Below, one piece after another: positions 1 to 64,000 of a stretch of 64,000 bases of DNA. Below the pieces are notes generated by a model, which saw only the letters and a program-made list of their open reading frames with translations, was not told where the DNA came from and did not search any database. The DNA comes from Loxodes magnus. Lineage: Eukaryota; Ciliophora; Karyorelictea; Loxodida; Loxodidae. Positions within the stretch are counted from its first letter, which is position 1. Each line of letters starts with the position of its first letter. The DNA is taken from NCBI GenBank assembly GCA_946699065.1, contig CAMPDV010001576.1, positions 41,948 to 105,947 on the forward strand. The letters run 5' to 3'. A program made the translations under genes and the position numbers.

Positions 1-3000
1 AAGTAAAATAAAAAAAGGATGAAAATAATTAATTAAAGGAAAAGTAGGTTTAAGTGAGTTTAAGTAATTCATAGAAAAGAAGTCGAAGAGAAAAAAATGT
101 AAGTGAGAGAGGATTAAGTGTGTGATTGTTTTTTTATAAAAAGAAAGTAAAATAAAAAAAGGATGAAAATGGTATTTAAAGGAAAAGTAGGTTTAAGTGA
201 GATTAAGTAATTCATAGAAAAGAAGTTGAAGAGAAAAAATGTAAGTGAGAGAGGATTAAGTGTGTGATTGTTTTTTTATAAAAAGAAAGTAAAATAAAAA
301 AAGGATGAAAATGGTATTTAAAGGAAAAGTAGGTTTAAGTGAGTTTAAGTAATTCATAGAAAAGAAGTCGAAGAGAAAAAAATGTAAGTGAGAGAGGATT
401 AAGTGTGTGATTGTTTTTTTATAAAAAGAAAGTAAAATAAAAAATGGATGAAAATGGTATTTAAAGGAAAGGTAGGTTTAAGTGAGTTTAAGTAATTCAT
501 AGAAAAGAAGTCGAAGAGAAAAAAATGTAAGTGAGAGAGGATTAAGGTTGTGATTGTTTTTTTATAAAAAGAAAGTAAAATAAAAAATGGATGAAAATAA
601 GTATTTAAAGGAAAAGTAGGTTTAAGTGAGTTTAAGTAATTCATAGAAAAGAAGTCGAAGAGAAAAAAATGTAAGTGAGAGAGGATTAAGGTTGTGATTG
701 TTTTTTTATAAAAAGAAAGTAAAATAAAAAATGGATGAAAATAAGTAGTTAAAGGAAAAGTAGGTTTAAGTGAGTTTAAGTAATTCATAGAAAAGAAGTC
801 GAAGAGAAAAAAATGTAAGTGAGAGAGGATTAAGTGTGTGATTGTTTTTTTATAAAAAGAAAGTAAAATAAAAAAAGGATGAAAATGGTATTTAAAGGAA
901 AAGTAGGTTTAAGTGAGTTTAAGTAATTCATAGAAAAGAAGTCGAGGAGAAAAAAATGTAAGTGAGAGAGGATTAAGTGTGTGATTGTTTTTTTATAAAA
1001 AGAAAGTAAAATAAAAAAAGGATGAAAATGGTATTTAAAGGAAAAGTAGGTTTAAGTGAGATTAAGTAATTCATAGAAAAGAAGTCGAAGAGAAAAAAAT
1101 GTAAGTGAGAGAGGATTAAGTGTGTGATTGTTTTTTTATAAAAAGAAAGTAAAATAAAAAATGGATGAAAATAATTAATTAAAGGAAAAGTAGGTTTAAG
1201 TGAGTTTAAGTAATTCATAGAAAAGAAGTCGAAGAGAAAAAAATGTAAGTGAGAGAGGATTAAGTGTGTGATTGTTTTTTTATAAAAAGAAAGTAAAATA
1301 AAAAATGGATGAAAATGGTATTTAAAGGAAAAGTAGGTTTAAGTGAGTTTAAGTAATTCATAGAAAAGAAGTCGAAGAGAAAAAAATGTAAGTGAGAGAG
1401 GATTAAGTGTGTGATTGTTTTTTTATAAAAAGAAAGTAAAATAAAAAATGGATGAAAATGGTATTTAAAGGAAAAGTAGGTTTAAGTGAGTTTAAGTAAT
1501 TCATAGAAAAGAAGTCGAGGAGAAAAAAATGTAAGTGAGAGAGGATTAAGTGTGTGATTGTTTTTTTATAAAAAGAAAGTAAAATAAAAAAAGGATGAAA
1601 ATGGTATTTAAAGGAAAAGTAGGTTTAAGTGAGTTTAAGTAATTCATAGAAAAGAAGTCGAAGAGAAAAAAATGTAAGTGAGAGAGGATTAAGTGTGTGA
1701 TTGTTTTTTTATAAAAAGAAAGTAAAATAAAAAATGGATGAAAATGGTATTTAAAGGAAAAGTAGGTTTAAGTGAGTTTAAGTAATTCATAGAAAAGAAG
1801 TCGAAGAGAAAAAAATGTAAGTGAGAGAGGATTAAGTGTGTGATTGTTTTTTTATAAAAAGAAAGTAAAATAAAAAAAGGATGAAAATGGTATTTAAAGG
1901 AAAAGTAGGTTTAAGTGAGTTTAAGTAATTCATAGAAAAGAAGTCGAAGAGAAAAAAATGTAAGTGAGAGAGGATTAAGGTTGTGATTGTTTTTTTATAA
2001 AAAGAAAGTAAAATAAAAAATGGATGAAAATAAGTATTTAAAGGAAAAGTAGGTTTAAGTGAGTTTAAGTAATTCATAGAAAAGAAGTCGAAGAGAAAAA
2101 AATGTAAGTGAGAGAGGATTAAGGTTGTGATTGTTTTTTTATAAAAAGAAAGTAAAATAAAAAAAGGATGAAAATAAGTAGTTAAAGGAAAAGTAGGTTT
2201 AAGTGAGTTTAAGTAATTCATAGAAAAGAAGTCGAAGAGAAAAAAATGTAAGTGAGAGAGGATTAAGGTTGTGATTGTTTTTTTATAAAAAGAAAGTAAA
2301 ATAAAAAAAGGATGAAAATGGTATTTAAAGGAAAAGTAGGTTTAAGTGAGTTTAAGTAATTCATAGAAAAGAAGTCGAAGAGAAAAAAATGTAAGTGAGA
2401 GAGGATTAAGTGTGTGATTGTTTTTTTATAAAAAGAAAGTAAAATAAAAAATGGATGAAAATGGTATTTAAAGGAAAAGTAGGCTTAAGTGAGTTTAAGT
2501 AATTCATAGAAAAGAAGTCGAAGAGAAAAAAATGTAAGTGAGAGAGGATTAAGGTTGTGATTGTTTTTTTATAAAAAGAAAGTAAAATAAAAAATGGATG
2601 AAAATAAGTATTTAAAGGAAAAGTAGGTTTAAGTGAGTTTAAGTAATTCATAGAAAAGAAGTCGAAGAGAAAAAAATGTAAGTGAGAGAGGATTAAGTGT
2701 GTGATTGTTTTTTTATAAAAAGAAAGTAAAATAAAAAAAGGATGAAAATGGTATTTAAAGGAAAAGTAGGTTTAAGTGAGTTTAAGTAATTCATAGAAAA
2801 GAAGTCGAAGAGAAAAAAATGTAAGTGAGAGAGGATTAAGTGTGTGATTGTTTTTTTATAAAAAGAAAGTAAAATAAAAAATGGATGAAAATGGTATTTA
2901 AAGGAAAAGTAGGTTTAAGTGAGTTTAAGTAATTCATAGAAAAGAAGTCGAAGAGAAAAAAATGTAAGTGAGAGAGGATTAAGGTTGTGATTGTTTTTTT

Positions 3001-6000
3001 ATAAAAAGAAAGTAAAATAAAAAAAGGATGAAAATAAGTAGTTAAAGGAAAAGTAGGTTTAAGTGAGTTTAAGTAATTCATAGAAAAGAAGTCGAAGAGA
3101 AAAAAATGTAAGTGAGAGAGGATTAAGTGTGTGATTGTTTTTTTATAAAAAGAAAGTAAAATAAAAAAAGGATGAAAATGGTATTTAAAGGAAAAGTAGG
3201 TTTAAGTGAGATTAAGTAATTCATAGAAAAGAAGTCGAAGAGAAAAAAATGTAAGTGAGAGAGGATTAAGTGTGTGATTGTTTTTTTATAAAAAGAAAGT
3301 AAAATAAAAAATGGATGAAAATAATTAATTAAAGGAAAAGTAGGTTTAAGTGAGTTTAAGTAATTCATAGAAAAGAAGTCGAAGAGAAAAAAATGTAAGT
3401 GAGAGAGGATTAAGTGTGTGATAGTTTTTTTATAAAAAGAAAGTAAAATAAAAAAAGGATGAAAATAATTAATTAAAGGAAAAGTAGGTTTAAGTGAGTT
3501 TAAGTAATTCATAGAAAAGAAGTCGAAGAGAAAAAAATGTAAGTGAGAGAGGATTAAGTGTGTGATTGTTTTTTTATAAAAAGAAAGTAAAATAAAAAAA
3601 GGATGAAAATGGTATTTAAAGGAAAAGTAGGTTTAAGTGAGTTTAAGTAATTCATAGAAAAGAAGTCGAAGAGAAAAAAATGTAAGTGAGAGAGGATTAA
3701 GTGTGTGATTGTTTTTTTATAAAAAGAAAGTAAAATAAAAAAAGGATGAAAATGGTATTTAAAGGAAAAGTAGGTTTAAGTGAGTTTAAGTAATTCATAG
3801 AAAAGAAGTCGAAGAGAAAAAAATGTAAGTGAGAGAGGATTAAGTGTGTGATAGTTTTTATATAAAAAGAAAGTAAAATAAAAAAAGGATGAAAATAATT
3901 AATTAAAGGAAAAGTAGGTTTAAGTGAGTTTAAGTAATTCATAGAAAAGAAGTCGAAGAGAAAAAAATGTAAGTGAGAGAGGATAAAGTGTGTGATTGTT
4001 TTTTTATAAAAAGAAAGTAAAATAAAAAATGGATGAAAATGGTATTTAAAGGAAAAGTAGGTTTAAGTGAGTTTAAGTAATTCATAGAAAAGAAGTCGAA
4101 GAGAAAAAAATGTAAGTGAGAGAGGATTAAGTGTGTGATTGTTTTTTTATAAAAAGAAAGTAAAATAAAAAAAGGATGAAAATGGTATTTAAAGGAAAAG
4201 TAGGTTTAAGTGAGTTTAAGTAATTCATAGAAAAGAAGTCGAAGAGAAAAAAATGTAAGTGAGAGAGGATTAAGGTTGTGATTGTTTTTTTATAAAAAGA
4301 AAGTAAAATAAAAAAAGGATGAAAATAAGTATTTAAAGGAAAAGTAGGTTTAAGTGAGTTTAAGTAATTCATAGAAAAGAAGTCGAAGAGAAAAAAATGT
4401 AAGTGAGAGAGGATTAAGGTTGTGATTGTTTTTTTATAAAAAGAAAGTAAAATAAAAAAAGGATGAAAATAATTAATTAAAGGAAAAGTAGGTTTAAGTG
4501 AGTTTAAGTAATTCATAGAAAAGAAGTCGAAGAGAAAAAAATGTAAGTGAGAGAGGATTAAGTGTGTGATTGTTTTTTTATAAAAAGAAAGTAAAATAAA
4601 AAAAGGATGAAAATAATTAATTAAAGGAAAAGTAGGTTTAAGTGAGTTTAAGTAATTCATAGAAAAGAAGTCGAAGAGAAAAAAATGTAAGTGAGAGAGG
4701 ATTAAGTGTGTGATTGTTTTTTTATAAAAAGAAAGTAAAATAAAAAATGGATGAAAATAAGTATTTAAAGGAAAAGTAGGTTTAAGTGAGATTAAGTAAT
4801 TCATAGAAAAGAAGTCGAAGAGAAAAAAATGTAAGTGAGAGAGGATTAAGTGTGTGATTGTTTTTTTATAAAAAGAAAGTAAAATAAAAAATGGATGAAA
4901 ATAAGTAGTTAAAGGAAAAGTAGGTTTAAGTGAGTTTAAGTAATTCATAGAAAAGAAGTCGAAGAGAAAAAAATGTAAGTGAGAGAGGATTAAGTGTGTG
5001 ATTGTTTTTTTATAAAAAGAAAGTAAAATAAAAAATGGATGAAAATGGTATTTAAAGGAAAAGTAGGTTTAAGTGAGTTTAAGTAATTCATAGAAAAGAA
5101 GTCGAAGAGAAAAAAATGTAAGTGAGAGAGGATTAAGGTTGTGATTGTTTTTTTATAAAAAGAAAGTAAAATAAAAAAAGGATGAAAATAAGTATTTAAA
5201 GGAAAAGTAGGTTTAAGTGAGTTTAAGTAATTCATAGAAAAGAAGTCGAAGAGAAAAAAATGTAAGTGAGAGAGGATTAAGGTTGTGATTGTTTTTTTAT
5301 AAAAAGAAAGTAAAATAAAAAAAGGATGAAAATAATTAATTAAAGGAAAAGTAGGTTTAAGTGAGTTTAAGTAATTCATAGAAAAGAAGTCGAAGAGAAA
5401 AAAATGTAAGTGAGAGAGGATTAAGTGTGTGATTGTTTTTTTATAAAAAGAAAGTAAAATAAAAAAAGGATGAAAATAATTAATTAAAGGAAAAGTAGGT
5501 TTAAGTGAGTTTAAGTAATTCATAGAAAAGAAGTCGAAGAGAAAAAAATGTAAGTGAGAGAGGATTAAGTGTGTGATTGTTTTTTTATAAAAAGAAAGTA
5601 AAATAAAAAAAGGATGAAAATGGTATTTAAAGGAAAAGTAGGTTTAAGTGAGTTTAAGTAATTCATAGAAAAGAAGTCGAAGAGAAAAAAATGTAAGTGA
5701 GAGAGGATTAAGTGTGTGATAGTTTTTTTATAAAAAGAAAGTAAAATAAAAAATGGATGAAAATAAGTATTTAAAGGAAAAGTAGGTTTAAGTGAGTTTA
5801 AGTAATTCATAGAAAAGAAGTCGAAGAGAAAAAAATGTAAGTGAGAGAGGATTAAGGTTGTGATTGTTTTTTTATAAAAAGAAAGTAAAATAAAAAATGG
5901 ATGAAAATAAGTAGTTAAAGGAAAAGTAGGTTTAAGTGAGTTTAAGTAATTCATAGAAAAGAAGTCGAAGAGAAAAAAATGTAAGTGAGAGAGGATTAAG

Positions 6001-7283
6001 TGTGTGATTGTTTTTTTATAAAAAGAAAGTAAAATAAAAAAAGGATGAAAATGGTATTTAAAGGAAAAGTAGGTTTAAGTGAGTTTAAGTAATTCATAGA
6101 AAAGAAGTCGAAGAGAAAAAAATGTAAGTGAGAGAGGATTAAGTGTGTGATTGTTTTTTTATAAAAAGAAAGTAAAATAAAAAAAGGATGAAAATGGTAT
6201 TTAAAGGAAAAGTAGGTTTAAGTGAGTTTAAGTAATTCATAGAAAAGAAGTCGAGGAGAAAAAAATGTAAGTGAGAGAGGATTAAGTGTGTGATAGTTTT
6301 TTTATAAAAAGAAAGTAAAATAAAAAAAGGATGAAAATGGTATTTAAAGGAAAAGTAGGTTTAAGTGAGTTTAAGTAATTCATAGAAAAGAAGTCGAAGA
6401 GAAAAAAATGTAAGTGAGAGAGGATTAAGTGTGTGATTGTTTTTTTATAAAAAGAAAGTAAAATAAAAAAAGGATGAAAATGGTATTTAAAGGAAAAGTA
6501 GGTTTAAGTGAGTTTAAGTAATTCATAGAAAAGAAGTCGAAGAGAAAAAAATGTAAGTGAGAGAGGATTAAGTGTGTGATTGTTTTTTTATAAAAAGAAA
6601 GTAAAATAAAAAATGGATGAAAATGGTATTTAAAGGAAAAGTAGGTTTAAGTGAGTTTAAGTAATTCATAGAAAAGAAGTCGAGGAGAAAAAAATGTAAG
6701 TGAGAGAGGATTAAGTGTGTGATTGTTTTTTTATAAAAAGAAAGTAAAATAAAAAAAGGATGAAAATGGTATTTAAAGGAAAAGTAGGTTTAAGTGAGTT
6801 TAAGTAATTCATAGAAAAGAAGTCGAAGAGAAAAAAATGTAAGTGAGAGAGGATTAAGTGTGTGATTGTTTTTTTATAAAAAGAAAGTAAAATAAAAAAT
6901 GGATGAAAATAATTAATTAAAGGAAAAGTAGGTTTAAGTGAGTTTAAGTAATTCATAGAAAAGAAGTCGAAGAGAAAAAAATGTAAGTGAGAGAGGATTA
7001 AGTGTGTGATTGTTTTTTTATAAAAAGAAAGTAAAATAAAAAATGGATGAAAATAAGTAGTTAAAGGAAAAGTAGGTTTAAGTGAGTTTAAGTAATTCAT
7101 AGAAAAGAAGTCGAAGAGAAAAAAATGTAAGTGAGAGAGGATTAAGGTTGTGATTGTTTTTTTATAAAAAGAAAGTAAAATAAAAAATGGATGAAAATAA
7201 GTAGTTAAAGGAAAAGTAGGTTTAAGTGAGTTTAAGTAATTCATAGAAAAGAAGTCGAAGAGAAAAAAATGTAAGTGAGAGAG

Positions 7284-9255
7284 GATTAAGTGTGTGATTG
7301 TTTTTTTATAAAAAGAAAGTAAAATAAAAAAAGGATGAAAATGGTATTTAAAGGAAAAGTAGGTTTAAGTGAGTTTAAGTAATTCATAGAAAAGAAGTCG
7401 AAGAGAAAAAAATGTAAGTGAGAGAGGATTAAGTGTGTGATTGTTTTTTTATAAAAAGAAAGTAAAATAAAAAAAGGATGAAAATGGTATTTAAAGGAAA
7501 AGTAGGTTTAAGTGAGATTAAGTAATTCATAGAAAAGAAGTCGAAGAGAAAAAAATGTAAGTGAGAGAGGATTAAGTGTGTGATTGTTTTTTTATAAAAA
7601 GAAAGTAAAATAAAAAATGGATGAAAATAATTAATTAAAGGAAAAGTAGGTTTAAGTGAGTTTAAGTAATTCATAGAAAAGAAGTCGAGGAGAAAAAAAT
7701 GTAAGTGAGAGAGGATTAAGTGTGTGATAGTTTTTTTATAAAAAGAAAGTAAAATAAAAAAAGGATGAAAATAATTAATTAAAGGAAAAGTAGGTTTAAG
7801 TGAGTTTAAGTAATTCATAGAAAAGAAGTCGAAGAGAAAAAAATGTAAGTGAGAGAGGATTAAGTGTGTGATTGTTTTTTTATAAAAAGAAAGTAAAATA
7901 AAAAAAGGATGAAAATGGTATTTAAAGGAAAAGTAGGTTTAAGTGAGTTTAAGTAATTCATAGAAAAGAAGTCGAAGAGAAAAAAATGTAAGTGAGAGAG
8001 GATTAAGGTTGTGATTGTTTTTTTATAAAAAGAAAGTAAAATAAAAAATGGATGAAAATAAGTAGTTAAAGGAAAAGTAGGTTTAAGTGAGTTTAAGTAA
8101 TTCATAGAAAAGAAGTCGAAGAGAAAAAAATGTAAGTGAGAGAGGATTAAGTGTGTGATTGTTTTTTTATAAAAAGAAAGTAAAATAAAAAATGGATGAA
8201 AATAATTAATTAAAGGAAAAGTAGGTTTAAGTGAGTTTAAGTAATTCATAGAAAAGAAGTCGAAGAGAAAAAAATGTAAGTGAGAGAGGATTAAGGTTGT
8301 GATTGTTTTTTTATAAAAAGAAAGTAAAATAAAAAATGGATGAAAATAAGTATTTAAAGGAAAAGTAGGTTTAAGTGAGTTTAAGTAATTCATAGAAAAG
8401 AAGTCGAAGAGAAAAAAATGTAAGTGAGAGAGGATTAAGTGTGTGATTGTTTTTTTATAAAAAGAAAGTAAAATAAAAAAAGGATGAAAATAAGTAGTTA
8501 AAGGAAAAGTAGGTTTAAGTGAGTTTAAGTAATTCATAGAAAAGAAGTCGAAGAGAAAAAAATGTAAGTGAGAGAGGATTAAGGTTGTGATTGTTTTTTT
8601 ATAAAAAGAAAGTAAAATAAAAAATGGATGAAAATAAGTAGTTAAAGGAAAAGTAGGTTTAAGTGAGTTTAAGTAATTCATAGAAAAGAAGTCGAAGAGA
8701 AAAAAATGTAAGTGAGAGAGGATTAAGTGTGTGATTGTTTTTTTATAAAAAGAAAGTAAAATAAAAAAAGGATGAAAATGGTATTTAAAGGAAAAGTAGG
8801 TTTAAGTGAGTTTAAGTAATTCATAGAAAAGAAGTCGAAGAGAAAAAAATGTAAGTGAGAGAGGATTAAGTGTGTGATTGTTTTTTTATAAAAAGAAAGT
8901 AAAATAAAAAAAGGATGAAAATGGTATTTAAAGGAAAAGTAGGTTTAAGTGAGATTAAGTAATTCATAGAAAAGAAGTCGAAGAGAAAAAAATGTAAGTG
9001 AGAGAGGATTAAGTGTGTGATTGTTTTTTTATAAAAAGAAAGTAAAATAAAAAATGGATGAAAATAATTAATTAAAGGAAAAGTAGGTTTAAGTGAGTTT
9101 AAGTAATTCATAGAAAAGAAGTCGAGGAGAAAAAAATGTAAGTGAGAGAGGATTAAGTGTGTGATAGTTTTTTTATAAAAAGAAAGTAAAATAAAAAAAG
9201 GATGAAAATAATTAATTAAAGGAAAAGTAGGTTTAAGTGAGTTTAAGTAATTCAT
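7284..9255. repeat. Higher-order repeat inside the satellite, period about 1437 nt (10 units)
   Basis: The order of unit variants at about 7284-7818 recurs at about 8721-9255. In both places a GAGATTAAG unit is followed by an AATTAATT unit and then a GTCGAGG/GATAG unit. The spacing is 1437 nt, ten basic units. This indicates a recent segmental duplication within the array. I compared variant sites by eye, not every base. Confidence 0.65.
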
Positions 9256-12200
9256 AGAAAAGAAGTCGAAGAGAAAAAAATGTAAGTGAGAGAGGATTAA
9301 GTGTGTGATTGTTTTTTTATAAAAAGAAAGTAAAATAAAAAAAGGATGAAAATGGTATTTAAAGGAAAAGTAGGTTTAAGTGAGTTTAAGTAATTCATAG
9401 AAAAGAAGTCGAAGAGAAAAAAATGTAAGTGAGAGAGGATTAAGGTTGTGATTGTTTTTTTATAAAAAGAAAGTAAAATAAAAAATGGATGAAAATAAGT
9501 AGTTAAAGGAAAAGTAGGTTTAAGTGAGTTTAAGTAATTCATAGAAAAGAAGTCGAAGAGAAAAAAATGTAAGTGAGAGAGGATTAAGTGTGTGATTGTT
9601 TTTTTATAAAAAGAAAGTAAAATAAAAAATGGATGAAAATAATTAATTAAAGGAAAAGTAGGTTTAAGTGAGTTTAAGTAATTCATAGAAAAGAAGTCGA
9701 AGAGAAAAAAATGTAAGTGAGAGAGGATTAAGGTTGTGATTGTTTTTTTATAAAAAGAAAGTAAAATAAAAAATGGATGAAAATAAGTATTTAAAGGAAA
9801 AGTAGGTTTAAGTGAGTTTAAGTAATTCATAGAAAAGAAGTCGAAGAGAAAAAAATGTAAGTGAGAGAGGATTAAGTGTGTGATTGTTTTTTTATAAAAA
9901 GAAAGTAAAATAAAAAAAGGATGAAAATGGTATTTAAAGGAAAAGTAGGTTTAAGTGAGTTTAAGTAATTCATAGAAAAGAAGTCGAAGAGAAAAAAATG
10001 TAAGTGAGAGAGGATTAAGTGTGTGATTGTTTTTTTATAAAAAGAAAGTAAAATAAAAAAAGGATGAAAATGGTATTTAAAGGAAAAGTAGGTTTAAGTG
10101 AGTTTAAGTAATTCATAGAAAAGAAGTCGAGGAGAAAAAAATGTAAGTGAGAGAGGATTAAGTGTGTGATAGTTTTTTTATAAAAAGAAAGTAAAATAAA
10201 AAAAGGATGAAAATAATTAATTAAAGGAAAAGTAGGTTTAAGTGAGTTTAAGTAATTCATAGAAAAGAAGTCGAAGAGAAAAAAATGTAAGTGAGAGAGG
10301 ATTAAGTGTGTGATTGTTTTTTTATAAAAAGAAAGTAAAATAAAAAAAGGATGAAAATAATTAATTAAAGGAAAAGTAGGTTTAAGTGAGTTTAAGTAAT
10401 TCATAGAAAAGAAGTCGAAGAGAAAAAAATGTAAGTGAGAGAGGATTAAGGTTGTGATTGTTTTTTTATAAAAAGAAAGTAAAATAAAAAATGGATGAAA
10501 ATAAGTATTTAAAGGAAAAGTAGGTTTAAGTGAGTTTAAGTAATTCATAGAAAAGAAGTCGAGGAGAAAAAAATGTAAGTGAGAGAGGATTAAGTGTGTG
10601 ATAGTTTTTTTATAAAAAGAAAGTAAAATAAAAAAAGGATGAAAATGGTATTTAAAGGAAAAGTAGGTTTAAGTGAGTTTAAGTAATTCATAGAAAAGAA
10701 GTCGAAGAGAAAAAAATGTAAGTGAGAGAGGATTAAGTGTGTGATTGTTTTTTTATAAAAAGAAAGTAAAATAAAAAAAGGATGAAAATAATTAATTAAA
10801 GGAAAAGTAGGTTTAAGTGAGTTTAAGTAATTCATAGAAAAGAAGTCGAAGAGAAAAAAATGTAAGTGAGAGAGGATTAAGGTTGTGATTGTTTTTTTAT
10901 AAAAAGAAAGTAAAATAAAAAATGGATGAAAATAAGTATTTAAAGGAAAAGTAGGTTTAAGTGAGTTTAAGTAATTCATAGAAAAGAAGTCGAAGAGAAA
11001 AAAATGTAAGTGAGAGAGGATTAAGGTTGTGATTGTTTTTTTATAAAAAGAAAGTAAAATAAAAAAAGGATGAAAATGGTATTTAAAGGAAAAGTAGGTT
11101 TAAGTGAGATTAAGTAATTCATAGAAAAGAAGTCGAAGAGAAAAAAATGTAAGTGAGAGAGGATTAAGTGTGTGATTGTTTTTTTATAAAAAGAAAGTAA
11201 AATAAAAAAAGGATGAAAATGGTATTTAAAGGAAAAGTAGGTTTAAGTGAGTTTAAGTAATTCATAGAAAAGAAGTCGAGGAGAAAAAAATGTAAGTGAG
11301 AGAGGATTAAGTGTGTGATAGTTTTTTTATAAAAAGAAAGTAAAATAAAAAAAGGATGAAAATAATTAATTAAAGGAAAAGTAGGTTTAAGTGAGTTTAA
11401 GTAATTCATAGAAAAGAAGTCGAAGAGAAAAAAATGTAAGTGAGAGAGGATTAAGTGTGTGATTGTTTTTTTATAAAAAGAAAGTAAAATAAAAAAAGGA
11501 TGAAAATGGTATTTAAAGGAAAAGTAGGTTTAAGTGAGTTTAAGTAATTCATAGAAAAGAAGTCGAAGAGAAAAAATGTAAGTGAGAGAGGATTAAGTGT
11601 GTGATTGTTTTTTTATAAAAAGAAAGTAAAATAAAAAAAGGATGAAAATAATTAATTAAAGGAAAAGTAGGTTTAAGTGAGTTTAAGTAATTCATAGAAA
11701 AGAAGTCGAGGAGAAAAAAATGTAAGTGAGAGAGGATTAAGTGTGTGATAGTTTTTTTATAAAAAGAAAGTAAAATAAAAAAAGGATGAAAATAATTAAT
11801 TAAAGGAAAAGTAGGTTTAAGTGAGTTTAAGTAATTCATAGAAAAGAAGTCGAAGAGAAAAAAATGTAAGTGAGAGAGGATTAAGGTTGTGATTGTTTTT
11901 TTATAAAAAGAAAGTAAAATAAAAAATGGATGAAAATAAGTAGTTAAAGGAAAAGTAGGTTTAAGTGAGTTTAAGTAATTCATAGAAAAGAAGTCGAAGA
12001 GAAAAAAATGTAAGTGAGAGAGGATTAAGTGTGTGATTGTTTTTTTATAAAAAGAAAGTAAAATAAAAAAAGGATGAAAATAATTAATTAAAGGAAAAGT
12101 AGGTTTAAGTGAGTTTAAGTAATTCATAGAAAAGAAGTCGAAGAGAAAAAAATGTAAGTGAGAGAGGATTAAGGTTGTGATTGTTTTTTTATAAAAAGAA

Positions 12201-14760
12201 AGTAAAATAAAAAATGGATGAAAATAAGTATTTAAAGGAAAAGTAGGTTTAAGTGAGTTTAAGTAATTCATAGAAAAGAAGTCGAAGAGAAAAAAATGTA
12301 AGTGAGAGAGGATTAAGGTTGTGATTGTTTTTTTATAAAAAGAAAGTAAAATAAAAAATGGATGAAAATAAGTATTTAAAGGAAAAGTAGGTTTAAGTGA
12401 GTTTAAGTAATTCATAGAAAAGAAGTCGAAGAGAAAAAAATGTAAGTGAGAGAGGATTAAGTGTGTGATTGTTTTTTTATAAAAAGAAAGTAAAATAAAA
12501 AAAGGATGAAAATGGTATTTAAAGGAAAAGTAGGTTTAAGTGAGTTTAAGTAATTCATAGAAAAGAAGTCGAAGAGAAAAAAATGTAAGTGAGAGAGGAT
12601 TAAGTGTGTGATTGTTTTTTTATAAAAAGAAAGTAAAATAAAAAAAGGATGAAAATGGTATTTAAAGGAAAAGTAGGTTTAAGTGAGTTTAAGTAATTCA
12701 TAGAAAAGAAGTCGAGGAGAAAAAAATGTAAGTGAGAGAGGATTAAGTGTGTGATAGTTTTTTTATAAAAAGAAAGTAAAATAAAAAAAGGATGAAAATA
12801 ATTAATTAAAGGAAAAGTAGGTTTAAGTGAGTTTAAGTAATTCATAGAAAAGAAGTCGAAGAGAAAAAAATGTAAGTGAGAGAGGATTAAGTGTGTGATT
12901 GTTTTTTTATAAAAAGAAAGTAAAATAAAAAATGGATGAAAATGGTATTTAAAGGAAAAGTAGGTTTAAGTGAGTTTAAGTAATTCATAGAAAAGAAGTC
13001 GAAGAGAAAAAAATGTAAGTGAGAGAGGATTAAGTGTGTGATTGTTTTTTTATAAAAAGAAAGTAAAATAAAAAAAGGATGAAAATGGTATTTAAAGGAA
13101 AAGTAGGTTTAAGTGAGTTTAAGTAATTCATAGAAAAGAAGTCGAAGAGAAAAAAATGTAAGTGAGAGAGGATTAAGTGTGTGATTGTTTTTTTATAAAA
13201 AGAAAGTAAAATAAAAAAAGGATGAAAATGGTATTTAAAGGAAAAGTAGGTTTAAGTGAGTTTAAGTAATTCATAGAAAAGAAGTCGAAGAGAAAAAAAT
13301 GTAAGTGAGAGAGGATTAAGTGTGTGATTGTTTTTTTATAAAAAGAAAGTAAAATAAAAAAAAAATGAAAATAATTAATTAAAGGAAAAGTAGGTTTAAG
13401 TGAGTTTAAGTAATTCATAGAAAAGAAGTCGAAGAGAAAAAAATGTAAGTGAGAGAGGATTAAGTGTGTGATTGTTTTTTTATAAAAAGAAAGTAAAATA
13501 AAAAAAGGATGAAAATAATTAATTAAAGGAAAAGTAGGTTTAAGTGAGTTTAAGTAATTCATAGAAAAGAAGTCGAAGAGAAAAAATGTAAGTGAGAGAG
13601 GATTAAGTGTGTGATTGTTTTTTTATAAAAAGAAAGTAAAATAAAAAATGGATGAAAATAAGTATTTAAAGGAAAAGTAGGTTTAAGTGAGTTTAAGTAA
13701 TTCATAGAAAAGAAGTCGAAGAGAAAAAAATGTAAGTGAGAGAGGATTAAGTGTGTGATTGTTTTTTTATAAAAAGAAAGTAAAATAAAAAAAGGATGAA
13801 AATGGTATTTAAAGGAAAAGTAGGTTTAAGTGAGTTTAAGTAATTCATAGAAAAGAAGTCGAAGAGAAAAAAATGTAAGTGAGAGAGGATTAAGTGTGTG
13901 ATTGTTTTTTTATAAAAAGAAAGTAAAATAAAAAAAGGATGAAAATGGTATTTAAAGGAAAAGTAGGTTTAAGTGAGATTAAGTAATTCATAGAAAAGAA
14001 GTCGAAGAGAAAAAAATGTAAGTGAGAGAGGATTAAGGTTGTGATAGTTTTTTTATAAAAAGAAAGTAAAATAAAAAATGGATGAAAATAAGTATTTAAA
14101 GGAAAAGTAGGTTTAAGTGAGTTTAAGTAATTCATAGAAAAGAAGTCGAAGAGAAAAAAATGTAAGTGAGAGAGGATTAAGTGTGTGATTGTTTTTTTAT
14201 AAAAAGAAAGTAAAATAAAAAAAGGATGAAAATAATTAATTAAAGGAAAAGTAGGTTTAAGTGAGTTTAAGTAATTCATAGAAAAGAAGTCGAAGAGAAA
14301 AAAATGTAAGTGAGAGAGGATTAAGTGTGTGATTGTTTTTTTATAAAAAGAAAGTAAAATAAAAAAAGGATGAAAATGGTATTTAAAGGAAAAGTAGGTT
14401 TAAGTGAGATTAAGTAATTCATAGAAAAGAAGTCGAAGAGAAAAAAATGTAAGTGAGAGAGGATTAAGTGTGTGATTGTTTTTTTATAAAAAGAAAGTAA
14501 AATAAAAAAAGGATGAAAATGGTATTTAAAGGAAAAGTAGGTTTAAGTGAGTTTAAGTAATTCATAGAAAAGAAGTCGAAGAGAAAAAAATGTAAGTGAG
14601 AGAGGATTAAGTGTGTGATTGTTTTTTTATAAAAAGAAAGTAAAATAAAAAAAGGATGAAAATGGTATTTAAAGGAAAAGTAGGTTTAAGTGAGTTTAAG
14701 TAATTCATAGAAAAGAAGTCGAAGAGAAAAAAATGTAAGTGAGAGAGGATTAAGTGTGTG

Positions 14761-15372
14761 ATAGTTTTAGATAAAAAGTAAAGTAAAATAAGAAAAGGAT
14801 GAAAATGGTAGATCAAAGAAAAGTAGATTTAGGTAAGTTTAGTAAGATTGAGAAAAGAAGTCGAAGAAAAAAAAATGTAAGTGAGAGAGGATTAAGTGTG
14901 TGATTGTTTTTTTATAAAAAGAAAGTAAAATAAAAAAAGGATGAAAATGGTATTTAAAGGAAAAGTAGGTTTAAGTGAGTTTAAGTAATTCATAGAAAAG
15001 AAGTCGAAGAGAAAAAAATGTAAGTGAGAGAGGATTAAGTGTGTGATTGTTTTTTTATAAAAAGAAAGTAAAATAAAAAAAGGATGAAAATGGTATTTAA
15101 AGGAAAAGTAGGTTTAAGTGAGTTTAAGTAATTCATAGAAAAGAAGTCGAAGAGAAAAAAATGTAAGTGAGAGAGGATTAAGTGTGTGATAGTTTTAGAT
15201 AAAAAGTAAAGTAAAATAAAAAAAGGATGAAAATGGTAGATCAAAGAAAAGTAGATTTAGGTAAGTTTAGTAAGATTGAGAAAAGAAGTCGAAGAAAAAA
15301 AAATGTAAGTGAGAGAGGATTAAGTGAGTGATAGTTTTAGATAAAAATTAAAGTAAATTAAATAAAGGATGT
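14761..15372. repeat. Degenerate edge of the satellite array
   Basis: The last units carry shared changes absent from the array body. Examples are GTTTTAGATAAAAAGTAAAG in place of the T7 stretch, GGTAGATCAAAG in place of GGTATTTAAAG, and TTTAGTAAGATTGAG in place of TTTAAGTAATTCATAG. The repeat then fades into unique AT-rich DNA at about 15372. Diverged terminal units next to homogenised internal ones are typical of a true array boundary rather than a sequencing break. Confidence 0.8.
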
Positions 15373-15979
15373 AAGTAAGCAATAATATGAGTTAATTATT
15401 TTGTTCTGTTTAATAGATTTAACTGAATAATTAATATCGATTCAGCTTTGATCAAGTAATTTTAAGTCATATTTAAAAGAAGCTTAATTTTTTATAATCT
15501 TTTATTATAAATTCGAAAATTATCAAAAGTAATGATATTTTTAACTTACATATTTAGCTTTTTTTTAATGAAGCTTATTTTAATATATAAAATATCAAAT
15601 TTTGCTTTCTAATCTAGAAAGTTAAACTTTTTTATGGCTTTAGTAAAAATATAGTCTAAGTATTAAAACTTTTTGTGCCGGAAACTTCCATAATGATGAA
15701 TGAGATATATAAATAGAGAGAAAATAAAAAAGTTGGATTATATATAAAAATTTCTTAATTTTCTTAAGCTTAATAGCTTTTTCATTAACTTACATTATTT
15801 ATTATAAAGTTTTCTAGAAAGAGAAACAATCCTATAATCTAATACTCATAAAGTGTTTTTATAAACTATGATATTGTTAAGAAATAATTAATTTTATTGA
15901 AAGACAAAAGTACAATTTGAACTAGTTATTATTTACAAAGTTAGTTTAAATACATTTTATTTTATAAAAGAAAAAAAAT
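15373..15979. other. AT-rich non-coding DNA
   Basis: About 600 nt between the satellite and the 3.7-kb tandem duplication. I see no recognisable protein motif, RNA gene or repeat here. Confidence 0.5.
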
Positions 15980-18900
15980 AAAAGAATTATGATTAATGAT
16001 TTTTAAATAAATAAGTATAAGAAAATAATTAAAAATTATATTGGAAAGGTAAAAAAAAAGTAAAGGGTAAATATAGATTTTATTATTTTATTATGAAGAT
16101 ACTGAAAAAAACTTCATATTTTGAATTTTTTTTGCTTTATTTTTCTTTGCAAAGAATGATAATTTCTTTTTATTTTAGATAATGCTCTATCATTTTTTCG
16201 CTTTTATTAAAGTTTTCTATTTCAGTATTTTCTTTTTTTAATAAAAGAGAAGGTAAAATTGACTAATGAGAGATACTTCAGTACTTTTTTGTTTTTTTTA
16301 TAATTTAGTTTATATTTATGGTTTAAATAATTTATTTTCTGTTTCCTTAAACGACTGTAAAAAGATTTATCTAATCAAAAATGTATAGAAATTTAATTAT
16401 TTATTTAATAATAGTATATATTTTAATTAAATTTTTGTATTATTTATTTTAAATTTTAGTATTCAATTTTAATAGAATAAATCCTTTTTTAAGTGTTTAA
16501 GGAAATGTTTTAATTAATTTTAATTATCTTTAGTAAATTTTACTCTGCTTAGAATAGTACAACTATAAAGCTTAAAATGGTTACTCTATTTTTTAATGAG
16601 TGTTTTATGCAAATTTTAATCCTTCAATTAAATATACATTGAAGATTAAAAGTTATGTTCATAAATTAAATTTAGATTTTATGATTAAGATATTGCTTTT
16701 CTACTTCTTTTTGCAATCTCTTTAGATTTTTAATTCAGTAAGATGAGAATGCATTTGATTTAATCCGCTTTTAGAAAGATGAAACTTAAGGAACTAAAAT
16801 TATACAGATTGGATATTTGCTTTTCGTGTACTTTCATTTTCTTAGAAAGATTAAAGTATTTTGCTTGATTTTTGATGAGAGAGTTCAATTTAACTTTCGT
16901 TAGGTTTTTATATAAAACTTAGAGCCTTTTTGTCTTAGTTAATTTCTTTCACTTGTGAAAGCTAAAAAAACTCTAAACTATTATAGATTCCTCAGTACAG
17001 CTATAAATGATACTGGTAATTAAAAAGATCTTAAGTGATATGTTATAGCAAAAATGAAGTCTTCGATAGTAGCAAGCTAATGAGTGAAGGAAATGTAATC
17101 CATTTACTTAGTTAAAAATGCAAAAATATGATTTAACAAATGTAAGCTAAATTTAAGAGGTCAAAAGCAAACCTAAGCATGCTAAAAGTAATCCTCAAGC
17201 CAACACTATTCAATTATACAGTTGATAAAGTTTCAATTAGATAATTTATAGATATCTAACTTGCTAGGAATAAGAAAATTCTCTAATCAAGTTTGAATTA
17301 TTCCAAGATTAAGATTAAAAGGAAAAAAGACAAGTTGTTGATTCTATTATTACAACAAAATCTATAAAAATTGGGAATCATATTTATAACATATGAGAGT
17401 CAAATCACTCCATCTAGACAAGAAGCTAGACTATAATTAAAATTTATGTATGAGAGTATCACTTAGAAAGATCTGAAAATATTCCTAGATATAATAGTCA
17501 AACTATAAAATTTTTGATCGAACAATTTTACAAGTAAAACTGAATAATATTAAGGATGAAAAAAGAATAATATTCGAATATCAAGAATAGAGAACCAAGA
17601 AAAATTAAATAAAGCTTTACAAAACAAAAATAATGAAAAATAGAAAAAATAGAAATGAAAGATTCGAGTACTCGGGGCATGTCAGAAAATAAATAAATGT
17701 TAAAGCAATTTAACATTAGATATAAAAAATTAAAAGCAAATTAAGAGTTCAGAAATATAAAATAAATAATCTAATATAGATAGAAATAGAATTAAATAAA
17801 TTTGAGGAAAGAGAATCGCTCCAAAAGAAACTTTTTAAAAAGCTATGCATCATTTAAAATTAAATATCCTACAAATTAAACACATAGCACGGAATTATTT
17901 TTAAAATATAAATAGATAAAGTTCTAAACAAAACTATTAAGAAAATCTTAGATAATCTAATGAATAGATTATAAAACTTTTGAGATAAGTTAAAAATTTA
18001 TGAAAGAAAGGGCAATTAATATTTATAGTTAAAGTGAAATCAACAAAATTTTTATAAAGCATAGCTAAAATTAAAAACCTATAGAACATATAACAAATAT
18101 AAATTCACATAATAAGCAAATGCAAGTAAATCAAAATTTAAAAGTAATAAAGGCAAGATTTTATCAAGAAAACATTTCTTAAATGAAAAATGAAATACTT
18201 GGTAAGATTATTAAGGATATATCAAAATTTAACCTTTTGAAGTGAATGTTATTAGACAATCATTTAGCATTATTAAGTTAGAAATAGAAATTATTTAAGG
18301 TATATTAGAGTCTATAAACAAATTTGAAGCGCTTAGTAAAAAAAATTATGAAAAAGACTATTTGAAGTAATGATGATTACTTTTTTAGGAAAGAGGAAGA
18401 TTATAAAAATGCCATAAACTTATTTAAATTTAATCTTACCTAAGATTAGACAGTAGAGATAATTAAATAGCCAAAAAGAATTTTACAGTCGATTAGCAAT
18501 TAAACTATAATCAGATCAACTATGGAAATCCAGAAATTATAAATTTTTTAAAAATAGGATTAGAATCTTATCACTTAGAATTTAGTCAAAGCAATATAAT
18601 AATTTAAGAGTAATTTGAATTTCATAATCTAAAGATTCAAGTTAGTTGATAAAGGAATTTTTATAAAAATTGATAAATTAAGTTAATAATAATTTAGAGA
18701 TTTTATTTCAAAGGATTTAGATATGACTAAAATGAAATAAAATAGCACAACATTTAATATAAAGTTTAAAAGGAATAATAATATTACTTAGTAAACTAAA
18801 ATGATTAAACAAGAACTGAAAATAGGAATTTAAATAATTAGTAATAAAGATTTAAGAATTAAAAAAGAAGAATCATAGAGATATTGTAAAATTCTGATTT

Positions 18901-19690
18901 ATAGTAAAAATATTTTTAAAATAACAATTAGTTCTTATAAAATGAAATAAGTAAAGAGGATTTATAAGATACATATTAGAGAAATAATTAAAGAGAAAAC
19001 GAAATAAGTTATAAAGGCAAAAAATAATAAAAATTAAAGTTAAATAAAAGAAATTAAATAAACTATCACAAAATTAGAGAACAAAAACAACTAATATAAA
19101 GTAGGGAATTTTGCAATTAAATTAAAAAAAATAATAAAAAATAAATAGAGATTGATTGGTACATAAGTGCAAGCTAAGTAGAAAATAGTTTAGAGTTTAT
19201 ATTAAATGAAAGAAATAAAATGTAATTAAAATATCGCCAATAAAAAAAATAAAGATATATTTAATAAAGAATATAATAAAAGTATTACTTTCTTCTTATA
19301 AATTAACTTAATAAAAAATTTATAGTTTTAAATAAAAGAAAATATTTTTAAAATTTAAATAAATAAACTAAAAAAATAAACTTATAAATTTGGATAATAG
19401 TGAATATAGATAGGTTATAATAAGAAACAAAAATTGAATATTATATCAAAAATTATATACATTTATATGAAAAAGTGTAAAAGTTGCTTATAAATCTCAT
19501 AAAAAATTACATAATAATTCCTAATTAAAATAAATAATTCCTTATAATTTTTTTATACAAAAGATATTAAGCAAATAAAATTATTTTAATGAAAGAACAA
19601 AAATATTACCTACAAAAAATAAACGTAGCCAATCATAAATAAATCAACTAGTATATATAATTTATTACTGATAAAAGGAAAAAATTTTAA
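15980..19690. repeat. Unit 1 of a diverged tandem duplication (about 3.7 kb)
   Basis: The stretch from the TGGAAAGGTAAAAAAA region (about 16040) to about 18250 is clearly related, with many substitutions and small indels, to 19740-21860. Best-conserved blocks lie at about 16900-17300 (matching 20630-21070). They include TAGAGCxTTTTTGTCTTAGTTA, an inverted repeat CTTTCAC/GTGAAAG and CAGTACAGCTATAAATGATACTG. No recognisable protein was found in any frame. The 3' part is extremely AT-rich. Function unknown; it may be an old element or a decayed gene. Confidence 0.75.
19417..19677. repeat. 261-nt near-identical direct repeat, copy 1
   Basis: This segment is repeated at 23146-23406 with one difference seen by eye (TTATACAAAAG here, TTATGCAAAAG there). 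The surrounding 3.7-kb units have diverged heavily. The offset is 3729 nt. Confidence 0.9.
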
Positions 19691-22600
19691 ATAATTATGC
19701 TTAATAATTTTTTAAATAATTAAGTGTAATTAAAATTATAATGGAAAGGTAAAAAAATAATTTAAAGGGTAAATAAAGACTTAATTATTTTAATATGAAG
19801 ATACTGAAAATCATATTATGAATTTTTTATGCTTTATTTTTCTTTGCATAGAATGGAAAATTCTTCTTAAAACTTTTTGGGTAAATGTTCTATCATTTTT
19901 ATCGCTTTTACTAATGTTCTCTATTTCAGTATTTCTATTTTTAGTAGAGAATGTAAAGTTGACTAATGAAAGAAACTTTAGTGTTTCTTTGTTCCTTTTA
20001 TTTATAAAAAATGTATTGATTATAATTTAATTTTTATCCCTATTTTAACTAATTTATTTTCTTTTTATTTCCTTAAACGAATGTAAAAATGATTTTTCTT
20101 ATTTTATTAAAAGTTTATAGAAATGTAATTATTTATTTAACAAAAGTATACAATTGAATGAAATTTTTGTATTATTGATTTTAAATTTTTTTGGTAGTAA
20201 TAAATTTAATAGAATTAATCCTTTTCTAAGTGTTTAAGGAAATGTTTTAATTAATTTTAATTATCTTTAGTAAATTTACTCTGCTTAGAATAGTACAACT
20301 ATAAAGCTTTTAAATGGCTAGTCTATTTTTTATTTCTATATTTTATGCATATCTTAGAATTTTAATCAAATAGATATTGAAAGTTATGTTCATAGATTAA
20401 ATTTGATTTCTATGATAAAAAACTTTTTTTCTACTTTTTGTTTACAATTGTCGGTTTTTTTAATCCAGTAAGATGATTTTGCATTTTATTTGATTCGCTT
20501 TTAGACAGATGAAATTTAAGGAATTAAAATGGGTAAAGATTGGATATTTACTGCTTATGAGCTTTGATTTTCTTTAGAAAGATTAAGTATTTTGTTTGAT
20601 TTTTTATGAGAGAGTTCAAGTTAAAAAACTGTAGGTTTTTATATAAACTTAGAGCATTTTTGTCTTAGTTAGTTTCTTTCATTTGTAAAAGCTGAAAAGA
20701 CTCTAAACTATTATAGATTCCTCAGTACAGTTATAAATGGTACTGGCAATGAAAAAGATCCTTAAGGCATTGTTATAGCAAAAAAGAAGTCTTTGATAGA
20801 AGCAAGCTAATGAGTGAAGATTCTTTAAGCTATTTACTTAGTTAAAAATGCAAAAATATGACTTAACAAATGTAAGTTAAATTTAAGAAGTCAAAAACAA
20901 GCCTAAGCATGCTAAAAGTAATCCTTAAACCAACACTAATCAATTAGGCAGTCAAAAGATAAATTTTCAATTAGATAATTTATAGATATCTAACTTGCTA
21001 GGAATAAGAAAATTCTCTAATAAAGTTTGAATTATTTCAAGATTAAGATTAAAAGGAAAAAAGTCCAAGTTACTGATTCTTTTATTAGAGCAAAAACTTT
21101 AAAGAATTGGAAATAAAATTCTATAACTTATCAAAGGCAAAAAGGTAAACAACTACATTTAGATAAGAAGCAAAACTTAATTAAAAGCATTAGTTAATAT
21201 TTACGTATAAGAGTATTACTTAGAAAGACCTAAAAGATTACTTCTAGATATAATAATAAAACTATAAAGTTTTTGATTGAATGATTTGAGGTAGAACAAA
21301 AAGCTTGAATATCAAGAAAAGATAATTAATTAAATAAAACTTTACAAAGCAAAAACTAATTAAAATAGAAAAATTACAAATGAAAGATCCGAGCACTCAA
21401 ACACCTAATCTAATAAATAAAAGCAGATTAACTTTATATGTGAAAATATGAAATACCAAACTAAGAGTAAATATAAAAATATAATAGAAATAGAATTAAG
21501 TAAATTTGATGAAAGGGAATTGTTCCAACAGAGAAATTTCTTTAGATTATTTAAAATTAAATAGTCTACAAGATATACACATAAAAATGAATTATTATTA
21601 AAATATAAACAGGTAAAATCCTGAAGTAAGCTTATATAATTTAATGAACAAATTAGAAAACTATTTAGATATGTTAAAAATTTATGAAAGAAACGTAATA
21701 TTTATAGGTAAAGTGAAATCGGATAAACTTTTTTAAGACATAGCTAAAAACCTGTAGAACATCTAACAAATATAAATTAACAAAAAAGGAAAATGCAAGT
21801 AAATTAAATCTTAAAAACAATGAAGGAAGAATTTTTAGAAAGAAAACTTTTTATAAGTAAAAATGAAAGATAAAAGAAATTTATACTAGCCACTAAAGTA
21901 TAGATAAGAAAACAACTAGGAAAAGAAGGATTTCTGCAAATAAATAAAATTAACCAATTTTAAAGAGTAAAAATCAAATAATTAATTATAAGATGAAAAG
22001 GATTCGATATCTAAGTTCAAGTTAAGGTGAAAATGTTTTAGAGTCTATATTAAATAAAAGAAAAAAATGTAATAAAGGTCTTATCATTTAAAAAATTAAT
22101 AAATAAATTTAAAAGGTTACAAATAAAAATTTTAATATGTAATTAAAATTGATTTAATAATATAAATGAACAGATTTAAATAAAAATAGATATTTATAAA
22201 ATTTATACTAATAAATAAAATAAAGTAGCTTATAATCTTGGATAAAAATGAGTATCGATTATATATAATAAAAAACATAAATTGTATATAATATCAAAAA
22301 TTATATAGTAAATAATCGATTTGAAAAGTGTAAAATTGAATATATATCTTAAAAAAATCACATATAGTTCATAAATAAATAATGCTTTAAATTGTTGTTA
22401 TGAAAAAGATATTAAATAAAGTAATTTAAAGAACAAAAATTTATCTATTAAAAATAAATAAACATGACAAATCATAAATATCTAACCAATTTATAAAATT
22501 TATTAAGGTTAAAAGTATAAAACATCATTTTATATACATAAGAGTGTAAATAATAAAACCAACTTAAATAGTAAATCTAAAACGAAAAAGTAGAAAATAA

Positions 22601-23406
22601 TAAAATAAATGGTAATTAAAAATATTGATAAAATATATAATTATAAAAAACATTATAAAGAAATAAAAAAGTAAATAATAAAAATATAAGTAAAATTTTA
22701 AAATTATTAAGTAAAAAAATTTATTAAAATAGAAAATAAAATAATGCTTAAAAAAGTAAAAATATAAATAATTTAAAATTTATGAAATAAAAAAGGTAAA
22801 TTCAGAAAGTAAAAAATAAAAAATATGAATAATTTCAAAAATTTAATAGTTTGTGATTGAATGTCAATATATAGAAATACAAAGGATAATAATATTGTTA
22901 ATTTATTAAATACTAGAGTTAAGAAAAAGCTAGAATCCAAATAAAATGGATTTTATGATAAAGAGCAAAATATTTAATTTCTATTAAATAATTTTGAATA
23001 AAAACTTGACTTCCAAAAAAATATTTAGATAAAAGCTTGGCTAATTAACTCATAATAAAAAAGAGAAATATGATTTATTTAAATATTTAAATGGTTAAAG
23101 ATAGTACTGTTCAGTAATTTTTTAGGAATATGAGCTTTACCAGTAATAATAAGAAACAAAAATTGAATATTATATCAAAAATTATATACATTTATATGAA
23201 AAAGTGTAAAAGTTGCTTATAAATCTCATAAAAAATTACATAATAATTCCTAATTAAAATAAATAATTCCTTATAATTTTTTTATGCAAAAGATATTAAG
23301 CAAATAAAATTATTTTAATGAAAGAACAAAAATATTACCTACAAAAAATAAACGTAGCCAATCATAAATAAATCAACTAGTATATATAATTTATTACTGA
23401 TAAAAG
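19691..23406. repeat. Unit 2 of the diverged tandem duplication
   Basis: Second copy of the roughly 3.7-kb unit. Its first 2.2 kb is a diverged copy of 16.0-18.2 kb at an offset of about 3.7 kb. A short open frame at 19818-20030 (+) lies in the homologous AT-rich stretch, but I do not recognise it and the first copy does not support it. The unit ends with the near-identical 261-nt segment listed separately. Confidence 0.72.
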
Positions 23407-23905
23407 AATAAGTTAACTATTTTATATGCCTTATGATATAACAAAAAAACAAACATTAATAGAAATGGCTAAATCGGAAAAATAGAAAAGAACCTGAAAT
23501 AAAATACTAATAAATATAGAAAAAGTTATGATTACTAAATTTATTATAAAGTAAGCAAAAGTTTACAATAAAATTTATTTTATAATTAAAAAAATTAAAG
23601 TTAAAAAAATGTATAAAAATAGTAAAAATAAAAATATTTTATAAAAAAGTAAATTTTTAAATATTTTAAATTTAAGAAATAAAAAAGGAAAGTTTAGAAA
23701 ATAAATCGTAAAAATAACTAAAAATATTTTATATTTTGTAGTTGAAGATTAATATATAGAAATGCGGAAGATAAAATTATCGTTTTATCAAATATTAGGA
23801 AAGAAAGCTAGCATTCAAATAAAATGGATTTTATATTAAAAAGCAAAATATTTAATTTCTTCTAAATATTTTAGAATAAAATTTGTTTTTACAAAAAACA
23901 TATTC
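22850..23905. repeat. Diverged short duplication with about 880-nt spacing
   Basis: About 22855-23000 is similar to about 23735-23885. Both carry AATATATAGAAAT, then AAAGCTAG, then AATAAAATGGATTTTAT and GCAAAATATTTAATTTCT. The first copy lies inside unit 2 of the larger duplication. No coding potential was recognised. Confidence 0.6.
23146..23406. repeat. 261-nt near-identical direct repeat, copy 2
   Basis: Second copy of 19417-19677, at the end of unit 2. Its identity is far higher than that of its flanks, which suggests recent copying or gene conversion rather than survival from the original duplication. Confidence 0.9.
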
Positions 23906-23906
23906 T

Positions 23907-26482
23907 GATAAAAGTTTGGTTAATTAACACATTATATAAAAATGATTTAGTGAAAAAAGTTAAAAAGTAGAATAAGAAGAAGAATAGCGTAAATTAAAAA
24001 TATCTAGTATTATAAAAAAATATCTATATATATAAAATTTTTATCATTATTAAAAAAATAGTAGCTATTAAATTTTAATTCATAGTAAATGAAAATTTAA
24101 ATAACCTTAGCAAAATATAAATAAGCATAAAATTATCTAATAAGTAAAAGTAAAATATCCAAATAACTGTATATAAAGAATAGTTTTAATAAAGAAAATA
24201 CTAGAAATAAAGATAATAAAGATATTATAGAATTAAAAATTTTAATAAAATTAAGATAATAATAATAATAATTGATTAAATAGGGCTTACATTTTTAGAC
24301 TAACCACTTTTTAGTTTAAAATTAGGTATAAATATCAACTTCAAATCTGTTTAGTGTTTGTCTATCTTAGATCTTGATGATTTTTTTAATTGTTAGTTCT
24401 AATCTTTTATAAAAAAGATATAAATGTAATAGCAAATAAAAAATTTATATAGTTTATTTTTGCGTTATTTGTTATGAATTTAATTGACAAAAAAAAAGTG
24501 AAAAATTTAACTTAAAAATATAGTATACAATGTTTTTTTACGAAATAATATTATAAAACTAATTATTTTAAAAGAAAATTGTTATCTATAATATTTTGTT
24601 TAATTTATTTAAACTATCAGAAAATAATTTTTTTTAAAGTAATTTAATCATAAAAAATTAAAATTATAAAGTAAAAATATAATTAAAATTGAATTAAGTG
24701 AAAATATTTTGCATTGCTGAAAAGATTTTTATTAATTTAAAATTTAAAGTAGAATCATGAAAAAAGAACCTAAAGTTATAGAATATTTAATAAAAAAGTT
24801 TTATACTGTAAAATCTTAATTGTAAAATTTTAAGATTATAAAAGTTGAAATTATTAAATTAAAAAAAATTCTTCTAATTAAATTAAAAAAACTAATTTAC
24901 ATATTAAAAAATAAAATCTAAATATGATCAATTTCTGAGCAATTTTACATAAAGGTAAAAAAATTATATAAAAATTCGAAAGCCAAAATATTAAAGTATA
25001 AAAATCAAGTAAAAAAAAATTAATTACAAATGGTAAAAAACTATAAATATTTAGAATTTATATAAATAAACCTCATACTTAAATATTAAATACATTTTCC
25101 GAGCAATGTAAAACAAAGCTTTATTGGATGTTTAAATATAGGTTAGTTAGCCAAAATATTTAATTGTAAAAAAATGGTTTTAAAATCATAAGTATGTGTT
25201 ATTTAATTTAATTTTTATAATAATAATAAAGTTATTTAATACATATTTTTAGTAGAATTATGTTAAAAGAAAAGCTAAAAGATTTCAAAATGAAAAAATT
25301 TGTCGAAGATTATTTGTTCTTTTCTATGTTCTAAATTAAAGGAAAAAATTTAAAATTAATTACGAAATAAATCCAAAGTTAAAAATAAAATTGAGTATTG
25401 TATGTTTGAATTTTACGTAAAAAAAAAGAATAAATATAAATTATTTTTAGCGTATAATATTACTAAAAAAAGATTTATCATTTTTTATGTATAAAAATGC
25501 AATACTAATACTTAATATTTACCAAACAAAATAAACAAAACTAAAAAGCAGCAAATTATTGTTTTAAAATAATTATATTATGTATAATTATTTTAATTTT
25601 GATTAAATGAGTGGCAAGAGCAATTTTTATACATAAATTTTATCCTTTTTTTAAAATACTCACTTATATATATATTTCATTGTAACTAAAGGATGTTTTA
25701 TTTATATATAGTTAATTTTAATAAGTTTTAAGATTCCGTAAAAGTTATTAATTTGGCTATTTTAGGTAATATAATTTGGAATTATAAAGTTGTTTTAAAT
25801 TATGTAAAAAGATATAATAGCATAGCTTTAAATATTTTATCATATTAATTTTTTTTCTCGGTGGAGTTTAAAGATGTACTTAATTCGTTTCTTTATATGT
25901 TTTATATTGTATAATAATTATTTTTATGTTTAAAGTATAAAATCCAAGTTTTATAAAGCTATATTTTTTGTAGTATAATATTTTTTACTAGAAGCATTAT
26001 GGTAAGAAGTGGAAGTTAGATATACAAAAGTGTTTATGTTTGGGTTAAACTAGTAAAGCAGGTAAATAAAGTATAAATATAGCTAATTAAAATATCTTAT
26101 ATAATAATGGATTTTAATAGATGTAAAAAGTTTACAATATAATTTAAATATTTTTTAAAAATTAAATTAAAAAAAAAGATTTCATAATTTTTCAATTTAA
26201 GTTATTCTAAAAATTTAAAGAATAAAAAGATAAAATCTATACTGTTTGTTGGTAAAATATTTAAGTAATTGTTAAAATTTAGATGTTTATTTATTTTAAA
26301 TAATAAAAGAGATAGTCCAAAAAAATTTTAGCTATTTTTTTTCAAAAAAATTACAATTTTTTTTATTTTAAAAGTAAAAGCTAATTTTGTTAAATTAAGA
26401 TTAGAAATAATAAAAAGCAAAAAGTAAACTTTTTTATGCTGAAAAAAGTTTTGTTAATCAAAAAAAAATTTTAATATTTATA
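23907..26482. other. Very AT-rich intergenic DNA
   Basis: About 2.6 kb dominated by A/T runs. I found no protein motif, RNA gene or ordered repeat. The last few hundred bases presumably include the promoter of the kinase-MORN gene, but no specific element can be named. Confidence 0.5.
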
Positions 26483-29227
26483 ATGTAAGCAAAAACCACT
26501 TCAAGTTTGTAATTAGAAAGTGCATAGTTATAAATAGGAGACAAGATAGGTTAAGGGGGTTATGGATAGGTGTTCAAAGCCAAATGGAACAAGTTCACAG
26601 AGGTAGCAGTAAAGCAGTTTTTCTAAGAGAAGTTAACTTAAGAGGCTGAGAAAGAGTTTCAAAATGAATCGTAGATAATATAAAGCCTAAGACACCCTAA
26701 CATTATTAATTTCTATGGTTTCTGTTTAAAACCTGCATCATTAGTAATGGAGTTAATGGAGAGATCGCTTTACGAGCAATTGCACAGTGAAGAAGAAATT
26801 TAAGATGAGTACAGAATATTCGTAAGTTAAGAAATAGCAAAAGGATTGATATAGTTGCACAGTTAGAACATAATCCACAGAGACTTAAAATCGCCCAATA
26901 TACTATTGAAATAGAACAGTGTAAAGATATCTGATTTTGGTTTAGCGAAGGTAAAGGTATCATCTAAGGCAGTAAGTACAAAAAATCCAGTAGGTTCAAC
27001 AAGATGAATGGCGCCTGAGCTATTTGGGATGCGTCCTAAATACAGTAAGCAATCAGATATTTTTGCATATGGAGTAATAATATGGGAAATAACAACGCGA
27101 AAAATTCCATACGAAGAGGTGGTAGAAGGAGAACTGAGAGAAGGAATTAAAAGAGGAGAAAGAGAAGAGATTCCTTCTGATAGTATATTGGGGGATATAA
27201 TAAGAGGATGTTAGAAGTAGGAAGCAGAGTAGAGAATGGATTTAGAGAGCGTAATGTATATTTTGAATGAGAAAAAAGAGCAGTTGAAAGTTGAAAATAA
27301 GTTGATTAGTGGAATAAAAAATTTAAGATAAGAAGAAAAAAAATAGGAAACAGATTAGAAAAAAATAGAAATCTTGCAAGTTTAAGAAAAAGATTACTAA
27401 GAAGAAATGAGAAATGGTAAAAAGCATGGATATGGAGTGTTTAAATGAACAAATGGAGATAGATATGAAGGATAATGGATAGAAGATCTAAGATAAGGAA
27501 GAGGAACTTATTATTTTGCAGATGGAAGAATATATGAGGGAGAGTATTTAAAAGATAAATCGCATGGATATGGAGTGTTTAAATGAACAAATGGAGATAG
27601 ATATGAAGGATAATGGATAGAAGGTCTAAAATAAGGAAAAGGAACTTTGTATTTCGCAGATGGAAGAATATATGAGGGAGAGTTTTTAAAAGATAAAAAG
27701 CATGGATATGGAGTGTTTAAATGAACTGATGGAGCAAGATATGAAGGATAATGTATAGAAGATCTAAAATAAGGAAAAGGAACTTTGTATTTCGCAGATG
27801 GAAGAATATATGAGGGAGAGTTTTTAAAAGATAAAAAGCATGGATATGGAGTGTTTAAATGAACTGATGGAGCAAGATATGAAGGATAATGGATAGAAGA
27901 TCTAAAATAAGGAAAAGGAACTTTTTATTATGCCGATGGAAGAATATATGAGGGAGAGTATTTAAAAGATAAAATTCATGGATATGGAGTGTTTAAATGA
28001 ACAAGTGGAGCAAGATATGAAGGATAATGGATAGAAGATCTAAAATAAGGAAAAGGAACTTTGTATTATGCAGATGGAAGAATATATGAGGGAGAGTTTT
28101 TAAAAGATAAAAAGCATGGATATGGAGTGTTTAAATGAACAAATGGAGATAGATATGAAGGATAATGGATAGAAGATCTAATATAAGGAAAAGGAACTTT
28201 TTATTATGCCGATGGAAGAATATATGAGGGAGAGTATTTAAAAGATAAAAGGCATGGATATGGAGTTTATAAATGAACAAATGGAGATAGATATGAAGGA
28301 TAATGGATAGAAAATCTATAATAAGGAAAAGGAACTTTGTATTATTTAAATGGAAGAATATATGAGGGAGAGTATTTAAAAGATAAAATTCATGGATATG
28401 GAGTGTTTAAATGAACTGATGGAGATAGATATGAAGGATAATGGATAGAAAATCTAAGATAAGGACAAGGAACTCATTATTTTGCCGATGGAAGAATATT
28501 TGAGGGAGAGTATTTAAAAGATAAAAAGCATGGATATGGAGTGTTTAAATGAACAAGTGGAGCAAGATATGAAGGATAATGGATAGAAGATCTAATATAA
28601 GGAAAAGGAACTTTTTATTATGCAGATGGAAGAGTATATGAGGGAGAGTTTTTAAAAGGTAAAAAGCATGGATATGGAGTTTATAAATGAACTGATGGAG
28701 ATAGATATGAAGGATAATGGATAGAAGGTCTAAAATAAGGAAAAGGAACTTTTTATTATGCCGATGGAAGAATATATGAGGGAGAGTATTTAAAAGATAA
28801 AAGGCATGGATATGGAGTGTTTAAATGAACTGATGGAGATAGATATGAAGGATAATGGATAGAAGATCTAAAATAAGGAAAAGGAACTTTGTATTATTTA
28901 AATGGAAGAATATATGAGGGAGAGTATTTAAAAGATAAAATTCATGGATATGGAGTGTTTAAATGAATAAGTGGAGCAAGATATGAAGGATAATGGATAG
29001 AAGATCTAATATAAGGAAAAGGAACTTTGTATTATGCAGATGGAAACATATATGAGGGAGAGTATTTAAAAGATAAAAGGCATGGATATGGAGTGTTTAA
29101 ATGAACTGATGGAGATAGATATGAAGGATAATGGATAGAAGATCTAAAATAAGGACAAGGAACTTTTTATTATGCAGATGGAAGAATCGAGAAACAAAAT
29201 TGGGTTAACGGAAAAAATATATTATGA
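26483..29227 (+). CDS. TKL-family protein kinase with C-terminal MORN repeats, 914 residues
   Basis: Under TAA/TAG=Gln and TGA=Trp this is one uninterrupted frame from ATG 26483 to TGA 29225-29227. Kinase domain, about residues 20-285: glycine loop GQGGYGQVF (23-31), catalytic Lys44, alpha-C Glu62, HRDLKSPN (132-139), DFG (151-153) and RWMAPE (174-179), with TGA coding the Trp. The HRDLKxxN and RWMAPE forms are typical of tyrosine-kinase-like Ser/Thr kinases of the MLK/RAF type. A Gln/Lys-rich linker leads to MORN repeats from about residue 315 to 905: 13 units of 46 residues, each two MORN motifs of 23. In every unit the first motif has TGA as Trp (FKWTNG or FKWTDG). MORN repeats commonly bind membranes or scaffold the cortex, so a cortical or membrane-associated kinase is a reasonable inference. 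No intron is needed. Broken copies lie at 33446-34112 and 35284-37010. Confidence 0.93.
27422..29190 (+). repeat. 138-nt tandem repeats coding for paired MORN motifs (13 units)
   Basis: CATGGATATGGAGT recurs every 138 nt from 27425 to 29081. Each unit encodes one HGYGVFKW...EGQWIEDL motif and one QGKGTLYFADG...EGEFLKDK motif. Units differ mostly at a few codons (TNG/TDG/TSG, DRYEG/ARYEG, YFADG/YYADG/YYLNG), suggesting exchange between units. Confidence 0.95.
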
Positions 29228-30451
29228 ACATTTCTTTTAATTTACCAGTTTTAATCTATAAATTTTTATAAGACTTTTAAATTTTTTTAGTTAACTTAAG
29301 TAAGTAAAAATATATAATAAAAATAAAATTTAGTTTTATTAGTTTTGATTTTAAAAGATGTATATAGTATTAAAGAGAAAGCAAGTTTGAGCAATTAAAA
29401 ACATATATGAAAGTTTTATATAGAAAGAAAAGTGGTAAATGAATAAAGTTAAAAGCAATTAATGAGTCTAAAAAAAAGTTGACTTAATTCTGCGATAAAT
29501 AATTTAAGATAAAGTGTATAAGTAAAATGTATGTAAAAGAAAAGGAGTAAACTCTAATTATGTGTTCAAAAATATATGCTTATATATTATTTTTAAAGTT
29601 TAGTAAGATGTATAAGTATCGACTAATATATGTATGTAATTTTAAGAACATTAGTTTACATATTAACGTTTCTTTCTATGTATAAATGAGAAAACGAGTT
29701 AAATGAAAAAGAAGGAAATAAGAGTCACTAAATCATTTGAACGTTAGAATTTAAAAGTGGTAAGAATTAGTAAAGTAAATTGAGTGTTAGTAATAATTGA
29801 TAAAATTATGTTAATTTTTTTAAATCATTTTTGCTATAAAAAGTAATTAATTTTATTAAGCGAAAAAGCAAAATAATTAAGTTCTATTAAAAGTTTTGAA
29901 ATTTGAGTGAAAAGCAGAAAAATATCTAAGACAAGTAAAAGGTGAATGTTTAAATAAAAAAGAGTCTTGATTATTTGAAGATGGAAGAAGTAAATGGTTT
30001 ATATTTTATAATTAGTACGTAAAACGTAAGTAAAGTGTAAGAAAAAGTGAGTCGAATAAAAGAAGTATTTAATTTTTTTTTAAGTAAAAAGTGTGTAATC
30101 AATGTTATATGTTTCTGCAAAAGGGCAAAAAAAGTGAATGTTGAGTTAATAGACTTAGTATAAAGAATAGAAGTTATTTTATAAGAAGAAAATAAAGCTT
30201 AGAGTAAAATAGAGTAAAAAAGTGTATTAAAGTATTAAATACTGAAATAAGAAAAAATATGATAAATATTTAAAGATAAAAATTAGTTATATTTAGTAGA
30301 GGTAGCAAAGAATAGGAAGGTGTATTAAGTTTTGAAGAATATAAATATTCTGAATTTTTCGGAAGCGGACTCGGTTATGAAGAGTAACGAAGTAGTGATT
30401 TTGTAGAAGTACAGAATTGTGAAAAGTTTTCTGTATTTTTTAGTGTGTGTA
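29228..30451. other. Intergenic stretch with weak coding-like traces
   Basis: Mostly AT-rich. At about 29930-30010 the text GGTGAATGTTTAAATAAA followed by TTTGAAGATGGAAGAAG resembles a decayed MORN unit. At 30320-30450 two plus-strand frames look coding-like. One contains EEYKYSEFFGSGLGYEEQ and runs directly into the polypurine repeat. I cannot name a gene here. Confidence 0.35.
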
Positions 30452-31260
30452 GAAGGAGAAAGGAGAAAGGAGAAAGGAGAAAGGAGAAAGGAGAAAGGAG
30501 AAAGGAGAAAGGAGAAAGGAGAAAGGAGAAAGGAGAAAGGAGAAAGGAGAAAGGAGAAAGGAGAAAGGAGAAAGGAGAAAGGAGAAAGGAGAAAGGAGAA
30601 AGGAGAAAGGAGAAAGGAGAAAGGAGAAAGGAGAAAGGAGAAAGGAGAAAGGAGAAAGGAGAAAGGAGAAAGGAGAAAGGAGAAAGGAGAAAGGAGAAAG
30701 GAGAAAGGAGAAAGGAGAAAGGAGAAAGGAGAAAGGAGAAAGGAGAAAGGAGAAAGGAGAAAGGAGAAAGGAGAAAGGAGAAAGGAGAAAGGAGAAAGGA
30801 GAAAGGAGAAAGGAGAAAGGAGAAAGGAGAAAGGAGAAAGGAGAAAGGAGAAAGGAGAAAGGAGAAAGGAGAAAGGAGAAAGGAGAAAGGAGAAAGGAGA
30901 AAGGAGAAAGGAGAAAGGAGAAAGGAGAAAGGAGAAAGGAGAAAGGAGAAAGGAGAAAGGAGAAAGGAGAAAGGAGAAAGGAGAAAGGAGAAAGGAGAAA
31001 GGAGAAAGGAGAAAGGAGAAAGGAGAAAGGAGAAAGGAGAAAGGAGAAAGGAGAAAGGAGAAAGGAGAAAGGAGAAAGGAGAAAGGAGAAAGGAGAAAGG
31101 AGAAAGGAGAAAGGAGAAAGGAGAAAGGAGAAAGGAGAAAGGAGAAAGGAGAAAGGAGAAAGGAGAAAGGAGAAAGGAGAAAGGAGAAAGGAGAAAGGAG
31201 AAAGGAGAAAGGAGAAAGGAGAAAGGAGAAAGGAGAAAGGAGAAAGGAGAAAGGAGAAAA
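30452..31260 (+). repeat. (GGAGAAA)n heptanucleotide microsatellite, about 115 copies
   Basis: About 809 nt of almost perfect GGAGAAA repeats, purine only on the plus strand. A 7-nt unit reads as the same heptapeptide (GERRKEK) in all three frames, so the long open frames here carry no evidence of a gene. It ends in GCGCGCGCGAAGCGAGCGG, unusually GC-rich for this window. It is not the repeat expected of a ciliate telomere. Confidence 0.97.
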
Positions 31261-31439
31261 GCGCGCGCGAAGCGAGCGGTTGATTCTGTAAATGTTTTGG
31301 ACTATTTACTATATAAAAAATAAATATATATATAAGTAAAAAAATAAGAGTAAAAATAGTAGGATTAAAAAAAATAATATGGAAAAAATATATTAAAATT
31401 TACATAAAAAAGGGTTAGTTTCATGATAATTTTTTTTTA

Positions 31440-32310
31440 AAATTTTTAAGAGGAGAATTGAAACCAGAAACACTTTCTCTTTACTTAGCTTCATAAGTTT
31501 AATCCTCTTCAAACCAAAAAATATCAAATAAGTACAATCTAAAGAAATAATTCAGAACAGCAAAGTTCACTTAACTCTCAACACCTCAGTAGATACTTAA
31601 AAAAATAATATTCATCATAATCATTAAAAGTATTAAAAAAAGAAAATTAAGTAAAAATATACGATAATTTAAAATAGACCCTGATAATTTTGATTCATAT
31701 AATATTTAAATTGAACACTTGCACTCTTAATAGATGAAACAGCTAATTTATATACATAAAAACAACAGAAAAATCTTGAGGAGTAATTAAACTCATAGAA
31801 AGCAGAAATATTCGAAATAAGTAAAGATTTAATAAATCATGAAGATGAGATTGAAGAACTAAAGCTGGAATTTATGAAAGAATGAAAATATTAAAAAAGG
31901 ATAATTTAATAATGAGAGTAAGACGAGAAAAGTTTAGTAAAAATAGATTCAAAACTCAAATATACTTAAAAGCATTTGCAGTAGACTTCAAAATTAACCG
32001 CCATGGAAATAAAAAGAAAAGAACTAACATTTCATAGACTAAAAAAAAATAAAATATATTTGCATCATTATGTAAAAAAATTTGACGGAAAAACCAAAGA
32101 TATAATATTATAAGAAATAACATCTGACAAAAAATTAACTTCTAGAAACTGAAAGAAATAACTACATAATTTTACCACTCATAACTGAAAAGATTCAGTA
32201 GAAAGTATCAATATTTAAGATTAAATGCAGAACAGGAATAACTTCTGAGAAGAACTACTTATTCGAACAAAGTATTTTTACTTTTTAGCCGAATGGCGAA
32301 TTCTAAAAAT
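31440..32310 (+). pseudogene. Relic of the coiled-coil/zinc-knuckle insertion family
   Basis: In one frame about 31700-31870 reads LLIDETANLYTQKQQKNLEE followed by QLNSQKAEI and SKDLINHEDEIEELKLEF. This matches the central part of the element at 45909-46954, which has LLLEETADSSTY, then LEEEINSQKEQMFALSQDL and KNHEND. Upstream, TCACTTAACTCTCAACACCT also matches ACACAGCTCTCAACACCT in that element. The zinc-knuckle region (about 32040-32100) is too decayed to score, and no target-site duplication was found. Degraded copy; boundaries are approximate. Confidence 0.6.
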
Positions 32311-33445
32311 AATTTTCATTAGTATATTAAAGTGACGTCGTCTTTTTTAAGGTTTTTTAATAAAAATTTGTAGATTTTTATTCATCAACTATTTTTGAAA
32401 TGAGACAACACTGGCTTTTTTCTGAAGTATAAATCTTAAAGCATTTTTATTTTGTCCTCTTATTATGATTGGAAATCAATGTTATACTATTATCTCTAAA
32501 AATTTATTCGTGTATCTATAACTTTGAAGATCCTTAATGCATTTATAATCCTTCATATTGTAGCATCTTACGCTCTTGAGTAAAAATGAAATAAAAAATT
32601 TACATTTCACTTTCTGCTTCTTTGTTTATTTGATTTCTCCTTATCTCTGTTTAATTACTTTATCACGAATTTATGTTTTTTCAATGTCACCATCTAATTT
32701 CTATTATTTAGTAGAAGTGTAAAAACTAATTCCATTCTCCTTTTGACTCAATATACAACAATTAATGAGCTTTACATGCTAAATTATACAGAAATATGTG
32801 TAAAATTTATCTTAAATTTCATTGTATTAAATTAATATATTATCTATTTCTTAGGAATAGTTAATAATATAAATTTTGCTAAGAACCTAATACACTAATT
32901 TAATTACTATCATAAGAATATGACTAAGTAATTTAAACATCAAATTACATTTGATATCTTTATCTTTTAATTTTATAATAGAGGAATGTTGTTAGAAAAG
33001 TTTAATAAATACTGTACTGTTTAGTTGAAGTCGATAGCAATAAAAAGAATAAAAACTTTTAGCAATTATTATATAAAATAAATAACAGTAGATTAATATT
33101 TCATTTTTTGAAAATTGTATCTAATTTGAATTTATACTATGTTACTTTAACTAATTTGGAAATATCATTATTCATTTAAATTTCTAAATTATAAAATGAC
33201 TTTTAGTAATTTTTAAGAAAATGATTGATAAAATCAAAAAGCAAAATTGAAAAAATGTTTTTAATGGTGTCAATAAATTTATAAATAATATACTTCATTA
33301 TACAAGTTTAAAACAAAAAAATAAAAGAATATAAAAATCAATCTTAAAGAATAAATTAAATTTTACAAATGAAAAATAAGAAAGGACTAAAAACTCTTAA
33401 AAGTTAATCTAATTTAGACAAGTTTAAATAAAATTTAAAAAAGAG
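32311..33445. other. AT-rich intergenic DNA
   Basis: About 1.1 kb with no recognisable gene, RNA or ordered repeat. A coding-like fragment cannot be excluded in the first few hundred bases. Confidence 0.45.
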
Positions 33446-34112
33446 AAGATATGAAGGATAATGGATAGAAGATCTAAGATAAGGAAAAGGAACTTATTAT
33501 TTTGCAGATGGAAGAATATATGAGGGAGAGTATTTAAAAGATAAAATGCATGGATATGGAGTTTATAAATGAACAAATGGAGATAGATATGAAGGATAAT
33601 GGATAGAAGATCTATAATAAGGAAAAGGAACTTTGTATTTCGCAGATGGAAACATATATGAGGGAGAGTTTTTAAAAGGTAAATCGCATGGATATGGAGT
33701 GTTTAAATGAACAAATGGAGATAGATATAAAGGATAATGGATAGAAGATCTATAATAAGGAAAAGGAACTTATTATTTTGCAGATGGAAACATATATGAG
33801 GGAGAGTATTTAAAAGATAAAAAGCATGGATATGGAGTGTATAAATGAACTGATGGAGATAGATTTGAAGGATAATGGATAGAAGATCTATAATAAGGAA
33901 AAGGAACTTTTTATTATGCAGATGGAAGCATATATGAGGGAGAGTATTTAAAAGGTAAATCGCATGGATATGGAGTGTTTAAATGAACAAATGGAGATAG
34001 ATATGAAGGATAATAGATAGAAGATCTATAATAAGGAAAAGGAACTTTTTATTTCGCAGATGGAAACAAATAAGAGGGAGAGTATTTAAAAGATAAAATG
34101 CATGGATATGTA
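33446..34112 (+). pseudogene. Orphan MORN array copied from the kinase-MORN gene
   Basis: Nearly five 138-nt MORN units, about identical to those at 27422-29190, start inside a unit (RYEGQWIEDL) and stop in the middle of HGYGV at about 34112. There is no kinase domain, start codon or plausible end. Late units carry damage, for example a changed Y codon in RYEG and TATATGAG replaced by AATAAGAG. It is a truncated duplicate facing the inverted copy at 35284-37010. Confidence 0.85.
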
Positions 34113-35283
34113 TTTATTTCTTTTTTTAATAAATTTTTGCATATATACTTATTGATTAAAATAATATAAATCGGATTTTCACTTTTTTTACATTGAGAAT
34201 TAAGATTTTACTTTTATCTCAATTTTCTTCTTTTTCTTGTCATGCTTTATTAAAATTTATATAAATTTCGATTATTTTAAATTTTTTACTTAAATTAAAT
34301 TCTTTATTTTATTCTTATAGATTTTTTATTCTTTTTAGGTTTATTTTTCTATTCAAATTATTTTTCTAAGGTGTTTGTAATTTTTTTAATTTCCTTACAA
34401 TTTGTTCTGAGTAAATAAGCTTCAATAGTTTGTAAATTTTTTTAGGATTTACTAAAGATAATTAATATGATTTTTATTGTTGAATATGAAGCTTTATTTT
34501 TTTCCTATCTTTCAGGAACTTCTAGCTTCTTTAGCTTCATAAAAGCTTTTAACTAAAATCTTTTCTTTAATATTAATTTGATTATTTACAAAGTTTTTAA
34601 CTTTTATATTACTTTGATTTAGATTTAATTCGCTTTTTTAAGCTTTTAATAAACTTTATAAATTAATTATAATTCTTAATTATACACTTTAGGTACAATA
34701 TAACGAGTTCTCAAGAATATTAAGCTTCAAACTTATCTTCTTACTATTTGAGTAACTTTAAAAGTTAACTTCATTAGTAACTTTCTGCTGATCAACTTAA
34801 AAAACGTCATATCTAAAATGTATAAACCAAAATTTATTATTAAATTCGTTATGAGTAAATTAAACAGGTCATTTTTCATTTTCATTCTAAAAGAAAATTA
34901 AGTCAATAAAATGAAGATAATCTCTGCCGTTAGAAAAAACAATCACAAATAGTGTTTTATTATATAAAATTTTCATTTTCATTTGAAAAATGAGATTAAA
35001 AGATAATTTATAAAAAAATTTAAATTTAAAATTGTTTTTGATTATTTTACTTTTAAAATTAGAAAAGGCACATTTCTTAAAAAACTCTATTTTAGTTTTA
35101 AAAATAAAATTATTAATAAACTATTTATTTACCGAAGAGTTAAAAAATGTAGATTTTGAAGTAAATTATATTAAAGTCTGAAAGAAGCGGTATAAAATAA
35201 AATCATTTTTTATTTTAAGAGTTACAAATATTGAATAAAAAAATATTCTAACTATTATATTTAAAATAGCTAATATTGTATCT
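34113..35283. other. AT-rich spacer between inverted MORN arrays
   Basis: About 1.2 kb of unique AT-rich DNA between the plus-strand and minus-strand MORN copies. No gene, RNA or repeat recognised. Confidence 0.5.
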
Positions 35284-37010
35284 ACTATCCATTATTCTTC
35301 ATATCTATCTCCATTTGTTCATTTAAACACTCCATATCCATGCTTTTTAACTTTTAAAAACTCTCCCTCATATATTCTTCCATCTGCATAATAATAAGTT
35401 CCTTTTCCTTATCTTAGATCTTCTATCCATTATCCTTCATATCTATCTCCATTTGTTCGATTAAACACTCCATATCCATGCGATTTACCTTTTAAAAACT
35501 CTCCCTCATATATGTTTCCATCTGCAAAATAATAAGTTCCTTTTCCTTATCTTAGATTTTCTATAAATTATCCTTCATATCTATCTCCATCAGTTCATTT
35601 ATAAACTCCATATCCATGCAATTTATCTTTTAAAAACTCTCCCTCATATATGTTTCCATCTGCATAATAATAAGTTCCTTTTCCTTATTATAGATCTTCT
35701 ATCCATTATCCTTCGTATCTATCTCCATTTGTTCATTTAAACACTCCATATCCATGAAATTTATCTTTTAAAAACCCTCCATCATATATGCTTACATCAG
35801 CAAAATAAAAAGTTCCTTTTCCTTATTATAGATCTTCTATCCATTATCCTTCATATCTATCTCCATTTGTTCGATTAAACACTCCATATCCATGCGATTT
35901 ACCTTTTAAAAACTCTCCCTCATATATGTTTCCATCTGCAAAATAATAAGTTCCTTTTCCTTATTATAGATCTTCTATCCATTATCCTTCATATCTATCT
36001 CCATTTGTTCATTTATAAACTCCATATCCATGCATTTTATCTTTTAAATACTCTCCCTCATATATTCTTCCATCTGCAAAATAATAAGTTCCTTTTCCTT
36101 ATCTTAGATCTTCTATCCATTATCCTTCATATCTATCTCCATCAGTTCATTTAAACACTCCATATCCATGCTTTTTACCTTTTAAAAAATCTCCCTCAAA
36201 TATTCTTCCATCTGCAAAATAATAAGTTCCTTTTCCTTATTATAGATCTTCTATCCATTATCCTTCATATCTATCTCCATTTGTTCATTTATAAACTCCA
36301 TATCCATGCATTTTATCTTTTAAATACTCTCCCTCATATATTCTTCCATCTGCAAAATAATAAGTTCCTTTTCCTTATCTTAGATCTTCTATCCATTATC
36401 CTTCATATCTATCTCCATCAGTTCATTTAAACACTCCATATCCATGCTTTTTACCTTTTAAAAAATCTCCCTCAAATATTCTTCCATCTGCAAAATAATA
36501 AGTTCCTTTTCCTTATCTTAGATCTTCTATAAATTATCCTTCATATCTATCTCCATTTGTTCGATTAAACACTCCATATCCATGCTTTTTACCATTTCTC
36601 ATTTCTCCTTAGTAATTTTTTTCTTAAACTTGCAAGATTTTTATTTTTTTCTAATCTGTTTCTAATTTTTTTTCTTCTTATCTTACATTCTTTATTCAAC
36701 TAATCAACTTATTTTCAACTTTCAACTGATCTTTTTTCTCATTCAAAATATACATTACGCTCTCTAAATCCATTCTCTACTCTGTTTCCTACTCCTAACA
36801 TCCTCTTATTATATCACCCAATATATATCAGAAGGAATCTATTCTCTTTCTCCTCTTTTAATTCCTTCTTTCTCTTCATTTGGAATCTTTTATGTAGTTA
36901 TTTCCCATCGTATGACTTTATATGGATAGACATCTGGTTTCTTACTATATTTAGTACGCATTCCAAATAGTTCAGGTTCCATTCATTTTATTGAACCTAC
37001 TTTTGTATAA
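35284..37010 (-). pseudogene. Inverted, truncated kinase-MORN pseudogene
   Basis: Read on the minus strand this begins inside the kinase activation segment (GSIKWMEPELFGMRTKYS, 36990-36940, matching GSTRWMAPELFGMRPKYS of the intact gene). It runs through the C-lobe and linker and then about ten 138-nt MORN units to 35284. The N-lobe, catalytic loop and DFG are absent. In the C-lobe GELREGIKRG is shortened, and the stretch after IPSD has lost one nucleotide relative to the intact copy (GATATATATTGGG for GATAGTATATTGGG), which shifts the frame. The APE motif reads EPE. Clearly a decayed duplicate, opposite in orientation to the intact gene. Confidence 0.9.
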
Positions 37011-37633
37011 CTACATATATAATTAGTTAATACTAATGTTTACTTTTGAATTATTTAAGTTTAAAGTTTAAATAATGTTTACTAATATCCTTAATTAAGT
37101 ACTAATCATTATAGTGATATTATTAGTTTTAATACTTAAAAACTAGATTAGAAGCATAGATTGGTTTATTTATAGATCTATGTATATAGCTGACTCTAAT
37201 CAATTTATAAAGTAACTAGAAATAATTCTATTAGAAGTAGAATATAGTTAACATTAGCTATGCTTTAAATGCTAGTTTTATTTATTGTATATAAGTAATA
37301 AGTATCGGGATATTCAATATCCTTAAGGAACTAGATCTTCATACAAGTAATTAAGAAATATACCAGTGATGATATGCATATTCCTTGTGATACACTAAGC
37401 TAAACGACTAAACTTAGGTTCTTAAGCTTAATCTTTTATCAAGATCCAATAGTTAAAGAAGGTAAGCCAGAAAGATATTAAGCTATGAAGTCAAGAAAAT
37501 ATCCATTCAATTGAAAACAGAAGATCCATTATATTACATAGAGGTAATAGAATCTCAATAGTAGCATCATGATGATGATATTTAGTTAATAGAGCTTGAA
37601 TTGAATCTAAACAGGAATTTTCTTAATAATTAA
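37011..37633. other. Upstream region, probably including unassigned 5' coding sequence
   Basis: The last 170 nt (about 37460-37633) read in frame with ATG 37634 as a coding-like stretch (for example TEDPLYYIEVIESQ and LIELELNLNRNF). The true start of the next gene may therefore lie upstream, behind an intron. Another frame between 37365 and 37480 also looks coding. I cannot fix the splice site. The part before 37300 is unique DNA with no motif. Confidence 0.4.
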
Positions 37634-39385
37634 ATGGACAAAATTAAGAAATACGAAACTAGCATAACTATGCTAAAGAGAATTAACGAGAAGAGAAAAA
37701 TGTCTGCTAATTCTAAACAAATGCTATTTCCTATCCCCAACACTGCTAAAGATATGACATCACCTTCTCGTAAAAAATAATTAAATAAACTGTTTAATAT
37801 GGAGCCTGATCTTTATAAGGAAATTGATAGAGAATTTGAATTTGTTGTTGCTCATTTAGAATCAGAAGAAAAAAACTAGAATATAGGAAGAAAATTCTTT
37901 TAGTTGAAAGATATGACAGTTGAACTTGATTCTTTCTAGGAGAGATAGAAATCGTAAAGCATTTCATAGGAAATGCCTAGAAGAATTTATCTTTACTGAC
38001 TATTTTGAATATCATTTATAGAATGAAGAGGATAAACTTACTTAAATGGACTTGAAATCTTCTTCCTTAATGTAGTAAAAGGCTAATTCAACGTAAAAAA
38101 GATTAAATATGTCAAATGAAGAAATTGAGCTTGAAACTACATGGAATAAAAGATCGAAGTCAGCGGATAAATTTAAAAGAGTAAGTGCATTGAATGAAAA
38201 AGAAGTTTCAGGGAATTAGAAAAATGGCATAGAAGCTGAATTAATTAAAAACTCTACATTATAAATCAAAAGCAATATTAAGTATAATACAGTCAAATTT
38301 CTTTAAATAAAGGGAAGAGAATTACTTATGTAAAGTAAATCAAAAATGATTAGATCGTATTCTGAGTTAAACAGCAAGAAAAGCAAAGTTAAAGTGTAGA
38401 ATTAAAATTATTACTCTCAAATTTAATTCGATTAAAGCTCCAAGACTATCAATCAGGTGTTTGCTGAATTTGTTATTAAAAGAAAAATCTCCAACTTTAA
38501 AAATTCATTTAATACTCAGTAAGAATTCCAGTCAAAGGTAAAAAGTTTTCTGACTTCGGCAATAGAAAGAGTTAAGCATTACAGTCAGATTTGTAACGAA
38601 GAATTTATTTGAACATAATGAAACTTTAAGAGAAAAAGTCTCTCAGAAACTAGAATGAAGTTACTTCAGCAAAAAAATTAAGGACAGAAATTATTTTCTG
38701 TCATATATGGAAATGTGAAAGACTTACAAGAGTAGAGAGATGATTAAGAGATGCCATTAGAATTAAGACAATAAAAAGATGTAAAAGTAAGTCTTTTGTC
38801 ATATATAAAGCAGATCAAGTTAAGTTGCTTTTGTGGGAGTATTTACTAAAACTCGAATGGCTTAAAATAGATTATTATAAACCGCAGAATTTTATCTAAT
38901 CAATTAACTAAATTGTTTCTTTCCTGTAATGAAATGGAAGATAAAATTTAAAAATAAGAAGTCATTGCATGAAGCGAATTAAAATGGTCTTAAGTTAAGT
39001 ATAATTTGAAATATAAAAGAAAGTATATTAAATCTGGAGAATAATATCTAGTAAAACGAAAATGACTCAGGATTAATAAAATTTGTAAAGTCTAATAAAT
39101 AAGATAACTGGAAAGTAAGGAGAATCATTTTATTAAGCTGATTTAAATAGAGATGTGTATACAAGTATAGAAAAATATAGCGTGAGAAATAATCCAGCAG
39201 GCTAAGAAGAAGATAAAGCTTTTTTAACTTAGATTAAGAAAATATAAGTTTAGTTGTAGATAAAAGGAATAAAAATAAAAGCAACGAAAAAGCAGTTGAA
39301 TAAAATTAGATTAGAAGAATTTAAAGAACTAGCAGAATAATAGTCACCTCAAATTGTGAAGAAATTATTAATTATAGGTAATTGA
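37634..39385 (+). CDS. Coiled-coil-rich protein with candidate micro-introns
   Basis: Four segments join into 564 codons ending at TGA 39383-39385. They are 37634-37953, 37970-38537, 38566-38637 and 38654-39385. Two gaps are 16-nt GT-AG introns (GTAAAGCATTTCATAG and GTCTCTCAGAAACTAG), and one candidate is 28 nt. Each gap is placed where coding quality switches frame. The protein is charged and helix-prone (MDKIKKYETSITMLKRINEK at the chosen start; late segment EEDKAFLTQIKKIQVQLQ). Internal Gln are often TAA/TAG and at least one Trp is TGA (VERWLRD). I recognise no named domain. Introns of 15-16 nt are known in heterotrich ciliates, so the sizes are plausible. The start is provisional because in-frame coding-like sequence continues upstream. 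The middle intron could instead be a one-base indel near 38610. Confidence 0.68.
37954..37969 (+). other. Candidate 16-nt intron
   Basis: GTAAAGCATTTCATAG. Removing it joins SFQERQKS to KCLEEFIFTDYFEYH in one frame. Reading through gives a run of in-frame TGA codons (tac tga cta ttt tga) soon after. Confidence 0.6.
38538..38565 (+). other. Candidate 28-nt intron
   Basis: GTAAAA at the 5' end and CAATAG at the 3' end. Removal joins QEFQSK to the frame that carries FEHNETLREK. The alternative is that frame 1 continues (SFLTSAIERVKHYSQICNEEF) and a single-base indel lies near 38610. The two explanations are about equally likely. Confidence 0.35.
38638..38653 (+). other. Candidate 16-nt intron
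   Basis: GTCTCTCAGAAACTAG. Removal joins HNETLREK to NEVTSAKKLRTEIIF and opens a clean frame of 244 codons to TGA 39385. Same length as the intron at 37954. Confidence 0.6.
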
Positions 39386-40144
39386 ACAAAAAATTATGAA
39401 GTGATAAGACTCCATAAAAAGCTAGTTAAAGTGAATACTAGTTTGAAGGTTAAATTTGTTATAGAAAAACAAAACTTTAATTGATTAAAAAACATTTTTA
39501 GCATAAAAATATTTCAGAAAAAAAAGTTTCAAAATAAAAAATAAAATTATCTCAAATTGTTTAAAATAATTTTCAGGCTTAAAATTAAATTTGAATGGAA
39601 ATAATTTTTTTAGTGGCTTTTTGTAAGAAACATAGTTATTCTTATAATTTTTCAAAATTTGCTTTTTGAAACAATTTTTTATTTTTTCAATTTCTATAAA
39701 TTTTGTAATATAATATTCTATGTCATATTAATGCATTTTTATTTGAAGATGATCATTTATTTTTTATCTTAAAGATATTTAAGAATGTTGTATGATTGAA
39801 TTTTAATTAGTCGTTTACTTTTAAATAATTCTAGGTTTATGATTTTATATAGCAAAATCATGAAAAATATTTGTTCTATTTTTTTGACAAAAATTTTGCT
39901 TTTTTCATATAAGATTAGAGAACTCTTTTTCAGATAGCGAAAATACCGGTATTTTCGTTTCGTAGCTTTATGATAGCATTCAATTATAGAAATTTTTTAT
40001 TTTTAATAACTTTATGAGTTTCATGCGATAGTGCTAAGTAGCTTATTCTTAACTTTTTCTTTTGCATATTTAATCTCATCTGGATCGTATATCTACTTTA
40101 AACTCTATTTCATAAATTTATTTTGCTAATAAAAAACTAGAAAA
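39386..40144. other. AT-rich intergenic DNA
   Basis: No recognisable gene. A GC-containing inverted sequence, GAAAATACCGGTATTTTC at about 39938-39955, stands out as a perfect palindrome. It could be a terminator-like hairpin or a protein-binding site. Confidence 0.5.
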
Positions 40145-40548
40145 ATGGAGAATAGCAAAGCATCAAAAAATTAGCAAAGAAAGGCTAGGAGATAAACCAG
40201 GCTGAAGAGAAAAATCAAAAATAACCTGAATCTTATCATCGTATTAAGGCAAATGACTCAATATAACTAGATAAGCATCTCATTAATCGAATAAAAAAAC
40301 AAATCTGTATATGAGTAATGTAACATTATTTAAGGCAATTCTTAGAGAAAGCTCCAAAATTTATTGATGAAACTAAGACTGATTCCGTGACTAATTAATA
40401 GAATAATTAAATAGAAAGTAAAAAACCGAAACAACAAGTGTACTGGAAAAATTTGAGAAATTTATTCATCCCAATTAGAAACAGAAATAGAAGATCAAGA
40501 AATACAGAAATTTAATTCTTCCCTTCATATAATGATAAAAAAAAGTGA
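40145..40548 (+). CDS. Small basic protein, one 20-nt intron, 127 residues
   Basis: Two exons, 40145-40314 and 40335-40548, join into 128 codons ending at TGA. The intron is GTAATGTAACATTATTTAAG. Exon 1 begins MENSKASKNQQRKARRQTRL and is very Lys/Arg-rich. Exon 2 carries KAPKFIDETKTDSVTNQQ and ends near FFPSYNDKKK. Gln is coded by TAG and TAA as well as CAA. No family recognised; the basic composition suggests nucleic-acid binding but proves nothing. The stop lies 106 nt before the HSP70 start, on the same strand. Confidence 0.55.
40315..40334 (+). other. Candidate 20-nt intron
   Basis: GTAATGTAACATTATTTAAG. Its removal links KNKSVYE to QFLEKAPKFIDE in one frame; without it the coding-like frame is lost. 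It has GT and AG ends. Confidence 0.5.
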
Positions 40549-40654
40549 TAAATGGAAAAAATAAAAAGAAGTTTCTAGAATAAAAAAGAACATAAGGAAA
40601 TAAAGTTCGAGAATATTCTAATATGTATAGAAAATAAGTGAGTAATATAAAAAG

Positions 40655-41185
40655 ATGACAAGTGAAGTTTGTATTGGAATAGATTTAGGAACGACTTATA
40701 GTTGTGTAGGAGTTTGGTAGAATGATAGAGTAGAGATAATAGCGAATGATTAAGGAAATAGAACAACTGCATCTTATGTAGCGTTTACAGAAAATGATAG
40801 ATTAATAGGAGATGCAGGTTTAAATTAGGTAGCAAGAAATCCAGAAAATACAGTTTTTGATGCAAAGAGATTGATAGAAAGAAAATTTAATAATCCGATA
40901 GTATAAGGAGATATAAAGTTATGGCCTTTTAAAGTGATTTCTGGTGTAGGAGATAAACCTTAAATAGTAGTAAGATATAAAGGTGAAGAGAAGAAATTTC
41001 ATGCAGAAGAAATATCATCTATGGTTTTGACAAAAATGAAAGAAACAGCTGAAGCATATTTAGGAAAAGGAGTGAAAAATGCAGTGATAACAGTTCCAGC
41101 ATATTTTAATGATTCTTAAAGATAAGCAACGAAAGATGCAGGAGCAATAGCAGGTTTGAATGTGATGAGAATAATAAATGAGCCA
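40655..41185 (+). pseudogene. HSP70 N-terminal fragment (177 codons)
   Basis: ATG 40655 opens a clean frame with hallmarks of the HSP70 ATPase domain. These are GIDLGTTYSCVGVW near residue 8, [44 protein letters not shown] and finally NVMRIINEP. Homology stops at 41185, exactly where the next residues should be TAAAIAYGLD. The rest of the ATPase domain and the whole substrate-binding domain are absent from the window. TAA and TAG stand for Gln at several conserved positions (SQRQAT uses TAA twice). HSP70 proteins are normally about 640 residues, so this is under 30 percent of a gene. Its frame is undamaged, so the break is recent or reflects a rearrangement or misassembly. Confidence 0.9.
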
Positions 41186-41205
41186 ATTACAGTATTTTCA
41201 TATAT

Positions 41206-41418
41206 TCAAGATATATTTAAAAATGGTCTTAGTTGTTCGAAGTTGAATAACAAGGGCATCTTCATCAGCGGTTCTGGAAGCTTTGTAACCGTAATCGACT
41301 TTAAGCCTTCCTCACTTTTGGTTGGCCTCGATGCTTCTGTTATTTTGACATTCGGCACTGGCTTTTTCAGTTTGTAATTCTGGAAATAAAAGTCAAATAT
41401 TTTTGCGAGATTTATCAT
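41206..41418 (-). CDS. Unidentified coding-like fragment, minus strand
   Basis: Right after the HSP70 break, composition becomes more GC-rich. One minus-strand frame reads like a protein tail: FDFYFQNYKLKKPVPNV, then TEASRPTKSEEGLKS and LPEPLMKMPLLFNFEQLR, ending at TGA 41206-41208. The frame continues upstream past 41418 without a clear start. No family recognised. It may be the 3' end of a gene facing the HSP70 fragment, or part of whatever DNA was joined at 41186. Confidence 0.45.
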   Translation of the reverse strand: MINLAKIFDFYFQNYKLKKPVPNVKITEASRPTKSEEGLKSITVTKLPEPLMKMPLLFNFEQLRPFLNIS

Positions 41419-41544
41419 ATGGTGGGATTTTAAGTACTCATAATTGACATATTTCGTCCTCTGCTATGGTTTTCAATAAGACGCAACCCTGCCATTTCCT
41501 TGATCCTCTAACAAGTATTAAAGATTACGAGTGATCTGAAATTA

Positions 41545-41632
41545 TATCAATATTGAACATATTTATCAGTACTGATAAATTATAGCAGTATTGAACATCA
41601 TTTATCAGTATCTGATAGATTTATCAGTAACA
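41545..41632. repeat. Cluster of TTATCAGTA palindromic motifs
   Basis: Three ATTTATCAGTA motifs occur within about 90 nt, two of them in longer palindromes (TTTATCAGTACTGATAAA, and CAGTATCTG followed by ATAGATTTATCAGTA). TATTGAACAT also occurs twice. Short, clustered, imperfectly palindromic; possibly a protein-binding site or element end. Function unknown. Confidence 0.7.
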
Positions 41633-41700
41633 ATCTTTCTTGTCCTTGAGAAACATTTTTTAAAGGGCTGCGCACCAACAAGTGTGCTACGATCTCTATA

Positions 41701-43017
41701 ATCAAATTTATTTATTTATTATTTATAAGATTTTTTCATTTTAAACTCTAATATTTTTTTTAATAAATGCATTTTGAGATTTATATAAGAAAATATCTTT
41801 TTTTTTTCAGTTTGGATTTATTTTCTTTTTTTTGTTTATAAATTCTTATTTAATAAAGTAGTCGAGAACTTCTATATTTTTTTTAAAGTATTTTTTTAGC
41901 TATATTTTAATTTCAAAGTCGAAATTTTTTTAAAAATAATTATTAATTTATAAATTTTAGTTTCTTTCTGAAGCTTTTAACTAACTGATTATTTTTTAAT
42001 AAGTTTGAAGATTAAGTAAGATATGTTTATTTATCTAAACAATTATTAAAGTAATTATTAAAATAAAAATCAGAATATAAATACTTAAAAGGTGATTTAT
42101 GTGAAAAATAGTTAAACAAAGAATTAATTAATAAGGTAAATAAAAAGGCGTTAAATCAAATAAAAATAATTCCTAATATAGATTTAAAATTATAAATTGA
42201 GGTATTGAAAACGATATTTTTTCTATTCTTCTGATTTTTGTTTTATAAGGGTTTTTTAATTTTTTTCTGTATAAGTGTATCATATTGAAGAAACTTAATT
42301 AAAAGATCGAAATTTAAAAAATTAATTTTGCTTAAGATTTTGAAAAGAGTTAAAAAAATAAAAAATTGTAAAATATGTAAAACAAAAATGATCTGTAGAT
42401 ATGATAATAGATATAAATAATGTTTAATAAAAATCGTTAATAAAATTCCTTTTTAAATTGAAAATATAATAGCATTATTCCTAATCAAATTATTTTAGAA
42501 TTATGAGAATTAAATTATATTGAGTAATTATTACTTGCTAGAACCTATACGTTATTAAAAAAATTAAAAAATTGAAAATTTCAACTTTTTATTAAAATTA
42601 TTCATCTTATCAAAAAATTTGCCATGCATTTCAGGCAAAAATGAGATTTTACAAATTATTGCAGGAAAAGATTAGAAATTTTATAAAATTGATATCAATT
42701 TTTAAAGATAAAATATTGCAGCTATTGATTAATCAATTATTTTAAAAGTGTGTTGCTTGCTAGAAATTTATAAAACTTTTAAAAAATAATAGTTAGTATT
42801 TAATAGGTTAATGCATATTTTTTGAACGAATAAATAGATTACGAAGAAATTTAATAATTAGTAAAATAATATTAAAATTTTTAAATAGCTAAAATAAGAT
42901 ATTAAGATTAAAATATTCAAATAAAATTAAATTGATTTAGAGTTTTATTAAAATTTTAAGACTAATATAATTAATATAATTAATTTAAATAAAAATAATA
43001 AGAATCAGATAAAAGAA
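41701..43017. other. AT-rich DNA 5' of the Helitron coding region
   Basis: No recognisable gene. One frame just before 43018 reads with Glu/Lys/Arg-rich sequence and may be part of the Helitron N-terminus. The Helitron 5' end (usually TC) cannot be placed. Confidence 0.45.
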
Positions 43018-44230
43018 ATGAAGCAAATAAGAATTTTAACAAAATAAAAATTAGAGAAAAATTCAGATTAAAATAACAAGCAAAGTTCATAAATTGCTAT
43101 TTTAGCAGAAAATAGACAAATTTATTAAAATTTAGCACACAATATTTAAGTTAATTAAATAAAACAATCTAAATATAATGAAAACAGAAAAAATGTTGAT
43201 TAATTTTCAGTTAAAACAACAGTTATTAACTAAGTTAGAATAAAAATTTATAAGAGATCAAATAAAGTATATTATTTTAATAAGAATAATTAAATTTTAA
43301 AAATTAATAAGCAAATTTTTTCAACATAAAATAAAGCAACTATGCTATTTCCTATTTTATTTCCATTTGGATTAGGAGTCCCGACTAGTTAAAATAGATT
43401 AATAGAAGTAAATTATATGGAATTATTTAATCATTTAATTTGATTTAGATTTAATCTTGCTTAAAATTATGGATTTTTCTAATTTTTTTTTTTTAAGCAT
43501 AACTGAAATATCGAAAAAAAGTTGAGTTTATATGTTAAAACAAATCAATTAAACTAAAAATTTACTTTGTAATAACTTAAATAAGTTTTAAAATAAGATT
43601 TTCAAAAATATTCGAATGAAACTTTTACTTATAAAAACAAAGTAGTAGCAAGTAAAAGCTTCTGGCATAGTAAAAATATCGAACTAATGCAATTGCAAAA
43701 AGTAAAAGGACTTCCAACTTTATTTATTACATTAACATATGATAATTTATGATAATCATTTTTGATTAAAAATATTTTTAATGCAAATAAAGACAACAAG
43801 AAATAATTAAGGAGTATAAACTTAAAATAACGAAATAAAGTTAGTAGTTATTTTGATATTTTAGTATAATTAATTTTAAACACCTTATAGCAATGGGTTT
43901 TAATAGATTGATATTGATTTAAATATGAATAATAGAATAGAACGCCAAAACATAATCATTTATTAATAAAATTTAAAAACTGCTTAGATTGTTTTGAATA
44001 GACTTAATATGTTAATTAAGAAAATGCAGAAATTTGTTCGGAATAATTCGAAATAAAAAATAAAATAAAATATTAATAAAAAAATTTGAATAAAGAAGAA
44101 AGTAAGCTTATTAATAATTTAAAAGAATTAATAAAACTAAAATAATTAGCTAAATAAAAGCTTAAAATATTCTATGATTTTTTATTTGAATTTGAAGTAC
44201 AAGTTGATGGAAAAAGTCAATAAAGAAGTA
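43018..44230 (+). CDS. Helitron Rep region (Helitron-like N domain and HUH motif)
   Basis: One frame from ATG 43018. LFPILFPFGLG at 43345-43377 matches the start of the Helitron helicase-like N-terminal domain. SKSFWHSKNIELMQLQ and GLPTLFITLTYDNLW follow, as in Rep proteins where PTxFxTLT precedes the catalytic site. WYWFKYEQQNRTPKHNHLL contains the metal-binding HxH (HNH, codons 43951-43959), corresponding to the WxRxEFQxRGxPHxH segment of the family. The Trp in DNLW and both Trp in WYW are TGA. The catalytic Tyr motif expected downstream could not be identified with certainty. The start is provisional. Confidence 0.82.
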
Positions 44231-45639
44231 AAAAAATAAAATCATTATATAAATTAATTTAATAATATTTAAGTTTAAGATAGAGATTATGATTTATTTA
44301 ATATTTTATAATTCGTGTAGAAATATAAATGCGTGATAAATGTTTGAAAATAAAGAAGAAAAATAATAATGTAAATGGAGAGTTACTTTAAAAAATAATT
44401 AAAAAAACCTAATTATTAATTAAAAATAATACTAATAAAAGCAAAAAATTTAATAGTAATATGATAATTATTTTTTAAGAAAGAGTAATTAAAAAATATA
44501 TTCCCTTATTTAAGACCTTTACTATAATTTTGAAGATCAAATTGAAAATTTTAATTAATTTTATAAGAAAATAAAATAAAATAATATATATCTAAGTTGA
44601 AAAAAGAAAAAAGCTAACATAAACAAGACAATAGTTATTTAATAAAAGTTAGTTAAAAAAATTACTATTTTTAATATATTTTTAAATAAAATTTAATTAA
44701 ATAGAGTGAGTAAAATGATTATAGTATTACAGAAATAATTGAAATTTAGATTAAAAAAATTATGGTTGTTCTCACTAAATAATAAAATTTAATTGAGAAA
44801 ACACAAAATAATTTAATTAAAAAAATGAAGAAAATACATTAATTTTAACAATAATAAAACTGCAAATTATTATAACTAAATTGATAATAATTTTTTGATT
44901 TTAAATAAAATAATAATAGATTATTATGCTTAAAGAATGCAAATTTAATATATAGGAACTTAATTTAAATATGCTAAAAATTATACAAGTTTAGAATAAA
45001 TGACATGTTACGAGTTTTGTATAAACTTTCTAATAAAAAATAAAAAATAGTATAAAGAAAAAACAATTTGATAAAATAATAGTATTGCCTATGCCGTATA
45101 TTTAGAAAATAATATAATTACGTAGTAAAGATAAATAGCATAAAGAAATCTCTTATTATAAAAAGTATTAAAAATATAAAATTGCTAAAATTTATATGAA
45201 AACAATAATTTGACTTAAGAATAAAAAATTTAATTATGAAGCTTATATGAAAATAGTTAGTAGTTTTTAAAATTCAAGTTTAATTATCCATATATTTAAA
45301 CATAATATTTAAATTTTTTATAGAAAATATTTAACAATAGTTGAAAAGAAGTAGAAGAAGAAAATAAAGAATAAAAGAAAGATTTGATAAATGAAAATTT
45401 AGAAAATCTTTTTATTTTTTCTTAATTTTAAAATTTGATTCGAAACTTTTAAAATAAGTAAATGAGTAAAACATAATATGATTACGAAAAAATGCTTAAA
45501 AAATAAAATTGAATTTAAAAATATAAAGAAAATAATAAAAATAAACTTAATTTAAAGTAGAAAACTTAAAAAATTATCAGAAAGATAATATCTTATAATG
45601 TAGTATATTTAAAAATGCATATAATGTAAAATAAAATTT
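44231..45639 (+). pseudogene. Helitron middle region, frame unresolved
   Basis: Between Rep and helicase the sequence keeps the length and composition of coding DNA, but the best frame changes repeatedly. One frame has FVQKYKCVINVWKQRR near 44310, roughly where Helitrons carry Cys/His-rich sequence. No single uninterrupted frame or Tyr-containing KY motif could be followed. Either this part is decayed or it contains short introns. Confidence 0.5.
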
Positions 45640-45895
45640 AATGCAAATTATTATTACTAGGATCTGCTGGTACTGGAAAATCCTTTTTAATTAAGAAAAG
45701 AATAAATTTTAATGAAAAATGAACTAATAAAATACGAAAAAACTGGTAAAGCTTCAAAAGCAATTGACGGAGTTACCATATATATTTTACTTAATCTGCC
45801 AATAGCTTGTAAATTTAAAGATTTAACATAAAAGTAATTAATGAGAATAAAATTTAATTAAAAAATATAAATTGAATAATAATAGATGAAATAAC
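45640..45895 (+). pseudogene. Helitron helicase, 5' part (motifs I and II)
   Basis: LLLLGSAGTGKSFLI (Walker A GSAGTGKS at 45660-45683) is followed after a frame change by KTGKASKAIDGVTIYILLN. That matches the TGKAAxxIxGxTIH segment of PIF1/Helitron helicases. IIIDEITMLNT (Asp-Glu codons 45885-45890) is motif II. The reading is cut immediately afterwards by the insertion that starts at 45909. At least two frame changes lie inside this short region. Confidence 0.8.
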
Positions 45896-45908
45896 TATGC
45901 TAAATACT
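45896..45908 (+). repeat. Target-site duplication, left copy (13 nt)
   Basis: TATGCTAAATACT, repeated exactly at 46955-46967. The two copies bracket the 1046-nt insertion. The sequence belongs to the helicase reading frame (TMLNT). Confidence 0.88.
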
Positions 45909-46954
45909 AATTAATCATTAATCATTAAAAAAACTGTTCGGTTTCGGCTTAATTGAAGTTTTAAATGTATAATATCTACGTTCCTGCATATTTGTTCCTT
46001 GCATTGCTTTTTTTCCTTGACTTCTTTCTTTTATATAATCTGAGTTGAGAATTTATTTTTTCTTACAGATTTTCCTATTTCCCGATGGGAAGAACTCCGT
46101 CGCTTGTTACTTTAGTTGCTATCAGTTAACATTTCTCCAGATATTCATTCTTATTTTTTTCTATTTGGGACATTTTTGCCATAAATATCAAGTGCTGTTG
46201 CAAATGTAGCACCTTTTTCTTGTTCATTGAAATGTCTTTTATTGTTTCTCTATTTCCATTGGAGTTCCTTATGAAAATTTCAAAGGTTTTCTTCTATTAA
46301 TTGATTTTTGAATCTAATTTCAATCAGTTTTTCTCAAATATTATTCTCTAATCTTACAATTTGATCATAAACTCCGACTTTAACTCTTCGGTCTACCATA
46401 TGGATTTAATAATCATTTTCATGATTTTTCAAATCCTGACTTAATGCAAACATCTATTCCTTCTGGGAGTTTATTTCCTCTTCGAGTTTTTTTTTGTTTC
46501 AAATAAGTTGATGAATCAGCTGTTTCCTCTAGTAAGAGTCCATTTATTCTATATCCGTATTGTCTAAATCAAAGTAATAGGATCTATAAAATTATCTTAC
46601 TTTACCTTCTTCATTTATTTTTTATTTTTTCGTTATTATTTTTATTGATTCAGTTGAGTGACCACTTTTTTTCAGATTTCAATGTAGGTGTTGAGAGCTG
46701 TGTTAACTTTTCTGTTCTGAATTTTTATCTCAGTTCTTACTTGTTCTTTAATGAGAGAGATCCGCTTTATTTTAGATTGTGGAAATTAGTATTATTTATA
46801 AGTTTTTCTAATATATAAGATAGTTCTGGTTATTTTTATTAAAAAGAGAGTTAAGTTGAAGAAGACGTGCTTTAGAATATGCGCTTTTGTTTTTCTCTCC
46901 TATTCTGAGGAGGTGGTAAAAAACCTTTCTTGAAGCCAGCCATTTTATATTATA
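45909..46954 (-). mobile_element. 1046-nt insertion carrying a coiled-coil/zinc-knuckle ORF
   Basis: This segment sits between exact 13-nt direct repeats inside the helicase, between motif II and motif III. When the insertion and one repeat copy are disregarded, the host helicase reads from DEITMLNT directly into IDKRLQQINEKEK and then GDFSQLSPV. That is the normal spacing of PIF1-type enzymes. The element is almost coextensive with one minus-strand ORF. Its ATG (46941-46943) is 11 nt from one edge and a TGA (45915-45917) is 6 nt from the other. There is no long terminal repeat, terminal inverted repeat or poly(A). TSDs of 13-14 nt fit target-primed retrotransposition better than cut-and-paste, but this is inference. 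Confidence 0.87.
45915..46943 (-). CDS. Gag-like protein with coiled coil and CCHC-type knuckle
   Basis: From ATG 46943 one frame of 343 codons runs to TGA 45915. It starts MAGFKKGFLPPPQNRREKQK. Near the C-terminal third it has the knuckle KRCYICNSTWYLWQKCP (Cys codons span 46170-46211, C-x2-C-x4-Tyr-x4-C). The His of a canonical CCHC is Tyr here, a single-base change (CAT to TAT). It continues with basic sequence such as EFFPSGNRKICKKKQ. In the middle, a +1-shifted frame (LEEEINSQKEQMFALSQDL, KNHENDY) is the better coiled coil and is the one conserved in the relic at 31.4 kb. The shift falls at an A9 run. Probably a slightly damaged gag-like ORF; no polymerase domain is present. Confidence 0.7.
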
Positions 46955-46967
46955 TATGCTAAATACT
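46955..46967 (+). repeat. Target-site duplication, right copy (13 nt)
   Basis: TATGCTAAATACT, identical to 45896-45908. The helicase frame resumes immediately after it. Confidence 0.88.
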
Positions 46968-48399
46968 TAATAATAATTTTAAATTGATAAAAGATTACAA
47001 TAAATAAATGAAAAGGAAAAGAATTACGGAAATTTAATATAATTTTTGTAGGAGATTTTTCTCAGTTGTCTCCAGTTAAAAGTATGCCTATATTTTCAAT
47101 AAAATTAAATTAAAAAGCAAGCAAAAAGATATAGAAAGATCAATTTGATTAAAAAAATAAATGTTATATTATTTTTAGAATAATAACTACGATAAAAAGA
47201 TTATATTTTTATAACAAATATTATAAGATAAAACTTGGTGAAATTGATAAAGAATTATATAACTATTTAGAAGGAATTTTTTAGCAAAAATTTAATTTAG
47301 AAGATTTTTAAGATTAAACTTGTGTTTTTAGTATGAGAAAGGAAGCATAATCTCATAATTTAAAAATTTTATAAAGCTTAAATAAATCAATTTTTGAATC
47401 GAATTTGAAAATAAAGGTAAAATTTAAATGAATTATTAAAATTAATTATAAGGACCTGAAAATATTTATTTTTAAGTATTAATGCTTTAATTATAATAAC
47501 TGAAAATTTAAATATTAAATCTGGATTAATAAATGGAGCCACAGGTTTCATAAGAAATATTAGTTGATAAGATAAAGATTAGTTTTAACACTAATTACCA
47601 TTAATCTATTAATAAAATTTGAAAATTATAAAGGCACATCGCTAAAATAATTAACTAAATTTAAAAACAAAAATAAAGAATTTAATAATTTGGTGCCAAT
47701 ATTTCCTGTAAAACATAGCTTTACGCTCGATGACATTTAATATAATAGAACATAATTTCCTTTAATATTATGCTATGCATAAACTATTCATAAATGTTAA
47801 GGAACTACCATTGAAAAAAATGTTTCATTGTTATTGGAAATAGTAAGTTCAGTAATGGCTAAACTTACTTAGCTGTTTCAAGAGTTAAAAATAAATAGCT
47901 TTTATAATTAAAAGAATTTATGATTAAAAGAATTTTAAACATAATAAATACGAAAAACTTTGATTAGAGAATTTAGATTGAAAATTAATTAAGAAATCAA
48001 TAAATTAAATTAAAAAATAACTTTTTAGAAATAATTAAATTATTAAAATTTTAAGAATATTAAAACTTTCAAAATAGTCATTTTTTCTATAATTACAGAA
48101 TTATAAACAACATTACATAGTCTATTGATTATATAAATTAGTAAAATTAGGTAAGTTAAATGAAAAAACTACAATAACTTATAAAAATGAAGATGATTGA
48201 TTTTTAATTAATTTAAAAAAGTTAAAAAATGAACTAATAAATTTTGAAATATTTAAATAAAAAAAAGAAATAAAATTAATAAAAACGAAGATCAAATAGA
48301 CTTTTTTTAGACTTAGCAAAAGCAAATAAAATTTAAGATAAAGTTTCTAAAAAATTTAATAATCCTAAAATTTGAGAATAGAAACTGAAATTGTATAAG
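46968..48399 (+). pseudogene. Helitron helicase, 3' part (motifs III to VI)
   Basis: NIIFVGDFSQLSPVKSMPIF (GDFSQLSPV from 47051) is motif III. TCVFSMRKEAQSHNLKIL, GLINGATGFIRNI (from 47523), PVKHSFTLDD and NRTQFPLILCYAQTIHKCQG (QTIHKCQGTT around 47780-47809) are the conserved C-terminal helicase blocks. NGQTYLAVSRVKN (to about 47892) matches the final GQxYVALSRV motif. A one-base frame offset in AAATTTAAT just before motif III, and further offsets later, break the frame. The last 450 nt are Lys/Gln-rich and unassigned. Confidence 0.85.
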
Positions 48400-48413
48400 A
48401 ATGCTTCTTTAAT
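48400..48413 (+). repeat. Target-site duplication, left copy (14 nt)
   Basis: AATGCTTCTTTAAT, repeated exactly at 49363-49376. The two copies bracket the second insertion. Confidence 0.87.
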
Positions 48414-49362
48414 TAATTAATTTTAACTATAAGGATTAGGGTCATCTTTAATTATAGGAAATGTTTCCTCAAATTAAAAACAATAAAAGTTTTTATATTC
48501 AGAACTCAACTGTACATGTTTTCATCTGAATCAATTTCAAACTGAGATAATTCTTCTTTCTCTTCAATAAGCTCATAGAATTGTTCTTCCATCTTCTTGT
48601 AATTTTTCTCCAGCCTATCTAAACAAATTCTAAGGTCATTGTTGTCCTTTTAAAGCTACTTATTCTGTTACTATTAATTACCAAGATCCTGTTTGATTAA
48701 TGTCACACTTGAATCATCTAATATCAGCTTCTTTCTGTAAATACCTCCAAAGTAGATACAATATAGCCTCCTCGATGTTCCAAATTATTTACGGTGCTGC
48801 TCAAGCACTCTTCTTCACTCGGACATTACCTCCAAAAATTTCCAGCCTTTTGACAACAATAGCAACGTTTTATTAAGGGCTTGAATTAAAATTTTATTCT
48901 GTTTACATTTTTTCAATTTCCATATTTTCTGATTGAAGTTAGTTTTTTTTGATTGGTAATCGAATTTCTTCTTTAATTTTCTATTGATTTGCTTCTAGGT
49001 TTTTTTCTAATAGTTCAAATTAGGAAGTTAAGGCTTCAATTTAAAACTAAACTTTACTTACCAAATCTTGATCTTCCTTTTTTCTATCTTACAAAAGAAG
49101 CCGAAGATTCAAGTTTTCCGCCTTCAGGATCTATATCTCGGTATTCATTTTTTCAATTAATGAATAAAGCTTAATAATGTCTTGATCGTGGGATTTCTCA
49201 AGCTTTTTCAGTTTGTTAGGAAATTCCGTATTTCCCAATTCTTAACAGGAGTAGATTTATCTTTTTTGAATTCTTGGTTCTTGTTAGTTAACTGAGACTT
49301 AAGATTGATCTTTAAGGTTAGAATCCAAGGTTTAGATTCTCTAATTTTTCCAATTTTTTATT
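48414..49362 (-). mobile_element. 949-nt insertion with a second coiled-coil/zinc-knuckle ORF
   Basis: Flanked by exact 14-nt direct repeats. Across the joined site the host DNA reads on in a coding-like frame (LYKNASLIKLIFKK). The cargo is again a minus-strand coiled-coil ORF with a 14-residue knuckle, ending at TGA 48506-48508. Its orientation relative to the Helitron is the same as in the first insertion. No terminal repeats or poly(A) were seen. The two insertions share architecture but not obvious nucleotide identity, so they are distant members of one family. Confidence 0.83.
48506..49350 (-). pseudogene. Gag-like coiled-coil/knuckle ORF, frame-shifted
   Basis: N-terminal coiled coil: KLKKLEKSHDQDIIKLYSL, then EKMNTEIQILKAENLNLRL and QFELLEKNLEANQQKIKEEI. 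Knuckle: RCYCCQKAGNFWRQCPSEEE (Cys codons span 48823-48864, C-x2-C-x4-Asn-x4-C), with Asn where CCHC has His. C-terminal coiled coil: DRLEKNYKKMEEQFYELIEE, with the last residues FEIDSDENMYS before TGA 48506-48508. The three parts are in different frames, so there are at least two indels or unrecognised introns. No ATG was found at the 5' end. Confidence 0.68.
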
Positions 49363-49376
49363 AATGCTTCTTTAAT
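49363..49376 (+). repeat. Target-site duplication, right copy (14 nt)
   Basis: AATGCTTCTTTAAT, identical to 48400-48413. Confidence 0.87.
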
Positions 49377-51050
49377 AAAACTAATATTTAAAAAGATAAA
49401 AATCTATATAAAAAAAGAATGTCATAGACGTTAATAAGAATAATGAGAATTATTTAGAAGAATATAATAAAATTAAGAAAAAAGCAAACTAACATTAATA
49501 ATAGTAACTAGAAAGTCCAGAAAATTAATTTATAACATTTTATAATCCAAACTCTTGATGTTGATTAAATTCCTTTATCGCAATTCTATACAAATTAGAT
49601 AAATTTAAAGCTAGATTCTTAGAATATTAAAATATAAATTAGTCAGAAATTTTTTAAGGATTTTTATCATATTTTAAATTAGAAAATGTAAAATATGATT
49701 CTTAGTCAACTTAAAATAATGAATATGTGATAATTGCTAAGATTTTAATTCAGAATAATGATAAGATTAATAAGAAGCAATTTTTTTATCTTTTAATAAT
49801 TAAGTTTTTTTTGGAGAGATGATAAACTTATTTTTAAAATATTTAAATATTTAAATCGTTAAAAAATAAATGCTAGAAATATTAGATTTTCAATATAATT
49901 AAGATTGAGAAAATTATAAAAAAGAAATAAATAGTCCTATGATTGATTAATTTGCATTACTTTTTTAAATACTACTTAATGTTAATAATGTAACTAAAGT
50001 TAAATTATTATATATTTTTCTTATTTTTGAATATATATTTTTACTATCTAACTCTTATTCAAAAACCAGAGATTAAATTTTTTTTTTATTATTAGGAATA
50101 TTTTTGAAGAATAGAAGTGATAAAGGTAAAATGAATAAAGAGTTATCAATATTATAAAAGCTTAACATAAAAAGCATAAATTACTTAAAATAAACAAATA
50201 TAATTCTTGTTAATTCGATTTAACTTTAAAAAATATTATTTTAATTCTAATTAGTTTAATATTTTGTTTGGTTCTCTATATTATTAAATATTATGTAATT
50301 TCATTGATTTATTCTGACTTTCAAACTCATTATTAGATTCCTATGATTATACTTATCTACAAAAAGCTTTATTTTGAATAGATAAAAATAAATTCACTTA
50401 TTCATTTATAAAATTAAAAAGACAGGTTCTAAGCTAAAAAAACTATTCAGAATAACTTAAATTTTGAATTCATAGATAGATTTGTATTTATAGAGACACA
50501 AAAGTAATTTAAAGTAAATGAACAATTAGCATAAGAGTCTTCTTAAGAAAACCTAATAAAATATTAGCTATTAGATTAATAAACTACCAAGCTTATGAAG
50601 AAAACACTTTAAGCTAAGGTTATTAATTAAATAAATTTAAACTAAAAATAATTAAAGTTGGAAATATTCATTGGAATTAGAAAAAATATTAATGGTAGAT
50701 AAATTATTCTGTATCAAGGAATGAAATAAGAAATAATTAAATTTTGAAATAAATAAAAATAAACTGAAAAATTTGCTTTAACAGCATTAATACTAAAAAA
50801 AGTGGAGCAATCGTTTTGTTTTCATCTAAAAATGAAAAAATAACTAAAGTAAATTAAATTTTTTACTATATGAATCTCTAAGTAAATATATAAATCCAAT
50901 AATTTAATTTGATTGAATCTTTAGCGGGGACTTTTGCATATAATTGAGATTAAATAAATGCTTCAAGTTTCTTCAGATTAGATAAAAACAATTAAGTTAA
51001 AATTAGATATATTCTAGAATTTATAAAGTTAAATTTTATAATTATCCTTC
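49377..51050 (+). pseudogene. Possible Helitron C-terminal extension with a Cys-protease-like motif
   Basis: Coding-like sequence resumes after the second insertion. NPNSWCWLNSFIAILYKLDKF (Cys codon 49559-49561, both Trp from TGA) resembles the catalytic Cys box of papain-fold deubiquitinases (general form NxxCxxNSxxxxL). At 50720-50960 one frame has LYQGMKQEIIKFWNKQ, GAIVLFSSKNEKITKV and LIESLAGTFAYNWDQIN. Some protist and animal Helitrons carry OTU-type cysteine proteases, so a protease extension would not be surprising. No matching His box was identified, and this may equally be an unrelated gene. Confidence 0.35.
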
Positions 51051-53880
51051 TTTATTAGCTAAATTTTAAATATAAATGAATACATTAAATAATTAAAACA
51101 TTAGAGTTAAGTAAGGGAATTAAATAGTTATTATTATATTAAATTTGAATCATTCTTATCTTATAAAATCTTAAATTTTGGTAATTCTATCAACTCCAAG
51201 AAGCTTATAAAATTATTATTTCCTTATAAATTATTAAACTTTTTAATTTTTAGATTACTATGTTTTTAAAAATAATTAGAAACTTTCGAATTCATTTTCA
51301 ACTAATTTTGATTCTAAATTCTTAAAGATAAATTTAAAAACTATTTAAATGTTTTTGTTTGTTTTTATAATTATTTCTTCCTGCAGTTTTCATAATTTAA
51401 TTCCACTTAGAATATATTAAAAGAAACTTTTATATTTTAACTTTAGTTTCTTAATAAAATATTTTTTCATACTTACAAAAGAAAATATTTCTGATCAAAA
51501 CCTTAACGCGTTATTATAAACTTAAGCTAAAATAAATTCCCTTTATTTTATATTTTTATCAATAAATAATTAATTTTATCTAATTATTACAAAGAAATAT
51601 ACAAATCACTTTATAGCTTTATCTTATTTTCTCAGACAGACTAATAAAAACTTAGTATTTCTATATAGTTTTCTAAATTTGAGAAATAAATAAAAGTTTG
51701 TTCATATTAAATAACTTTAAAATTATAAGAAGGTATTTCATTTTTGTATCTAAACTTTATAAATAAAATTACTTGATTGATATCATTATAAAGAAGTTAT
51801 TAAACTGGTTATTAAACTTAGCTAATTATAACAAAACTGTTTTAACAAATAATTATAGAGTTTATAAATTAAATCAAGATTTTAATTAGCAAAAGTATTT
51901 GAAAAAGCTAAGCAAAATATTTTAGCTTAACTTTTAATTTTTTTATTCTTTGGATATAAATCGTATGTAATTTCATAGGAATCACTTGATTCCTTTTATG
52001 AATAAATTTACCTAAATTATTGATTTACAAGGAAAAAATGAGATTTTAAATATAATAAAATTTCTAAATAACTATTACTGGATATCTTTAATAGTACTTA
52101 TTACTTTTAGCATAAAGAAATAAAAGTTTATCTTTAAACATTTTAATTTGAGTTTTATAAAATTGCTTTATCTTTTATTAAATCATAAAATGCATATTAT
52201 AGTAAAGACAAAAATTTTATATATGATACTTTTTCTTTATAAAAGCTTATGAAAATAAAATTTATATTTGCATTGTTCCTAAAAGAAATTAAATTTTATT
52301 TAATTGTTTATATAAATAAATTGATTGCATTCAATTAAATATTAGGCCTATTTTACTTTAAATAGATTTAATTAAAAGAAGCAACTTAAACTGTCTCAAT
52401 CTTTACTTTCTTCTTAATCGACGTAAACTACAGCTAAATTATTTTCTTAATTTCGATTCCTAGTGACAATTTACTAATGTTGTGTTTCATTCTTAAAATT
52501 ATTAATTTTCTTTCGTTAATTTTCTCTGTCTAATGCTATTTTGAATAATTTCGTGATTTTGAAGAAATTTTTAAAGGTTCTTGCTATTGAAAATTAAATT
52601 AAAAAATTATATTATAATTGTAAAGCAAGTTTCTTAGTAAGTTTTTTTTGGTTTTTGAAAATTTCATCTATAAATAAAATTTGAATTTACATGATTTCAA
52701 GAGAAAGAATATAAATATAATAAAAGCATAAAGTAAAAATAGATTGAGAGAAAGGAAGTATATAATAATTACAATATATATATTAAAAATTAATTCTACT
52801 CTCCTTTTAAATCTAGCAATTATACATTTTAGATGATTCTAATATAAAAATATAGAAAAATTCCAAATTATACTTAGACTAAGTTATAATTAATAATTAA
52901 TTAGTTTTGTGTTTTAGAAAATTATTTTAAAAATTCTGTTGAAAATAAAAATTTACTGTTTTTTATAATTTTTATAGAATATCTTAATCCTTTAGGAAAA
53001 ATTATAAATATATAAGGATTTAAAAAATGTTTAGTAAATATTAAGAGTTTAATTATATTTATTATTTATGACCTTAGTAGTTCATTCAACTCTTAAAAAA
53101 TATTAGTTAAGGTATTATATATAAATTTATATTTAAATTTATTACGATTTTCCTTTCCTTTTTTATAACTTCATTTAAATAATCTTATTGCAAAATATTT
53201 AAATTCATCTTATTAATTAAATTATAAAAATATATTAAAACACATAATTTTATAAGCTTCTAAATTTAGTTTCTCTAAAGTTTTTTATTTTAACTCTTTT
53301 TTAATTTTAATCAGATTTAAAATAATAAGCTTATATTTGAATAAAATACTGACATCTATATTTTTTAAAACAAATTTGATTTTTAACAAAAAAAATTTAT
53401 GTTTCATTAGTGTTATTTGAAAATATTGATTCTATTATTTTATTTCTATAAGCAATTAACATATTTTTCAGTTAAAATACATAAATTATTATGAGATTTA
53501 TTTTCTTGTAATTTAAAACAAAATGCTTTAAATATTTTTTTCATTATACAAATTTTTATTTTTATTTTATTCTAAAATAATTTTTAAACATCTTTCAATA
53601 TTTAAAAATAATTGAAGTGACAGATTTGTCTATAAACGTTTGCAAATTTAGGGTATATTTGGAAAATTATTAAATGGATTTAACATAATACAAATTTACT
53701 TTTTCTTATATTAAAAATTATTCTAAACTTGCTTTTCTCAAATATAAACTAAATAGGTAAGAGGTTTTATAAAAAAAATTGAAAAATTATTTAGAAGGAA
53801 TCGTATTTTTAAAGTTAGCAATATAAGCAATCTTAGTAAAGAAGAAATATATTATTTTATTAAAGTATTTATAATTTTAA
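51051..53880. other. AT-rich intergenic DNA
   Basis: About 2.8 kb with no protein motif, RNA gene or ordered repeat that I can support. The Helitron 3' end should lie in or before this stretch, but no convincing CTRR preceded by a GC hairpin was found. Confidence 0.45.
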
Positions 53881-53881
53881 A

Positions 53882-55330
53882 AATGAAAAGTTCTTGTAAA
53901 GAGTCTCATAGACAAAGGATAACTCTCATTTAAGCAAATAAATCATCTTCTATGAACTTTAAAATATATAAAACAAAAATATTAAGGATAAAGCAAAGTA
54001 CAAGAGTTTGAAGGAAGAATCTAAAATCTTATTTCAATCACTTAGTACAAAGAATGAAAACCCATAATCAACTAATTTCAGAATTGAGTAGATGAAATAA
54101 AATTCATTCATTTGCTAAATTAACTGAATAATTATTTCTTAAAAGTATATCATCGAATGATTCCATTTATGTAACCATATACTCAGCAGCGAAATTTCTA
54201 AACTTAAATGAAGAAAGAAATTCTGGTATTGCAAGAAATATAGACACATTTTAAGATAATGCTGAAGATTCTAAAAATAAGAAATTGAAAATTTTAAGAT
54301 ATAGCAATCAATAAGCAGTCTACACTGTATTTCAGAAGATTTATTATATTATATATATAAAATTGCATCTAAGAAACAATAAACCTCTTTAAAAATCCTA
54401 ATAATTAGCCAGACCTTGCTAACGAAGATTATTTGCTAAAATTAGACAATTAGAACCTAACAAAAGAAGTTTAAAATCTTAAATAAATAATCTAATCTCA
54501 AGGCTAACAATTAACAATTTGCCAAATGAATAAAATCGTTAGAAACAATAAAAATAGCAGATATCTTCTTTATAAACGGAAAGATAAATAACTAAATTGA
54601 ATGAAATTTAAGACAAAAGTTTTACCAGAGGATCAATTAACTAGAACAAATCCAAATTAATTAACGATCAGATCCAAAAACAAGAGGAGTACAGAACAAG
54701 TCTTTCTCCTATTTGAAAATATAAAAAAGATGTTGATATGTAAAAAGCACGGACATAAGGTAAACCAATGCTATAAATTAAAGAAAAATAATACTATGAA
54801 ACAAAATGAGGAATCCAAAATCTATTTAAGATCTATTGCCCACCAAACGGAAGATTTTATAAAAAAAAGATTTTAACCTTACTTAGAAGCTCCAAAGATG
54901 TCACACACTCTGAGACAACTTGTGAGATGACAAGTAGGATTTGATTTCCAAGTACTAGAAGAGGAAAAAATAGATAATTTATAAGAATTTACGATCTGGA
55001 AAAATCAGATGAATATGATATCGAAGATTTGTGATTAAAAAAATTTTTACAAGCTCAAATTCTGTGATTAACCAAATAAAGGTGAGATCACTTTAATAAA
55101 TTATGTTATGTTATAAAAAAAAGATATACAAAGGGAGTTAATCTTAATGGATATTGAATTTAGCAATAAAGAAAAAAACAAGAAAAGGCTTGGAATCGAA
55201 ATAGAATGAAGCAAGATATTTGTAATTTAAAAGAAATAATGCAGCAACGATAGATAAGTATTTAAAGAAAAAGATATAAACTTAGATTTGAAATATAATA
55301 TTTAACACAAGAAATAAACTTTAAAATAGT
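53882..55330 (+). pseudogene. Gag-like coiled-coil/knuckle ORF, copy at 54 kb
   Basis: ATG at about 53882 begins MKSSCKESHRQR. Coding quality then alternates between frames: KYKSLKEESKILFQSLSTKN near 54010, and NLTKEVQNLKQIIQSQGQQL near 54460. The knuckle at 54731-54771 reads Cys-Trp-Tyr in one frame (Trp from TGA) and Cys-Lys-Lys-His-Gly-His-x4-Cys in the next. The two are one base out of register. Taken together the spacing is C-x2-C-x4-H-x4-C and includes a true His. It is followed by EESKIYLRSIAHQTEDF, LRQLVRW and IQRELILMDIEFSNK. Same architecture as the two Helitron insertions. No flanking duplication was found. Confidence 0.6.
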
Positions 55331-55981
55331 GATGAGCCTAATGGAGGTGGAATCATTATAATTCATTATTATTATTATTTAAAAAATTTAAACTATAAAA
55401 TCATATGGTCTTCAAAGACTTTATTTAAGAGTAGAATAAGTATTTCTAAATTTATGTTTTAGTTCTTTATTATAAAATTGCCACAAAAAAATGTCATAAG
55501 AAATACTAAAATTATTTTTCTAAACTTAGAAAAGCAGGCACAAAGGGATTAAACAGGTATCGTAAGAAATTAATTTATACATAAGCATCTATTGTTTCTC
55601 AAAAATTCTCATAGATGGAGCAAATAATTTTGCATATGGGAATATCTAGATTTTACGCTTGAAAAAATAATTTTTGAGCAGTTAATAAAAATATAAATAA
55701 ACTTACGTGAAGAGATCAAGCATTTATGGAAAAAAATATAAGACTTATAGATAATTTAAGCAAAAAAGAAAATAATTCAATCTAAGTTTGTGTCTTAAAA
55801 AATAAATTTTTACGCTTCACAAGCTTGTAGTAAAATAGTAATAAACAATGTAACTTCTAATCTCAATAATATATAATAAAAATATATATCAATAGAATGG
55901 TAGTTAAATAATAAAGAGAACTGATCTACTAATTTTAAAGATAGAGTTAAAAGGCCATTTAAATTGAAATTTAAAGAAAAA

Positions 55982-56819
55982 ATGGAATAATAGGTCCGTC
56001 TTTCAAAAAACTAAATAAGGAAAACAAGAAAGCAAGCGACGAAAGAGGAACTAAAAAAATAAAAACAATAATAAGAATCTAGCTCTTCACCTGAAGGAAA
56101 AATAATGATAGGTCCAGCTGAGTCAGTTAATCCACAAATTTAGAGTAACGACTTTCTTCAAGATTAAATTGAAAAATTGAAAGCAATGATCACTAAATAA
56201 GATGAAATGATATTCAATTACGGAGATCGAAATCGAGAATTTATGGATTGCATCGAAGATTAAAACAACGAATTAAAAATATTGAGAAGCTAGCTAATAA
56301 AAAGTAGTTTAGTTACAGAATAGTAATTATGAGAAATGTCATAATCAAATTAAATAATCTCAATGCATGATTATAGAAGAAAATCCAACCCAATTTTAGA
56401 ATACATAATAAAATAAACCTAGTTAAGAATAGGCAAGTACGGATTTAACTAAAAGAATTGAACAACTGGAAAATAAAATATTTAAAAAGAAGAACACTGA
56501 AAAATAAATAAAAAATTGTTGGTATTGCTACTCACGGAATCACTTACTAAGACTCTGCAAAGAATGAAAGAATTTACAGATAAGAGAAGAGCAGAAAACA
56601 TGAAGAGCTTTAAATAAACTATGGATTACTGAAAATGGAGTTTACAGACAAAAAACTTTTAATACGCAACAAAGAAAATTAACAATGGTAACCATTTACT
56701 TACAAAAAAGGTCGGGGAAGACTTATCACGTAAAAAAATGGTCTCCTGGTACCTGGTTGAAAGCCCAGGGATAGCGAACTTTTATTTAACACTAAGTTCA
56801 TTTATTATTATTAAATTGA
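55982..56819 (+). pseudogene. Gag-like coiled-coil/knuckle ORF, copy at 56 kb
   Basis: ATG 55982 opens MEQQVRLSKNQIRKTRKQAT, Lys/Arg-rich, then SSSSPEGKIMIGPAES and a coiled coil (FLQDQIEKLKAMITKQDEM). After a frame change near 56330 comes DLTKRIEQLENKIFKKKN. The knuckle is intact: CWYCYSRNHLLRLC (56517-56558, C-x2-C-x4-H-x4-C). The C-terminus is Trp- and Arg-rich, includes KTYHVKKWSPGTWLK, and ends at TGA 56817-56819. CCHC knuckles bind nucleic acid in retroelement Gag or ORF1 proteins. This copy is the best guide to the family because its knuckle retains the His. Confidence 0.68.
56517..56558 (+). other. CCHC zinc-knuckle motif
   Basis: Fourteen codons, Cys-Trp-Tyr-Cys, four residues, His, four residues, Cys. 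Same spacing as 46170-46211 (-), 48823-48864 (-) and the split motif at 54731-54771. Confidence 0.8.
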
Positions 56820-56829
56820 AATTGAAGTA

Positions 56830-57550
56830 ATTGTGATTTAATATTAGATAAAGAAGAATAAGCAAGGCTATCATTACATTTAGACAAAACACCAATAAAA
56901 AGATGTAAAAGTTTAGATTTTTATAAGCAAATTAAACTTTGTGTTTTATGAACTATCTATTTAAATTTCTCATATATTAAAATAAAATCTTCCTGTTTAG
57001 TATTAAAAAGTCAAAGAGATTTAGGTTTTATGAATTTTTGTACTTCTCAGTTGCATAGCCTATCTTTTTAGCTCCTATATCTTTTGAATACAAAAAGATA
57101 AGTATTCTTTTCACCATATAAGCTCAGTCTTGCTTAAGCAATATATGTTTAAGTTTGCTATCCAATTTTTAATCAGCATATTCGTTTGAATTCTTAAAAA
57201 ATTTTAAATGTTATATTTCTTACTTTAATCCAACTCTTGCAATTTCGAGTAATACCCATATAAATGTATTCTGGATTTAAAGAGCAAAATTTCTTAACTT
57301 TTGAGGCACATTATTTTTTAGCTATGGAAAAAAATTCTAAGGTTTTATTCTTTGATTACAAAGTTAGCTTGACTGATTTTTTATATATTTCAGATAGCTT
57401 AAAAATCCTTTTTTTACTTAAAATCTAAATTCAATTTCCTCTTTTTCTGTTGTAATAATTTCAGTAATTAATGTTTTCTTTTTTTATTTTAACTTTTCAA
57501 CTTGGACATTTTTTTATGGTGCTTCAAATTAACTTAATACAAAAAGTTTT
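56830..57550 (-). CDS. Unidentified protein with a C-terminal hydrophobic segment
   Basis: On the minus strand one frame reads as protein over about 230 codons. It includes FEAPQKNVQVEKLKQKKK, ITTEKEEIEFRFQVKKGFL, then FALQIQNTFIWVLLEIARVG, DWAYMVKRILIFLYSKDIG and a hydrophobic stretch FYIFLLVFCLNVMIALLILL near the end. No ATG was found upstream in frame, so the start may be in another exon. No family recognised. The hydrophobic tail suggests a membrane anchor. Confidence 0.45.
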
Positions 57551-57570
57551 TTATTAATAAATTAATAATG

Positions 57571-57842
57571 AGAATGCGACAGAAAAAGTTAAAAAGATTA
57601 AGATGATAATGCTGGAGAAATATCAAGATGAATTATGAAACTCTTATCTGCAATTAGATATGAGAAATAAATGGAAAGAAGATAAGGAATGTTGACTATT
57701 GAACTAATCATCAAGAAATTTGCTCGGGATTTGAAAATAGTGCGTAAAGACACTTAAGATATTTTATTTGATTTTAAGACAAATTAAGCATGTAGGAATT
57801 GTGTTAAAAGTCCCTCAAGAACATCAAATATAATTTATTCAT
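57571..57842 (+). CDS. Unidentified short coding segment, frame-shifted
   Basis: One frame reads NATEKVKKIKMIMLEKYQDE and LQLDMRNKWKEDKECW. A second, starting about 57688, reads MLTIELIIKKFARDLKIVRK and DTQDILFDFKTNQACRNCV. Both look like protein and probably belong to one gene with an indel or short intron between them. It converges with the minus-strand gene ending at 57839. No family recognised. Confidence 0.4.
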
Positions 57843-58191
57843 ATTCCTTATTATAAGATAAGATAATAAGATAATTAAAGTGATATCACCATTACTAGAT
57901 TTATCACTGATGAGTTTATAAATTGTTTTAGATATGATAGGATTGTTTCACGCGTTCTTAGGATCATTTCAATCTTTTTCAGAGCTCGCTTCTTCTATTA
58001 TGTAACTACTTAAGCAAATTTATCTTTCTTGACTACAAAAATCTTGCTCCATTCTCATTTTGGTTCAAAAATTTATTTTGCTCTTCTTTTTGAGCATTTA
58101 ATATATCTAAAAGTATTTAGTCTTCATTTTAATCTTTTTCTTTCGGATTTTTCCTTTAGGAGAGCAGTTTAATTTAGTCATATTAATTCAT
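57839..58191 (-). CDS. Small charged protein, one frame offset
   Basis: ATG 58191 opens MNQYDQIKLLSQRKNPKEKD, then ILLDILNAQKEEQNKFLNQN and ENGARF. At a T5 run on the minus strand (58037-58041) the good frame moves by one base. It continues VVKKDKFAQVVTQQKKRALK and KIEMILRTRETILSYLKQF to TGA 57839-57841. About 117 residues in all. One extra T in the run would join the two parts. No family recognised; helical and very charged. Confidence 0.55.
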
Positions 58192-58964
58192 GTCTTAAAG
58201 CATTTTATATAATATAAATTTATTTACTAAGTAAATTAATGTTTTTTCTTATAGACTTTGACTTTTAAAAATTTCCCTTCCTATATAAAAATTGTGGAGG
58301 ATTCAAAGTTTTTTATTAGATTCTTTGCATTAAATATAATACAATTTTTTCAATCCTAATATTTCTTACAGATGAAATTTCATTCTCATTTCCTTTGCTT
58401 ATTTCGAATAAATAATTAATTAGCTTAAATTTTATTTTTTCAGAGTACTTTTTTAAATAAAATAATGTTTATTATCTAAATATTAAATTATATTATGATA
58501 ATAATGGCTTGCTAATTAGCTAAATATTATAAAAATTTTAAATATTTATTTTAAACTTTGAAATAATAATAAAATAATAGATCTAAAAATAAAGAAAATG
58601 CTTATTCAATAATTTTTAATGTTATAAATCTCATAGTTTAAATTAAATATTTTAGCGTAAAATTAAACCCTTTTAATGTTATAACTAAACTATACTTAAA
58701 TTTTAAGTTTTATATTTAATTAACAAAATTATATAAAAATTAATAAATTTTTCAAAATTTAAAGAAATTTTATTTAAAAATAAAGATATCTGGAAATTAT
58801 AAACATTAATTAGCAATAAAATTTATTTACAAATTCTTATTTTTTTAATTTTTACTGAAATCAATTATATTAAAATTTTTATTTCTATGATAAAAAATAC
58901 TGAACACCATCGCCAATAAAAAATAACAAAATTAAAGAAAACAAGGTATCTTAATAAAGGATAA
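58192..58964. other. AT-rich intergenic DNA
   Basis: Nothing recognised between the small minus-strand gene and the duplicated unit that starts at about 58965. Confidence 0.45.
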
Positions 58965-58993
58965 AAATAAGTTTATAGCTTAAGAAGAGAACT

Positions 58994-59323
58994 TCACAGC
59001 TAATTTCCATTTTTTTTCTTCTCTCTTCTAAACTACAGAATTGCGTAGGACTTCATTAGTCCGCCATCCTCATCTCTTCCAAAATCCATTTGTCTTTCTG
59101 GATTCTTCTTCAATTTTTATTCTCTTCATTGATTCTTGGGTTATAAGGTTTGCTTTTGTATATTTATGCTGCTCTTGTTGGCGGAAGCAGAGAAGTTATT
59201 CTAAGATTTATTTCTTATTATTTCTTTCATTTTCTATTTTCTTTCTTCATTTTTTTCAGCAGTGATTTTTCTAACATATGTAGAGCCAAATCTTTGTACG
59301 ATGTAATTTTATCTTATTTGCAT
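58994..59323 (-). CDS. ORF-A, copy 1 (109 residues, inverted)
   Basis: ATG 59323 to TGA 58994 with no frame break. It starts MQIRQNYIVQRFGSTYVRK, then ITAEKNEERKQKMKEII, NNFSASANKSSINIQKQ and ERQMDFGRDEDGGLMKSYA. Copy 2 differs mostly at silent or Gln-synonymous sites. For instance, the Gln of NQWREQ is CAA here and TAA in copy 2, which supports both the reading frame and TAA=Gln. No family recognised; polar and basic, no membrane segment. Confidence 0.6.
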
Positions 59324-59377
59324 CTTATTTTTAGTATTAAGATTCGATTTCCATTGGAATAGTTGATTACTAATAAA

Positions 59378-59800
59378 ATGCTTTTTAAATTACTGCTTAT
59401 TATTATTCTTACTTTTCTTACAGTTATTTTATTTGCTATTAAAATTTATAAAAATGGAATTAAGACATTTGATTAACTTCATTGAATTATTTGTCAAATT
59501 CCTCTATTTTGATTACTTTTTATGATTAAATCTTATTAAAATTTCCTTTTATGGATGGAAGATATAGTCTAGTTATTCAATCAGATCAACTAGCATACTT
59601 TCTAGTTTTTCTATCCTTTGTTATTTTGGATCGCATTATAAGTTAGTTATTCTTTATTGTACTAATTATGCGTATGCTTCCTTAAATTATATTTCTAAAG
59701 CTTATTGAGACTTTTATTCAGTTAAGATTATTCTTATTTTTATGAATGAGTCAAGAGAAGACTATTTCTTAGATGTCCTTTTTATATATAATAACTGAAT
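59378..59800 (+). CDS. Hydrophobic ORF, copy 1
   Basis: From ATG 59378 the frame starts MLFKLLLIIILTFLTVILF, then IICQIPLFWLLFMIKSY and FYPLLFWIALQVSYSLLY, with several predicted membrane segments. It is a diverged paralogue of 60199-60670. FPLE, LTFLT, FYPL and SYSLL are shared with the second copy, and the arms of the inverted repeat separate the two. The 3' end is not clear. No family recognised. Confidence 0.45.
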
Positions 59801-59805
59801 AAAAG

Positions 59806-60670
59806 ATGTAAATAAGATGAGTTTACATCGTACAAAGATTTGGTTCTACATATGTTAGAAAAATCACTGCTGAAAAAAATGAAGAAAGAAAATAGAAAAT
59901 GAAAGAAATAATAAGAAATAAATCTTAGAATAACTTCTCTGCTTCCGCCAACAAGAGCAGCATAAATATACAAAAACAAACCTTATAACCCAAGAATTAA
60001 TGAAGAGAATAAAAATTGAAGAAGAAACCAGAAAGACAAATGGATTTTGGAAGAGATGAGGATGGCTGACTAATGAAGTCCTACGCAACTCTGTAGTTTA
60101 GAAGAGAGTAGGAAAAAACGGAAATTAGCTGTGAAGTTCTCTTCTTAAATTATAAACTTAATTTTATCCTTTTATCCTTTATTAAGATTTAGATTCAATT
60201 TCCATTGGAATGTGTGATTACTAATTTTATGATTTTTAAATTATTCCTTGCTATTATTCTTACTTTTCTTACAATTCTAATATTCGATATTAAAATTTAG
60301 AAAATTTGAATGAAAAATTAGAGGAACTTCATTAAATTATTTATCAATCTATTCCAATTTAATTACTATTTTCGCTTAAATTTTATTGAGTATTTTTTCT
60401 ATGGAAGAGAATCAAAGGTCTAGTTATTCAAACAATTTTTCTAGCATGTTTTCTTACATTTCTATCCTTTATCCTTTATCCTTGTTATTTTAATTTGTAA
60501 TGTTATTAGTTATTCGTTGCTACATTGATTATGCTTAAGCTTCCTGAGATAATTTTTTGCGAGCTTACTGAGGTGCTTATGCTGGTACGTTAGATTATTT
60601 TATTGCTTTTTAATAAATGAAAAAGAGAGAAATTTCTTAGAGTGCCGTTTTATATATATAATAATTTAAT
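59806..60670 (+). CDS. ORF-A copy 2 fused in frame to the hydrophobic ORF copy 2
   Basis: From ATG 59806 the first 110 codons match ORF-A copy 1 (KITAEKNEERKQKMKEII, ERQMDFGRDEDGWLMKSYA). A one-base loss near 60110 removes the ORF-A stop. The frame then continues without a break through LNFILLSFIKI into IFKLFLAIILTFLTILIF, FYPLSFILVILIC and ISYSLLHWLCLSFLRQ. Both halves therefore form one frame of about 285 codons. Whether this is the original gene or a chance fusion is open. The end is approximate. Confidence 0.5.
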
Positions 60671-60922
60671 AATAAGATGTAAATGCTATAAATTTATTTA
60701 TAAGGATATAAATCTTTTTTTGTTTTTTAAATACACAATATCTATTTTTTTAATTTTAATAGCTTTATTTTAAAGAAATACCATTCTCTTTTCACATTCT
60801 AATTTCATATTTTTTTAATAAAATTTACAAATATTAAAAGTAGATTCTCATTATTTAAATATTAATTTATATATTTAAGAAATTTTTATTTAAAGTAAAG
60901 TATAAAATTATTTAGCTTGCCT
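60671..60922. other. AT-rich intergenic DNA
   Basis: Short spacer between the hydrophobic ORF and the 3' end of the B-box/kelch gene. Nothing recognised. Confidence 0.45.
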
Positions 60923-62885
60923 TCACAATATTGAGCAACTTGATTCATTTTCCCCTTTATTTTTTTTAACATAATATACTTACTTCGTTTAAAATTTTTA
61001 TTTAGCAATTGGTTTAAAAACAACTTTTCCGTGTAAGGTTTAAATATCAACTTTTATTACTTAGTAATAGTTGTTATCTCTTACCCACATCCATGAATAT
61101 ATAAAACCACCTTTAACTTTTGCAGGCGTTAAACTTGTGAAATTTTTAGGAAGTTCCTCACTAATCCACTGAAATTAATCTCTTCTATATACCTTGTTTA
61201 GTTATTAGAATAATTTAGAGTTATAACCTCCTAGAATTACAAAAGGCTAATATATTGCCGCTACATCACAAAGCGATACAGGAAGCTTGAAATCATGATC
61301 AGTTCATTTATCATCTTGTATATTATATTTTTTTATGATATTAAGAGTATTTTTTTGGAAATCTGCTCCTCCTAAAGAATAAATATTTTCTTAATTATCG
61401 TCACATAACAATGTCATATTACTAGCTTCATAGGGTAAGGATTCTCTCATGATTCATTAATTTTTTGTTACTAAATCTAGACTTTCAACAGTTCTAATTA
61501 ATTCGCATTTTCCATCCTTATTTTACTCATTTGGATATTGGTTAAATATTCCTCCTACAACATAAATTGTTTCTCGTACTCCAATTATTCCAAAACTACT
61601 TCGACCTTAATTTAGATTAGGTAATTCAACACATTTTCCATCGTACTAGAACTCTCAAACTTTGTTTCTAGACTCTGCTGCAAATTCATCACACTCTTCT
61701 CATTCTCCTCCTGCCAAATATAATTTTGCCTTATAATCTACGCTTCTGTGAAACATCGGGATTGTTTTCTAAACAGATATACATTTATATTCATTTTTTT
61801 CGTAATTAAAGCAGTGGAGCTTGTTAGTTCCATCTTCAAATCTATGAATTATGTCATAGTCTTGATTTTTTTTTAGATTCTTCAACTAAAATTTCCAAGT
61901 TATTTATTCTTTGTTGCATTTAAAATTTATCTTAGTTAATCTGATTGTATTATTAATTTAATCGATCATTTTCTTTTTTCAAATTTAGAATTTCTTTCTA
62001 TAGCAATTCTTTGTCAGAATTTAGAAAGTATGCCATTTACTAAATATTTTTTTCATTTATTATAGCATAATTTTCTTTATTTTTTATATTTGAATTTTAA
62101 AATTATTATTCTAAAATGCTGGCTTGAATTTCATTCTGTCTATAAAAATTTCCAAACAAGCCAGAATTAATTAATTTTTTCATTATATAATTTTTTATTA
62201 ATTAGTTCATTTCCTATTAGCTTATCATTTATTCTCTTTCAAATTCATCTTCAATTATTTCTTTTATTTAATAATTTTGAATTTCATCGAGTTTCTAAAT
62301 TATGTCTTCAACACTTTCATATTTTTAGTTAATGCTTTTCAAACTGTCTTAGAAATGCAGTAATGAAGTTTGAAATAAGATAAAATTTTTTTCTACTTTT
62401 TGCTATATATTTTTAGCTAATTTAGTTAATTTCTTGCTAATAATTTCCTATAATACGGAAGGAAACGCCTCCTAAAATTTCAAAAATTAATTTCTCCATA
62501 AATTTTCTTGCTACTGAAGGTTTTATTGTATTTTATTTTTTTCTTTTTATAACTTTGAACTATTTCTTGCTATTTTTTTTTCTAGGAATATACGTTATCT
62601 TTACAAATTTTCTTCTAATTGTTTTTTTGCATCTTATATAGTTATATATTAGCTTTCATCATGATCTTTTTTACAATAAAAGCAGATTTTTTTTCTATCT
62701 TTCATGCAAAAATGAGAAATGATATATCTATGTTCTTGACATATTAATAAATCTTTTTCATCAATATTTTCGTTTATTTTCTATTAGCTAATATCCGAAA
62801 TAGTAAACTATTAATCTTGAGTTTAATAATTTTTTTAATCCTTTTCTTCTATAATCTAAGAAGCTAAATTACTTTACTCCATCAT
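60923..62885 (-). CDS. B-box zinc finger, coiled-coil, kelch-repeat protein, about 653 residues
   Basis: ATG 62885 starts MMEQSNLASQIIEEKDQKN. Residues about 49-77 form a B-box type zinc finger: ICQEHRYIISHFCMKDRKK and ICFYCKKDHDES, with Cys/His ligands in order. A long coiled coil follows (EENLQRQRIFLEKKIARNSS to RINNLEILVEES). After a +1 shift at an A9 run (61866-61874) come kelch repeats: KLYLAGGECEECDEF, GIIGVRETIYVVGGIFNQ, ENIYSLGGADFQKN and PFVILGGYNSKLF, with paired Gly and spaced Trp. TGA is Trp in NQWIMRESLP and DDKWTDHDF. The stop chosen is TGA 60923-60925. B-box/kelch proteins are common in ciliates and usually act as scaffolds or ubiquitin-ligase-like adaptors, but no RING is present. 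Exact role unknown. Confidence 0.88.
61866..61874 (-). other. A9 run with +1 frame change
   Basis: On the minus strand TCTAAAAAAAAATCAAG. Upstream the coiled-coil frame reads AAA codons; downstream only the +1 frame gives kelch sequence (DYDIIHRFEDG). Eight or eleven A would restore one frame. No GT-AG intron of suitable length is present. Confidence 0.85.
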
Positions 62886-63678
62886 CTTAAATTATTATTT
62901 TATTCTCGTATATTTTAAAAAATTCAATTTTACTTAAAACTATTAAATTTATAAATAATTTTATGATTTTTTTAAAGAAAATTGATAGAAATTTAATATT
63001 ACTTTATTATTTCTTTTTAAATTTTTAGCTATTATATCATAAAATTTTTTACTTTAATTTTCACAAGTTTTTCTGTTTTATTTCTTGCCTTCAAAAATTA
63101 CATTTCATAAGATTGCAGATTAGGAGTTAACATTATGAAAAAATTTCTTTAAATTTAAATTTTTCTTTCGTTCAGAATAGTTAAAAAGCTTGTTTTGGTT
63201 TGATTATTAAGAACATCAAATCTTCAATTATTAATCAACAGAAGAAATATTTTTAATTTGCTTATAGCTTTAAAAACTAAATTATATATAATGATTTAAT
63301 TTTTATTTCAATTAATATTTTATTGAATTAAATTTTTTTCGCTTAGGAACATTAAATTTTATTTAATTTCTGATATAATTTTCTGAATATATTGAATTAC
63401 CTATAATTGATATAAATATAATTTTTAATCGAGTTTGATATATAAAAACTTGGAAAAATTAATTTCTCAAATCATTATTAAAATTAAAATCGATAAAATT
63501 AAAAAATCAAAATAACATATGAAACAAATATTAAAGTGTAAAATTTTAAACAGGAACAATTTTATTTTCTATATAAGTTGGAAAATTTAATTTATTAAAA
63601 GCTTTTTTTTAATTAAATTTTTTTAAGAAATAAATTATGAATAAAATTTTTTAAATAATATTTTTCTAAATAAATAAA
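62886..63678. other. AT-rich divergent intergenic region
   Basis: About 790 nt between the divergent starts of the B-box/kelch gene (-) and the gene at 63679 (+). Promoters of both should lie here; no specific element can be named. Confidence 0.5.
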
Positions 63679-64000
63679 ATGGTTGAAGGTTTCAAAAAAT
63701 GGATTTTATAATACCTCATTGAAGAAGGAGAGAAATTCAGAAACCACTTCTCATCAGTCTTCTTACACTTAACCCTTGAATTTTTCTACTTAATAACTTG
63801 GAATATAACAAGATGAATAAAAACAACCTAAGAAAGTGACACACACTGAAACACTAATGTCGGAGGGGTTACCAAAGAAACAGATGAATTCTGCTCTTCA
63901 CTAGAAGGTTTCTGATGTGATTATTTTAGCTAGATGAGCATGGACCAGCTCATCAAAGTAGTCCTAAACCTCTATGAAGAGGTCAGGAAACTTAGCAAGG
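63679..64000 (+). CDS. Unidentified gene, 5' part only, cut by window end
   Basis: ATG 63679 opens a clean frame of 107 codons to the window edge with higher GC than its surroundings. It starts MVEGFKKWILQYLIEEGEK, then HLTLEFFYLITWNITRW, DEFCSSLEGFWCDYF and QLIKVVLNLYEEVRKLSK. Three in-frame TGA read as Trp and two TAA/TAG as Gln. The start MVEGFKK resembles MAGFKKG of the gag-like ORF at 46 kb, but the rest is not alignable by eye. No family recognised. Confidence 0.55.

Follow-up and report, generated by a model that had tools for sequence, protein, structure and literature searches.

Mammalian HAL1 is an ORF1-only LINE derivative with the L1 ORF1 and a poly(A) tail. In the Paramecium germline, seven 'solo-ORF1' elements (solo ORF1s A–G) are described in the excerpt of PMC5405496 considered here as likely mobilised in trans, ending with (TAAA)n in three cases and carrying a finger said to resemble the LINE ORF1 finger. 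Dictyostelium TRE5-A.2 is a non-autonomous element in which the whole ORF2 is absent and which is apparently mobilised in trans by an autonomous partner; unlike the elements described below, it derives from TRE5-A.1 and targets tRNA genes, according to the excerpt of PMC5391098. For the karyorelict ciliate Loxodes magnus, the corresponding excerpt of PMC11441545 reports LINEs with RVT_1 and Exo_endo_phos_2 that carry ORF2, and most interspersed repeats as unclassified.

Here, we analyzed a 64,000-nt stretch of L. magnus DNA (the window) containing four gag-only elements (elements 1–4), and searched the 705.7-Mb assembly of this species for further copies. We conclude, with a probability of roughly 0.83, that elements 1–4 are non-LTR retroelements of the non-autonomous 'solo-ORF1' kind, belonging to several families and probably moved via LINE machinery. 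As in Paramecium, going by that excerpt, the host is a ciliate and the unit is ORF1-only; unlike there, the host is a karyorelict, the assembly fits a macronuclear one, the tails differ, and the protein is unmatched to the ORF1s of the two LINE families compared, LINE-A and LINE-B. A sequence-only reading of the window had found no named match for the class, but the Paramecium solo-ORF1s and TRE5-A.2 are of like kind.

Results

Four repeat families with constant ends

All four elements are genomic repeats, with unit sizes of ~0.77–1.05 kb across elements, ends that are constant within each family, and a 5′ start ~5–20 bases upstream of an ATG (Table 1). With TGA taken as Trp, the encoded protein combines coiled-coil stretches with a single zinc knuckle of the CX2C type. 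The 3′ tails are (TTAATGA)n in element 1, (TTAA)n in element 2, (TTATG)n in element 3, and (ATT)n of varying number in element 4. Neither LTRs nor terminal inverted repeats were seen by eye in aligned copies and end listings. The solo units of 0.77–1.05 kb have a zinc-finger ORF and lack reverse transcriptase (RT). As the sequence-only reading had stated, no RT was seen in the window either, as far as it was scanned (38001–62900 and 15380–25379, six frames each).

Table 1. Positions of the elements and associated features in the window.
Feature	Positions	Strand	Basis and remarks
Old element 1-family relic	31443..32330	+	alignable to element 1
Helitron relic hosting element 1	43432..47900	+	PF14214 and motifs by eye; right limit approximate
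Element 1, left target-site duplication TATGCTAAATACT	45896..45908		flanking-repeat test
Element 1, gag-only, 1046 bp	45909..46954	-	ends and genome copies; inserted in Helitron helicase relic
Element 1, zinc knuckle CYICNSTWYLWQKC	46170..46211	-	pattern search; first W = TGA
Element 1, right target-site duplication	46955..46967		flanking-repeat test
Element 2, left target-site duplication AATGCTTCTTTAAT	48400..48413		flanking-repeat test
Element 2, gag-only, 949 bp	48414..49362	-	genome copies
Element 2, zinc knuckle	48823..48864	-	pattern search; N replaces H in window copy, H in L053–L056
Element 2, right target-site duplication	49363..49376		flanking-repeat test
Empty target site for element 1, 16-mer	52069..52084		comparison with paralogous contig C161
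Element 3, gag-only	54339..55115 (about; 54352-55114 in window)	+	genome-match coverage
Element 3, knuckle remains, first Cys lost	54739..54771	+	translation
Element 4, left target-site duplication TTAAATTGAAATT	55959..55971		flanking-repeat test
Element 4, gag-only, ~830 bp	55977..56810	+	starts few A before ATGGA, ends (ATT)n
Element 4, zinc knuckle CWYCYSRNHLLRLC	56517..56558	+	pattern search
Element 4, right target-site duplication	56811..56823		flanking-repeat test

Copy lists comprise the best, hence longest, matches, so that full-length copies are favoured among the following counts. For element 1, the 40 copies scored out of 2791 first-look candidates were 82–100% identical; 38/40 started at query positions 1–9 and all ended at position 1035 or later. 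For element 2 (40 scored out of 1606), identity was 93–100%, with 35/40 starting at positions 1–7 and 40/40 ending at position 935 or later, and for element 4 (40 scored out of 2361; 95–100%) every copy spanned positions 1–9 to 838/839. In these three families, all scored copies come to within 14 bases of the predicted 3′ end. The sequence-only reading had placed element 3 at 53882–55330, which proved too wide: 38 of 44 matches (40 scored out of 2417 first-look candidates) cover only query positions ~458–1234, with the same sharp ends, and a repeat at the earlier ends was equalled in 52/300 control placements. The suggested fifth relic at 31440–32310 does belong to the family of element 1 (70% over 319 bp); a target duplication was looked for at the flanks of the relic and not found.

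Elements 1–4 do not match each other at the DNA level (z −1.0 to 2.3) and are therefore several families, not the single one previously proposed. Protein comparisons by hhalign gave probabilities of 50% for elements 2 and 4, 40% for 2 and 3, and 21% for 3 and 4 (element 1 was outside the comparison), values that are at most suggestive of a kinship between these three proteins.

That the units are processed pseudogenes without element-specific replication, made by LINEs from a small number of host mRNAs for coil-knuckle proteins, would agree with their start near the ATG and their target duplications. The tails, however, are family-specific tandem repeats and not poly(A), the ends are constant within each family, and each family yields 1606–2791 first-look candidates (unscored), which renders this explanation highly improbable.

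Target-site duplications and an empty site

The flanks of element 1 repeat at 13/13 nt (equally good in 0/300 control placements), those of element 2 at 14/14 nt (7/300), and those of element 4, which are AT-rich, at 13/13 nt (12/300). The two duplications of 13–14 nt noted earlier thus stand, but the count was too low: three window copies bear target duplications, as element 4 has one beside elements 1 and 2. Among fetched copies of elements 1, 2, and 4, from which L038 was left out before counting, the flanking-repeat score was at least 10 in 21/23 and at least 11 in 20/23. Mismatched pairings (n = 506) served as control and had a mean score of 8.0 and a maximum of 17, with 29 reaching at least 11. 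As L032, L034, and L035 share one site, these duplications correspond to 19/21 independent events. The duplications of these three elements are mostly 10–18 nt long. For many copies of element 3, the flanking repeats have little length or are hard to make out; in one clear case, the element was inserted inside a LINE copy and ATATCATATA was duplicated.

An empty site was found by comparison with C161, a paralogous contig that carries a copy of element 1 flanked by the duplicated 16-mer (the left copy having drifted), whereas the window retains the empty site. The window copy of element 1 itself resides in a Helitron relic, with a PF14214 match at ~43432–43969 (E 7.8e-10, 39.7 bits, cut-off 28.9); judging from motifs read by eye, we take the relic to contain a Rep-type domain followed by Pif1-type motifs on both sides of element 1.

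A gag-like knuckle would also be expected from gag-only LTR derivatives (TR-GAG type), which we considered together with class II elements. LTR elements make duplications that are shorter than the variable ones of up to 18 nt seen here; moreover, the 3′ tails are tandem and no terminal repeats were seen by eye in aligned copies, leaving next to no credence for such an origin. The earlier proposal of mobile gag-only elements of ~1 kb is instead borne out by genome copies with matching ends, duplications, the empty-site pair, and intact ORFs of elements 2 and 4 elsewhere. They are repeats found genome-wide and not single-copy host genes, and duplications flank additional copies as well.

Knuckle, reading frames, and coding capacity

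The pattern CX2CX4[HYN]X4C occurs three times in the six frames of the window (elements 1, 2, and 4), with 0.07 expected from 100 simulations of 15380–64000. The claim of one knuckle spacing in four ORFs consequently holds for these three elements and fails for the window copy of element 3, which lost the first Cys; many other copies of element 3 keep it in a CWYCX4HX4C knuckle. In element 1, a coiled coil is followed by a CX2CX4YX4C knuckle, with frames broken in the window copy, and the pattern recurs in L009 and L012 with one residue changed. Pfam searches of the window ORFs gave weak matches below cut-off only. No gag protein scanned exceeded the cut-off for the zinc knuckle PF00098, with L019 alone listed (10.8 bits vs 20.8), and zf-CCHC_4 reached 16 bits in L021 (cut-off 27); the residue pattern of the knuckle is nevertheless present. 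Homologues of the proteins of element 4 and intact element 2 were absent at E 10 or less from a predicted-protein database that may hold little in this genetic code, and the viral_contigs scans turned up neither a confirmed relative nor the array. The predicted structure of a piece of element 4 was uninformative (mean pLDDT 38.6).

An open frame alone proves nothing, because TAA/TAG = Q and TGA = W leave every frame open. Read by eye, the translations of all four window copies switch frame in or near the stretch that separates coil from knuckle. An intact 283-aa ORF with coil and knuckle is found in copies L053, L054, and L056 of element 2, and several copies of element 4 contain such an intact ORF, of at least 239 residues. 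Families of near-identical copies thus carry intact ORFs; two families look young. For elements 1 and 3, an uninterrupted full-length frame was not established in the copies examined; many copies of element 3 have a change of frame downstream of the knuckle, and differences among 24 element 3 copies had no codon-position pattern (nine windows, p 0.20–0.89). Copies of element 4 compared with the divergent copy in L020 gave dN 0.41 and dS 1.22–1.30 over 244 codons (dN/dS near 0.33; for L036, the three codon positions had 88/68/121 mismatches), substitution estimates that show selection on the ORF in this one comparison.

Relation to LINEs

RT-bearing LINEs are abundant in the genome (150/150 scored hits above the Pfam cut-off). 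LINE-A, with a length of ~5.5 kb, possibly belongs to the published Loxodes LINEs, which, as far as the excerpt of PMC11441545 describes them, are likely the machinery for elements 1–4. Element 1 and LINE-A have a leader segment in common (83% over 83 nt, E 1.6e-17). The L005 copy of element 3 scored 43 against the 3′ end of LINE-B; the 11 further pairings examined scored 16–23. The resemblance is suggestive of a 3′ hairpin that element 3 may have in common with LINE-B, but it is uneven. In a set of 24 copies, scores had a median of 29 (range 17–46), a level met by 35/960 shuffles (maximum 37), and this shuffle test weakens the link. A GTGAT/ATCAC stem was predicted in 16 of the 24 copies (own count of the folds). 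No end shared with a LINE was found for elements 2 and 4 among the pairings tried.

In mammalian HAL1 fashion, the units could represent the ORF1 of particular LINE families after loss of ORF2, in which case full-length parents would share the coil-knuckle ORF1. Their non-LTR hallmarks and the leader in common between element 1 and LINE-A fit this explanation, as does the CCHC knuckle in which the LINE ORF1s read here also end. These ORF1s (31% identical between LINE-A and LINE-B) are, unlike the proteins of elements 1–4, not of the coil-knuckle type, and against the proteins of elements 2, 3, and 4 their profiles reached an hhalign probability of ~0.1% or less, two LINE families having been compared. 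Neither LINE ORF1 contained a DNA hit of a gag element, and a non-exhaustive search found no longer RT-bearing relative. When 164 listed gag places were compared by eye with 150 RT places, no listed gag copy was followed on its own strand by a listed RT in the next 6 kb, a comparison of low power because both lists are partial; one copy of element 4 (C910) follows an RT by 4.3 kb, which is the wrong side for an ORF1. We regard a HAL1-like origin as less likely than not.

Discussion

We infer that elements 1–4 are mobilised in trans by LINEs. The RNA of an element would be translated and the protein would coat its own RNA, whereupon a LINE-encoded protein would bind the 3′ end of the RNA, nick the target, and copy the RNA by target-primed reverse transcription. 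Given such coating and LINE copying, the element would bring its own RNA-binding protein and borrow endonuclease and RT in trans. A further-reaching proposal, which we hold tentatively and at somewhat less than even odds, is that at least five lineages (elements 1–4 and one in L031/L020) form a guild of protein-coding SINE-like retroelements, whose coil-knuckle protein would not be the ORF1 of any LINE and would be selected for packaging its own RNA, while their termini would recruit the LINE endonuclease and RT.

The solo-ORF1 kind itself is already known; the distinguishing feature here is a protein without a match to the ORF1 of LINE-A or LINE-B. The gag-only families may account for part of the unclassified Loxodes repeats. 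As retroelements, they have retained a gene while lacking a copying enzyme, in a ciliate without extensive DNA elimination detected, and the benefit to a non-LTR element of encoding only an RNA-binding-type protein becomes testable.

Genome-Wide Copies of the Gag-Only Elements

The four gag-only elements were searched against the Loxodes magnus assembly (705,730,643 bases, 7843 contigs), described in the available part of its report as a tandem-repeat-rich MAC assembly of 706 Mbp (PMC11441545). Within it, the window corresponds to C1576:41948–105947. Queries were the repeat-bounded units of #1, #2, and #4 and, for #3, the interval 53882–55330 proposed by the sequence-only reading; 40 of the 2791 (#1), 1606 (#2), 2361 (#4), and 2417 (#3) first-look candidates were scored in each case. 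At least 40 matches were obtained each for #1 (82–100%), #2 (93–100%), and #4 (95–100%). Among the matches listed, 38 of #1 begin at query positions 1–9 and all reach at least 1035 of 1046, 35 of #2 begin at 1–7 and all reach at least 935 of 949, and all of #4 span 1–9 to 838/839. For #3 there were at least 44 matches, but 38 of the 44 listed cover query ~458–1234 only; the proposed interval was thus too long, and #3 was redefined accordingly. As the lists for #1, #2, and #4 each include the window itself and the near-identical contig C1177, besides tandem or duplicated segments, matches do not equal independent insertions. The relic previously matched to the family was confirmed as a #1-family member. 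An additional gag-only family adjoins a LINE in slice L031 (reverse strand from ~5500), with a coil-knuckle ORF carrying CYVCNKQHQWKYC; a second copy (L020:6496–7337) is 89% alike.

Features of the window and their coordinates
Feature	Position	Strand	Remarks
144-bp array	1–15379		~107 copies, 97% matches, strong G skew; 15 kb at one end
138-bp arrays	27418–36597	both	three arrays; unit encodes MORN-like repeats
(AAGGAGA)n	30453–31259		perfect, 115 copies; shortly before the relic
#1-family relic	31443–32330		
~0.5-kb repeat	41195–41727		
Helitron relic	43432–47900		
Segment paralogous to contig C161	45097–51049		96–97%, including #1 and #2
#1	45909–46954	minus	1046 bp
#2	48414–49362	minus	949 bp
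Empty 16-mer	52069–52084		
#3	~54339–55115	plus	
#4	55977–56810	plus	
Inverted repeat	58956–60684		~385 bp, 94.5% (58956–59339 with 60172–59789); adjoins direct repeat

Ends and Insertion Sites

Of 24 copies fetched (12 #4, 6 #2, 6 #1), 23 were analyzed; L038 was dropped, its start not being found. Ungapped comparison of the left with the right flank gave best-match scores of 7–18, with at least 10 in 21 of 23 copies (L055 scored 10, L056 and L061 less). L032, L034, and L035 have one insertion site in common, and 19 of 21 independent events score at least 10. Mispaired flanks (506 pairings) gave a mean of 8.0 and a maximum of 17, with at least 11 in 29, a high tail inflated by this shared site. 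In the window, target-site duplications, earlier claimed for two copies, are backed by flanking repeats for #1 and #2 and, more weakly, for #4. Many #3 copies have flanking repeats that are either short or not clear-cut; one #3 copy is inserted in a LINE-A copy, where ATATCATATA is duplicated compared with the uninterrupted LINE. Contig C161 holds an extra #1 copy at the site of the window's empty 16-mer. The 5′ ends lie ~5–20 nt ahead of an ATG, and tails are family-specific tandem repeats.

The Helitron relic, with motifs we take to be of Pif1 type and a PF14214 match above the Pfam cut-off, is split by #1, which sits between two helicase motifs. Unlike this relic, Loxodes repeats classed as helitrons lack the expected domains in the available part of their report (PMC11441545). 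Between C161:34500–43500 and the window, divergence is uneven (#2 100% identical, #1 ~93%), perhaps reflecting conversion.

Coding Capacity and Selection

TAA and TAG read as Gln. TGA occurs in a host gene where the kelch motif has Trp, and also inside the knuckles; TGA as Trp is therefore well supported. The TGA after DMYS in #2 was taken as its stop codon. The knuckle pattern CX2CX4(H/Y/N)X4C occurs three times in the window (0.07 expected). The identical spacing once claimed for all four ORFs holds for #1, #2, and #4, whereas the window copy of #3 has lost the first Cys; many other #3 copies carry CWYCKKHGHKVNQC or near-variants. A Pfam scan of the gag proteins gave no match above cut-off.

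Among copies chosen for reading through, ORFs are uninterrupted in L053, L054, and L056 (#2, 283 aa), in L033, L034, L036, L039, and L041 (#4, 239 aa compared), and in a divergent L020 copy (231 aa); L042, L052, and L057, among others, have a frame shift. Three comparisons of #4 with the one L020 copy, amounting to one independent contrast, gave 49–50% amino-acid identity and dN/dS of 0.32–0.33. This speaks for selection between lineages rather than within copies, since no codon pattern was found in differences among #3 copies. Many #3 copies change frame after the knuckle, which may represent shared decay or two overlapping frames.

LINE Machinery and Shared Ends

All 150 scored RVT_1 candidates (of 3403) were above cut-off, giving at least 150 in the assembly. 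Two families were read, LINE-A (L031, ~5.5 kb up to the 3′ end) and LINE-B (L051 and L044). In each, ORF1 ends in CX2CX4HX4C and ORF2 reads as endonuclease-RT in translation, with only RVT_1 named other than by reading. Hairpins are predicted ahead of both LINE tails, and weaker ones in #4, #2, and #1.

The 3′ end of #3 resembles that of LINE-B near CCAAATAAAGGTG, with stem halves GTGAT/ATCAC versus GTGGT/ACCAC. The L005 copy of #3 aligned to LINE-B with a score of 43, versus 16–23 in 11 other pairings; over 24 copies the median was 29, a score that 35 of 960 shuffles also attained. Folding predicts the stem in 16 of these 24 copies. The resemblance is regarded as suggestive. LINE-A has 83 nt in common with #1 upstream of its ORF1, where the LINE-A slice ends.

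Separately, the ~0.5-kb repeat, with copies in L019, L023, and L025, has an end that matches LINE-A at its 3′ hairpin and tail; the repeat may be either SINE-like or a chimeric LINE tail. In L045 (reverse strand 2185–2237), the final ~55 nt of #3 (85%) occur in a different unit adjoining a LINE-type 3′ tail.

Relation to Known Elements

The elements had not been matched to a named family in the sequence-only reading, but solo-ORF1 elements of Paramecium (PMC5405496) and TRE5-A.2 of Dictyostelium (PMC5391098), as described in the available parts of these reports, are of the same kind. No paper on Loxodes with LINE and zinc knuckle was found, nor, in the accessible portions of the wider literature, a description of these families. 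New are the leader that #1 has in common with a LINE, how many families there are, the fact that #2 and #4 appear young, and the lack of protein match of #2, #3, and #4 to ORF1 of the two LINEs read. The elements are very likely mobile, non-LTR, and gag-only, and are likely moved in trans by LINEs.
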